64,000 bases of DNA, taken from NCBI GenBank assembly GCA_019055375.1, contig JAHQIW010006165.1:117128-181127 (forward strand). The letters run 5' to 3'. Position numbers and translations under genes: made by a program. This document shows, one piece after another, positions 1 to 64,000 of the stretch; position 1 is the first letter of the stretch, and every line of letters starts with the position of its first letter. The notes below the pieces were generated by a model, which did not search any database, had not been told where the DNA came from, and saw nothing but the letters and a program-made list of their open reading frames with translations. The stretch is from Parelaphostrongylus tenuis. Its lineage: Eukaryota > Nematoda > Chromadorea > Rhabditida > Metastrongylidae.

Positions 1-335
1 TCGAGTGACTCAAGCGTGGCACCAGCAAAACTTCCATTTTTCTCTATCGCGTCCAAGCGCAGCCCAGTGGAGCCATCCTCGCTCTGGGGAATCGTTGAGA
101 ATCATGACTTTCTTCCAATTTTTTCGTGAGGAAATCAGACTATCGGATCTGTGGTCTTTTCTGTAGAGCGTTTGATAACCCGACGAATCCAGTCGCTAAC
201 GGCTCTTGTCCTTTGCGGTTGCCGTTGAAGCACATCACGTTTTCGGCCCTCCTCATTTTCGACACTACGGCGTGTGGAACGGCGTCCATGATCTCCGATC
301 GTTGACATAGATCGGAACTTCGCATCTTTTTTTTC
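1..335 (-). pseudogene. RTE-type non-LTR retrotransposon, C-terminal ORF fragment
   Basis: The minus-strand reading gives a decayed version of the RTE polyprotein tail that follows the reverse transcriptase: a RSSDLCQRSEI-DAV stretch, then KMRRAENVMCFNGNR, matching the familiar nematode pattern KIRWAGHVMRFNDNRW. Two other copies of the same tail lie at 47905-48240 and 59690-60020, and comparison of the three shows the shared frame. This copy runs off the left edge of the window, so its 3' end is not seen. It is broken by frameshifts after the NR motif. In a live element this region would be part of a polyprotein acting in target-primed reverse transcription. Family recognition is from remembered nematode RTE proteins; no search was run. 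Confidence 0.72.
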
Positions 336-344
336 AAAATGCTA

Positions 345-540
345 AAAACAGCTTGCCAAAGATAAGGTATATCAAATGTGTATTCATAATTATCTCCGTC
401 TCTGCCGTTATGAGATATCTCACACTCATTTTATATAAATGGTCATACACATGGTTCCGAGTGATTGACGACATATTGTATTGGGTCGCACATTTCCTGA
501 GGATCTTTCTAGACCACTCTTTTGATATTTTTTGATAGGT
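345..540 (-). pseudogene. Penelope-like element GIY-YIG region remnant
   Basis: This block matches 60040-60200 and, more distantly, the region of the 19.8-20.3 kb pseudogene that encodes the CKICPNGR motif just before the GIY-YIG nuclease core. The minus strand retains pieces such as the TMCMTIY stretch upstream of a broken CEI..NGR. It abuts the RTE tail at about 340, and the same junction occurs in the 59.6-61.0 kb copy, so the two retroelement pieces were joined before the block was duplicated. It is heavily decayed. Confidence 0.5.
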
Positions 541-1211
541 AAGATAGTTTTGTGGAACCTACTTTTTGCTGAGATACTACTGTTTGTGTTCAGGTATTCA
601 TACCGGCTTTTCGACCTGACTCAGTGGCTGTTCACCTTAGTATTTGATTGGGTTGCATATCATTCTAAGTGTTTCAATTCCTTTCTCTTTTTATGATATT
701 GTGCCAAACACTTATAAACTGTTCGATACATTTTTCGCATAGCGCATTTTACTAGATGGGGAATGAGAACAAAAGCACCACATTATGTGTTTGGCCTACG
801 ATATTGCTTTGTAACGTGGTCACTTGCACAGAGCTCTATTTATACGCTCGAAATGTCAAACAGTTCTCTGTAGGTTTTTTGGGTGAAATGTCTAGTATGA
901 CCCGCTTAAGCCATCGTCTCCTATACAGCAGCTTTGTGAACTGACAGCTGACTTCTTAACTATATACTAGTGAAGAATCTAATAAGCGGGCATTTGTGTA
1001 TTGCGAATAAGAAGCTGTGCGTTTAAGCGGCTGAAATCACAAAATGAGGCCTACCTACGTTTTACACTGTGCTACTCTCAAACGGCAAACAATGTTCGAT
1101 TTCATTTCTAACTGAGCCTTGCGTTGGGATAGCTACATCTTTGCCTTTACTCAATCCTTTCATTATTATTTGAGCCAACTTGTCATGTGTTCTGGTAAGG
1201 GCTCTTGTACA

Positions 1212-1254
1212 GCCCGATACACATATTTCTTCCTTACAGACTCGTCAGTCGGGC
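1212..1254 (-). ncRNA. Hammerhead ribozyme, F1 family, mildly degraded
   Basis: On the minus strand the motif has stem I GCCCGA/TCGGGC (6 bp), core CTGACGA, a stem II hairpin, and core GAAA. The closing pair of stem II is lost (C to A just before GAAA), and stem III is changed to ATAT/GTGT with a G-U pair. H17 is A, which permits cleavage. Confidence 0.72.
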
Positions 1255-1528
1255 ACAACCCTCGTCTTTCGACTTTTTTAAGTCAGTTCTCTCGGGAGCT
1301 CTGCTCCCTCACAGAGAGTTATCGAAGACAAACGTTTTACACTCTATGTCAAGCGAAATTTTCACCTAACACAGATGTTTTCGCCACTTGATTGCTCGCT
1401 GGCTGGTATTTTTATCAAATCATACCTTCTTTCGAGTGCTTTTTTTGAGACCACGCTCAAACTTCAATGAATCCTTTCATTGTTATTTGAGCCAACTTGT
1501 CATGTGATCTGGTAAGGGCTCTTGTACA

Positions 1529-1571
1529 GCCCGATACACGTGTTTCGTCTTCACAGACTCGTCAGTCGTTT
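1529..1571 (-). ncRNA. Hammerhead ribozyme, F1 family, truncated stem I
   Basis: The minus strand has an intact CTGACGA core, a perfect stem II (GTCT/AGAC), GAAA, and ACACGTGT before the cleavage site. Stem I is reduced to CGA/TCG because the 5' strand joins unrelated sequence, so autonomous cleavage is doubtful. Confidence 0.65.
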
Positions 1572-1649
1572 CGCCTTCGATAACTCTCTGTAAGGGAGCA
1601 GAGCTCCCGAGAGAACTGACTTCAAAAATATTTAAAAAAGACGGGTTCT

Positions 1650-1693
1650 GCCGCGACTGACGAGTCTGTAAAGACGAAACTCGTGTATAGGGC
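1650..1693 (+). ncRNA. Hammerhead ribozyme, F1 family, stem I damaged
   Basis: On the plus strand CTGACGA, stem II (GTCT/AGAC) and GAAA are all present. Stem I (GCCGCGA against TAGGGC) has lost most of its pairing, and stem III has a T-T mismatch. Confidence 0.65.
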
Positions 1694-2089
1694 TGTACAA
1701 GAGCCCTTACCAGACCACATGACAAGTTGGCTCAAATAATAATGACAGGATTTATTGAAATATGAGCGTGGTTTAAAAAAAGCACTCGAAAGAAAGGTAT
1801 AATAGGATAAAAATTTGCTTTGCTGATGAGCATACACAAGTTTGCTATAATCTTTATGGCTAGTATTTCGACGCGTTCGCAATCATTAGTGTCTTTGCAA
1901 TCTTTATAGTCTTTATTCGCTCTTTTCACAGTGGTTTGAATCGAATTCCGCATTACTTGTTGTTTTTGTGATGTTGGTTTTATAATCCATCAACATCGTG
2001 ACGAATCGAGTAGGGTGAAGCTCCAAGGTTTCGAACTTTTATTTGGTAAATGATTTGAAAGTAAGTAAGTAACTTTCAAATAAAACATT

Positions 2090-3010
2090 TCAAGAAGAAC
2101 ATTTAATTGTTAGAGAAACATGTCGCCGCAATGCTGGTCTCAGAAGCAGTCAAAAAAGGATTACAAAGATAAAAACATTGAATGGCTTAAAACAAAAGAC
2201 GTATTCAATCTTACAGTGTGGCTCCACTTCGGAGCTTTCTCAAGAATTCACTTGCCTTTCCATTGAAAACCGACTTTACTTGCAGCTGATGATGACTTAG
2301 TGACAGCATCAAGAATAGGTCATTTCTAAATTCGTTCACTTACTCAAACAATATTGATTGCCACCTAGTCGTCGAAAAAAATCTGTTCTCTTGTAACGAT
2401 GTTCCCCATCTTTGCCATATAAATTACATAGCGAAATAAAAATATAAAATTTCAAGACCTGGTGATTGGTGATCTTCCAGTCGAGCTACCACATATTACA
2501 AGGAACACCGTTGAAGCGTTAAATACAGGCTTGCTAGTGGTTTGACGCATGTTGAACGTTTCCACTTTAACGTCTCCGAATACAAAAATTGTGCACGGTC
2601 TATCAGCTAATACTAAAAAATTCTAAACGACATATTGTACATACCTCATACAGTAATCTCATATCTATTTCAAGCGTTATATAATCTATTAAATCTCTTA
2701 CAGGAATGATAAAAAATTCTGAAATAATGTCTAGTGGAGAGAATCAACTGAGTAAAAAATCGTGCAGGTGACGGGGCTTAAACTGATTCAATTCTTCAGA
2801 AGAAATCCATTGATTGCTGATAACACCACTAAGATAAAAAACTCCGCTGAGAGGAAAAATTGATGGATTGTCATAATGTGCTTGGAATCTATATTCGCAT
2901 TATTGATGGTAAGACTATGAGAATATTTTACCAAGAGACTATATCTTAATGGAACTATTTCACGGTCCACGTTGGATACGCTGCACACAGCAGGAGACGT
3001 CATTGAAGCA
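2090..3010. repeat. Diverged direct duplicate, copy 1 (partner 9640-10540)
   Basis: Blocks such as GGATTACAAA (2157, 9702), GCATGTTGAACGTTTCC (2548) against GCATGTTTAACGTTTCC (10083), and ATGAGAATATTTTACCA against ATGAAAATATTTTACCA occur in the same order about 7.5 kb apart. On the minus strand both copies keep similar conceptual peptides (INNANIDSKHI here, NATLDSSHI there), so this may be an old paralogous gene fragment or a transposon. No family is recognised. Confidence 0.55.
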
Positions 3011-3800
3011 CTTTAACTGAGATACGTTACTTTTTGTTTTGAGTCTTGGAAACCATGTGAGAATCACAAGGATGTGTGATGGCACTACGGTTGTGTAAAG
3101 CATGTACCCATCTTCTGCTGGTAAGTATATGGTCGATTACCGCATGCGTCGTGGCGTTAGGGTGAGTCCCATTTCCAGCGGCGGTGCTCTTTCTTCTGGA
3201 AAAGTGAATTCCCGTGGAAGAGACGTGCCGCAGGCAGGAGTCCAGCAAGACGGTTTTCCATTTGCGTTTCTTCCTCGTAATCCAAATTTTCCAATCCGTT
3301 TTCGCTCTCGTTAGCCAGTTCTAATCTGGCATTGAAGTTTCCAACAACGAATTTGTAATACGCCTTATCATTACGGATGACTTCCTCCAATGATGGTAAA
3401 ACGTGTCCAGTTCGTGTTCATCAGCTGCGTCGGTTGGTGAATAACACTGATGGCAGCAATTTCGGTATTACGCTTTAGTTGGAGCTAAAGGATAGCTAGG
3501 CGAGGAGAAAGGATTTCGTATGAGTCGGCGGGATGGATGATGGACGGGTGAACGACGAAGCCTACACCTCCAGCATTTCGTGATGGCACCTTTTCTCCCC
3601 AATTACGTGGGTGCCGTTGCTCAGTTTACGTATGTCGGTCTTTCTGGTATTTGTTTCTTGTATGGCAATTATTTGAAAATTTAAGCGATTTGCTGCTTCA
3701 AGAAATGCGTAAAACTGCATATTCAACAGATTCGGTTTCAATGGCGTCCCGAGAACCGTTCGTATCTCGAGGTTTTGCGGTCCTCCATCGGTTTTCTCGC
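3010..3800 (-). pseudogene. RTE-type retrotransposon apurinic-like endonuclease domain
   Basis: Minus-strand frames spell the N-terminal endonuclease of nematode RTE elements in order. From high to low coordinates they are FLEAANRLNFQIIAIQET, the glutamate-bearing IAIQETNT motif; a [12 protein letters not shown] block; YYKFVVGNFNARL, matching the VVGDFNAK motif; ENRLAGLLPAARLFHGNSLF; then HRRWKWDSP; and after a frameshift IDHILTSRRW, the DHIL motif. In active elements this domain nicks target DNA to prime reverse transcription. At least two frameshifts and a stop after HEMLEV make it a dead copy. The reverse transcriptase that should follow at lower coordinates is absent; the 2090-3010 block lies there instead. 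Upstream coding may reach about 4170. Confidence 0.85.
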
Positions 3801-4349
3801 CGCCTCACGGTGTAGACAGGAGCAACGAGTTTACGGGGCACTGGAACTGACCTTGCTGCTGGTTGTGCAGATTGATATTCTCTGGATTCCTGACTTATCC
3901 TTGCAAATGCGTCTCAGGTCTTCAGATCTTGTTGATGTCGTTCTCAAGGAATTTGCTCCGCTTCCGGTCCCAGCAGTCGGATTGTCGGATTTCCTTTCAG
4001 TTGATTTTGGGATAATATTGAGGAAAGTTGGTCGACAGATCGAGGATGTTCTAGGGCCGGAAAGACGCTTCCAGGTTTTGACGGCATCGTCTCCAAGGGC
4101 TAACTTTCTAGCAGTGGATCAGATAGTCAGAATTTTTACAGTTGATTCGGAGAATATTAGAATATAATAAGATAAGAGATGTTTGAATCGTGAACAATAA
4201 ATAGTACAAAGGAGAGAGTAGTTAACCGACCGCTCAGGGCGGTGCAGGGCCGAATTGTATTTCTATAGCCTGTTTTGCAAGAACTTGCTTGAAAGCACAT
4301 CTTTTACAACTAAACACCTCTGGTAGTGGTCTATGTGGAGGTACCTGCA
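3801..4349. other. Gap between RTE remnant and palindrome
   Basis: A plus-strand open frame of 130 codons (3775-4167) is present but is antisense to the probable 5' part of the RTE ORF, so I do not call it a gene. 4170-4349 shows nothing recognisable. Confidence 0.4.
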
Positions 4350-5610
4350 GTATATAGCAAACAGCGCATTTATTACTCAGCATTTATATGTGATTGACAA
4401 TGATGAAATGGCAATGTGATCTTTTCAGGCGTGCTGGAGGTTTCAGTCCGCATGATTTAGAATGAACTTTTTTGAAACTGGCATTGGGCCAGAAACTGCT
4501 GTTCCAAATTACACGAAATTAGACTGGTCAAAAAAGTGGCTGTAAATTATTGAATGAAAATGAGGTTCAGTGAAGACCTTAGTAAAGAAACACTGCAAAT
4601 AAATAAAATTCCGACTTTTCTAGAAATAAAACATTCACAATCTAGAAAGCACTGGCGTTACAAATAACATTTATGAGAGTTCTGTACAAGAAGGCTTTGA
4701 ATGATGAAAACGAAGAGCAAGCATTGGTGTGAAACGCTCCTAACAATAAATTCCTAAGGATCAGAAATCGTGATTGCTATATGTTGATGTTCTCTTTGAA
4801 CTGTCTCGAATCTCCTCTGTTAACAGTGAGATCGACGGTGGTCAAAGCAGAGATTGTACAGAATTTTGCTAAAAGGTGTTGATAATGCTAAAAGGAATGA
4901 AGCTCTCAGTGTTTGTCGGATTCTGAAGGATGAGCCATGCATCGTCTTCAATTTTTAAATTCGTTTTAGGTGATGCAATGCATACTGGCCTACACCGTCA
5001 CTCGCGGTGGCCTGCTGATGTAATGAGTTAGTGCTGCTCATCTTCGTGGACAGGTCTGGTACTGATATATCGATCTCGGAGGGTGGATGGATGGCTTAGT
5101 GGCCATGAACGCAATATCGTATCATTGACCTGTGCGCGACGCAGAGCACCTCTGACTAGCGCGCACATGCACTTCTGCTGATACAGGAGGAGAATGAAAT
5201 TACGCCAGGAATCCATCGATTCGAGCAAAAAGATTAGAAACCTTGTCTGGATTAGTTGTGGAAAGATACTGCAATTAGACATCAGATCCTGTTTGACTTG
5301 ACACTCAATTGAGGCATCCTTAGTCACCTTCTTGGACTCGATATTTCTTATCAAGATGGACGCTTATGAAGAGCTATCAACTCCTTGTAATTATTTTGAG
5401 ATCTGCAGTCAAAGCATAAATCTCTATGACTCAATTAGTACAGTGAATTCTTACTGAATTCATCTAAGGAGTAAAAACTTTCGAAGTGGCTTAAGTCAAT
5501 TCTTCAAGAGTTTCAAAACAATAATCCTAGAAATCCGATTGGCTTCACTCACAATTTATGCCATTTTAACCGACATTGCTTTTTAGATTTTTTAGTCCGA
5601 AAAAGAACTA
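4350..5610. repeat. Left arm of a 3.5 kb imperfect palindrome
   Basis: This arm is the inverse of 6490-7820. Matching landmarks run from CATTTATTACTC at the outer edge to CTTTTTAGATTTTTTAGTCC at the inner edge. It contains a minus-strand tRNA-derived SINE. The outer 250 bases also resemble 38540-38870 and 62340-62560. Confidence 0.85.
4895..5170 (-). mobile_element. tRNA-derived SINE, family S1
   Basis: Reading the minus strand from about 5170, a tRNA-like head has degenerate A-box (GCGCTAGTCAGAGG) and B-box (GGTCAATGATACGAT) sequences. A conserved body follows, with CCATCCACCCTCCGAG and an AGGCCA..TATGCATT block, and a tail near the GATGAGCCATGCATCG equivalent. The same order occurs at 6925-7205, 41265-41545 and 47280-47552. 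SINEs of this type are transcribed by RNA polymerase III and depend on a LINE; the RTE pieces in the window are possible partners. Confidence 0.68.
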
Positions 5611-6239
5611 GGTGACAGATACCTATCGATTTCCTCCTCTCAGATAATAAGTTCTCACTGAATGCAAAGACGATCGCTCCACTTGGATAATATCACTTTA
5701 GTTCATTTGAATGTCTGCAAAAAGATACTCTGCTCAGGATTGCTGCTTTCAAACCTAAGATTCAATGTGGTGTGAAATTTTCCAAAAATATTGCTTTTTA
5801 GCATTTAACATTGCTCTTTATATGGAAGCAACATAAGTCAGAAAATCGACTCTCCTCACTTTGTGTTAGTCAATTAAACAATGGAGATGCAGCACATCGA
5901 TATCAACAGCAGTCCATTAGTAGTTCAACAGGTTGGGGATAAGGTAGTAGATGAGTTTACCTGCTAGGTCACAAAATAACTATTGAGGAAGCGATGGCTT
6001 TGGCACTTTATTCTGCAAAATATTTCATTTAGGGTTCTGTAGGCAAGAACTATAATGAAAAGCCTTCACATCTACATATGAACAACATCATATATGTGAT
6101 CCATAAAATAATTCGTTTAAATTACACTAATTTGACAAAATTGTTGGTTTAGGAACGTAAAATAGATTTATCTGTTTATTAATCAATCGAAAGCACCGTC
6201 AGCGCAGCGCAATCATCGACACTGATATGAGCCATGGCA

Positions 6240-6440
6240 TCGACTGTTTTTAAAACTCGCAATAAACATTCAAAATAATTCCAAAAAAAAAGAATGCTTA
6301 AAACCTAAGCGAATTCGGTACGCCAGGGCCATATACCGGTGTTTCAGTCTCGCCCTTCTCGTCAGTGATCCACGCCCCACATAAAGCCTTGCATTGTAAC
6401 AAGGTTGCAGCATTGTTTTTTCTATCATAAATTTTCTAAG
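6240..6440. mobile_element. F2 element, single arm
   Basis: It shares the CGACTGTTTTTAAAACTCGC start, the AAGAATGCTTAAA block, TACGCCAGGGCCATA, and the CCCCACATAAAGCCTTGCATTG block with the complete F2 element at 11149-11705. Only one arm is present. Confidence 0.72.
6326..6371 (-). ncRNA. Hammerhead ribozyme remnant, F2 family
   Basis: On the minus strand CTGACGA and GAAA cores and the stem III half CACCGGT are present. Stem II has lost its complementary arms, and stem I has one mismatch. Probably inactive. Confidence 0.62.
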
Positions 6441-6489
6441 AGCAGTGATAATTGCCATAAAGCAATATCTGTGGAACTTCGGACTAAAA

Positions 6490-7820
6490 AAGTTTTCTTT
6501 GGACTAAAAAAATCTAAAAATCAATTTTTTTAAAACGGCATTAATTATGAGTGAAGCCAATAGGATTTCTAGGATTATTTGCTTGAAACACTTGAAGAAT
6601 TGACTTAAGCCACTTCGCAAATTTTTACCCATTTAATGGATTCAATAAGAATTCACTTTGCTAACTGAGCCATGAAGAATTATGCTCTGACTGCAGATCT
6701 CGAAATAATTGCAAGAAGTTGGTAGATTTTAAAGACATCCATCTTGATAAGAAATATCAAGTTCAAGAAGGTGAGTAAGGATGCTTCAGTTCAGTGTCAC
6801 GTCACAACAAGATCTGATGACTTATTGCAGTATTTTTTTCCACAACTAATCCAAACAAGAATTTTATTCTTTTTGCTCAAATTAATGGATTCTTGGCGTG
6901 ATTTTGTTCTCCTCCTGTTTCAGCAGGAGTGCATGTGCGCGCTAGTCAGAGGTGCTCTGCGTCGCGCACAGGTCGATGATACGATCTTGCGTTCATATCC
7001 ACCAAGTCGTCCATCCCTCCTCCGCAATCGGTTTATCAGTACAGACATGTCTAGGGAGATAAGCAGCACTCACTCAATACATCAACAGGCCATCGCGAGT
7101 GACTGTATAGGCCAATATGCATTTCATCACCTAAAACGATTATAAAAATCTAAGACGAATGCGTGGCTCGTCCTTCAGAAATCGATTAATAATGAGAGCT
7201 TTATTCTTTATAACATTATCAACACCTTTTAGCAAAATTCCGTACAATCTCTGCTTTGACCACCAGTCGATCTTCCTCTTATCAGAGGAGATACAAGACA
7301 GTTTCAAAGATAGTATCAACATATAGCAATCACGATTTCTGATCCTTAGGAATTTATTGTTAGAAGCGTTCCGCACCAATGCTTGCTGTTCTTCTTCATC
7401 ATTCGACGCCTTCTTGTACAGAATTCTCATAGATATCATTTGTAACGCCAGTGCTTACTTAATTGTAATTGTTTCATTTTTGGAAAAGTCGGAATTTTAT
7501 GTCGCAGCATTAAAAATGAAGAAACAGGAACCAATTTTAACCTGTGACACCTGCAGAATTGGAGTTTTCACTGTAGTGTTTCTGTACTGTAATGTTCACT
7601 GCACCTCGTTTTCATTCAAAAATTCACAGTCACTTTTTTGACTAGTCTAATTTCGTGTAATTTGGAACAGCAGTTTCTGTCCCAATACTAGTTTCAAAAA
7701 ATATCGATTTGTATTATACGGACTGAGAAGCTTCAGCACGCTTGAAAAGATCACATTGGTAATCCATCATTGTCAATCACATACAAATGCGGAGTAATAA
7801 ATACGTTGCTGTTTTGCGAG
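6490..7820. repeat. Right arm of the 3.5 kb palindrome
   Basis: Inverted partner of 4350-5610, with matched insertions including the SINE. Its outer part (7490-7640) immediately precedes secreted-protein locus A, and a related block precedes locus B at 62390-62570. Confidence 0.85.
6925..7205 (+). mobile_element. tRNA-derived SINE, family S1
   Basis: Plus-strand counterpart of the 4895-5170 copy. The tRNA-like head starts near GCATGTGCGCGCTAGTCAGA, with a B-box-like GGTCGATGATACGATC. The body has CCATCCCTCCTCC, then GGCCAATATGCATTTCATCA, and an ATGCGTGGCTCGTCCTTCAG block close to its 3' end. Confidence 0.68.
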
Positions 7821-7900
7821 CATTGTGATGCAAAAGATCTAAAATTTATTTTTAGTTCAATCTACAGTGCTTGCTTAGATTTTTAAGAGATTGAAAAAAC

Positions 7901-9424
7901 ATGGTAAGACGTTGACTGATCCTTTTATGATTTCGCTGTTAGCCACAATTTCGCAGCGTTGGGATGTGAAGTGATGCCTGCAGAACAGTGTCATTAAGAT
8001 TGATTGTTATCTCGCTAGATATATTTCTAATATCATATTGAATCATGTAAACACTAATCAAAATGATATATCAACACATTATCAGTACTCAAAAGCTGTC
8101 GTAATTCGAAGTCTTTGACAAGAGGATTTCGATCCAAAATGAGGGACGGAAAAATAGGCTCGTAGTTTTATCCATTATAATAATCAAGTGTTCAATATAC
8201 ATTGAAAACCATACAATTCCGTTGCAGCAAGCACCAGAACTTTCACAGTCGCAAGGTTTTCCTTGCCTGTTGCGATGGTTTACACAGAAGAGACTGAGGA
8301 ATCTGCTCGGGTTCCTGGTATTGTAAGCAGCAGAAGAGGAGCTCAGATATTTGTTTAAAGTCTTGTGATGCAAACAGTAAGTTGCCAACTCTTGGCTTCC
8401 CAGTGATCTTTCCTCTTCCTTTTCGCAAATTCTGAGAAGGCTTAGGATGTAAGCTTCCATTTTCTGGTAGTTTTGTCGGCCTCCTAATGCTAACGTACTT
8501 GTATGGATATACATCATTTGACTGAAACTACTCCAGATTACGTTTCCAAGCAGTAGAAAAAATTATTCATTTGTGTTTTTTTAAGATCTTGAACTTTAAG
8601 CACGAAGTGCATTCCTATCTGATGCTGTAATCACGGCCACTTTGGATCAACTAACTGTTAACATCACTTACAAACCAATGGAATGTGAGCGTGTTGCTCT
8701 TAGTCCAACGGAAGTGGGTGGGTCTTCAATAAACAACATCCATCGAGAAAATTTCAGAGAGAACTATAACAAGCATTAAAGAGACGCAACCGTGCTTATT
8801 GGTGTATAGAGATTTGAATGATCTAAGGAAAATAACCAGAGAATGTTACAGAATACGAGAAAAACCAGCACAAAGACTAAAAAATTGGAACTATTGTAAT
8901 TGATGACACTTTCAGCAATTTTCTTATAACTTTTCATGAATTGATATTGCTCTAAAAAAATGCAATATATTTTTGAAACTAGTGCCCAGAACTATTTATA
9001 TAATTTTCAGCTTTTGCAGCAATGGGAAAACTTTCTTGAGAAGTGTGGCCCTTTTGTGGCCGATGCGATGGCGAAGGGGATGATTTTACAACGCTGCATC
9101 ATCGCTGGCAATGCGGTGACTGGAATATGCACAGAAAAAAGGAATATGAAAGGAATCTGCATAGCTACAGTGAAAGAAGTGACGCTAGCGCCTGTTTCCG
9201 CCAATCTCACTCCAAATTCAGGAGCTCTCGTGGTTTGAACAGTCTTATTTCTTATGCAAATTCGCTTTGTAAAACGAAAAACTGTGTAGACCACAAACAT
9301 CATCATGGCAACTTGGTCGAGAATGATGTGGCAAGGTGTAGTGAGCAGGGCCATCAGAATGCTGGCATTGGGACCGTTTGGCTCAAATTCTGTCTCGGCA
9401 TCGGCCACTGTCGGTGGAAACTGA
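7901..9424 (+). pseudogene. Secreted-protein family, locus A (five exons, broken)
   Basis: Exon 1 (7901-~7988) resembles a signal peptide ending LGCEVMPAEQ but is frameshifted and its donor is damaged. Exon 2 (8228-8376) has a good TTGCAG acceptor, the ASTRTFTV and LPVAMVYT motifs and a GTAAGT donor; one TAA at 8356-8358 interrupts it where locus B has CAA. Exon 3 (8586-8717) encodes ARSAFLSDAV and DQLTVNITYKPMEC, with a small deletion near its start. Exon 4 (~9020-9232) holds CIIAGNAVTGIC and ends in GALV. A 57 bp intron (9233-9289, GTTTG...TGTAG) leads to exon 5 (9290-9424), which encodes TTNIIMATWSRMMW and ends at TGA. Splice phases agree with the other loci. The family looks extracellular, with conserved cysteines in exons 1, 3 and 4; its function is unknown to me. 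A TTGCTTAG stretch just upstream (7872-7878) also occurs before locus D and could be a trans-splice acceptor. Confidence 0.75.
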
Positions 9425-9493
9425 AATTGAGCTTTGATGTACTCCAAAACAAACATTCTCATTGTAGTGATATTGGTATAGCATTACAATTCC

Positions 9494-9499
9494 AATAAA
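9494..9499 (+). promoter_or_regulatory. Putative polyadenylation signal of locus A
   Basis: AATAAA lies about 70 bases after the TGA at 9422-9424, a normal spacing for nematode 3' ends. Confidence 0.45.
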
Positions 9500-9639
9500 T
9501 TGGCAAATCGCATAAGTGTTGCTGACCAGTCAAATTAGAGCAATAAATTACCTAACAATGTGCAAGCTGATAAACTTCGATTTAGTAATTCTTCTAAAAG
9601 TACCTAAGAAATTTCCATATGAAGTTTTTTAAGAAGAGC

Positions 9640-10540
9640 TACTCTTGGCTATTATCAAAAACATGTACCCCGATAGTGGCCACTGAGAAACGAGTCAAAG
9701 AAGGATTACAAAAACAAAAACAATGACTAGCTTCAAATGAAAGTCTAGAACTTGTTTTACAGTGGCTCCACCCTGAAGCTCCCTAAAAATTTACTGGCCT
9801 ACCCATCTAGAAATGGCCTCATCCTATAGTCAAAGTTGGCTGAGTGACAACGATACAGTTATTATGGATTCTTTTACTGACTCGCTTATATTTTTTCTAT
9901 AGAAATGTCGAGAACGAACCTGCCCTCTTGTAAGGATGACAAATCCGCTGTAAAAAATATTTGGTAAACATAACAACAAAACACTTTTGAATGTGGTAAA
10001 TTGCCGACTGCTCGTTGGCCTTGCCGTAATATCTCATGAAACACCGTAAGAGTGATAAATAAAAAAGCGTCAGTTGTTGAAGGCATGTTTAACGTTTCCG
10101 TCAATACGTCTGCGATTCTGGAATTTGTAACCGTGCCCTATTAGCCAATGACGAAAGATTCTGGACTACATACATATACACGCAATCTGACAAACAGACT
10201 GAAGGGTTTTATCAGGTTTCATCGTTTTGGTTAAAAGCAAAGCGGTAAAAAGACGTGAGACACATTCTTCAAAATATTAAGCCAAAAAAATTCGTCCAGT
10301 TGAGGATGTTCAGACTCTTTTAACTTCTTAATGGATTCCGTCGATTGCGCCACAGCACCAGTAAGGGTGAAAACACTGCCGAGAGAAATGCCTAAGAGGT
10401 TTCTCGTAATGTGACTAGAATCTAGAGTTGCATTTAATTAAATTATGAAAATATTTTACCACGCAGGCTACAACTATTAACGCCTCACGGTGAATTCGGT
10501 ATCCAACGAGCTCTTGATATTCTTGTATCTTCTTGTGTAC
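9640..10540. repeat. Diverged direct duplicate, copy 2 (partner 2090-3010)
   Basis: Colinear with 2090-3010. The minus strand here keeps a longer open peptide (NATLDSSHITRNLL, then GSVFTLTGAVAQSTESIKK) than copy 1, so this copy may be closer to a coding ancestor. No family is recognised. Confidence 0.5.
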
Positions 10541-10679
10541 TTGTGCTTAATCAAACAGCTGTTTGGTACTAAAAGCATTTTTCTAAAGAACTGGCAATGA
10601 GCTTATGATTTCTGGTTTTGAATGCATTTTTGTAGTGGTACGATGTTTTAAATACGCTTGAGAGATTACACTTCATTCC

Positions 10680-10773
10680 GAATGTTTTATTAACACCACA
10701 CTCAAATTTCAGTAGATCCCTTCATTATTATTTGAGCCAACATGCGTTTCGACCTTACAGTCTCGTCAGTCCT
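10680..10773. mobile_element. F1 element fragment with hammerhead remnant
   Basis: The F1 arm start (ACCACACTCAAATTTCAGTA, GAGCCAACATG) is followed by a deletion straight into the ribozyme. On the minus strand CTGACGA, a GACT/GGTC stem II and GAAA remain, but stem I and half of stem III are gone. Confidence 0.7.
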
Positions 10774-10775
10774 TT

Positions 10776-11082
10776 ATACCTAAGAGAATTGAGTGATGAG
10801 CAACAATACGACCACAGACGAGAGTCGAACCCGCGTTTAGTACATGCCAGGGGACGCTGCTTCCACTACACCATCGAGGTACATTTCCGCCACCACTCAT
10901 TCTTCAACATCTCTATGTCAGCTATCAGCCACCAACCTCTAACAGAGATTTTGAAGTATGAGTGGTAGCAAGGATGTACCACCGTGGTGTAGTGCTAGCA
11001 CTCGTCCCTGGTATGGATGGAACGCGAGTTCAACTCCTTCTGAGGTCGTATTTTTTTCCACCACTCACATTCTCTTAGGTAT
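10776..11082. mobile_element. Foldback element with tRNA-like arms
   Basis: Perfect 14 bp terminal inverted repeats (ATACCTAAGAGAAT / ATTCTCTTAGGTAT) bound two inverted arms of about 100 bases. Each arm resembles a tRNA gene: ACCTCG and GAGGT acceptor halves, a GGTGTAGTG A-box-like segment and a GGGTTCGACTC B-box-like segment (minus strand in the left arm, plus strand in the right arm). A second copy is at 40854-41244. No arm keeps a clean cloverleaf. Confidence 0.7.
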
Positions 11083-11133
11083 ATTGACAATGGCCTGTAA
11101 TGCATTTATTACCATGGACTACGATTAAGGAAG

Positions 11134-11148
11134 TATCTGCGTGTAATT
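11134..11148 (+). repeat. Target-site duplication, left copy
   Basis: TATCTGCGTGTAATT, repeated exactly at 11706-11720 on the other side of the F2 element. Confidence 0.82.
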
Positions 11149-11240
11149 CAAAAGATCGACTGTTTTTGAAACCCCGAAAAAAAAAATTCAATATAATTCC
11201 AGAAAAGAATGCTTAAAGTTTAGACGGGGTTGATACGCCA

Positions 11241-11288
11241 GGGTCATACACCGGTGTTTCGGAGGTTCGTCCTCCTCGTCAGTGACCC
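11241..11288 (-). ncRNA. Hammerhead ribozyme, F2 family, intact by inspection
   Basis: On the minus strand: stem I GGGTCA/TGACCC, core CTGACGA, stem II GGAGG/CCTCC closing an ACGAA loop, core GAAA, stem III within ACACCGGTGT, and H17 = A. Cleavage is predicted between H17 and TGACCC. All 6 bp of stem I and 5 bp of stem II pair. Confidence 0.88.
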
Positions 11289-11613
11289 CCGCCCCACATT
11301 CACCCCTGCATTGACAGCAAGGAGGGAGGGCGTATGTGGTGATGGCACAGTGTACAATGACACTGGTTCATAACCACCTCTCAGTCGACAGATTTTTGCT
11401 GTTAGATCAAAATTAATTCAAAAGAGCATTCTTTTTTGGAATTATATTGGATTTTTTTTGGGGTTTCAAAAACAGTCGATCTTTTGAATTAGTTTTGATC
11501 TAACAGCAAAAATCTGTCGACTGAGAGGTGGTGATGGACCGTGTCATTGTGCACTGTGCCATCACCACATACGCCTCCCTCCTTGCTTCAATGCAGGGCT
11601 GTATGTGGGGCGG

Positions 11614-11661
11614 GGGTCACTGACGAGGAGGACGAACCTCCGAAACACCGGTGTATGACCC
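11614..11661 (+). ncRNA. Hammerhead ribozyme, F2 family, intact by inspection
   Basis: Stem I is 11614-11619 with 11656-11661; CTGACGA is 11620-11626; stem II is 11627-11641; GAAA is 11642-11645; stem III is 11645-11654; H17 is A11655. Sequence identical to the left-arm ribozyme. Read as one transcript, the two arms could instead pair with each other, which would compete with ribozyme folding. Confidence 0.88.
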
Positions 11662-11705
11662 TGGCGTATCAACCCGTCTAAGCTTTAAGCATTCTTTTTT
11701 GGAAT

Positions 11706-11720
11706 TATCTGCGTGTAATT
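11706..11720 (+). repeat. Target-site duplication, right copy
   Basis: Exact copy of 11134-11148. Confidence 0.82.
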
Positions 11721-11749
11721 TTGGTATCAAAATTCTCGGTTTCTTTCTG

Positions 11750-12750
11750 TTAGACGGCAGCAAAAGAATATTCGACCTTATTCGCTAGACAAGAATTTCT
11801 GATATGAGTGCTAGCAATTTTCGAAAAGCTCAAATCTCTGGCTAAAGCCCTACATAGCCGGTTTTCCAAAACACTCTTTTGTAGCTGTAAAATCCAAATT
11901 AAAATTATTTTCCACACGACTACGTGCTTTGTTTTTTATCTCGCTCATATCTCGCTGGACAAAATCTCTTCTTTAAAGTGCTATCACTCACTCGATAGCG
12001 AAAATTTCGAAGAACTCAAAAATGTGTTTCGAAAAGCTCTTATATAAGCGCTATAGGAGAAGTAAATAATTGTGTTTTACACCTCGCTGAACACAGCTCT
12101 TTTTTCAGAGTACTAGTAACCATTTGATAGCGTAATATTCAACGATTCCGAGGCCGTGTTAGCTTCTGGAAATATTGTTAGAGCGGAGAACAAGATCGAG
12201 TTTTACACTTCCGGCGAGATAGTTTATCGGCTAGTCTATGGTGTCCGGAGAGCAGGTTCAGTTGATCGACGCATTGGCCGCTGATGTGTAGGATGCAATT
12301 TGTTATTCAATTGGGAAATCATTCTCCGCTTTGAATGAAAACTATAGATAAAAAAGTTAATCAGATATTGAAGTGTTTCTCCTGCACGTTGATATGCTTT
12401 TCGTGCTTCCATGCGATTTTATACGCGCCGTAAAAACGAAGGCAAAAGGGCGGATGTGAATTTTAACTTTTATTTTGTATCCATTATGAAGGTGTCTTTT
12501 CAAAGACCGGTGCCGTCACGTTCACTCCTGTCATAAGCTCAAGCTTTCGAATGGTTACCAACACTCCTAGAAAAAATTTACAGCCAGCGAAATGAGGTCG
12601 ATTTTTCACTTGTCGTCTCCATGTAAGTATTCATAATCTTATCTGAATGATATAGCTCTCTACATGCCCTTTCTAAAAAATATGTGTATTTTTGAATTCT
12701 CCTAGATTTGTGCATATAGAAAATTATCTAAACGTAATGAAATTTTCGCA
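11750..12750. repeat. R5-type degenerate repeat region
   Basis: Loosely repeated motifs such as a GATAGC-containing block, TTTCGAAAAGCTC and CAGCGAAATGAGG recur here and at 22030-22440, 31950-32900, 33900-35050, 36100-36800, 49100-49690 and 51350-52350. Units occur in both orientations. Nothing coding is recognised; the 79-codon frame at 11808 lies wholly in repeat. Confidence 0.45.
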
Positions 12751-13220
12751 TGCAGTGTGCAGCGTCATTTTTAACGAACAATCAACCGATTTCTCATTCC
12801 CACTAACTATCATGACTTTAGGTATTTCATGCAATGACACAGTTTCGAAACTGGAAGATTTTCATTTGTAAGTTTTAATTCCTAAGATAACTGATTGATT
12901 AGATAATTGAATGCGTTGTGTTTGTTATCCAATTAATAAAGTCTATCGCCTTATGGTTGATTGATAGTTTAACTCCCACCTTCATGGTTGTTGCAAGAAA
13001 ACCTACATTATGAGCTTTGTCTTGGATTAGATCACATATAAGTGATGAGACTTCAACATAACTACTCCACGATACTGAAGTTAATCACAAAAGGATCAAC
13101 TCTTGGCTATAATCAATTCTGAAGCAATGCACCATGCGATTCGTTTTTATGCAGCAGTGTTGGATATGACTGAATGCATATTTTCGCCTTAATAGTGACT
13201 CGCAACTGGCTACCGATGTG

Positions 13221-13418
13221 TCAGGTCAGTGCTGCTATCCTTTCAGAGAGCTCTGATATGAATTTGCCGACCGCGGAGAGATAGAGGGCTTGATAATTCC
13301 TGAGCAGGGATCGGCCGTCAACCAGTGTCTGTCGCTGCACAGCTCTTACCACTGCGGTATACACGTCATTCAAGCTGTCGGTAAGTGATAACTGCAAATC
13401 TCTCTTCGATATACCCAT
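13221..13418 (-). CDS. Small open frame of unknown nature
   Basis: A 65-codon minus-strand frame starting MGISKRDLQLSL and ending ELSERIAALT. It is richer in G+C than its surroundings and predicts a largely helical, soluble peptide with no signal or membrane segment. No splice sites or homologues are apparent in the window. It could be a fragment of a transposon polyprotein or chance. Confidence 0.25.
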   Translation of the reverse strand: MGISKRDLQLSLTDSLNDVYTAVVRAVQRQTLVDGRSLLRNYQALYLSAVGKFISELSERIAALT

Positions 13419-13419
13419 T

Positions 13420-15779
13420 GCAGTAAATTTTTTGATAGAGGCCTCGATAAGGCGCTAGGCGAGGATATGAGGACTTTAGAAAGGAAAAAAAAACACTTTA
13501 GCTGTGAAAATATCAGTTCATGGGCATTCTGATAGGACTCTATTTATTTTCGTTGCAGTCTTATCGATAATTTGGCAAGATAATTTTGAAATAGCTGCAA
13601 TGGAATGTAGTGTGAGTAGCTGTAATCATATTTGCTGGCCAACAAGGGTATCCAAATAGTTATAATCATAGCAGTAAACTAAGTCACCTATGTGCTGATT
13701 CAACACTCATAAACGATACGTTTGTCAGTGTTCTATTCTAAATCGAACGAGATCAGATGTTTCAAAAGAACCAAAGAGTTAGCGTAGACATATCCGACGC
13801 TCCTGGCGGAGTTCTTAGAGGTGTCCAGCGACACGTACGTAATCAATGAGTCAGTGATTTGGTACTATGCTTGCCTAGGCGAATAGCACCACTGACTCGA
13901 TACATGTCACCTTTAGCGAAGCTCAACGAAGTCGATTGCATGACACATCTCTCAGGAATTGATCGACGGCCGACAGCTTCATCCTTCTATCTTTAGCTCA
14001 AGCGTATTCACTGTGGCTATGATATCAAGCATAATAATAATCTTCGTATTTTTTGGTGTTTAGTTATGAGTAGCTAGGTATATCATTTGATGCTAACAAA
14101 ATGGCTACATCGAAATTCTTTTCAGGGGTTCGGTAGCCTCGTTGGCCTCGTGTCGTAGTTCATTCACCTCAATTGCTCCTCCATGTCAACCAGGTACCCC
14201 GCGCACTCTTGCACGTAATAAAATGCTTAATAACCTTATTATGGCGATGACAGTTTTATCTTACAGTCCTTGTATTATCATCAACAATCTATCTATTAAC
14301 ATCCTGTAAATTTCTTTGTTCTTACTTTTGTATAGTGAACAGACATCGACGTCATTAGCAGCCTCTATGTGTAAATGTAGTTTTTGTCCCTGTTTCACCA
14401 TGGCTTCTAAATAGCAGTCTTATATTGCTATAGGGAATCGAGTTGCTGGTATGAAAATTGTGATGTCGCCCCGCTATAGCATTGATATTGGTCTTAGGAA
14501 ATTTTCATGAGTGTACAGTCAGTGTATCATTATTCATCTGCTCAAAAAGTTGAAGAAATATCAGATCTCCCTTTGCGATCCGTATAGATCTGTAAAAGCA
14601 TGGAAAATCAGCTGGCAGTGACCATTCTGTGAAGGTTTATTGAAGAGCCTTTCAGAATTTTTATTGTTAACTCCTTTTCCGGGTCGGCCAATGAAACTCA
14701 TGAGGATTATCATGTGTTTTACCTCGAATAGTTGACGTTACGCCGCTCTGTAAAATGACAGTATTATTTGGAAGTACGAAAATTTGTTTTTCGTTTTTGC
14801 ATCGTCTGTTGCACTATTGTGATTGAAGTTATGTGTCGGTCAGACAAGTCCATTGTGTTGGGAGGACCATCTCTCAGTCACTTAACAGAAATCTCTGTCA
14901 GGGATCTATGCGGTACAATAGACAATGCCATAATCTCCTGTGTATCCTTTTTATGTAAACCTATTGATTTTTCCTTTTCCATGCTGTAATAAAAGGTCTT
15001 AAATGAAGTTTTTTTGCACTTATGGAAGTCATTTAAGACATCACAAGCTTCGTATGTTGTCATTAAGTTGCAACAGATAAAATTAGTAAAAAGGCAGATA
15101 ATAGAGTTCTAATGCCTACGAGAATTCATGCAGATAGGAGTGGGATTTATTATTATATACCTAGTAATTATTCATTCCTAAGCATGATATCCTAGTAAGA
15201 ACATGCGTGATGGGTTGACGTGAAATTGTAAGGACAACGAGCTCTCATTTACGCTAACAAAGAGATGGCTTGCTTTATATCAATTTCTAATCGATTTTCA
15301 GTTGCTGAAGAAAGGGTTTTTTGGAGTTAGCGAGCATGATTTTAGCAAGCATTAAGCACATTGCTCATTATGAAATTTTTTATCGATACGCTCTAAAACT
15401 GGTGATTTGAGAAATTCCGAAGTGTCCGTACCGTACTACATCACACGTGGAATATCACTGCGCGGTTCTGATAACTGAGGCGATGTATAACTATGCAACA
15501 AGAAATTTCAAGTTTCAATGAACGATATAACAGCTAGAACACAAATGGACAATAGTCATGACATGCTTTGTTTTTAGACATTACATGCTTTGTTTATATT
15601 CTATTTTGATTTTATTCTATAATTGTATAACAAATTCGTATAGTATGCGTTTTTACTCAGTCTACTCCATCTAAAGTGGCTCCAATCTTGGCTGAAACGT
15701 TTGAAAGCGCCTGGAAAATTCATGTTAAATACTATACACTTTGTTTTTATTCTATTTTGATTCTATTCTATAATGTAAG
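13420..15779. other. Intergenic sequence, nothing recognised
   Basis: AT-rich DNA without convincing exons. 15540-15790 contains a local duplication in which CTTTGTTT.TATTCTATTTTGATT occurs twice about 150 bp apart, just outside the mariner pair. Confidence 0.4.
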
Positions 15780-16645
15780 ACAAAAGTAGAACAAGAAAAT
15801 ATTCAATTAATATAAGAAGAATTCGAAGTGTATGCTTGTGAAAATGAAGTATTTGAGATATAGTTTGATAGGTCGCAAATTTAAGGCATTTCATGTGCAA
15901 TGAAGAGTAGTCACCATGATATTACTGAGTGCTTTTTTTTGAAACTGATTAACATTTAATTTCGGCATGAATAATCATTACTATGTTCCATTCATGCGGA
16001 TGCATGAGCTGATATATACACATTGCTGTAACGAGCACTCTGGCGCTATCGCTTTCATCAAATCTGCTATCAATCCAGTCTGAGTATCCACAGTTCTCGC
16101 CTGTAATATGCATTCTCTGGTTTTGCGGCAAATCTTACTCTTTGAGTGGAACACAGCTCGAATATACTGGGTAGACCCTTAATTTATTTTGAACCGTTGT
16201 TTTATTTTTTTTCTATGCCAAATCGAATTCTTGCCGAAAGGTTGTGACATGACGGAGAGTGTTCTTCAAACACTTGAATAGTGGCCGTATCATCATCACT
16301 CGTGATCGAAATGAAAGGGGCTACCGTAAGGAGACATCTCTCCAGACAGCTCCTGCATTGACCGACCACGACAGCGCTGCACGCCTAACTATTTGCGGAA
16401 GCCTTTTGCTGCGATCGAACAGGCAGACTTTCTCAAGGCGATCATTTGGAGATGAGTTCTGGGTTGACTGCGAAAACAACACGCACCACGCCTACTCTCT
16501 GGCTCGCGGCAAAGACTCGCCAGCTCAACCACCCAAGTTCCATGCTCTCACAATTATGCTCTTGATTTTCTGGGATTGGCAAGGCAGGTTTTTGGGAACT
16601 GCTCGAGAGTATACAGAAAATCAGTGCCGCCGTCTACGGGGAACA
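15780..16645 (+). mobile_element. Mariner-like element, left inverted arm
   Basis: About 865 bp that recur inverted at 18343-19215. Shared blocks include the GATAGGTCGCAAATTTAAGG segment, the TGGAACACAGCTCGAATATA segment and the transposase piece. The arm begins in non-coding DNA and ends abruptly within the transposase frame. Confidence 0.82.
16259..16640 (+). pseudogene. Mariner-family transposase fragment (first catalytic aspartate region)
   Basis: The plus frame reads ARLTICGSLLLRSNRQTF, then FGDEFWVDCENN (aspartate codon at 16451-16453), a SLARGKDSPAQP segment, and TIMLLIFWDWQGRF. This matches the mariner order RLxIC..LLxR, GDEkWV.y.N, GE......K, and mL.iwWD.kG. Only the middle third of a transposase of about 350 residues is present; the DNA-binding domain and the last two catalytic acids are missing. 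The inverted copy near 18343-18690 (-) keeps a cleaner KPKFHARTIMLLVFWDWQG stretch but has a frameshift just before the aspartate motif. Active mariners duplicate TA on insertion; ends could not be delimited here. Related families are known from hookworms, but I cannot assign this one. Confidence 0.8.
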
Positions 16646-18342
16646 ACTCTGTTTTCGAAATATAGCGGAGCTCAACAAATTCATGCAATTGTCGGCGAAC
16701 AGAGTGATCTACTCATTAGTGACGATGTGCGCTCTTATACATTGAACTGAATCTCATCTTAATGATGGCTGGTATCTGATGAACGTTCACGCGCAAAACA
16801 TCCGGATAACATTTGTCACCTTCTTCACAGTAATCGTAGTCATGACATTTCTGTAAGTACATAGAGTTCTAATCACATAAACACTATTTATTGAGATAGT
16901 AGGTGGTATGCAAATTGTACCTCGGTTGGGAGTTAAACCCGCGTCTCGTTAGCTCAAGAAAACCACTTCCCAACTGGTGCAGAAAGAATGCTAGAAGAAC
17001 GGGAGCCCCGAAAGTGCATGTTTGTTAGCATGCTCCCTGAAAAGGATGAGACACAAGTTCAACTCCCACCTGAGATCCGAAGTCTTGCATATTATTCAGC
17101 ATTCTTGACTATATAGATATAACATCATATCACTGCCACTAAAGTGGTAAAGGTAAGAATTCATGTAGTTAGTTTATTCATTAAAATTTGTTTGATTGAA
17201 AATGTTAAGTCATGTAGAACTGATAGAATTTGAGGCAAAGATTTGCGAAACACATCTACCAAAACTTGTTAGATTTCGCGTATTTCTTTGGACCTGACGA
17301 GAGAGAAAATGACGTTCTGTTTGATTTGCATATACTCGTGAGATTTTCGTAGGCAAGCCAGCTTTTCAATAATTGATAATTCCATTAAGTGACTGTAATC
17401 ACTCAATCACTTAATAACATCAGCAGTGTAGAGCCTCATGGATTTACAGAAGAGATTATCCTCTACCAAATTCATTATATGTGTAGGATTTATATAGTGT
17501 CTTACCTAATATTTAGTTTACCTTTTATTCTTAGCGTCGCATTGATTTCAGTACCTACTCAGTAATGAATTAATATCCGATAAACGGATTTATTTACATT
17601 ATTGCTTGATTTTCCGATACATAAAATGGGAAAACTGCATGAAAAGGGCTCAATGTGCTCAAGAATGGTTTCAAACGGCCATGACTACCGTACCTGCGGC
17701 AAATATGGTGTCCGTACAGTGCGTTCGATGTTAAATTGTTTACAACTGTTACCGCTCATATGAACTCGTAACAAAATTCGACTTAAAAAATTTTCAGCTG
17801 CAGAATACTGCTTGCATAATCCAGCTGTTCATTTTCTTTCGTGTTCGCAATACGAGCCGCAGAACCAATAGAGTAAGAAAAAACGAGAGGATTTGTACCT
17901 TTATGGCAAAATGGTTTGGATTCTGATAGTTTCATAAAATTACAAATATCTTATGTTATTCAGGATCTTGTATAAGTCCGATATGTAATATTTACTGTGG
18001 CTAATATATCGGACGCCTTTGCGTTCTTTGAACCTCAATGATTCGAGGCGACTGTCCACAGCTGCTCAAAAGTAGATTGTCAGGATAACGTTACAATTAT
18101 TTGTGCAAAAAATCAAATAATCAATAGTATAATTATCATAGTGACTAATTAAATTGAGGCTGGCGATTAAAGAAGTCGGTGAGGTCATATCAGGCCTTAC
18201 CGTGGATTTGGTACCTCCGTCAGGCCCACTTTCTCCAAAATGTGACAAGTCGACTTTACAGCGTGAGGTCGAACGTTGTCCTAGAGAAGAGCAACGTCGA
18301 GTCGTTGGAACGCTTTTCCCGCACTGCTGCAGTCAACTTTCA
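16646..18342. other. Spacer between mariner arms
   Basis: No gene recognised. Contains a small tRNA-like foldback at 16905-17095. Confidence 0.45.
16905..17095. mobile_element. Foldback element with tRNA-like arms, diverged
   Basis: Left arm TGTACCTCGGTTGGGAGTTA with AAACCCGCGTCTC is the inverse of right arm GAGACACAAGTTCAACTCCC followed by ACCTGAGATC. The same acceptor- and B-box-like pieces define the 10776-11082 family. Confidence 0.5.
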
Positions 18343-19215
18343 GAGCTGTTCCACGTCGACGGCAGCACTGATTTTCTGCATACTGTCGAGCAGTTCCCAA
18401 AAACCTGCCTTGCCAATCCCAGAAAACCAAGAGCATAATTGTGCGAGCATGGAACTTGGGTTTTGGTTGAGCTGGCGAGTCTTTGCCGCGAGCCAGACAG
18501 TAGGCGTGATGCGTGTTGTTCTCGCAGTCAACCCAGGGCTCATCTCCAAATGATCGCCTTGAGAAAGTCTGTCCTGTTCTATTGCAGCAAAAGGCTTCCG
18601 CAGATAGTTAGGCGTGCAGCGCTGTCGTGGTCGGTCAATTCAGGAGCTGTCTGGAGAGATGTCTCCTTACGGTAGCCCCTTTCATTTCGATGACGAGCGA
18701 TGGTGTTACGGCACTATTCAAGTGTTTGAAGAACACTCTCCGTCATGTCACAACCTTTCGGCAAGAATTCGATTTGGCACAGATAAAAGAATAAAACAAC
18801 GGTACAAAATAAATTAAGGGACTACCCAGTATATTCAAGCTGTGTTCTACTCAAAGAGTGGGATTTGCCGCAAAAACAGAGAATGCATAATACAGGCGAG
18901 AACTGTGGATACTCTGACTGTATTGATAGCAGATTTGATGAAAGCGATAACGCCAAAGTGCTCGCCACAAGCAATGTCTATACCAGCTTATGCATCCGCA
19001 TAAATGGAACAAAGTAATGATTATCCATGCCGAAATTAAATGTTAATCAATTTTTAATAAAAAGCACTCAGTAATATCATGGTGACTACTCTTCATTGCA
19101 CATGAAATGCCTTAAATTTGCGACCTATCAAACTATATCTCAAATACTTCATTTTCACGAGCATTACTTCGAATTCTTCTCATATTATTTGGATGTTTTC
19201 TTGTTTCACTTTTGT
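18343..19215 (-). mobile_element. Mariner-like element, right inverted arm
   Basis: Inverted copy of 15780-16645, carrying the minus-strand transposase fragment. The two arms differ by scattered substitutions and small indels, so they are old rather than a recent assembly artefact. Confidence 0.82.
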
Positions 19216-19479
19216 CTGTAAGTTACTCCATTCGTATCAGGTGGATGTTCAGTGTAAACTGCAAAATCGCTATCTGATGTAACTTTCGTACAAACATGCG
19301 TTATGTTTGTCACCTTGTTCGATCGACATTTGCATGCATAACGTGCTACGAATGGGAACAATTCTAAAAAGTGTCACTCTTCGTTATGTCTCGTGTTTTC
19401 TTCTACTGATGACGTGTTTATACGAGAAAGGGAAACCCATTATCATGTACTGCCTGATGGTGCATGTGTCAAGCAGAGG

Positions 19480-19700
19480 ATGGTCAACAACCCAGTCAGT
19501 CAAACACCTCCATTACTCCATTGAAAAAAATTACCGGACCTAGATTTAAATCGCACCAAGCACAAAATCAAAACTCAATATACTCCACCGCTTTTTATAT
19601 GTGTTCCACTAAATGATCCAAATAGAAATCACAGGAAGGAGAGACACATAGGCTCGTAATGCACCCTCCCCATCAAACAACAGTTTTATTAAGATTTTTC
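19480..19700 (-). repeat. Penelope-like element terminal repeat, left (inverted)
   Basis: The minus strand matches 20370-20560 (+) and 54600-54730 (+): TGGAACACATATAAAAAG, a TTTTGTGCTTG.TGCGATT block, then GAGTAATGGAGG. This copy stops before the ribozyme-like segment seen in the other two. Confidence 0.72.
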
Positions 19701-20270
19701 GCGATGATGTTTTATGCTCCTGCGCAATGATGGTGACTTCGATTTCAAAATCAACTCCGTCGTGCTTCTGTGTTCTATGCGTCCCTAGCGGAGTGTTTCG
19801 TCTGTTAAGACGCTTGTCAGCTAAGTGTTCTTCTATGCGGGCATTGAGCGGCCAACCGTTTCGCTAATATATTTATCACTACACGCTTTGCAAGAGATTA
19901 TGTAGACTGTACTTACGCTCATGCAATAACTGTCTCTGCCGTTAGGACATATTTTACAATCTTTCGCTATGCAGAGACGGTCATATGAGCGGTTGCGAAC
20001 CAGTTGGCGTTTTAGAGTACTCGGTGGTATTTCTATAGTGGTCACCGATTGCTCTAAACCCGCTCTTTTCAAACAGCGTTTTATAGCTGTACTGATCTCA
20101 TTTGAAAAGAACGGAAGGATAAACGGGACTTTCCTTTCATTCGAGTTTTCGTTCGGAGGCGCGTTATTTCCTCTAAACCTAAGCCGAGAGGTAACAAATT
20201 CGTATTCATTAGAAGTAGCTATTTCACGAGCCAGTTTCACGCATTCTACTCTCTGCTTCTCGGAAAACAT
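19700..20270 (-). pseudogene. Penelope-like element GIY-YIG endonuclease region
   Basis: From 20270 downwards the minus frame runs from an EKQRVECVKLA stretch through FSNEISTAIKRCLKRAGL and IPPSTLKRQLVRN to CKICPNGRDSYCM and VYIISCKACSDKYI. After one frameshift near 19860 it continues as LNARIEEHLADKRLN, TPLGTHR, and a HDGVDFEIEV...AQE..SSRKIL tail. This is the C-terminal nuclease of Penelope-like retroelements: the conserved VYxI-C--C---YIxET-GR core, the arginine and EH segment, and the terminal glutamate region. The reverse transcriptase normally upstream is missing. The fragment sits between inverted copies of the terminal repeat. Such nucleases make the nick used for retrotransposition. 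A dead copy, but good evidence that PLEs were active in this genome. Confidence 0.85.
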
Positions 20271-20369
20271 TAGACCGAAAAATCTTGCAAGCGTTTTGGA
20301 TTAATACGACTAATCCAACTACAAACCGCTGGGAGGAATAGCTCGTAAACACTCGTGATATGAGCCAGT

Positions 20370-20660
20370 AAATAAGACTATTGTTTTGATGGGTAGGGCA
20401 GTACGAGCCTATGTGTTTCTCCTTCCGGCGATCTCCACTTGGATCATTTAGTGGAACACATATAAAAAGTGGTAAGTATGTTGAGTGTGGATTTTGTGCT
20501 TGATGCGATTGAAATCTAGGTCTGGTGATTTTTTTTGAAAGAGTAATGGAGGCGTTTTTTGACTGGTTGGATTGCGGATATTTTGACCTTTCCAGGCTCC
20601 GAAGAAGGCGAACTGCCGAAACCTCAGTTGTCGAATAACGTTTACTGTAACATCTCGTGT
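20370..20660 (+). repeat. Penelope-like element terminal repeat, right
   Basis: Plus-strand copy carrying GATCATTTAGTGGAACACAT, then the DNA shared with 19480-19700 (-) and 54600-54840 (+). It extends into the candidate ribozyme at 20599-20632. Confidence 0.72.
20599..20632 (+). ncRNA. Candidate PLE-type hammerhead core (F4)
   Basis: The order is CCGAAGA, GGC, loop GAACT, GCC, GAAAC, then a terminal GTC. The copy at 54766 has CTGAAGA at the first motif. This resembles the minimal hammerheads reported in PLE terminal repeats, with a very short stem III. Stem I pairing is not evident and one extra A precedes stem II, so I rate it only as a candidate. Confidence 0.4.
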
Positions 20661-22030
20661 TCTGCTTAGAGAAGGAAATCAGGAATTATATTAAAGCATG
20701 CCGAGGTTATGGGAATTGCAGAGAAATACTCTCAACAGCATTGCAACAAGTACACAAATTTTGAAGGAATTTGGATTTTATTTGTTTATAATAATATATG
20801 AGAACAAATGAGATACCGTTTCCAGCGTAGTTTTACCAGTAATTGATGGAGAACACGAAACATAAGTGAACCCAGCTCATTACTCTTTTTAATAGTCCAC
20901 GAACGACTGAACTCCTGCAAATCGAAGCTGGTTCATGTTACCCATAACCATTGACAGTCTAATTTTCTTACACCACTGTAATGGACGGATAGAATAAAGC
21001 GAAGAAAAAATTCACTTGATTTAACATAAGAAAAATGTATCCTGATAGATGGAGACTGCTGTGAAGATCGCGACAATTAACACATCATTGCTTTTTCGAG
21101 TATAAACAGCCACAAAGCATATGGTCCAAGAGTGTTCAATAACATGCTTGAGAGGTTAATTTGCCGTGGATTTCAAAATATTTCGAATACATCAATCAAG
21201 ATGCATAGAATGAATGCTAAGTATCAACAAAGAAATTTCCTGATATCTCTCATCAGGGATTCTTTTCCTTTTACGATCGATTGAAAGCAAACAGTTCTTT
21301 GTGGAACTAACGTTCCGACGAGTACGGAAGCCTTTCCTTCAAAACATTTAACAGTTCGACATGTTTCGATCAAAATTTTTGATTATGTCGAAAGGTTCTC
21401 TTCACAGGTCAGTGCCCTGATTTTGAACTAAGGAGCATCCACACCAATGCGATGTGTTGTCGACGCTGTAACAGAAACTTCCCAAAAATAACCTTGCGAG
21501 CATAGAGACCGGCCTGGGTGGAGCTTCATTATAGCGTTGTTGTCGGCGCCGTAGCATACGTCGCGCGTCTGTACCCTCATCCCTCATGCTTCCTGCCTCA
21601 CTTTCTCACAACTCTCTGCCGTCTACACTGTCAGAGATTGCGCACCAAGGATAGGCGATATACGACGCACACAACGCAACATGAAGCGGTAGTTTTTGCC
21701 AACTTCAGCTCTGTGGTGTGCCATATCAGCTGCGGCAATTTGTTTCCCAGGACACTCCTAATTCGGAAGGTTCGTGTTTGAAGAGCTCGCCTCCTGTGGA
21801 TTAAGATGTTTTATCTGCGGGGGGTGAGGAATCCTAATCGCATCCTACCGCTGCCGGACCCGGCCTAACAATCACATTCAAATTCAAGTCGTTCTGAATG
21901 GCTTTCCCTCTGAAGACCTGACTTCAGTGTACGTTATTTTGAATTTAATGGAGATAATACTTTTTGTCTACTCGAGTTCTTATTATTTAATGTTTATAGC
22001 GCAGTCGGATCAATTCACTGAAGTAAAACA
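20661..22030. other. Unrecognised stretch with a GC-richer island
   Basis: 21400-21880 is clearly richer in G+C than its neighbours, with CG-containing blocks such as GTCGGCGCCGTAGCATACGT. Open frames on both strands are short and show no family motif. Confidence 0.35.
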
Positions 22031-22599
22031 TTTTTATCAGGAAAATAAGCGCAGTGTAGGAATTCTTGGAACTTACGCTATCAAGCGATTACTTATTATT
22101 CAAAGTAAAAGCTGTGTCCTGAAAGAAATACGCGTGTGTGGAACCCATAACTTTTCCTCTTGTCACAGCTCTATTAATAAATCTTTAAAAAAGGTAAACA
22201 TAATTTTTATTTTGTGAGATTTGAGCTGTCGAATGATTACTAGCTTTCTAAGAAAAGAGTTTTGTCCAGCGAATCAAAAACACAATAATGATAACTGCGA
22301 GCGACGAGTGTAAACAATATTATTTTGAATTCTGCAGCATTATAAAAAAGCCGCCTCAACAAGCAAGCCAAATACAGTAGTTTCACGAAATTTTAGCTTT
22401 TGAATACTTACTAACACTCATTGAAAATCCTTGTCCAGCGGAAGCAGTTATTTCTTCTTTTCCCGCCCAATAACCGAAATGAACGACATCATGTTTTGGG
22501 CGTGGATGTTATAGCAACACGATTTAATGATCATTCCAAAGATGTCGCCGATAATAGTGACGACATCCATTATAGGAAGAGACACATCAAATGAAAGCG

Positions 22600-22730
22600 A
22601 GCTGCTGGAAGAGAGCGGGGAAGAAAAAGAGAGAGAGGAGGCAGGAAGTGCAGAGAAAGACGTTGGAAAGGGTGGAAGGAAGATGAAAGGAAGAGAGGAA
22701 GACAAGAGGGGGGAGGGGTGCGGATAAAAC
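22600..22730 (+). repeat. Polypurine tract
   Basis: About 130 bases are almost entirely A and G, with GAGAGAGAGG and AGGAAG words. Short open frames on both strands here are composition artefacts. Confidence 0.7.
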
Positions 22731-22739
22731 AAGATAGAA

Positions 22740-25700
22740 GCTGGAGCTCATGGTGCTCATGAATTATTCAACCTAATCTTGTTAAGATTGTGATTTGCGA
22801 GCCAAAGATATAAATTGTTTGGAGGCAGTAAACAAATTCGTAATGAAGGTGGTAATTTTATCATAAGATTGATGGTGGCTCAGTACCTACTATAGCAAGG
22901 TTGTGAAGAGCGTAGATAGAAGAAACTTGCCAAAAACAATGCAGAGAAAATCTTCATGGTTCTGCAAGAATGCTTGGAATCACCAAATGAAATTAAACCG
23001 ATGACAACTCAACCTGCCAGTAGTTTATCACATCACTTTGGTTAGATTTGTTCTGAGTGTTCAGCGGTGACACGCAAGTGAGGTTTTTATTGGAAAGTCT
23101 GGTTAAGAATAAACCGATGTCAGAACTCGAGGCGAAGCCTAAATCACATGCAACTCTGTCAATGCATATGAAATCTTATTTTTAGAAAAAAAATATCAGG
23201 CTTACGTAGGAATTCGCACACGATCATCCTTCCCCAAGGCTAGCTTGAAGGGGCAACATTCGTTCAATTCGCTCGTTGAGTGAACACTGTTCACTTCGAG
23301 TTGTCCGCGATAATTATCCTTTTGCACATGTCAACGTCTGAATGAGGTACGAGCACTTGATCAAGCAGGATTAGGGTCAGGACTTAGCTGTATAGATCAC
23401 TTTAAAACCGCAGTCAATGTCATAGAATTCAGTAGGGAAATTTACCAGTCTTGTTCTGACTTTTGCCGGTCAATATAAGCTTATAGCAGTGTGGAATCGA
23501 AGAAAATCATGACGCACTTGTCGAGCAGGGAGTGGACCCGGACCCGTCCTACAGATTTTCTCTGACTTTCATGCAAATTCCACAGCGATAATGAGCTTTT
23601 CTATTGATTGCTCACCATACTCGTAAGAAGAGGTTTGACAAGACGACACTATGTCTCCACAGCTGTTTTACAGTTGCATTATAGTGATTAATCAGATTGC
23701 TCGACTATCAGGAAGAGGGCATACGTATTGATGGAAGATTCGTGAACAAATCAAGGTGTATGATCCTCTGACAGAGATCACTTTGTGCTTGTGTCGTAGA
23801 CGTTAAGACATAGAAGATAATATAAGGGAGAATCAGACAGAAGAGAAAAAAACAGGGCCACCTTTGAGCATCTCCAAGAAGTATCCATTATCTAACGGAC
23901 TCAAAACTCAGCATTCACGATTTGATTCAACAGCTTAACCGCCGTTGTGTTATGCAGCAGAGAAGTTAGAGGGTAATTCAACAACATCAAGAATTTTGCA
24001 CAGCTCGCAGAACGTTTGAACAAAGTCTCCTGAAACTCAACTAACACTTCAACGTCTTGTAGTTATACTAATCTGATTTCTTAGAAGCCAATCCAATCTT
24101 TGGGATATAGGAGAACATACATCGACAGCGAGATACAAGGGCTTGTTGCATTAAAAGAAATGAAGATGGCACGTGGACGAAGAGAACAGTAGAATGAACA
24201 CCAAGTGATTGCAAGGTCCTCTTGGAGGACCACTCAAACGATGTGGGACGTATTAAAGGCTTAAGTGATCCATCAGCATTCGCAGAGGGCAATATATAAG
24301 ATGGAATGGGTACCATGGACGTCACCATGTCCGAAGCAGATTAATACTATGGACTGCTATTCCATGATAGAAAAAGCAATGAACGTTATTCTGGTCCCTC
24401 ACTATTAGTGAAAACCGACCGTCCAAGTGATCAATTTATACAAGCTCATTTCCATATGTGAGTGCTCGTCTGTTCCATTAATGTGAGGCTGACGGAAAAC
24501 TCTAAGAAAATCTCTGCTATTTCGAAATGGCAAAGGGTAGACAGCAGTCAATACTCTGGTCGGTCTATGTTCCTCAATTTACGATGTAGTTCTTCTCGGC
24601 AGTTTCTTTCATTGACAAGTTATTGGCAAAATCTCTAAAACAGTATACGCTTGGTAGTTTTTGGCTATGTTTGTTCTTCCTTATGGTTTTTTTTCTTATC
24701 AGTTGGGCAGAAATGCCTTGACTAACCTAAATACAGACATTTTTAAAAATAATGAGTGGTTTTTTTTCTATTTTAAACCATCAAGTCTCGGGTAAAATTG
24801 AGCTCTATGCGATAAAAGCCTTCAAGATTTTCAGATCTTTGTCTGCGAATTTCAACTTCTTCTATTCTATCGAGACAATACAAATTTCCCACAGGCCACG
24901 AACACATTTCTTTTTCGTTTTTCTCTTTTAGATGGAGGTTCATGATTTGAGCACCAAATTGAAGAAATAATTGTTTCGTCCGGCAAAAAACAATGATGTT
25001 TCACAGTATATCGCTTTATCTACAACTAGAGCGCTTGAGTAAGAAAATTTATAAGATTTGACAATTATTCTGAGTTTTTAGGTAGGTTCAATTCTGAATA
25101 TAAACAAAATTGAAAGGTCGCCGTATAAACTCATATACGCTAGTTCAGCGACAGAGCAAATCTTGTCGAAAAACGTGCAGTTTTGCTCCCTTGAGTTTTC
25201 TCCGTATGATGAAGGGTTTTGTCGCCAATTTTTGAAAATGCACCATCGTCGTCAAAGTGTGAGCAATGTTTATATCGCATAATGTCTCTGAATTTCGTAC
25301 CTATTTTTCTAATTTTTCAATTTACGGTGAATTTCCTTTTTTTAGCGTGTTCATACAACTGTGAATCGCTAGTTTAATGATGTAGTCAATTTCTATCAAA
25401 GCTTTGATAAAACACCTTGATACAGTTAAGCTAGAAGCTATGTGATATGACTCAAATTTCTAAAACCAATTTTCAGATCATTTTTATAGAACTTACATTG
25501 ATTGTATTTGACTCGCTTCTACTGCATTCAACCACAACACAGTTCACTATGTAATTACCGCTCATTTGTGAACGAAATTCACCAAGTACGTCTTGCATTA
25601 TGAACTGTAAATGAGAAATCAGTTGAATTAGTCATATATTACGTAACAATTGTATAATATTGATTCTGGTTGTCTTACATCTGAAATGAACATGGCTTCA

Positions 25701-25780
25701 ATCTTATTTTCTGCCTAACTCATTACTTATGAGGAGTACGATTTTAATATAATCTTAAGAGTGCTGAAATACGACCACAC
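22740..25780. other. Intergenic sequence, nothing recognised
   Basis: No exon, repeat arm or RNA could be supported in these 3 kb, apart from vague gene-like base composition around 23700-24400. Confidence 0.35.
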
Positions 25781-26100
25781 CTTGGACCTGCGATGATTTC
25801 GAACCCACTATTACCCTTTATGGGGACCCACTATGTTTCCAATTACACCATTCATGATCTTTCTCTCTCTCTCTCTCATCAGTATTTCTAACATAATCGA
25901 TGGCTGTGAGCAACACTCGTCAATGGGATTGACCTAGAAAGCACAAATGGCTTCAATCCTTGTTATAAGCTTCAAAGGAATAAGTTGAAACACGGGGACA
26001 AGACAGAACAAAGGCAGAGCGAGGGCCTTGATGGTGCAGTGGAGACCGTAGTGAGCTCCTGGAATGGTTGATCAGGAGTTCAATACCAAGTCAGTTTTGA
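25780..26100. mobile_element. Diverged foldback with tRNA-like arms and CT microsatellite
   Basis: Minus-strand B-box-like sequence (GGGTTCGAAATCATCG) near 25800 and a plus-strand arm near 26025-26100 (CCTTGATGGTGCAGTGG, GGAGTTCAATACC) suggest the tRNA-armed family. A CT dinucleotide run lies at about 25858-25880. Confidence 0.4.
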
Positions 26101-26660
26101 AACTTTGCTTGTGTCCTCAGAATTGTTGTAATTATATTTTTTTGAATCATGTCCTGGCGGTTAGAGATGAAATGGGCAGAAATTGATGTTGAAAATAAAT
26201 GGAAGCGGTTCAGATAAGCTGAAAACCTACTATCTAGGGTTTGAGCAGCAGTCAAATATCTCACCAAATAGACTTACTAGTTCAATTTTTGTGATTGCTC
26301 AGATCAGTTGAAATTGTATTGCTGATGTTTATAACGCTTACCTGAACTCTTACTGGTAGTTTTGATTGGTAGATAGCAATTTATTTTCCAAGGACACCTG
26401 AAGGATTTGATGGAAAAATTCCTTGAAAGGCAGTAAGGAGATGACTTTTTTACTATAAGCGTTAATGTTCTGAAAATGTGTTTTCACAATACTTCATTAA
26501 CAACGCTGACACTTACGCGTAACGCGATCTCTCTAAAAGTCATTTGAAACAAAACTAATGACGACTTTTGATTTTAAGCCCATTTACTTCAATTCATATC
26601 TTACTTTTTTGATGTTAGTCAAAACTACAGAGATCAACAGACCTTTACCTAAAAAAATGT

Positions 26661-26915
26661 TTGTCTTTTTGTTTCATTATGACTGGACAATTCACGAAAC
26701 GCAACTCTCTCATTCTTCTAAGTTGGGACTCGTATCTCCAATACGAAGGAAATTCAGCAGGCGGTATTGCGTTAGGACACGATGATGTCCTAGCTCTGGT
26801 AATGCGCATGCGTAGAAAATTTCCAAAAATCAATCTTTTTCTATTTCTGAGGAGTTCAACTCGAGGTTTACTAATAGAAAATGCTTGCAAAGTTTGTGGG
26901 CAACTTGAGGCAAAG
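26661..26915 (+). CDS. Possible single exon, unknown protein
   Basis: An open frame reading WDSYLQYEGNSAGGIALG, then DDVLALVMRMRRKFPKIN and ENACKVCGQLEAK, stops at a plausible donor (AAAG|GTAAAA at 26916). The peptide is not low-complexity and does not fall in a recognised repeat. No start, partner exon or family was identified. Confidence 0.25.
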
Positions 26916-27079
26916 GTAAAATTTTTTTTACAAGCATTCGTACTATTATAACCCATGGCCACTCTATTCGTGAAAGATATGTTTTTGGAAAGTTAGATTG
27001 GTCGCGTAAAGGCCAATGTAGTATTTCTGAAAAATTCATTCGCACTTCTTCTGCGTTTTACAAGGGTATGGGTCGAAAA

Positions 27080-27480
27080 GAATGCTTCAAGCCATTTCGA
27101 GGTTGGTACGCCAGTGGTCTACGTACGTTTCGGCGGTCCCGCCTCCTCATGAAAGCCACATGCCCGCACTCAGGTCTCACTACTGATAGTACGGACAGGG
27201 AGACGTTGTTATGGTGAAATTGCGGCTTCCACGTTTTCACCAACCTATTCCAGTTAATGGCATATGGATGTTGATTTAGACAATGCTCCTTACATACCGT
27301 CGACGGAAATAAAACGGGCGAAATTTTTGGAAGCGCAATCTCAACGCAACAACATCTCTTACTTTCTGTTATCAGTAAGGAGACCTGCGCGCGGGACGTA
27401 TGGCCCCGATGAGGCAGGCGACTACCAAGACATACGTGAGCTAGTGATGTACCAACCTCCAAATGGTTTGATACAAACTC
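27080..27480. mobile_element. F2-related foldback, strongly diverged
   Basis: Left arm GAGGTTGGTACGCCAG and right arm GATGTACCAACCTCC are inverted. The left arm keeps a minus-strand remnant (about 27112-27158) of stem II GGCGG/CCGCC plus GAAAC, with a mutated first core. The right arm has CCGATGA at 27406-27412. No working ribozyme is left. Confidence 0.5.
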
Positions 27481-29427
27481 TTCGAGAATATTGAGTGTTT
27501 ACAACAACGTCGTATAAACCAGTCGCACGTAAGGGTAAGATTTGATAATGCTTACAAAACACTTTTTCATACCCCGCTGATATGAATGCATTATCTCCTG
27601 TTGTTGTCTCGCCGTCTTTTAAAACATGACAGTTGCATGGTAGAAATTCTGATGACAATAGGATGGGGTTAACTAAAATAAACGTACATATATCGTTAAT
27701 ATCAATATGCGGTGCTGGTTTTTACTTCCGTTTATAGCCCTCAGTAAGTCGCTAATCTTTGAACTGCACCATCGCCGAAGGATTCTTGTCTGGAAACAAA
27801 TGTTAAATGCACCCTAGAACAAGCTTAACCTTAACATATTCTCAAGACAATGTTTCCATATTCAAGTGAAAATTATTAGCTTTCTTGATTGTAGACCAGC
27901 AAATCTCACCTCTCAGGAAACCTGATTAAAATAAAGAGCATCGAAACTAACGGACCTATATCAGCGATGATGCAGGTAAGCGTATTCTGATGAAACACTT
28001 TTTGATATTGCTGAATGCATTATTAAAAGCCCATAGTCTTTTAGCGAACAAGAGAAATTATTCTATAAATTCCCTACAATACCAAGTCTCTTAGTATACA
28101 GTCATCACAAAATAGCCGATTGTTGACGAAAAACCAGCACAAGACTGATAGCAACGACTGTTCAGCATTCCTAAAATTCCTCGTTTATTTCTGAACATGC
28201 CAAGCACTAAAGTGATTTGTCCTATAAACATTAGGGCCTAGTGGACAGTTTATATTATATCCTTTCATTTTCATGGGATACGGTCAACTAAGCTTCCAAG
28301 CGCTGCGGAATTAGTTTCGACTTGGAAAAATCGTACTAACAGTACTTTTTCCAAATTTGATCTTTACAAAAAAAAAGAAATTAATTTGAAGATGACGTAT
28401 CAGGTTTGAATCGAACGACGAGTCGATCATTTATTCTCGTTTCTGAATTATAACCTCATTATTGGCATCGTACTTTCGCACCTCTCATCATCTAGCAATG
28501 TTCTGCACATCTCCAACCGCACCGCGTTTTCATCACACTGAAAGTCTGGTCCATAACAGACTACATCACATGTTGGCTCAAGTAATAATTATCAGTTATA
28601 CCCAATGATGTAGAGGGATGTGCAAACCTTTTGCGTTAGGCGGAACTCGGAAGTTTTGCACATCACTCTGCATCAAAGGGTATATTGGCCACTTCGTACC
28701 CACTGCTAGAAGCGGTTGAATAAAGAAGAATTTTAATTGATCATCATTATCCAATATCTGTCAGCGTGACTGGGTCCAATGTCAAAACCGACTACTCGGG
28801 CCAGGTCGTTGACGGTTGGCGGCTAACACATAGATGCGCTGTAGCGTAGAAGAAGTGGTGTGCAAAATGGGCATCAGTAGTGTAACGGGTTAATGCACGC
28901 ACTCCCTTGAGTTTCGTTTTGGATAATCATACAATTGTTAAATGATCTTCAAAATCTTCATATGTATTCGCGTAGTCATTTTACAGCATCAGTGCGAAAA
29001 AGCAACTTTTCCTCGCCCTTTTAATAATAAGCATTTCATAATTATTTCCAAAGTTAGACAGGCCATCAAATTTCTATTAAGATTTCTAAAGCATATTTGA
29101 GGCAGTTATGGTCACGTCTCATGCTGCAGACTGTTTATTGGATCCTAACATTCTCAATTTTATTAGCTTTTTTGGTCAACAATGAGAGGTGTTTTCAAAC
29201 TGTAAACGTAAAGGTTTGCTTCTGCCTATCCTAATTCATACCAGTTTATTAGATCAGCCAGATATAAAAGTACCAAAGGCTTTCTACATTGCACACAATA
29301 AATCTTCAGACTGACTGATTATTCAACAAATTTTTCTTGATAGTTCATCGCCTCCATAAGGCAACGATATGGAAAAAATTACATTAGGGTAATGTCCAAT
29401 CGGAGCACTGCACGGCCGATCTTCGTA
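27481..29427. other. Intergenic sequence with an F1 end remnant
   Basis: 28545-28600 carries an F1 arm end (CATCACATGTTGGCTCAAGT). Otherwise nothing is recognised. Confidence 0.4.
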
Positions 29428-31426
29428 TCATGACACGGCTGCGACTGCCCAGAAGAAGTGTGATCCAAGCGGACCCAATGCCAAGGTCCGAACTACTTTG
29501 TTCACCCCGCTTTGCCACATCTGTCTCGACCAATTCGCCATGATAACATTTGTCGTCTACAATAATCTTCCTCTCTTCAAAACAGTGCTTCAAAGGAAAA
29601 AAATGAACTTCAAACCGTGAGAGTTCCTGTAATTGATAAATGTGAACTGGGAACAGCCTCAACTAATTGTTGTGGTTCGCTACCGCCTAATTTGCACATA
29701 TCAATGTTACATAATAAGGTCACTGTATTGCCAAAGATTACGCATTTCGGCCTCATTCCCTCCATAGCTGCAAATGATTTCTTTATCCTTGAGTTAACTC
29801 GACTTGCAAAATCGAACAAAGTATAGAATTAAGTTCGGCACGTGAATTCTGATTTATTCGACAAGCTTCGATGCCAAAGGCATGTCTTTAGCAGAAAAAG
29901 GCAAGCAAGTTCTTACAATGGCTTTATGCTCGTTGTCTGCTTGTTTTTATGCTAAACTCCTCTATGATGTAACTCTCTATGATGTATCACTACGTTTAAA
30001 CATACCCAGTGAAATTGAGCAGTTTCAAATATGTATAATTGTCAAAAAATCTATATTGACTGCTTTGAGCATTAAAATGATGTTATGAGTATTCACTGAT
30101 GTAGGGTATGCTAAACCTTGAGCCTTGCATGGGGGTTGAACCTGCTTCTTAGGCTGCCTAGGTGCGCTCGCTAGCCACTGCAGCGCCGTGACTCCTGTTT
30201 TGCTCCCATTCGTTCAGCGATGCAAAACGCTGTAGTAATTAGTACGCGCTTTATCAAACGGTCAATATGCGGATTTAGTTTCTACTCAAAACCTAAACTT
30301 TTGATATCAATGAGCATTAGTGGGCCAACCCATGAATACTTCACAATGTAGATTAAAATTCAAGAAAGTACATTTTTTGATTTGCTCTGCGTAAAGCAAA
30401 TTCATATATCCTCCTCTCAAATGAATTTGTTTGCACAATGAAAACACCGCATAGTGAAAAGCTAATCAAATAATGTGTATATTATCGTTAAAAATTCGTG
30501 TTTTTTAAGGTTTGGAAAGGCTCTCCTTCTAAAGTAGGTACTTGTTCTGTTTGCATATTGAGTTTGCCGGAGGAGCGTTGAATACGGAAAACACACATCT
30601 GAAGGCTACTGCAGGGTTAACATGGTTAACTTCCACAGCTTTACATTCCAGTGGTGAGTAGTTTATGCTGACAGTGAGCTGATTTAAAATGGCTGAGATT
30701 AAGGCATCGGACAATCCGGCAGCACGACCCTGCCTTTCGATCAAATACCTTGAAAACACAGTTTTCGCTAGGTGGTAAAGTATACGGAGCTAAAGCTGTA
30801 CAGATCGCATTAATATCAAATGTACGCAAGATAACCGGAATTCGGAGCCCTTGGTGAGCGTATTCAAAAATTGAACTAACGCTGCATCACAATCGCATCA
30901 CAATACGCATCACAAATGCTCTGGCTGCTGCTTCATTCGATGACATACCGGCGACCTGAGCAGTTGCACCAGCTGCTAGAAGAGAAAGTCATAGTTACCG
31001 GCAAAGAGAAGTAGAAACGTTGAAGGTCTTCGAGCTCACTGCAGCTGAATCTCACCGCTCATCGAGTGAGTGAATTAAAGTCCAGATGAATATAACAATA
31101 TTTCAATCGTGCAACTCAAAGTTCTGATTACCAAAGTTAGTTGAATGAATTAGATGATTCTCGCTATAAATTCAAGAAGTCCCACCCTTGCTGATCTGTA
31201 TGCTAATCTATCTGTCTAAAATCGTGCTCTATGCTCTACAAAACTTTTCTAATAATTAGAGTTAGTTAAGATTATTAAGATTCTTATATTTATGCCCCAA
31301 AAACGTTTGATAAAGCAACATTCAAAAAACTAAGAAGAAAGATACTTGGTCTACCTGGAAGCGTTCCACAACCCCAAACTGCTGTGAAGGTGAGCAGAGG
31401 AATTATGAATAGACGTGCCGAAACAT
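29428..31426 (-). pseudogene. Secreted-protein family, locus C (five exons; exons 4-5 open)
   Basis: Minus strand. Exon 1 (~31426-31346) is a damaged signal peptide ending in a TAVWGCGTLPGRP stretch. Exon 2 (from 31038, after CTGCAG, to about 30890) has SSKTFNVST, SLPVTMTF and AQVAGMSSNEAAARAFV separated by two frameshifts. Exon 3 (30748-~30621) has LSDALISAIL and NQLTVSINYSPLECKAVEV after a 4-base deletion that breaks its frame. Exon 4 (29767-29616, TTTGCAG acceptor) is fully open with CVIFGNTVTLLC and ends TGTLT. A 59 bp intron (29557-29615) leads to exon 5 (29556-29428), open to its TGA with TTNVIMANWSRQMW and LGPLGSHFF. Exons 4 and 5 keep phase and splice signals, so this locus decayed most recently at its 5' half, or these exons could still be used. 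Intron 3 (29768-30620) carries a tRNA-like insertion. Confidence 0.78.
30115..30195 (-). repeat. tRNA-like sequence
   Basis: The minus strand shows a B-box-like GGTTCAACCCCC and an A-box-like GCTGCAGTGGCTAGCG, in tRNA order and at tRNA spacing. Acceptor ends do not pair, so it is a tRNA-derived repeat rather than a tRNA gene. It lies within intron 3 of locus C. Confidence 0.45.
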
Positions 31427-31949
31427 ACAGTTGTGTCTACCAGATCGGTCATTTTTAACAAACAGTTTTAAGGACATTGAAAAACATTACCTATTGGCAG
31501 ATTTGAGCAAGGGTCATCATTTCTCGTTTTTTTGTCAGGCTATCTTAAAATTAGCAGTGAAGCTAGTTTTCCTGTGTCGCTAGGTCGTGGTTGTGGAGGT
31601 GACATGACTTTTTCAAAAGTTTTACGTAGCTCTAAGCTGAACAAATCGAAATTAAATTCTTAGAATAGTCTTTCTGATCACCATGAGCAAAGGACGTCTT
31701 TGAAACGTGGGATACGAAACGAGAAATGATGCATGTAAAATGTTAAATGCGAACAACGTACGTGATAGCGATGAATCATCGAATGCGCTGAATTTTTATT
31801 GTTATTGCCTAGTTTCTGCTCCGCCCACCCAATTTTTTATTGAGGACAGCATTGAATTTTGGCTTATAGGACGTACCAAGATGGGTACTTTCCCGTTATA
31901 CATGCGCCGTATCGACCCTTTGTGAAAAACGTATTTATTGGGCTTTTTC

Positions 31950-32900
31950 AATTTTAAATAATCGTTTGATAGCACAACTTATAAAAATTTGAACGTATAT
32001 TTCGTTTTCCAAAAAAACCTTCTAATTGCGCTGAGAGAGCAAAATAATAATTTGTTCCTCATTCAAAGATTTCTCGCTGAACCAGGCCTCTCTCTTATAG
32101 CTTTAACAACCAAACAATAGACCAAATCTCATGAATTCCAATAATGTTTTGGTTCCTTGAACGAACTTCTTAGTGCTTCATGGGAACCAAGGAAAAACTG
32201 TGTTTAGCACCCGATGCTTTGCTTCCCGTTTGCGAAAACCAACGTTCTTTTGACTGTTACAGCGTAATACGAGGTCGATATTCAGAAATGAACTAGATTA
32301 CTGGATATTCCTATTATTAATCTATCAAATAATTACTAAAACTCCGAAGGAATGGTTTTGGTCAAAGAGAAATTTCTGAATGAGAAACAAATTATCATTA
32401 TGCTCTTTCAGCGCAATAATGTTGCCTCTACAAGGAAAAAATGCAACCACTAAAATTCTTATGACTTGAACTATCTTTTGTCATTGATTATTGAAAACGA
32501 CCGAAGAATACGCTTTTTATAAGGTATCGAAGTGAAACGGACAACACAAGTGATCCAGGGTAACGGAAACCCAATCTTCTTTGGGCTGCTACAGCGTAAT
32601 GCGTATTTCATTCTAAAACCAATAATTCTCTGAAATTCTTAAAATTTGATCTATCGCACTGGTTTCTAAAACTCGAAAGGAGAGTGCTTTGATCAATGAG
32701 AAATCTTTGAATGAGTAACAACTAATTGCTTTGCCTTCAGCGCAATAATAAGGCCTTTTAAAGATGGAATACATCACCCTAGTCCTTTTGATTCAAGCTA
32801 TTTAACGATCTTCTAATCATAAAAAAAAAGCAAATAAGCTTTCTCTGAAGGGTTGTAAACAGCGCTTATATAACGGAAAAGTACCTCAAAAAGTACAGAA
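31950..32900. repeat. R5 repeat, copy homologous to 51400-52340
   Basis: Direct-orientation homology to the 51.4-52.3 kb block: GCTTCAT(G/A)(G/A)GAACCAA, ACGAGGTC.ATAT, and GAGAAATCTTTG.ATGAG then CTTTCAGCGCAATAA. Within each block the CTTTCAGCGCAAT unit recurs inverted (ATTGCGCTGA), so the repeat is built of inverted units. Confidence 0.6.
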
Positions 32901-33899
32901 ACGAAACGCCTTCAATTGTAAAAAATGCACATTTGAGAAGAAAAATTGTTATTGTTTTATTGAAAACATTATACTTTCTCACTTTCTATTATTTCTCTCT
33001 CTACTACATTGCGCTTACAAGGTCTTCTCTGAAGGCAAAACCGTCTTTGTAAGCGAAAAAGTCAAATGTTGGAGTATTTTCTTTTATATCGTAATTGGCT
33101 TAGTCAACAAAGGATATATAACTAAATGGTAGTGTCAAGGTCCAACAGAAATCGGTATTTATGTTTACCTTTTTAATCTTTATACTTCACAATGATAGCA
33201 ATTAGAGCAAATATAAAACTAATTACAAAACTTCCGTATATAAGGGGAGGGAAGCGCAAAGGGCAGTGCGTCAGTAGTGCGGTTTATCAGGAAGCAAAAA
33301 TTCCTGCCTTGAGGTAATGTCCTGGGTAGTGTGTTCACTTTTTCAGAGTTTTAGATATCTAAACGTCTGACGAAAATTTTATGGTAACAAATGCGAATTA
33401 CAAATGCCGATATATGCACACAGACCAGGTCCGGTGACGGTTGGGTGCTGACTGCTATGCTTCAAATAACATATTTATTCACCCTTCCTGACGTTTCAAT
33501 AAATATTCGATAGCTTCAATCTCAAGAGTTTGACGGTATTTTCATTTTCCAAGTGGTTTTTTTTTTATCAATATGTGGAAGTAAATATAGAATTCTTTTA
33601 ACATTCAAATGTCTTTCGCTAGAGACAACTTTCCATTTAGACTTTCAATAACTAACGGTAGTACAAATTCCAAAGACGTCAATGATGTACTCGTCTTTAA
33701 GAAGGATTTTTTGCCTGCGTTATTACAATTAAAGGAATACTGAGTTCCGCACCCGACGCCATCTCAATGGCGCAGCTCAATTCACATGTGGCGTGCGACT
33801 CGCAAAAAGCGTGCCTAGTGCAAATCTCAATTTCTTTTACTCTAACCAGTGCCCTAAGAAATTTTTTCAGGATCAAGCAGATCAATGAAATTGTTGAAG

Positions 33900-35050
33900 C
33901 TTGTGTTATCGAATGGATTTTAGGGATTTCGAATGGAAAGCTATATATAGTGGAAAGAATTTAATGTGTAACACAGATTTACTCTTAGTGCTACAGCGCT
34001 CTCTGAAAAATTCCTTTGCGAAAAGCAAAAGCGCCACTATTGAAATTCTGAAAGATTTAGACTTTCGACTGGTTACTGGAAGCGATAGCTTGATGCCAAT
34101 GATGGACTACATCCACGTACCTGTGCAAGATATGCCGCGCGGCATGTGAGTGCAATCTGAAGATCATTGCTGCAGCAAAATGAAATTTCTTTCGAAAACC
34201 AAAAAACACTATTCAAGTTTGTTGAAATTTGTGCTACTGATTAAATAGTCTTCTAGGGGAAAGTTTTTCTAATCGAAAAATGCTTCAGTATAAAAAAAAA
34301 TTTTATTTTTGCTATTAAATCGTAATGCTATGGCTATTCAAAAATAAAATCGTAATGCTATGACTATTCAAAAATAAAATATTCCATTCAGTCCTCAAGA
34401 GTCGAGCTGTCAACTGATTATCAAAAATAATCACAAGGGAGTGAATGATCGTTCCTTTGAGCATGGGTGCGTATAAGAGCGCAGTACCAATAAGTGCATT
34501 TTTGAAATCGCTGAGATATGTGGTAACGAAGATCTTGGATTTTTCAAGTAAAAGCTCTATTAAACTGAAAAATGTTGAATGTGAAACGGAATTTTGTCTT
34601 TACTGTTATGGCAAATTATAAAGGCAATTGAAAAAAAACAGGGAAAACCGTTCAAATTATGGACATTTTAAGCTTTCAAATTATTGCTAAAGCTTCGAAG
34701 GAAAAGTAAAAAATGCGTTCATTACAAGTTGCTGAAAATGGGTTGCAATTAGTAGGAAAGCAAACTTGGTTTTTCAAAAAAACTTTTTATTGAGCTGCAA
34801 CACTGAAATGGAGATTTAACTTCACACGCGGCTACTTTTGAATTGCACTGCTTGGTTAACACGAGCAACCTCTGCACCCTAGTCGGCAAAAAATGCGCTC
34901 CGAACGAAACTGAATTTTCTTCTGGCTATGCAATAAAAAGTCTTTTCTGAAAAACGAAAGCTTATGATTGAAATTGTTAAATTTGTGCTATCGATTGGTT
35001 ATTAATAATTTAAGAAAGAGTGCTTTGTCTAGCGAAAAAAAATCTTGAAC
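33900..35050. repeat. R5-type degenerate repeat region
   Basis: Loose copies of the GCTATCGATTGGTTATTAATA, TTTGTCTAGCGAAAAA and CAATAAAAAGTCTTTT type words. The two frames at 33767 and 33901 are antisense or chance frames in this DNA. Confidence 0.4.
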
Positions 35051-35054
35051 ATCG

Positions 35055-35395
35055 TATTGATACCTTTCTTTCGCGTGCTTTATTAAGACCACGCTCAAAT
35101 TTCAATAAAATCTTTTCATTATTACCTGAGCCAACTTGCCATGTGGTCTGGTAAGGGCTCTTGTACAGCCTGATACACGTGTTTCGTCCTTACAGACTCG
35201 TCAGTAGGACAGATGTCGTCGTCTTTCGATATTTTCATAGTCGGTTTTCTCGGGAGCTTTGCTTCCTTGCAGAGTTGTCAAAGACGAACGTTTTACACTC
35301 TATTTCAAGCGAAATTTTCACCTAACACAGAGTGTTTTTGCACTCGATTGCTCGCTGGCTGGTTTTTTTTATCATCATATTAAATTTTTATTCCT
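35055..35395. mobile_element. F1 element, one arm plus central region
   Basis: Carries GACCACGCTCAAATTTCAAT, the GAGCCAACTTGCCATGTGG signature, a ribozyme, and the F1 centre (CTCGGGAGCTTTGCTTCC, CAAGCGAAATTTTCACC, GATTGCTCGCTGGCTGG). The second arm is absent. Confidence 0.75.
35168..35210 (-). ncRNA. Hammerhead ribozyme, F1 family, stem I damaged
   Basis: The minus strand retains CTGACGA, stem II GTCT/GGAC, GAAA and ACACGTGT exactly. Stem I (GTCCTA against TCAGGC) has two mismatches next to the cleavage site. Confidence 0.68.
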
Positions 35396-35519
35396 TCTAT
35401 TACACTGTAACAATAAATTTCTTAAGAAGTGGATTAGTTGTTAGAATTTCGATATTTCGGTCACCGAATATTGTTAAAAGCCAAAATAAAAGCAAAAAAA
35501 AGAAACCTTTTTGGCAACA

Positions 35520-35720
35520 GGCTTAAATTGGGTGAGGTTAGGGGAAAAGTATTGTTCGGTATTGGCTTCATGGATGTTTCCAACACAAGAAGCAAAGCTT
35601 ATAATCATCAGTGGAATGAATGTACCTATGATTATATCATTACTCTAGAGTTGCCGAAATTCGAGCCTTATGTGGGGTGGATTTCAAATTTAAGAAAGGA
35701 ACACTTCAAAAAACTCTAAC
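35520..35720 (+). other. Open stretch after an acceptor-like site, unassigned
   Basis: After GGCAACAG at 35514-35521 an open frame reads GKVLFGIGFMDVSNTRS and DYIITLELPKFEPYVGW, ending at TAA near 35717. No family or partner exon is visible; it may be chance. Confidence 0.2.
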
Positions 35721-36099
35721 GCAGTAAGTTAATTTTCAAATATTCACTCAAAGAGCAAGTAACTTTCTTGCAACGAGCAATGACTTGCTTGCTACCGGCT
35801 TTGTTTTGCATGCTTCGTTTAGATACACTCATGCGACCACCATTTCTGTTCAGGTTTCTGGCTTGCAAGTAAAAAGGGAGTCGCTCAGATACTTGTAGAG
35901 TTTTGTAATGCAATCGATAAGCCTGAATGGGTGAAGATATCCAGTTTCTTCTTGCAATTTTGGAGTGAGCTTCACAAATTTCCACATGTCGTTATCCACA
36001 CTGTTTACAATAAGCTATTCGTGCTAGTGGAAAGTCTGTACTTTAGATCTTCAGCGCTGGAATTGCATAGGGCTTGCCTATGTGTTGTGCTGTTTTATT

Positions 36100-36800
36100 T
36101 ATAAGTATGAGATAGCGTTGAATTCCTATTTTTATTGAGCACTGCTGTCAGTAGTTCTCGATGCTTTTCCGTTATCGTACCTTATTTCGACTCTTGAAAA
36201 TCATGTATTTTTTGGTTGTTCTCAAAGTTGTGTAATGATTTGATAGCATGATATCTCAGAACAATTTGATGATGCACTTTATTTCAAGATGGTGTCAATA
36301 TTGCTCCTTAAGAGCAAAAATTAAATTACGTTTCTCATTCAAACGTGTTTTCCTGACCAAAGCTTTTCATTTAGACTTTAAGTAACCATTCAATGGCATA
36401 AATCTGCCCTGATTTCAGTGATGTATTTGGTTCTTGGAGAAAAGGACTTCTTGGTGCGCCTTTAACATTCAAATACCACTGTGTTTTTCAAATATAGCAA
36501 TGGTAAACATCTGCGAGATTTGAGCTATCGAATGATTGCTAAAATCTCTACAGAAATAGCCTTGTCCAGAGAGGATTGCTTAAATAAGAAACAAAATCAT
36601 TTGCTGTTTCCACATAATAAAGAAGCCATTTTGAAAACAAAACGTACCAACCCAATTCTTTTGTATGGGTTGTCGAACGACTACTACAACTTCAAGACGT
36701 AAAAACTGCGTTTTTCCGGAGGTGTCGAAGCAAAGGTACTAGCGAAAAATGCTTAAATTTCTTTCATGCCTACACAAGGTCTTATAAATCTTTACTATGG
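36100..36800. repeat. R5-type degenerate repeat region
   Basis: Contains GAGCTATCGAATGATTGCTA, CTTGTCCAGAGAGGATTGC and related words shared with the other R5 blocks. Confidence 0.4.
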
Positions 36801-37149
36801 TTAGCATTTTGACCGTTTCTCATTCATCAGAGCCAGATAAATTGAATCGCGTTTTCACACTCAACTCTTCTCTGTGATATTGGTCTCCATAACTTAAAAT
36901 TGGAAAAAATACGAATAGGGTGAAGCACCGCACAATTGAAAGACTATTCCTACCGTGCCTTTCAAAATAGATTTCAGCTCCGTCAAAAGACTTGACACCT
37001 ACTATACAGCAATTCCACATATAATAACGTTGCTAAACGTTTCTGCTTATAGGATCTTTACTGCAGTTTCATGCAAACATTGTTTAGAACTTCCCCAACT
37101 TACTAAGCATTATCAAAAAAGGATGATGCAGTAAAACTTTATCTCGCTC

Positions 37150-38870
37150 ACCAATTCAATCAAACAACACTGGGATGCTACCACGCGAAACTGCCTACAA
37201 CACGGAACTGTTACAACGCGGAAGTGATAGAGCACAGATTTGCAACAACACGGAACTGGCTTCATTCAGCTCTACTTGTCGTGCATAAAAAAGCTATGGA
37301 GGGACGACGCTTTTACAGCGCCGAGTGTGTTCTCGAATTCATCACTCGCGGAAGCGGATGAAACAGAATTATTATTGCTCCGAGTCGAGCAACTCTCGTT
37401 GACACATTGGAGATAAACCAGTAATTTTTTTACTTGACCAGATTAATGCCTCCCAAATAACCTTCCTTACAACTTCTTCACTCTAAAACCTTGAGTGCAT
37501 GGTTTTTCCAAAGCATTACGTCCGCTGTTCCTAAATAGAAACCCTAGTGGCTACCGGATGAGCTATTCTACTGTGAATCGCGTTAGTTTATAATTGATGG
37601 TCATTGCTCTCACTGAGCAATATGAAACCTTGATCGATCAAGCAGCTGATATAACAAAATAACATAGTCCGGTGTACTGTCTTCTATGAAAGAATCGGAT
37701 TATTTTAAGGCGTTGTTTCAGAGTTTTCAAAACAAACTAAGATTGAAGTTTAGTGGTGACACTCAGACCAGAGTGCCTCTTTCTTGTCAGCAGATTAGTC
37801 AACTCAATGGGTGGTAACCACAGTAGTCCGCTCTTGTTATAGGGAGGGCTACATTGACTCATAAAAAATTCGACGAATTTCTACGATTTAGCTCAAATTT
37901 TTGATCACCTTAAAAGTCTTAGATACGACATAGTCGGAACTTCATATTAAGAGATAGCACTCTGAATTCACTGATGAATTTTTCAAGACATTAGGTGAAA
38001 AGAAATAGACCATTAGACAGTTTGAAACCGTTCCACAAATTAGATAAGGATTCACTTGTACGATTATGCAAGGGGAAATTCTGTTTTGCTTACACATTCG
38101 CGGAGAAAACTATAGGAAATGGGCGGTCTTCTTAAATGTTCACCTGAATGCGAGACTTTGAACGTTCACAAAAGGCAAGTATGCTTTTGCTTAGTGTCAT
38201 GTCAGTAGAGCTACTTTTACAACGTCCATTTTACTCTCACACACTTAATGCTATCAGTTCTCTGAGTGTAACTTTCATGTGCCTCATAATAAGACCCTTC
38301 TTTTTTGCAATAAAATCTTCTTGTCCAGCGTTGCAGACAACTATTTTCCTTCGCCTTCCTCACTTTGATGGATTCTCGGTAACAGCTCAGTACCAGCTTT
38401 TATTTAAAGACATCGTCAAAATTCTGTAAAAGTTTCTTACTTGGATATCAGCCTACTTATCCGTCAACAAATAGGCTTGTGAGTGCATTGAACGAATGAC
38501 TCCAAAAACAGCATCAAAGCTTACCGACGCTAATCGTTTCTAAAAATTTTGCCTCAGCAAAAAGTTGTGATCGTTTTCTGCCAATCAGTATCTCTTTTCA
38601 CAAAACATTCCACAATGATGCCTTGTTATGTCAGTGTTTCCTTTAACGCGAATGTCCTTATTTTTGAGACAGTAGGGATTCTGTGTCGCAGCATCAGAAA
38701 TAAGAAGGTAGGAACCAAATTCAACACCACCATGACACCTGAAGTTTCAGCGAATTCACTAACATTTCTTCTGTACTGTGCACTTCAGCTCAATTGGTCG
38801 CTGTTCAGAATTTGGCAAGGAATTCAGTTTATTAGTCGTTTAGGCGTTTGCTAGGTATAGCAGATCTCTC
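37150..38870 (+). repeat. Duplicated segment, copy 1 (partner 61230-62560)
   Basis: Colinear with 61230-62560. The first part has a small internal repetition of CACGGAACTG and TACAACGCGGA words; then a GTTGACACATTGGA block; then, at 38650-38800, TTCTGTGTCGCAGCATCAGA and the AATTCACTAACATTTCTTCT block matched at 62410-62510. In the partner copy this segment leads directly into secreted-protein locus B; here no such gene follows. Confidence 0.6.
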
Positions 38871-39121
38871 AAGATAGTTGCCGCGAAAAGTTTTACTCCT
38901 GAGCTCTTGAGAAGGACTAAAAACCTGATTCGCCAAAGATACTCACCATATAGGTGCCTGAGTATTGAATACAATGTTGCCCCGTGAAACAATTTCATAA
39001 AGATGTAATTCTTGCTTTAAATTGAATCTTAACCATGCATCGGCTGTTTTCAAAACCTCGCAATAAACATTCAATATAAATTTTGAAAATTTTCAAAGAT
39101 TTATTCAAGGTTGGTACGTCA

Positions 39122-39158
39122 GGGCCATACACGCGTGTTTCGGAAGTATCAGTAGCCC
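39122..39158 (-). ncRNA. Hammerhead remnant, F2 family, stem II deleted
   Basis: On the minus strand stem I GGGCTA/TGGCCC still pairs fully (one G-U), and GAAA with ACACGCGTGT remains, but the DNA between CTGAT and GAAA has shrunk so that stem II is gone. Inactive. Confidence 0.65.
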
Positions 39159-39403
39159 ACGCTCCAAATTAAACCTTGCATTGTAATAAACAGCGTGTAT
39201 AGCCATGACCTGCCAACCTCGGATAAATCTTTGAAAATTTTCAAAATTTATATTGAATGTTATTGCTAGAGTTTCAAAAACAGTCCATGCCATGGATCAG
39301 CTTCAAAAACCAGCCGAGATGCATTGACTGAGAAGTGCTGTACACTGTGCCGCCACCACATGCGTCTCCCTCCTTGCTACAATGCAGGCTTAATGTGGGG
39401 GGT

Positions 39404-39451
39404 GGGTCGCTGATGAGGAGGGCGAGCTTCCGAAACACTCGTGTATAACCC
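39404..39451 (+). ncRNA. Hammerhead ribozyme, F2 family, nearly intact
   Basis: CTGATGA (39410-39416), stem II GGAGG/CTTCC with one G-U pair, GAAA (39432-39435), and stem III in ACACTCGTGT are all present, with A39445 at the cleavage position. Stem I GGGTCG/TAACCC has a G-U and one mismatch. Confidence 0.78.
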
Positions 39452-39480
39452 TGGCGTACCATCCTCTTTTAGACATTAAA

Positions 39481-40399
39481 CATTCTTTTCTTTTAAAAAA
39501 TGTACATGATTGCGATGTATGGTTATGTGAGTATGATTGGACGAGATGTATTGTCGTGTGACGATACTATGAATGCTGTTATTGAAGAGCATGATTAGGA
39601 AGCGGAGCCCGTTTGAGGTCTCACTCAGGAGTACAAGCACCGGTGGGCAGGATTCAGTGAAAGAGTATATTATGACAACAGTGGACTCCTGATTATATAT
39701 GGGCAGAATCCCTTAACGCTGTGGTAAGTCGAGCATAGCTTAAGTGAGTTCCTCCTCTAAAGTGATATGTCCGCTCACAATTATATTGAGTTCGTCTGAC
39801 AGTTGTATGAACGCAACCTAATGACACCACTTATATACTGACATCGATTTTGTGTGATGAGAGCAATAATGGGTCGATAATGAGTTGGGGTGAGGTGGTC
39901 TCGGTGATGTCAGACTAGCGTTCGGATGATGTCCAGCGATCAAATATGACTGTTAAGGTTGGCATCAGCCGCTTACCGTCCTCGCCACTTGGATAATTTC
40001 TATCTAAGATCCTCGAACCTCTGCGATGCCATTTGCTCTCTAAGGTCATGGACCATCTGTGTTGCCTTAATTATCATGCAAATCCCGAGAAGATAGCAAG
40101 CTTCCTTGGGAGTTTGCTATAGGCATAATGCTCCATCGGATTATTGCCTCTTCCTCCCTTTCTAGAAAACTATCTGCGACAGAAAAATTTGAGCACTACG
40201 GCTGTCTAAAAATGGACTTCAACCAATTTTTATTGCTCGCTTTATTTATCCTGGAAGGAAAGCGTCTAGTCCCTGTTCAGAAAAGTAGCTTCATATCAAT
40301 CATAGTGGTGATCATATTTGCTGAATAAAGTATGTTGACTAATTTTTTCTGAATGAATAACAACTTATCTGATCGAGCGTTCCAAACATCCCTATAAAG
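39481..40399. other. Intergenic sequence, nothing recognised
   Basis: No supported features. Confidence 0.4.
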
Positions 40400-40760
40400 A
40401 TTCATTACATTCTGTGAGAGTGCCCAAAGCTTTACCGAGGTTGCTATGTCAGAGTCATACGTGGGTTGCGGAGGTGTCGCGCTCTTCATCAGTGGTTCAT
40501 GCCACACTGAACCCTACTTTATAGCAAGGATGGCGAGACGCTGTTTATGCTGATAGCACACGATTTTATGTGTCACATTTCTTCAATCGATAGATTAATG
40601 CTGGCAGTGAGTATGTAGAAATACATCTCAATCTCAACGACTGTTTTGAACCTCGCTATAAACATTCATTATAATCTGTCAAATACGCGAAACTCCGATA
40701 AAGATAGCGATATCTCTGAAACGTGAGTATGACTCTGACATAGCAACCTCTGTAAGCTCC
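40400..40760. mobile_element. F2-related foldback, strongly diverged
   Basis: Inverted arms keep GAGTCATACGTG and CGTGAGTATGACTC around decayed ribozymes. The minus-strand one (40453-40498) has CTGATGA but GCAA instead of GAAA. The plus-strand one (40689-40735) has CCGATAA with an AGATA/TATCT stem II and GAAAC. Confidence 0.58.
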
Positions 40761-40853
40761 AATCATTCTCGCAGATATGTTGAATAACAGTAAAATTAAG
40801 TCCGAAATTCTAGCATTTTACTGCCTTTTTCGCAGTGTTATGATATTACTTAT

Positions 40854-41244
40854 ATACCTAATAGAATTGAGTAAGCAAAACCACTTTCTTAGTCGCGAAT
40901 CGAACCCGCGTTTCATCCATTCCGGGGACACGTGCCCTACCACTACACCACCGAGACAACGTTTGCCCGATCAGTCGTTCTTCATCATCCCTATAATAGC
41001 TATCAGCCACACAACCTTTGATAGGTTCAGTCGGTATGCGATTTCGCTTTATAACTAGAATTTATAGAGAAATACCAGAACTTTGGAGTATTATATCTAA
41101 CACTAACCGTTAGCTCAACTGGGTTTATAAAAAGTGTACCTCGGTGGAGTGGTAGCAGAGCACGAGTCCCTGGATAGGAAGAAACGCAGGTTTGTTTCCC
41201 ACCTGAGGCCGTGCTTTTGTCCAGCACTCCAATTCTCTTAGGTA
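40854..41244. mobile_element. Foldback element with tRNA-like arms
   Basis: Second copy of the 10776-11082 family, with the same ATACCTAA.AGAATTGAG end and its inverse. The minus-strand left arm contains GGGTTCGATTC and CCTCGGTG equivalents. The plus-strand right arm has GTACCTCGGTGGAGTGG, a B-box-like AGGTTTGTTTCCCACC, and GAGG closing the acceptor. Confidence 0.68.
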
Positions 41245-41264
41245 AATAATGAACGATAAAGCTC

Positions 41265-41545
41265 TCGGCGTTGATTAATCCCTGAGCGATGCGTAATCCA
41301 CTCGTCTTCAATTTTTAATTCGTTTGAGGTGATTGAATGCATATCTGGCCTTTACAATGACTCGTGTTGGCCTTCCGCTGAACTGAGTCGGTGCTACTTA
41401 TCCTCCCAAACAAGTCTGACACCACTCTGTACCAATTTACCGACCCTGGGGGATGGATGGCCTGGTGAACTATGAGGGCGAGGTCGAACCATTGACCTCG
41501 TGTGCGACGCGGAGCCACCTCTAACCACTGGGCCACATGGCTCTT
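41265..41545 (-). mobile_element. tRNA-derived SINE, family S1
   Basis: Best-preserved head: on the minus strand AGCCATGTGGCCCAGTGG (A box), GGTTAGAGGTGGC, then GAGGTCAATGGTTCGACCTC (B box). The body has CCATCCATCCCCCAGGG, and the tail is shared with the other S1 copies. The similarity to a real tRNA D-arm and T-arm is strong, but the acceptor stem is not closed. Confidence 0.75.
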
Positions 41546-42035
41546 AAGGTCTTCTCTTACGTATATAAATGAAATTAACAAAAATGTCGAAATGCGAAAG
41601 TAGTAATGGCAACTTCTGGGAGATCGGATATCAAAGAATTTATTGATGAGACTTTGTCATATTGTTACTTACATCACACGTGTTAATTTATTGTAATTAT
41701 TGCTTTACTAATACTTATAAGGCTTCGTTTTTATTATGTTATTGTGCCTTTTTGTAATATGCCATTGTAGTTACATAGCATTAGTTAATTTCCTTACCAT
41801 GGCATTCCCAACTGCCGTGATGGCCATTAAGAAGACACTGACGGGAGCGTTTTCTAAATTTGGAACAATGAATGATTCTTACTGTGATTGTTATTCGCAA
41901 ATTCGTGAGTTATTTGTTAAAGAGGGCACTAAACGGAATGTACCGCACCGCATATTTTTGATAGCTGATGGATCATTTGGAAAAACGACACCGATATGAT
42001 TCGTCAGTTTTTTTACACCGTGTAATGTTCCAAAA

Positions 42036-42041
42036 TTTATT
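42036..42041 (-). promoter_or_regulatory. Putative polyadenylation signal of locus D
   Basis: AATAAA on the minus strand about 43 bases beyond the locus D stop codon. Confidence 0.4.
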
Positions 42042-42083
42042 TGTTCAGTAAGTCGTTTGCGCGAAACACGATAAAGTTCAATT

Positions 42084-43472
42084 TCAGTTTCCGCCGACAG
42101 TATCGATGCTACGAAAAAGTGCGATCCAAATGATTTTGATGCCAACATTCGAATCGCTCTGTTGAGTACATTCTCCCACATTATTCTCGACTAATTCGCC
42201 ATGATGATGCTTGTAGTCTAAACAAAATTGTTTCTACAAAACGAAGCTGTGCAGAGAATAAAAAGTTCAAACGTGAGAGCTCCCTCGATTGGCGTATGAA
42301 TGGCGGAAACAGGATTAATTTTTACATCCATATCCGTTCACTTCTTCATCATCATCATTTTAGTGCACACTCCCGTCACCGTGTTGCCAACGATAATGCA
42401 TTTATCGCTCGTATCTTCACTGCCAGAAACTATGAGCGACTAGTTTTACTCTTCAAAGCTCCTGAAACTGAGACTTACCACACTGAATACTATATATTAT
42501 TTTCCTATTATACTTAGAAAAAGTTAGCATTTTTCGAGGAGAAAAAATAAGAGAAGATAGAAGAGAAGGAAACTTTTAGCTTTTTCTCTAAAATTACTAT
42601 ATCTTTGCATGGAGTATTCAAATCGTTACTCAGTATTCGAGTCTTCCTCATATCCGTAGTTGGAGCGAACAAAATTCTGGCATTGTATTGTTCCATAAGT
42701 GATTTTAACTCCAAGCTGACTTAGTATGCTCAAGATTACCGCACCAGGTAGGAGTGCACTACAACCTTGACTTCCAAGAACATCAAAAACCTGAGAGACA
42801 AAACTCTCCACTTTGAATAGTTTGCTTGAATGCTTTCATACAACATATGTGAAGTCGTAGTGATCATAGTAGTACTAGGAAGCTGATAAGTTGTCAGATA
42901 ATTTGAGCTCATTTTCAAAGCCCCACAGGTTTCGCAGAATAAAAAAGAAAAACACTCAAATTATAACTGTTGCAATCTTATCGTTTACATCAAAAGACGC
43001 TGTACAATCCATGAGCTCCTTCTTTGCTAAAAGTAATGCCAGGAACCTTAGGCTGTACGGTAGAGTACAGTCTCAGGTTTCTGGCATTGCTTTTAGCGCG
43101 CGTAGAGTGGTTGCGGTAGAGAAAACCGTCGCAACAGGCAGAGTTGTGAAACCGGTTACGGTGAATGGCCTACTTTTCGCTACAATATACTTTCTTAGCT
43201 TTTTCTGAGAGGTATTCATAAACTAAGTTGCTATGATAATAATTATAATAGTGTTTGAATATTCATATTAAAACTTCGAAACGTTTTATCAAAAAGACTG
43301 AGTATAAACAAGTATTGACTGCTGTTATTTTAAGAAGATTTCATTAGATTTCATTAACTCACATATGATATTGGAAACACTTTTTCAATCAGACATAATC
43401 TCCTGTTCTTACCTTGACCGGCAGGCGTCACTCCACATCCCAAAACTTGGCCAAGTTTGTTAGATCTTTCAT
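42084..43472 (-). pseudogene. Secreted-protein family, locus D (five exons, broken)
   Basis: Minus strand. Exon 1 (43472-43413) ends with LGCGVTPAGQ at a perfect GTAAGA donor, but its signal peptide is shortened and out of frame with the ATG. Exon 2 (43179-~42975) reads AKSRPFTVTGFTTLPVATVF, then carries a small inverted insertion with a stop, and resumes as VPGITFSKEGAHG. Exon 3 (42790-~42634, CTCTCAG acceptor) is open: VFDVLGSQGCSALLPGAV, LSILSQLGVKITY, QCQ. Exon 4 (42429-42273) has DKCIIVGNTVTGVC with one TGA (42338-42340). A 55 bp intron (42218-42272) precedes exon 5 (42217-42084), where the family tryptophan after MAN is a TAG (42191-42193) and one base is missing near the end. Clearly a pseudogene, but every exon is in place and each splice boundary agrees with loci A and C. 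Confidence 0.78.
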
Positions 43473-43479
43473 ACTCGGC

Positions 43480-46364
43480 TCTTAAAAATCTAAGCAAATA
43501 TTCTAGACTTTGATAAAAAAAATTATTGTCCATTTTCTTGCATCAGATAAATCATAAGAGTACACACGATTTTGGCACTCAGCACTTAGACGTGGATGAT
43601 GTCGCCCAAACTGCCTTGAGTTTTCAAGCGCTCTAAGGTACCCAGCCCTTCGATTCAGAGCGGAATCTTTTTTAAGCACGTTTTTGTTACACATGCTGCT
43701 ATTCAGAAGCATAATTGATCGGTTAGTAAAATGAAATGACTGCCAAATGTTGAATAACATGGGTTGCGTAGAAATGAACACTTGATTAGAAAGCGCATGA
43801 ATCCATAAGTTCTTCAGGTTGAGCAGTTCCATAGCTTCCCGCCATCTCATTTATCTGCGGCGGCATAAAATCTCAACAATCTTGAAAATTTAAAATTTGT
43901 TTCGACAACATGCTAACGTTAGAGATCGGCATAGGAAAGGTAAGTGGACAATGCGAAGAATGCAAATGACATGACAATGAGCAGAGGCTTCCTTACTGAC
44001 TTTTTCAAACGTTCCAGTTTTGGAAGCAGGTGGGTGCCTGTGGTGCGCTTTCAATTTTTCATAAACTCTTTATTATGTACAGAAAGAGGAAAATCTAGTG
44101 GGCGTACATTTAACATTGTGAAGTCTCCTTTCATTTATTTTACGGTTACAAACTCCACAGAACACATCTCATTTCTAATGTTTTAAGGACATTGAAAGGC
44201 TTTAAATTTTTCAACAAATTACTTTATTTCAAGCGAGGCTATTTTAAGAGAACAGTCCAATATAAAGATTTTAAAAAGACTATCTGGAAATAACGAACTG
44301 CTGCTTTCTTGCATTCAGAATCTTTCTGCTCAAGACAACGTTTCAGCGCATGTAATGCTGTCTTACAGCAGAGTGATCTGCATCTAACGCGATTCCGCCA
44401 TCTTCGCCATTATGACAATTTTACTCGTTCTTCATTTCGTAAAAACGCTCTGCAACAAAAAGTGGATTGTGTTCGGATTCTAAGTGCTCTTTGCTGATTG
44501 CTCCATCTCCGACAAATGGAAAAAATCATCTGGAGAATATTTAGTTTTCTGCGGCATTATCCAGTAGTGAGAGCGTAATATTTAAAGCAGAAAGTTCCAC
44601 TTTTTTCCATAATGTAGCTAGGAATCTCCGACTTTTAACATGGCGAATTCGGCTTCGTCTATTGCTCGTATGACGGATTGGAAACATCGTCATCGCAGCA
44701 GAATTATGGGTGCCGTTATGAGTTTTTTGCGAACGACGACTAAAGTTGAACAGGAAGTTCCGTGTCAGTTTGTTTGATTTGCCAAGTCACGAACAATTTA
44801 GCTATAATATTCTCTCTGCTTTTTCACTGCGGTACTGTTTCGATCATTGCTTTCACAAACTGTTTTGCCAAAAATCATGTGAACACAATTGCCTCACATC
44901 GTTATTTCATGTGGATATATCCGGTAGTTTTCCACCCGGAGCAATTTTTGAATCGTCATGTCGTCCTCCCAGTTCTTCGTCTATGATTTTGATGCTCATC
45001 ATGTGGCTTTCCATTGTTCGTTTCTATCAAGGAGTCCAGCTCACATTTTCTCCGACAGCTTGGCACGCAGAATGCTATCTATGCCTTTTGATACGTAACG
45101 CAGGCCGGAACTTAGGACGATTTTTCTCATCTGCGAGTTATTGTGGGTTCAATAACACCAAAAGATGTTTCATCGTGTTTGCACACTGTAAGAGTCACAA
45201 AGCACATGTTGAATATTCATTAAGTTGGAAGTTGGAAGCAAAGTCAGATGCCTTTTGCTCTTTTTACTGTATTCTCTATCCTCTTACAGGTATCTTTCTT
45301 TTCAACTCACAAGATAGATCGTTCACCATATCGTCGACCTACATCGATGCAGCTAGAAACATCCGGTCTGCTTGGATGGTGCTTGGTATCATTAGAACGA
45401 CCTCACCAATGAAGTAAATAGTGTAATACGCAATTATTGCATTTCACTCCTATGTTGCATCTTTCCAACATCTCCATGATGTTCTCGAAGGTGGCGGTGA
45501 ATAATTGGAGGGGTGGCTTTATTTTGTCAAATCTCCCACTATTCAGGCCGATGTAAAAAACATTACAGAATGGTGATATTTTGGTTGCGATATCTCTATG
45601 TAGCTTGTGAGGGTAAGCCAAAAAAGGGCGAAATTCATCAATCAAGTGACTACGAAAACACTTGTGAGCCGTTAGTGTTCGCTTGCATTTATCAACTGCC
45701 TGGGTTCCACATTGATTTTGTGCGCGACGCGCGACGAGCGCAGCTCGTTACAATGGTAATGTAGTAGCTTCCCTAAGAAATTTGGATTTCTTATCATTAC
45801 TAAGGAGAGTTGAATAGTCAATAAGTCAGTAAAAGAAGAAATATGCTAAAAGAGACTTCAAAAAGATATACATGGTTGGAGCACATTAAAATAGTCATAA
45901 AACAATGAAGTGCTCTCCAATATTGGTCATGCACATTGTAATGTAATGGGATTTCAGCGATAATTTGGAGAAAATCTATGGAAATTAGTGGACTATATGA
46001 AATGAAGCGTAAGTAGAGTTCTAAAAGAGATTGTGCTCTACTTTGTTAGGAGTGGAAATTTTTTATAAATCCTCTTATACTCTCATGAATATCGTTTCAC
46101 ACCTCCGCAACCTGAAAATCCTGCAAAGGTCTTTCTTCAAACACCCTATTCTTGTAAAGGAAATTGAAATGCTCACGAGAAAATCATACTTCGATCTCTT
46201 ATGGAACTATTCTATGGTTTCCTATCTAAGTCAAATAATCCACATTTCAAGCAGTTTATCACTTACTTCCTAAATTAATATATCCTATATTCCTGTATTA
46301 AGAGCAATAACCTCTACGCCTTGATACGAATAGGCCAATATTCAATGACAATATATCTTTGTTG
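43480..46364. other. Intergenic sequence with unassigned open frames
   Basis: A 45-codon frame at 44642-44776 starts MANSASSIARMTDW and RSRIMGAVMSFL and could be a first exon. A 223-codon plus frame (44746-45417) is cysteine- and serine-rich without domain motifs. Neither shows family resemblance, and I do not call them genes. Confidence 0.3.
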
Positions 46365-46735
46365 CGAGTATTTTATTAAGACCACGATCATATTTCAATA
46401 GATCCTTTCATTATTATATGAGCCAACATGTCATGTGGTCTGGTAAGGGCACTTGACACTTGAAACAAAGGTATAATAGATAAAAATGCCAGCCAAAGAG
46501 CAATCGAGTGTGCAACACTCTGTGTTGAGTGAAAATTTCACTTGATATAGAGTAAAATGCTTGTCTTCGATATCTCTCTGCAGGGAGAGCAGGCTCCCGA
46601 GAGAACTGACTATCAAAAAGATCAAAAGACGACGGGATCTGCCCGACTGACGAGTTTGCAAGGGCGAATCACGTGTGTCGGGCTGTACGAGAGAATTACG
46701 AGATAAATTCACCGATTTTGGTATAGTTTCATGAC
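46365..46735. mobile_element. F1 foldback element, rearranged
   Basis: The left arm (GACCACGATCATATTTCAAT, GAGCCAACATGTCATGTGG) is cut short before its ribozyme. The centre and a ribozyme-bearing right arm follow. Confidence 0.72.
46641..46683 (+). ncRNA. Hammerhead ribozyme, F1 family, catalytically dead by inspection
   Basis: Stem I GCCCGA/TCGGGC is perfect and CTGACGA is intact. Stem II is weakened to G-U pairs. GAAA has become GAAT, and the cleavage-site nucleotide is G, which hammerheads do not cut after. Confidence 0.72.
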
Positions 46736-47279
46736 TTATGCCTCAAAATCTTCATTGTGACGGTGAGTTATAGGGCAGTGATCATGGTCTGCCGAAAACA
46801 GTGTTGCACACTGCATGCGATGCCACTAAATTCTCCCCATTTTTCATTATCAGTGTATTTTAGGAGCCGAAACCATTACAAATACAAAAATTACTTCGTT
46901 TTATTCTTTGAGAGCTATAAGTATTTTTCATCGTCTTGTGTTGCGCCATGAACATCATCATCAAGGTAGCACATGTCACTGGACAAGGGAGCTGATTCAT
47001 GTGTCCTATGCATTCCTTTTCGGCCTATTGGTCTTAAGGCAAACTATTGTACTTTGGTCGGTTTCACCCTCTCCAAATAACTTCAATAAAACCATCTGTA
47101 GCTGGTTGCAGCTTTCCATATTTACATCAGGACTTGGATCAAGACCACAAATGATGAGTGGGAGGAGAAGGTAGCTTCTGCATAGAAGTACTCTTTGAAA
47201 CTATCAAAAAAGGACTCTACAAAAGCTCACCTCACTCCGACTATGCTAAAACCCTGTGTACTTTGATTCCTTATGAAAG

Positions 47280-47552
47280 TTGTGAGCGCATGTGACGCAG
47301 CGGTTAGAGATGCTCTACGTGGCACACAAGGTCAATGGTTCGATCTTGTGCTCATGACTCACCAGGCCAACCATCCCTCCGGATGTCCGCTGAACTGACA
47401 CCAGAGTGGTCTCACACTTGTCTGGGAGGATTGGCATCACTGAACTCTGCACAGCGGGAGGCCAGGTATGCATTTAATCATCTCAAACGGAATTTGAAAT
47501 TGAAGGCAAATGCATGGCGCATCCCTCAGGGATTGATCAACGCCCAAAAACC
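47280..47552 (+). mobile_element. tRNA-derived SINE, family S1
   Basis: The plus-strand head GCATGTGACGCAGCGGTTAG with GGTCAATGGTTCGATCTTG (B box about 47329-47347) is followed by CCATCCCTCCGGATGTCCGC, GCCAGGTATGCATTTAATCA and ATGCATGGCGCATCCCTCAG. Confidence 0.75.
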
Positions 47553-47614
47553 TTATCCTTTCTCTTTTTATAGACGTTATACATTGATGACAATATTTTT
47601 TTCCATACCTCATG

Positions 47615-47728
47615 ATTAGAATGGGACGACACGAAGTGAAAATTGAGGGTCGACAGTTAAACCATCTTCGCTTTGCTGACGATATCGTCCTCATGATATC
47701 AAACATAACTGAGCGGAACGAATGTTGA
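47615..47728 (+). pseudogene. RTE-type reverse transcriptase fragment (FADD motif)
   Basis: The plus frame reads IRMGRHEVKIEGRQLNHLRF and then ADDIVLM (the FADD tetrad is 47672-47683), the catalytic block C of RTE/non-LTR reverse transcriptases. TGA at 47726 ends it 13 codons after VLM. Only about 37 codons are left. The RTE tail at 47905-48240 is on the opposite strand, so the two pieces do not belong to one intact insertion. Confidence 0.8.
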
Positions 47729-47904
47729 CCCTGAAAATACGACCATAGGAAACACCACAGTAAATTGTCTTGCCGTTGCAATAAGGTGGATCTCAAAATC
47801 AAAATTTTTGCGTAATTGCCAAAAAAAACATTGGTATGCTTTGACAAACGAGTACACTGATGTTCCTATTGCTGAGAGATACCTCATTGAAGTCTCTTCT
47901 GTGT

Positions 47905-48240
47905 CACCTGTATCACCCGTCCTCCCGTTGTTCGTCGAGTAAGTCGAGCAGGCACCAACAACACTTTCATTTTTCCCTATCGCGTGAAAAAAGTCCAGAG
48001 AATCATGCTCGCTCTAAGGATTTGTTATGCATCAAATATTTCTTCCAAGCTTTTCGTGAAGAAATCATAACCATCGGATCAGTGGTTTCAGTGTAGCGCT
48101 TATGATCCCAAGAAATCCAGTCGATAACGACTCTTGTCCATCGGTTGCCGCTAAAGCACATTATGCTTTCGCCCCACCTTATTTTCAATAGCCTAGCCGT
48201 ATGACGGTATCTCTGATCATCGGTCGTTCCACGTAGGTCA
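47905..48240 (-). pseudogene. RTE-type retrotransposon C-terminal fragment
   Basis: The minus strand gives KIRWGESIMCFSGNRWTRVV and IDWISWDHKR, matching the RTE tail pattern KIRWAGHVMRF-DNRWTRAV-DWIPRDIKR. It then continues as a KAWKKYLMHN stretch, out of frame in part. The 3' end has a GTGATAC.GGTGACAC tail of the sort seen at RTE ends. Best-preserved of the three tails in the window. Confidence 0.8.
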
Positions 48241-49099
48241 AAAATTTGAGTCCTTTCTCTTATTTGCAGATACAGGATACTTCTACCGGCATCTACCTTT
48301 CGGCTGCACGTTGATTACACCGAGTGATCTCTCATTCTGCTTACGTAGCGACATATTTCTGCCACATACGTAAGGTTTGAAAATAAATCTTAACCCCCAA
48401 GGGACAACGGGCACCAGATGAGGTACAAGAATGTCTGAAGGACTTTCTAGCTGCGTGAAAGCTTTCTTCTAGATATTTTATAATTATTCGAAAGGTCAAG
48501 TCTCTGTGATCCTAATGATCTATTCAGTTTTAGAAAAGAACTTTTTATTATGTTATATCTGCGAAAATTAATTTATGTTTCACAATGAATTTTCTCCTTT
48601 TCTCGGCTGGGGCTTTAGTATGGCTCTTTACTAAGGATCTATTAGTTATTAGATAGCACGAATCTCAATGATTTTGACGATGCAAATGATTATCCAAAAA
48701 GTTGTCACAGTACGCTGTAAAAGCGAAAAGGAGATGACATTTTACGCCTGAAATGTTACCCCGCCGCTTGTACGTCATAGGTGGTTTATTGGTTATTGTA
48801 GGTTAAGTTTATAAGTCAAAGATATCTCATCGTTACATAAAGAGTGAAATATCACGATTGAACATTTTACAAGAGTTTCTTGATATAAAAGGTGATTGAT
48901 TCTCTTAAGATCCATTTTTTCAGTGGTAACACCACGTCCTTGTGAAAAAGGAAGCTTTGCACCCCCTATGCACAATTGTGTCGTCTGTCTTGCGAGAACG
49001 CAGCTTTGCAAGCACATCTTGCACAACTAGACATTTCTAGTAGAGGCCTATGTCGAGGTAATTCTAATATTTAGGTTGAGTAAGTGCATGAAGAGTGCG

Positions 49100-49690
49100 C
49101 GTTCATCATTGCGTATGATACTGCGCTTCCTTATTGACACCCATATTCAAAGAAGAAAACGTATTTTTTTGTCCTCCATAGGCATTTGCAAAACTCAAAA
49201 AATAAAAAAGATGCACTTTATCCTTTAATAGGCTTTTAATTACGCCGTAGCAGTGAGAAGAAAATGTCTTTGAACACTCAAGCATCTTTCGATGAGCAAA
49301 ACCTTTCCTCAGAATTTTCAGCAATTCTTCGATAACACAAATCTCGTAAATTTAGCACTGTTCTTGGTTTTTCAAGAAATCTCTTTATTCTGCTGCAACA
49401 CTGAAATTAAGATTTCATTTCACATGCGGCGCATACGCCTTGCACCAGAATAAGCATGTATATTGCAATATTGACATCAAGCCGTCGCTATTGAGCAGCC
49501 AGTCGATAACTCAATTCTTGAGGATTCCAATGGGATGTTTTCCTTTGAAAAAATTCTTTTTGCGAGCTGTAGCAATAGGAATAAAACTGCGTTGCACATT
49601 TGAGTAATTTTTGCTGGACAAGGGTTTTTTCAGACTTCATACTCACTCGATAGCACATATCTTAGCGAATTCAAAGATATGTTTGGTTTT
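49100..49690. repeat. R5-type degenerate repeat region
   Basis: Contains CATTTGAGTAATTTTTGCTG, GGACAAGGGTTTTTTCAGAC and CTCACTCGATAGCACATATC type words shared with other R5 blocks. Confidence 0.4.
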
Positions 49691-49692
49691 TG

Positions 49693-50060
49693 AGAAAGAC
49701 TTTTTGATGCCTCTGCCATCGACCGTTCTTTTACAAACCCGCTCAAAACGAAATAATCTGATAAGGATATGTCTTGTTTTGAGCCGATAGGTCTGGTGCT
49801 ACATTAGGCGTCTATTGCGTCCTATTGGGACTCATCAGTAACACCTCCTCGGCTCCGCCGATCCCTCGAGGCTGAATAATCTTCTAAAGGAATCAAAGCC
49901 GAGTAGAAAATAGGGACCCCAAGTCGGATGATGGTACTACCTGACGTTGTGGTGACCGGCGGTAGAGCTTGCGGCTTTCGATAAATTATACCTCTGCTAT
50001 CAACCCCTCTTTTACTGACCCGCTCAAAACAAAGTAATCTGATAAGGATATGACTTATAA
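49693..50060. mobile_element. F3 element, single ribozyme between direct repeats
   Basis: A direct repeat of about 65 bp (49693-49760 and 49995-50057; CCGCTCAAAAC and AATCTGATAAGGATATG) flanks one ribozyme arm. The same repeat, inverted, lies inside and at the end of the complete F3 element at 53533-54000. Confidence 0.72.
49795..49845 (-). ncRNA. Hammerhead ribozyme, F3 family, decayed core
   Basis: On the minus strand stem I GGTGTTA/TAGCACC (7 bp, one G-U), CTGATGA and stem II GTCC/GGAC with loop CAATA are sound, but GAAA has become GCAA and the nucleotide before stem I is G. Probably inactive. Confidence 0.72.
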
Positions 50061-50099
50061 GGGACTTTATAAGGACTTCTTAGTGCGTAGCTGCAACTG

Positions 50100-51340
50100 A
50101 AAAGAGTATTGGGTTTTACAGTCGGCACGCACCGCACGCCACATGTATATTGTGCTACACGATCGACTGTTCAGAATTTTCTGCTGTATCGGATTTCATA
50201 CGTTTTATCTACAGTTTCTGCCCATGTTATGGAAGAATCCTCAATAAAGTATCAATAGTTGCCGCCGTTTTAACGCATAATGTGGCAGATCGAGTCCAGC
50301 TATGTTGTAGGTCAAGCGATTACCAATTAACTTTCTAACAAGTCATCTGTGTGGCTTGCAATCACACTTTGCTCAGCCATAAATCCTTTTGGCGACTTTA
50401 CTTACCGGCTTACTCACGGAGTGGTGGAACGGAGCCGAGGCGTAACGACCGATCGCGTTTGAAATATTGTTTTCAATTGGAGATTTTTTGCCCTATTAAC
50501 AGAAACTTCCGATAAAACGTTAATTCTGATGGTACGGTAAACTCTCTACACGCTGACTGCTTTTCGTTCTTCCAGCAATTTATATGTTTGATAAAATGAA
50601 GGCGAAAGGCGAGTGAGAAACAAAATTTTGTGGATACTACAGCGTTTTGAAAGGGTGTTTTGAATACCCGGCAAAGCACAGTTGTAGTCAGAGGTTCAAG
50701 CTTTTGATAATTATTAACATTTCTATGAAAATTTCTTGTCCAGCGAATGAGATCGTGTTATAAATTTGCCCCATCGAACATATATGCCACTAAAAATTTT
50801 TACTTCGCCTTCACAGTACAATATGAAAACCATTTGAAAAGTAAAAACACACCCTTCAGATTTTCTGTATTCAAGCTGCCGAATAATTACCAAAATCTCG
50901 AAGAACGAAAATATCCCTTTTGAATGAGGATAGGAGAAGCTACGAAGAATACTTCTGTGAAGGCACATTTCTGGCCATAGTTTGTATAATGCCGATGTTC
51001 TAAGCCTTTTATTCAAACACGATCGTTCCTAGCCGCTCAGAATCTTTCCATTATCCAAAACTACCCATCCTTTTCTCATCTGCGTCAACTTTAAATGATT
51101 GGAAATAAACGAATGATTGATTTAAACTAAATTGTAGTGAGAGTTTCCGTGATCAGGTATCAAATACAGCATGCATAGCTATTTGACAAATTACTAGCTG
51201 TTCTCCACTTTTCATTCCAATTCAAATTCGCTGCGATTCCGTAGTTAAACAGCGTTTTTTCTCTACAAAAAGCATGCATAACTAAACAAAAGCATGTGAA
51301 CGAGTAGATAAAATCATATAAGAAAAATCAGTACTTTTCC
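50100..51340. other. Intergenic sequence, nothing recognised
   Basis: Weak R5-like words near 50700 (TTCTTGTCCAGCGAATGAGA); no genes. Confidence 0.35.
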
Positions 51341-51349
51341 ATTATGTGC

Positions 51350-52350
51350 TCTCCGTTCGCACCCCTTGTAAAAATCATATTTCTTGGACATTGTCAGTGC
51401 TCAAATAGTCGTTCGATAACACATGGCAGAAAAATTTGAATGGTGTATCGCATCTTCAGAAGAGTCTTCTTATTGCGCTGAAAGTGCAAAACTGAAACTT
51501 CGCTCCTGATCCAGAGACTTCTTGCTGACCAAAGTTTTTCCCTTGGAGGTTTACTAATTAATTAATAGATCAAATTTTCAGCATTCCAATGATGTCTTTG
51601 ATTTTTACAAAATGGGTTTCACGAAAATTGGAACATCAACTATCCTTCTCTCCCTTCGATCCATTGGAAAAACGTATTTTTCGGTCCGTTCTTGATGATT
51701 AAATAACATCGATAGCTTAAATCAAAACAATTTATATAGTGTATTTCGCTTTCAAAAAAGCCTTGTTGCTGCGATGGAAGAGCAAACAAAATATTTCGTT
51801 CCCCATTCAAAGTTTGTCGCTGACCAGAGCTTTTCTCTAATAGTTTCAGCAGCGAAACGATAGGCCAAATCTCAAGAATCCCAACAATGTTTTATGGTCT
51901 TTTGAACGAACTTTTTAGTGCTTCATAAGAACCAAAGAAAATTGGATTTCGCACTCGGCGCTTTTTTCCAGTTTTGTTAAGCCCAATCCTCTTTTGGGTT
52001 TGAAGGCGATACGAGGTCCATATATAAATCAATGCAGTTTTCAAGATCTAATTTATCGATCGATTATCAAAGCTCCGAAGGGAAAGCTTTGGTCAGCGAG
52101 AAATCTTTGGATGAGAAACGAATTATTTTTGCTCTTTCAGCGCAATAAAAAGGCCTTTTTGAGGATGAAGTACATCAATCAGTTCTTCTTTTTTCGATTT
52201 ATGCTGTCAAATGGTTATTTAAACGTCAAAAAAGAGAGAATAAGGTTTTTTTGAAGGATCGAAACGGAGAGCAGATAACGGAAAAGTACCAAATTTTCTA
52301 CGATTACCTTGATTTAAAAATCGTAATTTTAGTGCCGCTTAAAATGGTTT
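51350..52350. repeat. R5 repeat, copy homologous to 31950-32900
   Basis: Direct-orientation partner of the 32 kb block, with internal inverted units (ATTGCGCTGAAAG at the left, CTTTCAGCGCAAT at the right). Confidence 0.6.
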
Positions 52351-52619
52351 TCTTTGAACTATAGGGTATTGCCTAGTGATTTTCCGAGCGACTTTTGTTT
52401 TCCATAGACAGTGACTAGCATAGTTCCGCTTTTTTTGATACCTGCTCTATTCCTCTTGGACACTTGTAAATGGACGTTGATCGTAGAAGATTTACCATTT
52501 TCCATTACAGTCAAGCTATACTGAATGACCGAGATTGCAACAACGAATGAGAGCAAACTGCGTAGTTGCTTTTCCGAAAGGTCAAACACCAATAGAACAA
52601 TTTTCTAAGTATTAAAGAT

Positions 52620-52860
52620 GGGCTGATTTATAGAGCCCGATACACGTGTTTCGATCTTGTGTTGGGAAGGGACAACCACAGAGATTAGCAAAAGACGAGA
52701 ATGGGTAACTACCCGATTGAGAGATCGTAAGACCGAAACACGTGTATCGGGCCCTATAGGTCAGCCCATCTTCAACAGACCACATGACATGCGTGGCTCA
52801 ACAAATGATTATTTAGCATATTGAAATCTAAGCTGAGCTCTTAAGAAAACACTCGAAGCG
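52620..52860. mobile_element. F1-related foldback, diverged
   Basis: Both arms keep AGCCCGATACACGTGTTTCG or its inverse and the F1 end CACATGACATGCGTGGCTCA. The right arm (52711-52752, +) still shows stem I CCCGA/TCGGG and GAAACACGTGTA, but the first core has a deletion (TTGAGA). The left arm has lost that core entirely. Confidence 0.65.
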
Positions 52861-53072
52861 ATTGATATGTTATATTGAAATTTTTAACTGCTCCCAAAAA
52901 AAATTCTTTGGAGGGTTTTCGATCATCTTAGGAAGCAATGTGAGTCATGCTAGCGCTGGGAGACTAACAAAGTATCACAAGATTGAAATTTACCTTCTAC
53001 CCCATCCATCTGTTCCATCTGCAGAATTTACAAAAAAGATGGAAGCTATTTGAGATGTGAGTTCCAAGCCCC

Positions 53073-53224
53073 TGTTTGCATTTCAAGACGTTGTACTAAT
53101 GCCTGAGTTACTCCTTTGAGATTTACAATTTCCGATACCTAAGCGGAAACATAAAGGTTTGTAACGTAAACCGTAGCCACAGGCAAAGTTGTGGAGCTCG
53201 TGAAGGTGAACATTCTAGTCCTCG
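53073..53224 (-). pseudogene. Secreted-protein family, isolated exon 2 (locus E)
   Basis: The minus strand starts at 53224 after an AG and reads ARTRMFTFTSSTTLPVATVY, then VTNLYVSA, a TAG (53139-53141), then NLKGVTQALVQRLEMQT. Its length, 152 bases, gives the same phase-1 entry and 50 codons expected of exon 2 in loci A and C. The donor GT is replaced by GG. No other exon of this locus could be found; an F1 element sits where exon 3 would be expected and an F3 element where exon 1 would be. Confidence 0.7.
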
Positions 53225-53521
53225 CTCCAACGAAAATTCATAACCTTTTTTTTAGTGACTAGCTCAGAGATAAATTATTGAGTTAGATGAATCCTTCAGA
53301 CTTTTTATTGTTTGAGATTGAAAATTCTTCTATCATGAGATTTGGGTTGCGACACGTCTAGAGTACTGGAGAAGTGTTAGATATTCACTAGAATGGAGAG
53401 CGCAAACTTACATCCAGGATCGTAAACACCTGTAACAATGTAGCAATCTCTTATTCATCACTTAAACCTGCATGCATTACCATATATGCAAACATTGTCG
53501 AGGTTATGACTAACAGCAAAC

Positions 53522-53532
53522 TCTTAAAGGGA
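53522..53532 (+). repeat. Target-site duplication, left copy (F3)
   Basis: TCTTAAAGGGA, repeated exactly at 54001-54011. Confidence 0.65.
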
Positions 53533-53535
53533 GCA

Positions 53536-53583
53536 GTGATATACAGGCTCTTGTTTCGCTCCATTGGGACTCATCATTATCAC
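53536..53583 (-). ncRNA. Hammerhead ribozyme, F3 family, one core change
   Basis: On the minus strand stem I GTGATA/TATCAC is a perfect 6 bp, H17 is A, and GAAAC is intact. The first core is ATGATGA (C3 changed to A), and stem II has a one-base bulge. Confidence 0.75.
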
Positions 53584-53867
53584 CCTCCCTTGGTTCAGCC
53601 GATCCCCTGAGGTAAAATAATTCTCCAAAGGAATCAACTCCGAGTAAAAACCACCCCAAGTCAGGTGGACGTAAGATGATTATATCATTTTGAGCGGGTC
53701 TATAAAACAGTCGATAGAAGAGCTTTGTTCATTTTGACAGCTACGTATTCGACTGCCGGTAACCACAAGGTCACGTAAGTACATCACCTGACTTGGGGTG
53801 ATTTTTTATTCGGCGACGATTTCTTTGGAGGATTATTTAACCTCAGAGGATGGCTGAACCGAGCGGG

Positions 53868-53916
53868 GTGGGTACTGATGAGTCCCCATAGGACGAAACA
53901 GGCGCCTGTATAACAC
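53868..53916 (+). ncRNA. Hammerhead ribozyme, F3 family, core intact
   Basis: CTGATGA (53875-53881), stem II GTCC/GGAC with loop CCATA (53882-53894), GAAA (53895-53898), stem III in ACAGGCGCCTGT, and A53910 at the cleavage site. Stem I GTGGGTA/TAACAC pairs with a small internal loop (GG against A). Stem II resembles the classic schistosome hammerhead. Confidence 0.85.
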
Positions 53917-54000
53917 TAGACCTATCAGCTCAAAACATGTTATATCCTTATCAAATTATATCATTTTGAGCTGGTCTATAAAAAGCGGTCGATAGAAAAG

Positions 54001-54011
54001 TCTTAAAGGGA
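54001..54011 (+). repeat. Target-site duplication, right copy (F3)
   Basis: Exact copy of 53522-53532. Confidence 0.65.
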
Positions 54012-54599
54012 CCGGTCTCGATATCTCACCATGCTTGCAAGAATATTCAAATTCGTTTCTCGAAAATCTAATTGAATATTGTAAACTCAGCTGGAAACAA
54101 AATTTACATCTTTTATATTAGCCATTCACAGTGATTCATTCCCAGTTAGAACTGATTTACTCTGCACTTATACGCAGGTGACGTTGTTTGTGCTGTTTCT
54201 GTTTCTCTAAAAGCTTAGAGAGCTCTCAATTTGCTCAATTAGGCATAATCTTTAACGCAAGCTTAGCGACAGCTTCTGTTCATACAAAGCACAGAAGAAT
54301 CACTTGTTGAGATCAAGTGCATGTCAAATGTTAGATGTCAATAAATTAGATGGAAAAGAGTACAAAATTTTTCACTCAGTGAGTCATTTCCTTGGCCTGT
54401 TGTGATATATTTTCTGCCTTGTCATTTCTGCTGCTCCCTACTTTCGCAAATATGCAGTAATTGCAATCGAAAAAAAAGCAGAACATGAAGTTGCGCTCCT
54501 TAAAGATTTTCTACAGAAGCAGATATCAATTGAAAAAAACCAAGCACGATAATCACTTAGAAGTGCTTTCTATAACACATTTTTGACAAGCAAAATCTT

Positions 54600-54840
54600 G
54601 ATCAATTGAATCATTCGATGGAAACACATATAAAAAGCGGTGAGTATGTTGAGAGATGATTTTGTGCTTGATGCGATTAAAATCTAGGTCTAATGATTTT
54701 TTTTCAAAGGAGTAATGGAGGTGTTTTGACTGATTGGATTGCGGACAGTTTGACCCTTCCAGGCTCTGAAGAAGGCGAACTTCCGGAACGTCAGCTGTCA
54801 AATAAAGTTTAATTTAACACCTCGTGCTTGGCTTAAAGAA
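54600..54840 (+). repeat. Penelope-like element terminal repeat, solo copy
   Basis: Same order of blocks as 20440-20660: AACACATATAAAAAG, GTGCTTGATGCGATT, GAGTAATGGAGG, TTCCAGGCTC, then the candidate ribozyme segment and AAATAAAGTTTA. No coding DNA is attached. Confidence 0.7.
54766..54803 (+). ncRNA. Candidate PLE-type hammerhead core (F4)
   Basis: CTGAAGA, AGGCGAACTTCC, GGAAC, then GTC. Compared with 20599-20632 it restores the U of the first core but has GGAA for GAAA, so a consensus of the two gives both canonical core boxes. Stem I is not evident. Confidence 0.38.
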
Positions 54841-55149
54841 GAAAAACAGAAATCAAAATAGTGATAATTAAACTTTGCTGTCCTCTTATCCTAACACGTT
54901 TATCACGACTTCAAAATAGCTTTGCTGACTGAGAGATTATCTAATAAGCTAGTTCAAACTTTCACAGAATTTGAGGAAATCAGGGAAGTGGCAAATGAGA
55001 TGTCACAAAGATCTCATTAAAGTGATAAATCAAAAAGAAAAACGTGCTGGAATTACTTGTGCAAAAACAGCAGCACCGAAGCATGTCTACCTTCTGTAAC
55101 GTTCCAACTTTCTCATAATGTGAATTTTTTTATAGCATCATTGTTTGCG

Positions 55150-55345
55150 AGCTTTTCTTAGCCCCACATTAAGCCCTGCACTGTAGCAAGGAGGGAGGCG
55201 TATGTGGTATGTAGTGATGGCATAGTGTACAATGACATGTGGGGCGGGGGTCACTGACGAGGAGGACGAACCTCCGAAAACCGGTGTATGGCCCTGGCGT
55301 TCCAACCTCGTTTAGGCTAAAAGCATTCTTTCTTTTTGGAATTAT
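55150..55345. mobile_element. F2 element, single arm
   Basis: CCCACATTAAGCCCTGCA, then GGAGGGAGGCGTATGTGGT and a ribozyme arm ending in AAAGCATTCTTTC, as in the complete F2 copy. The other arm is missing. Confidence 0.74.
55248..55294 (+). ncRNA. Hammerhead ribozyme, F2 family, nearly intact
   Basis: CTGACGA (55254-55260), stem II GGAGG/CCTCC and GAAA are identical to the 11.6 kb copy. Stem I GGGTCA/TGGCCC still pairs over 6 bp, with a T-A pair turned into T-G. Stem III has lost one C. Confidence 0.8.
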
Positions 55346-55389
55346 TTTGAATGTTTTTTTACGAGGTTTTAGAAAACTGTCGATTTGAT

Positions 55390-57600
55390 GGATGGTATCC
55401 ATACTTTATCTTAATCACGACTTGCACAAGAATTTTACGAATATTTGTTATAGCTGACGCTTCAAAGGTTAAGCCCCAAAGCCACAAGGATTCTACTAGG
55501 GTGTGCAGCCTTCCCTCTTGCGTTGCCGCCCATCGTTACCTCGGAATCGAGACAAATCGGTTGGATTTAAGCCTCATCCGATGATGTATTGTCACACATT
55601 AGTGCAACTTTATAAACGAATCAGGCTGATCTAGGTGTCTGACTTGACCTTGGCATCAATCACAATACAGGTAGCTCAAGAAATTATAAAATACACTTGT
55701 CACATCAACTCCCTACCATATCAATAAAAAGTGAGGTTTGACAATGTTACATCATATCGCCAAAGCAGTTTGCGCTGCACTGTAGTGAACGAAGAATCAA
55801 CTTGATTGGGATGAGAAAAGTTTACGTATTATTGAAAAAAAAAATCATACCTTTGATTCGCAGGTGACATCGCTGCCTTACCGAGTAGAACCACTGAAAT
55901 GAAAACGATGCTTAAAGGAAGCGGGAAAAAGGATAAAAGATTAGACTGGTGTAAATATGACGACAATCCAGTCATAAATGATCCTCATGATGCTTGAGGA
56001 GCAATTCAATATGGATGGTCTTCTGATAGCTGAGATTAATTCGTTTGTTAACCCTGGTTCTTCAGTGAAGGTAGAGAACAAGATTAAGGGAAATAAGGCA
56101 GAAGAAGGATAGCAGTATGTGCCGAAGGCATAGGCACGAGGTGGTTACTGAAACGCGTCAGGAAGTCTGTACACTACCCACAAGGCGCTTGAACGAAGCC
56201 TTATAATAACTGAATCGGTTTTCACAGCGTCTAGTTGGCTTGAGGCTTTAGATCTTCCAAAACTATCTCATCTTCGGCATCAAGTAGGGCCATTGATACC
56301 GATCACAGACGGACTGGTCAGTGATAAGAAAGAAAGATGACAGATGGATGAAAAGATTACTGGAGTGGATTCTAAGCAATGTAAGCATACATTTGGAAAA
56401 CCACTTGAACAATGAGTGGACGGTTTGTAGTTAAAGTCGACTATCTGTATCTGCATGTGGTAGCGAGCTTACAATCACGAAAAGCACCACATGTACGTCA
56501 TCATGCTCGAATCCGAACACCGTAAAGGACAAGCGCTAAAGAAAAATCAATGAATGGAAACCGTGCTGGAGCTCGCACTACCAATGAAGAAAAGGCCATG
56601 CATATACTCAACTAATTGTTGCAGCAATTTCTGCTGTAAGCAAAATTTGTTCGGCCACATTTCAACATCCTTCACAACATCAGAGTCGATGATTTGAGTC
56701 GATGTTCACACAATCGCTCGTCCTCAAAGCCCTCGTTGTCATTAGACCCGAATTATCGCTCCTAAGGGCGAAAAATTCGGAATAGCCGAATAAATTTGTT
56801 CTAACCATCATCGTGTTACCGATTTATTCAACAAACAGCGCGCAGTGTTCGAGTGTGCTGTGTTCAGTATGTCACTGGTGTGCATGGGATTTTGTCTACG
56901 ATGCTCCTATTAAGTCTGCTTATCGAAATTGAGTACTTGAAAACGAATAAAGTGAATAATTAGAAAAGATCTATCTTTCTTAGATTTGATTTATCTCCGG
57001 GAAATAAGTTTCAGTTTTAGTCATCCAAAAGTACTCGAAGGTTATTGAGGAAAGAAAACTTTTTAAGAAATATGTTTATGCTATCAGAACACTATCAGGA
57101 TGGGATTTTTATGGTATGGGTTTTATGGATAATTTGATAAGCCATCCATTGCAGTAAATCAGAAATCAAACATCAAGAAAAGTTACCGCACAAAGTCACC
57201 TTATCGGGGAGATTGCTCAAGGTGAGTTTACTTCCTTTGAAATGGCTGACGTTCTGCGACTTTGCCTCTTTAAGAGCATTAGGGCTTGCAACAATCATTG
57301 TAGTCATTCAGGAAGGGGTGTACCAAAAATAGTACCCGCTGTCCCAAAAGTGCCTTCCCTTTCTGGACTTACTGAAAGAAACCTATGTAATATCTTCGCA
57401 TTCTGTAGCGTTTTCCAAAGAAGTTAGTTAATTCTATGAGTTATAATCTACTCCACGTATAAGTGGAGAGTTGGAGGTATACTGCTAACCTAGACGACAT
57501 AGAGCAACTCGAGCACTGACGCCAAACTGTAAATATAAAAGATTAGCACGAAAAAAATACAGATCAGTTTGAGATATCATTTAAGTAGCAAAGCTTCGAC
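55390..57600. other. Intergenic sequence, nothing assigned
   Basis: A 61-codon frame at 57242 (MADVLRLCLF start, then VPAVPKVPSLSG) has no recognised relatives. 55900-56900 is somewhat richer in purines and may hold an old transposon. Confidence 0.35.
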
Positions 57601-57608
57601 TATTTAGA

Positions 57609-57621
57609 ACAAAAAAGTTAT
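57609..57621 (+). repeat. Target-site duplication, left copy (F1)
   Basis: ACAAAAAAGTTAT, repeated exactly at 58081-58093. Confidence 0.75.
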
Positions 57622-57679
57622 ATCCTTTCATCATTATTTGAGCCAACATGTCATGTGGTCTGGTAAGGGCTCTTGTACA

Positions 57680-57722
57680 GCCCGAGACACGTGTTTCGTC
57701 CTTACAGACTCATCAGCCGGGC
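57680..57722 (-). ncRNA. Hammerhead ribozyme, F1 family, intact by inspection
   Basis: On the minus strand: stem I GCCCGG/TCGGGC (6 bp including one G-U), CTGATGA, stem II GTCT/GGAC closing GTAA, GAAA, ACACGTGT as stem III, and H17 = C. All conserved core nucleotides are present. Confidence 0.9.
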
Positions 57723-57932
57723 AGAACCCGTCGTCTGTCGATCTTTTTATAGTCAGTTCTCTCGGGAGCGTCACACTCCTTATATATAGTTATCGACGAC
57801 ATACGCTTTACACTCTATGTCAAATGAAACATTCACCTAACCCGGAGTGTTGTGCACTCGATTGCTCATTGGCTGGTACTTTTATCATAATTATACCTTT
57901 ATCTCGAGTGCTTTGTTTAGACGACGAGTTCT

Positions 57933-57975
57933 GCCCGGCTGATGAGTCTGTAAGGACGAAACACGTGTCTCGGGC
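57933..57975 (+). ncRNA. Hammerhead ribozyme, F1 family, intact by inspection
   Basis: Stem I is 57933-57938 with 57970-57975, CTGATGA is 57939-57945, stem II is 57946-57957, GAAA is 57958-57961, and the cleavable C is 57969. Identical to the minus-strand copy in the opposite arm. Confidence 0.9.
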
Positions 57976-58080
57976 TGTACAAGAGCCCTTACCAGACCAC
58001 ATGACATGTTGGCTCAAATAATGATGTAAGGATATATTGAAATTTGAGCGTGGTCTAAACAAAGCACTCGAGATAAAGGT

Positions 58081-58093
58081 ACAAAAAAGTTAT
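58081..58093 (+). repeat. Target-site duplication, right copy (F1)
   Basis: Exact copy of 57609-57621. Confidence 0.75.
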
Positions 58094-58099
58094 TTTACA

Positions 58100-59639
58100 G
58101 GGAACTCGTCACGTTTAACTTCTCGTTATGCTGTGCAGAAGTTCAAAATTAGCAATTTGGTAAAGGTATTGACTATCTATTTGAATAGAATATTACATCC
58201 AGTATGTTCAGCGTGTTAAAATTTCATGCTATCGTTCGTCATCACGAATCCTTTTCAAGGTGCAACGAATTTTCCCCTTCAAAATGGCTGCATTTTGTGC
58301 CGCCATTCCTGAAAACCTTACTAGTTTTTGATACAATAAACACCCACGTAGTGCTATGATGTGTTCTGAAAGTGAAGAAATGTGATTCACAATTCTCTAA
58401 TTGTCTTCATGCGACAGCTACTATGACCAGTGGACGAAGGGCAACTACTGTGGTCACTCAACGCAAATTACGACAGCTCTAACATAAGCAAAACCTCCGA
58501 AACGTTATCCGTAATAAATTTTATAGAAAACCTCGTGTTAGCTCACCAAAAAAGAGTGTTAGCGTAGAGGAATTCAACTGACAGAGACGATAGCTCATGT
58601 TGAAGAAGGACGTATGGCGAAACATGGATTCAACTTCCGTCTGATGTCGAACATGTTGTATACCTCAGCACTTTTGCATGCATATTTGTAACATTATATC
58701 AATGATATAAACCAGTAAGGGCAAAAGAAATTGAGCGTTAGTATTAATTGAATTAGATAATAATAAATTAGGCGGAAACGAAGGTGATGTCTCTTCTCCA
58801 TTGGCTGAAATTCATTTATTAACCAGAGTACCAATAAAAAACAAAAAACAGTTTAGCAGCTAATATGTCGCATAGCAATATAATAAAACGACAACATGGA
58901 ACTACTCTTTCAACTATATTTTGCGTTTGTGAAATTCTCATATAAGTCGTCGATTCAACAACTCTATCTGTATTTTAAATATACCGTTCATAAGCAGAAG
59001 ACTTTATTATTTTGGCGTGCCAATTTGAGAAATTTTTTTGCAAAACGAGCAAATTAAGAGGAATCTTTCTAGTAGTAGAGTAATGCCACTTACACTTAGA
59101 CAACACTTTCTGAAGCAATTTCTAATTTGTTCTTTCAAGTAACATGGGTGAAAATTGAGGATGTTCAATGAACTGATCTTTACTCATCCTTGAGCGAATT
59201 TCATATATCTTCTTCAAAATCGATGGCTAACGTTTTGGTGACTTCGCTTTCTTCAAAGCGTAGACGTAATCTTTTACATTATTCGAATGTATGATAATTA
59301 TAGTAAAAGTAAAGTCCAACGGTGCCTATAAATGCACTTTCTTAAAAAAACAGTGCTCATCATCTAGTCAGGTGCAAAACCTATCTCTTGGTAAGGATGA
59401 CATTGTACCGGCTCTTATATCAATAGTTCAAATAAAGCAAAGGTGCTCAGCTGGTGCGTGATAGTATGCACTATTACCCTGACTAGTAAATTAACTAGAC
59501 AAAGGGTGTCATATAGCTGGTTATGTCTGGACACTCTTCTCTTATATTTGTTCATGGATTTCAAAGTTGTCCAAAAGCGTTCAATGATTTTTTCCATTGA
59601 TGTTTTTGACTGCTATCCCAGGATGTAGAAGTTCAGCTA
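58100..59639. other. Intergenic sequence, nothing recognised
   Basis: No supported gene or repeat arm. Confidence 0.4.
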
Positions 59640-59689
59640 AGGTATTTTCACCACACGCATTGCAAGAGATCACCCTTATCACCTGCCAT

Positions 59690-60020
59690 CCCGGTGATCA
59701 TCGAGTCACTCAGGCGGGCACTAGTAACACTTCCATTTTTCCCTATCTTGTGCAAACGTGGCCCAGTGAGTCCTCCTCGCTCTAGGGATTTCGTAATCCT
59801 CTCTTCTAGTCTTTTCGTGAAGAACTCGACGCTTCGGATAGATGGTCTTCCCGTAGAGCGCTTGATATCCCGAGGAATTCGGTTGCTAACGGCTCTTCGT
59901 CCATCGGTTGTCGTTGAAGCGCATTACGTGTTCGGCCCACTTTTAACATACTGGTCTGTAGAACGGCGTCTTTGATCTTCGATCGTTGGCGTAAGTGGGA
60001 CTTCGGATCTTTTTTTTTCA
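59690..60020 (-). pseudogene. RTE-type retrotransposon C-terminal fragment
   Basis: The minus frame reads DPKSHLRQRSKIKDAVLQT, SMLKVGRTRNALQRQPMDEE, then LATEFLGISSALREDH, the same domain as 1-335 and 47905-48240 with substitutions and one frame change. The 3' end carries GTGATAAGGGTGATC, an RTE-like tail. Confidence 0.72.
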
Positions 60021-60039
60021 ATCTAATAAGAGCTTACGA

Positions 60040-60200
60040 GAGATAAGGTTATATATGTGTACACTCGTGTTGTCTCCGTCCTCTGCCGTTAGGGACATAT
60101 CTCACACTCATTCATGCTATACAAGGTCATACAGGTGGTTTCGAAGTAGTTGCGGCGTATTGTACCTCGTCCCACATTCCCTGAAGATCTTTCTAGACCA
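60040..60200 (-). pseudogene. Penelope-like element GIY-YIG region remnant
   Basis: Minus-strand frames give a CMTLYSMNECEICP segment followed after a frameshift by NGR and DNTSVH pieces, matching LCIAKDCKICPNGRDSYC...SV in the 19.8 kb copy. Confidence 0.55.
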
Positions 60201-61229
60201 CTCTTTTTGATATCTTTTGATAGTGGTACCTACTTTGTTAGTTATGTAAGTAGTTTCGTAGAAACTTAGCTTTTTGGCTTACATATCTACTGTTTTTGTT
60301 TAGGTATTTATACCGGCTTTTCGACCTGACCTTAGTGGCTGCACACTCTTAGTGTTTGATAGGTTATATGTCCATGCTAAGTGTAGCGTTCCTTTCACCC
60401 TCATTATGTTGTGCAAACGCTATATCTGTGTCGATACATGTTTCGGATAGCGCTTTTTAGTAGATGAAGGATGAGAACAAGGCTGCACATCATGTGCTTG
60501 GATCTTCGATACCATTTTCATAACGTCGCCACTTGCGCAGAGCTCTATTCAACCGCTTGAAATGTCGAACTATTCTCTGTATATTTCTTCGAGTGAAATG
60601 CCTAGTAGTGACACGCTTGAGCTATCGTCTGCCATATAACAGTGTTTGCGAATTGACTGTTGACTTCTTTAACTATATACTAGTGTAGACGTCGACGAGA
60701 AGCCATCTGTGTGAGCGAATACTACGCTGTGTGTTCTAAGCGGCTGAAATCACTCAATGAGGTCTACCTACGTTTTGCGTTGTGCTTATCTCGAACGGCT
60801 AAACAATGTTTCGATTCCAATTCTTAATGACCTTGCGTTGGGATAGCAACATCTCGCTTTATTTGCGAGCATACACAAGGTTTGTATAATTTCTATGGCT
60901 AGTATTTCGCCGAATTCACAATCATTAGTGTCCACGATGATTTGAATCGAATTTCCGCATTATTTGTTTGTACTTGTGATGCTGGTTTTATTAGAATCAA
61001 TACCGTGACGAGTCGAGTAGGGCTGAAGCACGGGCGAATAAGGATGTGTCCCTATTGTTCCCCTTCAAATGGACCTCGTGGCACTGAAATGACTTGAACG
61101 GCTATTTTACAGCAATCCACACAAAATATCGCAATGAAGTGATTGGCTCAAAGGGATTTTGACGAGCAGTTTAAAGGTTATAAGCTATTGAAATTACGCA
61201 ACTTTATCAAGCATGTTATTTGAAGTACG

Positions 61230-62560
61230 AGAAGAATAGTGTACAAAACCGTTTTTCCGCTTAGTGATTTAACCAAGCCAACACGGAATTGTTACAGCAC
61301 AGTGCTGCTACAACGCGGAGCTATCACAATCACGGAACTGGATAGAAGACAGAACGGCAAAGACACGGGATTGTCATATACAGCCCTATTTGGCTCCAAT
61401 AGAAAAACTCATAAGAGAGCCGATGCATTTACAGAGCTGATTGTGTTTTCAATTTATCGTTGACTGAGACAAACAAAGCAGAATCAATACGTCCCGAGGT
61501 GGACAACTCTCGCTGACACACTGAATTTACGTCTAGGTTTTTCTTTCCTTGATTGCAAATGAAACCCTTCTAAATGAACTTTCATTCAACCTCTTCATTA
61601 TAAAACTTTGGGTGCATGGTTCCCTAGGGTATACGTCCTAAACCGTCATTGTCTATCAGTAGATTATGAGGGCTGATGGATGAGTTCTTCTACTATCTAA
61701 TCGCTGAGACAGCTGGCCTATAAATGACTAGTCAGTGATATTCCCTAACCACTTCGCTGATTGATTGAGCAGCTAAACCATAAAGTGAGAGTAGCCGGTG
61801 CATAAGCTGTCATGAAACGAGACGAGCAGCAGTGTTTTGCTTTGAAGTGTCATTTTGAATTGAAGTTTTCAAATACACTTGAAACTGAAGTTTGGAGGCA
61901 ACCTTACTACCAAGGTAGGCTTCTTTCTTTGTTCAATGTTCCACTTGACCTTCTCAACATGATGTACTCTATCATTCTAGCAAGAGCAGCTTTTGTGTCT
62001 CACAACAAGACCTAATGATTCGATGCAATTTTATTTCTTGCTACCTTTCGCCACTATTTCCCTTCTCTTCTGATTAAGGCCTTTGGTGCTCTAATACAGC
62101 TTGTCTTAAGCTTTCAGTGTGACTCTGTGGTAATTCTTTCTATGACAGTTGGTCTGCCTACCCAAACTAAAGAATTTATGTACTCATTGCTTACTGGGAG
62201 GACAGGCACTAAAGAGAACATCAAAGTCGAAAAGAGATTTCTACATTTTAGAAATTTGTTGCTAAAAATTTGTCGGCAGTAGGAATTTATCTACTTTTTG
62301 TTAATTCATATCTTTTTTTGAGAAATTATCTCTGCAAAAGTGCACTTGTATCGTCGGATCCTCGATTGTCCATCGATTCGCTACTCGAATGTTTTATTCT
62401 TGGAAAGTCGTATTTTATGTCGTAACACCAGAAATAACATGGCTGAACCATCTTCAAACGTAACCACCGTGGTGTTAGCGCATTCACTGAAGTTCTTCCC
62501 CACTGAGCACTTCAGCTCACCTTAATCATTGAGAAATTGACATGCATTTTCAGCTCACTA
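61230..62560 (+). repeat. Duplicated segment, copy 2 (partner 37150-38870)
   Basis: Colinear with 37150-38870, with CACGGAA(T/C)TG and TACAACGCGGAG words and the TATTTTATGTCGTAACACCA block. It ends about 200 bp before the locus B start codon and so may contain the 5' flank of that gene. Confidence 0.6.
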
Positions 62561-62763
62561 ATTGCTCGTGCTTTGCTCTATGAGATAGCAGAGTTGCACT
62601 GTTGTTTGTTACAAAGGATTTTGCTTTGGATTCGAAAAATTGCAATATTATATTCGAGTATTAAATAGTTGTTGCCTTGTGCAGAATCTATACGCAAGAA
62701 TGTAAAGTTTTTTTTACAACTAAATCGACAATTTGCTTAGGTTTTAGGGAGACAAAATTGAGC

Positions 62764-63569
62764 ATGGCAAGCCATTTGAGCGAGCTCTTTATGATTTTTC
62801 TGCTATCTACCATCTCGACGGTGTTGGGATGCGGAGTATTGCCTGCGGGTCAAGGTCGTGAGCAGAAGAATCGTTATTCTGTTGCAACTTATTTCAAATC
62901 TTAAGAGGAAAGTTTCTCAAAGTTTCGTCTGAGTAATAAGTTCAGGACTTAGTCAATAGCGACAAAGCCGTTGCATTCCGCGCTTCTGATGAAATAGTTC
63001 GAATCTGAAATAGCTCTAAAAATCAGGCTCAAATTCTTCATCGAATTGACTAGGTTGGATCACGCACAAAGAAATATATCTCGTTAAGCGAGTACAAGGA
63101 CCTTCACCGTCAGCGGGTTCTCTTTGCCTGTGCGCAATGATTTATGTAGAAAACGCTGCAGAATCTGCTCGGGTTTCTGGTATTGCTGCTAACAGAGGAA
63201 GCAGTCCAGACATTTGTGCAACGCCTTGTGATGCAAACACTAAGCTGACTTTCTAGTTTTTATACGCCTTTCCTTTTCGCGAATTCTGAGAAGGTTGGGA
63301 GGTGGAGCTCCTTTTCTGACAATTCAACTTACTAGTGCTAACATGACTTCCCTCACGTGATTTCATTGGATGCCATTTTCGAATAAACCTTGCGAACCAC
63401 TTGAGAAAAAAAATTTACCTTCTTAGATTTTTGACGTTCTCGAAAGCCAAGCCCGTGCTGCCTTTCTACCCGATCCTGTAATCTCGACCATTTTGGGTCA
63501 ACTTACTGTTAACATTACTTACGAGACCTCTGAAATGTCAGGCAGTCGCCCTCGAACTGGATGAAATGG
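62764..63569 (+). pseudogene. Secreted-protein family, locus B (exons 1-3, 3' end missing)
   Basis: Exon 1 (62764-62854) is the only intact first exon: 30 codons starting MASHLSELFMIFLL, a hydrophobic signal peptide, ending LGCGVLPAGQ, with a CAAG|GTCGTG donor in phase 1. Exon 2 (63089-63239) reads ASTRTFTVSGFSLPV, then a one-base frameshift; ESARVSGIAANRG; a second frameshift; and TFVQRLVMQT. Its donor GT is mutated to CT. Exon 3 (63427-63569, CTTAG acceptor) reads IFDVLESQARAAFLPDPV, ISTILGQLTVNITYE, a third frameshift, then LKCQAVALELDEM at a GTGAGT donor. Exons 4 and 5 should follow, but the window ends in low-complexity purine DNA. Likely a secreted protein of unknown role; frame damage makes it a pseudogene unless the assembly is at fault. 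Confidence 0.75.
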
Positions 63570-63689
63570 GTGAGTCTCTCATAAATCAACTTTCATATGC
63601 CACATTCCTGAGAGAATTATAACAGGTATCCAAAAAAAGAAACCATCGAATACGAACTTCACAAAAGGCTTTTGTTAGTGGCAGGCCGG

Positions 63690-64000
63690 GATCTTAAACA
63701 TAGAGGGGGGGGAAGAATATTGAGTGGTGTGGGGGGGAAAATCTGGACTTCTTTTCTCGGGGCAGACAGGGGGGGGGGGGCGTTCAGGTATAGAGCGAGG
63801 TCCGACTCGAGTCGGTAGAGGCTGCGCGGAGGCGGTAATGAAAGGCGGACTAGGGGGGGAGGAAAGGGGATGATCATACTAAAAGGATGATAGGGAAGAG
63901 TGAAGAGAGAGAGGGGGAAGGGGCAAGGAGTAGACAGGGGCGGGAAGAGGAGGAAAGAAGGCGGGGGGGGAAAGGAAAAGAGGAGGAGAGAAAGAGAGAG
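63690..64000 (+). repeat. G-rich polypurine low-complexity tract
   Basis: Long runs of G and GA-rich DNA unlike the rest of the window (for example a run of 11 or more G near 63769-63780). It could be a genuine simple repeat, or poor-quality consensus near a contig end. It truncates locus B. Confidence 0.75.

Follow-up and report, generated by a model that had tools for sequence, protein, structure and literature searches.

A head-to-head hammerhead ribozyme insertion in Parelaphostrongylus tenuis with an insertion pattern like that of Penelope-like elements

The 64-kb stretch of Parelaphostrongylus tenuis DNA analysed here (the window) contains an insertion, F1, in which parts of a 320-nt, ORF-less unit lie head-to-head, pointing away from each other, between exact direct repeats (Table 1). 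A preliminary description of this DNA had reported two identical, intact-looking type I hammerhead ribozymes in opposite arms and a perfect flanking duplication, and both observations hold. The hammerheads have the same sequence, one on each strand, so that either strand of a transcript would carry one, as had been proposed; the covariance-model search suggested as a check gave a significant match for each, above the Rfam gathering score for Hammerhead_1 (34 bits). CTGATGA, GTCT/GGAC, GAAA, ACACGTGT and a 6 bp stem I (five Watson-Crick pairs and one G.U) are all present, and the predicted cleavage positions are C57969 on the plus strand and the complement of 57686 on the minus strand.

The arms of F1 (57619–57736 and 57919–58036) are 98% complementary. 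A second inverted pair (57891–57926 and 58049–58084), absent from the preliminary description, indicates that the left arm crosses the unit boundary of a tandem or circular template. Read in ribozyme orientation, this arm starts with the last 27 nt of one unit, continues over the unit boundary (...AAAGGTATAATTATG...) and through the hammerhead, and stops at GAAAGGAT; the right arm starts a little upstream of its own ribozyme and extends to the 3' end of the unit, ...GATAAAGGT. The outer ends of the two arms thus fall into different classes: T, at the 3' end of the unit, and N, some 45 nt upstream of T. The sole frame of at least 130 aa over F1 (57608–58021) spans both arms and matched no Pfam family, and units of 270–320 nt are too short for the reverse transcriptase or GIY-YIG endonuclease of a Penelope-like element (PLE). 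Neither a distant blastn comparison with a phage collection nor one viral-contig pattern scan gave a match. F1 is read here as one insertion of an ORF-less tandem or circular unit of ~320 nt, and not as a designed pair.

Table 1. Features of the F1 insertion and related loci (positions in the window).
Feature	Position	Strand	Remarks
F1 insertion	57622-58080		459 bp, between perfect 13 bp duplications
Left target-site duplication	57609-57621	.	ACAAAAAAGTTAT, exact 13 bp repeat
Right target-site duplication	58081-58093	.	ACAAAAAAGTTAT, exact 13 bp repeat
F1 N arm	57622-57922	-	inverted, without tail; outer-end class N as in 78 mixed loci
F1 T arm	57923-58080	+	5'-truncated unit, ends with tail at the unit's 3' end
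F1 tail	58034-58080	+	stretch between N and T end positions, ends ...GGTCTAAACAAAGCACTCGAGATAAAGGT
Type I hammerhead	57680-57722	-	RF00163 (Hammerhead_1), 34.9 bits, E 5.5e-05
Type I hammerhead	57933-57975	+	RF00163 (Hammerhead_1), 34.9 bits, E 5.5e-05
F1-family copy A	1155-1812	minus, minus, plus	head-to-head; shares the N end GAAAGGAT with F1
F1-family fragment	10671-10769
F1-family fragment	28549-28604
F1-family copy B	35055-35378	-	single full unit
F1-family copy C	46354-46693		head-to-head pair
F1-family copy D	52612-52869		degenerate head-to-head pair
F2 locus	49711-50054
F2 head-to-head insertion	53533-54000		11 bp duplication TCTTAAAGGGA at 53522-53532 / 54001-54011
F3 head-to-head insertion	11149-11705		each arm with a hammerhead core pattern; flanked on either side by TATCTGCGTGTAATT, an exact 15 bp repeat
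Other F3 loci (about)	6233-6404, 27073-27485, 39033-39494, 40417-40755, 55161-55384		those at 27 and 40 kb divergent
Truncated PLE	19493-20709		C-terminal part and 3' region; itself a head-to-head pair

That the arms can anneal, as had also been suggested, is borne out by the predicted fold of the F1 plus strand, a single long hairpin (-270.7 kcal/mol, z -22.7) in which the sense ribozyme is buried. Since such a transcript folds on itself, masking of its ribozyme is probable, and small RNAs for silencing could arise from the locus. For the isolated hammerheads, the minimum-energy structure is not a hammerhead and not unusually stable (z -0.26 for F1, -0.31 for F3, -1.55 for F2) by a folding method that is blind to tertiary contacts.

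The window holds about 15 loci, some of them fragments, of three hammerhead-unit families (F1, F2 and F3), including six F1-family loci besides F1, two of which are fragments. Of the 15 inverted repeats that are 40 nt or longer and have arms no more than 700 bp apart, 12 have coordinates within these loci. The two arms of the F2 head-to-head insertion give weak hammerhead matches (17.9 and 17.2 bits, E 0.16 and 0.45), with a changed core in one, and the F3 head-to-head insertion gives no Rfam hit despite its core patterns. Compared from the 3' end, the tails of F1 and F2 are alike (equalled by 0 of 5000 null windows), as are those of F2 and the F1-family unit B (1 of 5000); F1 and F3 tails are less so (117 of 5000), and F2 and F3 (569 of 5000) and B and F3 (808 of 5000) are not alike.

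Other repeats in the window include inverted repeats at 51437–52181 and 32039–32734 without a tie to the hammerhead families, and short repeats, some mutually inverted, at 10775–11084, 40852–40951 and 41135–41247. A weak tRNA-like match (10978–11047, 23.1 bits, below threshold) overlaps one of the latter, perhaps a tRNA-derived SINE. Fragments of mariner-type transposases lie at 16253–16747 (+) and 18284–18607 (-) (Transposase_1; 14.3 and 25.4 bits, cut-off 24).

In a first look at the 481.5 Mb host assembly, F1 drew 3678 candidates, unit B 3921 and the F3 unit 2156. The best 40 per query were scored, which biases the samples toward copies similar to the query, probably young ones. They yielded 113 further insertions, again the best-scoring ones. 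Of these, 37 were found with F1 as query (S1), 39 with unit B, a single unit (S2), and 37 with one arm of F3 (S3). S1 is biased toward inversion, its query being F1 itself, and all 37 of its loci are head-to-head. S2 and S3 (76 loci) came from single-orientation queries. In S2, 29 of 39 loci are head-to-head, eight have one orientation and two are composites (+-+ and -+-, with one tail-to-tail junction apiece); in S3, 26 of 37 are head-to-head and 11 have one orientation. Every simple two-arm locus in these two samples is thus head-to-head (55 of 55), beside 19 of the 76 loci with one orientation and the two composites, and no simple tail-to-tail locus was found among them. Direct tandem units do occur inside arms, yet 55 of the 76 loci are simple head-to-head ones.

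The outer ends follow a pattern of their own. Across all samples, one T and one N end were found in 78 of 92 head-to-head loci; two of the others are T/T, one is N/N and 11 have another end class. Where both ends could be classed, 78 of 81 loci are mixed, against 40.5 expected under independence, for classes that were defined after the end positions had been seen. With S1 left out, the figure is 46 of 47. The single-orientation loci have a T end in all eight cases in S2, and five T and six N ends in the 11 cases of S3. To the eye, a short motif recurs in similar form at the T and N ends (GAAAGGTA and GAAAGGAT in the F1 family, TCTTTTGAATT and TCTTTTTTGGAATT in the F3 family), and it might set where copying starts.

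An Rfam scan of 20 fetched loci (six from S2, 14 from S3) placed only one, L051 of S2, at threshold, so the intactness of ribozyme cores was scored by an uncalibrated rule of our own, which found at least one intact core in 30 of 37 (S1), 25 of 39 (S2) and 36 of 37 (S3) loci. F1 itself has a type I hammerhead, as retrozymes do; the evidence for its relatives is weaker.

Matching flanking duplications at other copies, suggested earlier as a further check, were found as well. Target-site duplications (TSDs) were scored as length minus 3 per mismatch, with mispaired flanks (n = 297) as control, and could be scored in 91 of the 92 head-to-head loci, the remaining one (L105) running to a contig end. 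A score of at least 9 was reached in 64 of 91 loci and in none of the 297 controls, and a score of at least 8 in 69 of 91 against eight of 297; the duplication is beyond chance at the family level. By sample, scores of at least 9 were seen in 29 of 37 (S1), 15 of 29 (S2, the weakest) and 20 of 25 (S3). The commonest repeat length is 12 bp (20 of the 55 mixed loci with a score of at least 9), and F1 and most of the sampled head-to-head relatives have duplications longer than 4 bp, as retrozymes do. In raw percentages, against a background of A 30, C 20, G 20 and T 30%, the left flanks of 55 loci have A at -3 (47%), A at -2 (63%) and C at -1 (34%) and are then A-rich, and the right flanks have G at +1 (32%), T at +2 (54%) and T at +3 (50%), with a T-rich far end. 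This symmetric preference fits an endonuclease that would cut both strands at the same motif and leave 3' overhangs.

Arm lengths vary, and 49 of the 78 mixed loci have an arm that exceeds one unit. Since arms often run past the unit boundary, the template would be circular or multimeric. Examples of long arrays are L110, with two minus and seven plus full units 99.6% alike across arms, and L105 (G000:C1583:140000-148446), an array of F3 units with 16 full minus and then eight full plus units and one central inversion. Units in L105 are 95.0% alike across arms (minus pairs 97.4–100%, plus pairs down to 82.7%), and with arms no more alike than this it need not be one event. F3 loci differ mutually at about 5 per 100; in shared variants, the arms of one F3 locus differ at 0.18 per 100 against 2.07 between loci, and in the F1 family the figures are 1.44 and 4.64. 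One circle or a homogeneous multimer may therefore usually serve both arms. Two templates are also possible: at least three shared-variant differences separate the arms in 19 of 63 F1-family loci, and L051 has 17. Inner ends scatter between loci. Just five of 184 fall no more than 5 nt from the predicted cleavage site, and the 32 that read as unit positions 1–3 do so partly because the linear probe ends there; cleaved linear monomers are thus not the usual template. At the inner junction the arms overlap in 20 of 92 loci, abut in 14 and leave a short alignment gap in 58.

The host also has many copies of a PLE. The frame of the window copy (19836–20300, minus strand) gave 12,510 first-look candidates in the genome, and the 150 of these that were scored include open frames of up to 978 aa. 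Among the 150 scored hits, 13 of the 15 neighbour pairs within 5 kb are head-to-head, two are same-strand and none is tail-to-tail. These frames are taken here to be PLE frames from features of the C-terminal sequence (the GIY-YIG region) and the 3' layout; searches of them against Pfam and NCBIfam found no family, even at E 10, and against PDB sequences none. One copy end, L122, has what we take to be a GIY-YIG type C-terminus, followed by a stop and, by eye, a hammerhead-like core (L122:485–511) without Rfam support. Its alignments to 39 other places end at L122:616–638.

The F3 tail, when end-anchored, resembles this end region of the PLE (equalled by 2 of 5000 null windows), a likeness spotted by eye before the test; its best place in L122:300–701 is 616, at the edge where the alignments to other copies end. 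The end-anchored F1, F2 and B tails match weakly (372, 195 and 808 of 5000 null windows as good), and the best places of F1 and F2 lie away from the PLE end. Unanchored local alignment placed none of seven tails at the PLE end, so the PLE that would serve F1 was not found; a profile of the F1 and F2 tails found nothing in L122. A PLE 3'-region fragment in the window (54603–54855) stops at position 574 of L122, near the expected place of an N end. The flank past the PLE end (L122:676–701) is similar to the beginning of the B tail (equalled by 4 of 500 shuffles, compared with 164 of 500 for F1).

The reading preferred here, at a probability of roughly 0.75, is that F1 is one insertion of a retrozyme-like hammerhead element that is non-autonomous and is mobilised in trans by host PLEs through dual priming. 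Tandem copies would be transcribed, and their hammerheads may cut and circularise the ~320-nt unit. A dimer of the PLE reverse transcriptase/GIY-YIG protein would then cut both target strands about 12–13 nt apart with 3' overhangs, as suggested by the duplications and the symmetric flank preference. Each 3' end would prime reverse transcription on the element RNA from a start site of its own, giving the observed T end on one strand and N end on the other. Each reverse transcriptase would run for a variable distance, often, as the arms show, past the unit boundary, and the two cDNA ends would be joined head-to-head at the variable points seen at the inner junctions. The inverted ribozymes would be a by-product of dual priming, and an integration signature is a better explanation for the inversion in F1 than a pair of ribozymes with a function. 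Against a PLE mechanism are the T/N rule, for which the start sites in PMC11167929, seen without strand difference, offer no explanation; the TSDs in just 15 of 29 S2 loci; the weak match of the F1 tail and the outcome of unanchored alignment; the 14 loci outside the T/N rule; and the single-orientation and composite loci of S2 and S3. It is proposed more tentatively, and with considerable doubt, that both arms result from rolling reverse transcription round one ribozyme-made RNA circle, from two fixed entry sites, one per target strand. If so, a PLE could write head-to-head tandem arrays in one event (compare L110), and the T/N rule would reflect an asymmetry built into the PLE dimer.

An inverted 5' part with duplications would likewise be expected from LINE-type twin priming by a non-PLE reverse transcriptase, in which the second strand anneals at a chance place upstream on the RNA, and the overlaps at 20 of 92 inner junctions could be its microhomologies. 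Under twin priming, however, the second start site should vary and the arms should cover separate parts of the RNA. In 78 of 92 loci the second start lies instead in a fixed region about 45 nt upstream, and in 88 of 92 the arms share 60 or more unit positions. The F1-family and F3-family ends that were inspected show no poly(A) tail. This route is quite unlikely. Self-priming (snap-back) of one cDNA was put forward for Penelope palindromes and head-to-head repeats in PMC3846280. As the tail sits in the T arm, it would need that arm to be made first and the N arm to be its shorter copy, but the N arm is the longer one in 35 of 78 loci, and each arm has sequence missing from the other in 14 of 92. 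Both outer ends are also fixed, and the arms of L051 differ at 17 variants that are common elsewhere, suggesting different templates. Snap-back is therefore unlikely, even though the arms of one F3 locus share variants (0.18 against 2.07 per 100) and containment is common, with extra unit sequence in one arm alone in 57 of 92 loci and in neither in 21.

The pair could instead be a selected functional device, for example with one ribozyme per transcript strand and mutual masking. The intact arms of F1 and its very stable hairpin would suit this, as would the 24 of 113 loci (6 of 37, 4 of 39 and 14 of 37 in S1, S2 and S3) with cores in both orientations by our own rule. However, just one arm covers the ribozyme in 33 of the 92 head-to-head loci, inner ends differ from locus to locus, single-orientation copies exist and different families have the same layout. 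Such a device is very improbable, and the sample suggests that young copies lose the second ribozyme at random. A foldback DNA transposon or an assembly artefact can hardly account for these loci. Foldback transposons carry long inverted repeats, and palindromes can arise in amplified DNA, but the outer ends, T and N, do not mirror each other and the inner ends are uneven. There are also tandem copies and copies with a single arm, and the flanking duplications differ between loci.

The preliminary description had set the inverted pair apart from Penelope elements, and here it does not stand. As an example of typical Penelope structure, PMC3846280 describes two direct pLTRs next to an inverted one, together with a TSD of 9 bp and a 'tail' of 31 bp, so inverted pLTRs, duplications and a one-sided tail had already been published for PLEs. 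As described there, Penelope/Poseidon-type PLEs share inverted terminal units, a tail at one of them, head-to-head arrangement and 8–10 bp duplications with the present elements, and F1 and the sampled loci combine inverted terminal units, TSDs and a tail at one end in the same way. PLEs also share the hammerhead and tandem copies (PMC11167929, PMC7761336). They differ in that F1, F2 and F3 units are about 270–320 nt and have no reverse transcriptase or endonuclease frame, and in that PLE hammerheads are characterised in PMC7761336 as minimal, without helix III or loop-loop contacts, whereas stem III of F1, F2 and F3 is palindromic. In the in vitro account of PMC11167929, a PLE protein cuts and extends both strands, with two start sites bounding the tail and no strand difference seen between them. 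The end pattern in the sequences of the sampled loci fits two such sites. The pairing of T and N ends would be a constraint on PLE integration that is absent from that account, and one that could be tested with purified PLE protein and these short RNAs.

Metazoan non-LTR retrozymes, as described in PMC7229834, share the type I hammerhead, units of ~170–400 nt (a range that includes the 320 nt of F1 and 270 nt of F3), the lack of LTRs, tandem units (here inside arms), duplications of more than 4 bp and the presence of PLEs in the same genomes. They are described as tandem repeats, and the word 'inverted' occurs 0 times in the main text of that paper; most insertions sampled here, unlike these, are head-to-head with one T and one N end. 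Further marks of retrozymes are self-cleavage and abundant RNA in linear and circular form. The satellite retrozymes of newt and axolotl share a weak helix III with a palindromic part, and their ribozymes act better as dimers; they differ in forming tandem arrays, with no inverted insertions in the description given in PMC7229834. A literature search found no report of inverted retrozymes, though the key papers on PLE hammerheads may contain one. PLEs are named in PMC7229834 as a strong candidate for the enzyme that moves animal retrozymes; here, ORF-less hammerhead elements in a PLE-rich genome carry a PLE-like insertion signature, seen at near-base resolution.
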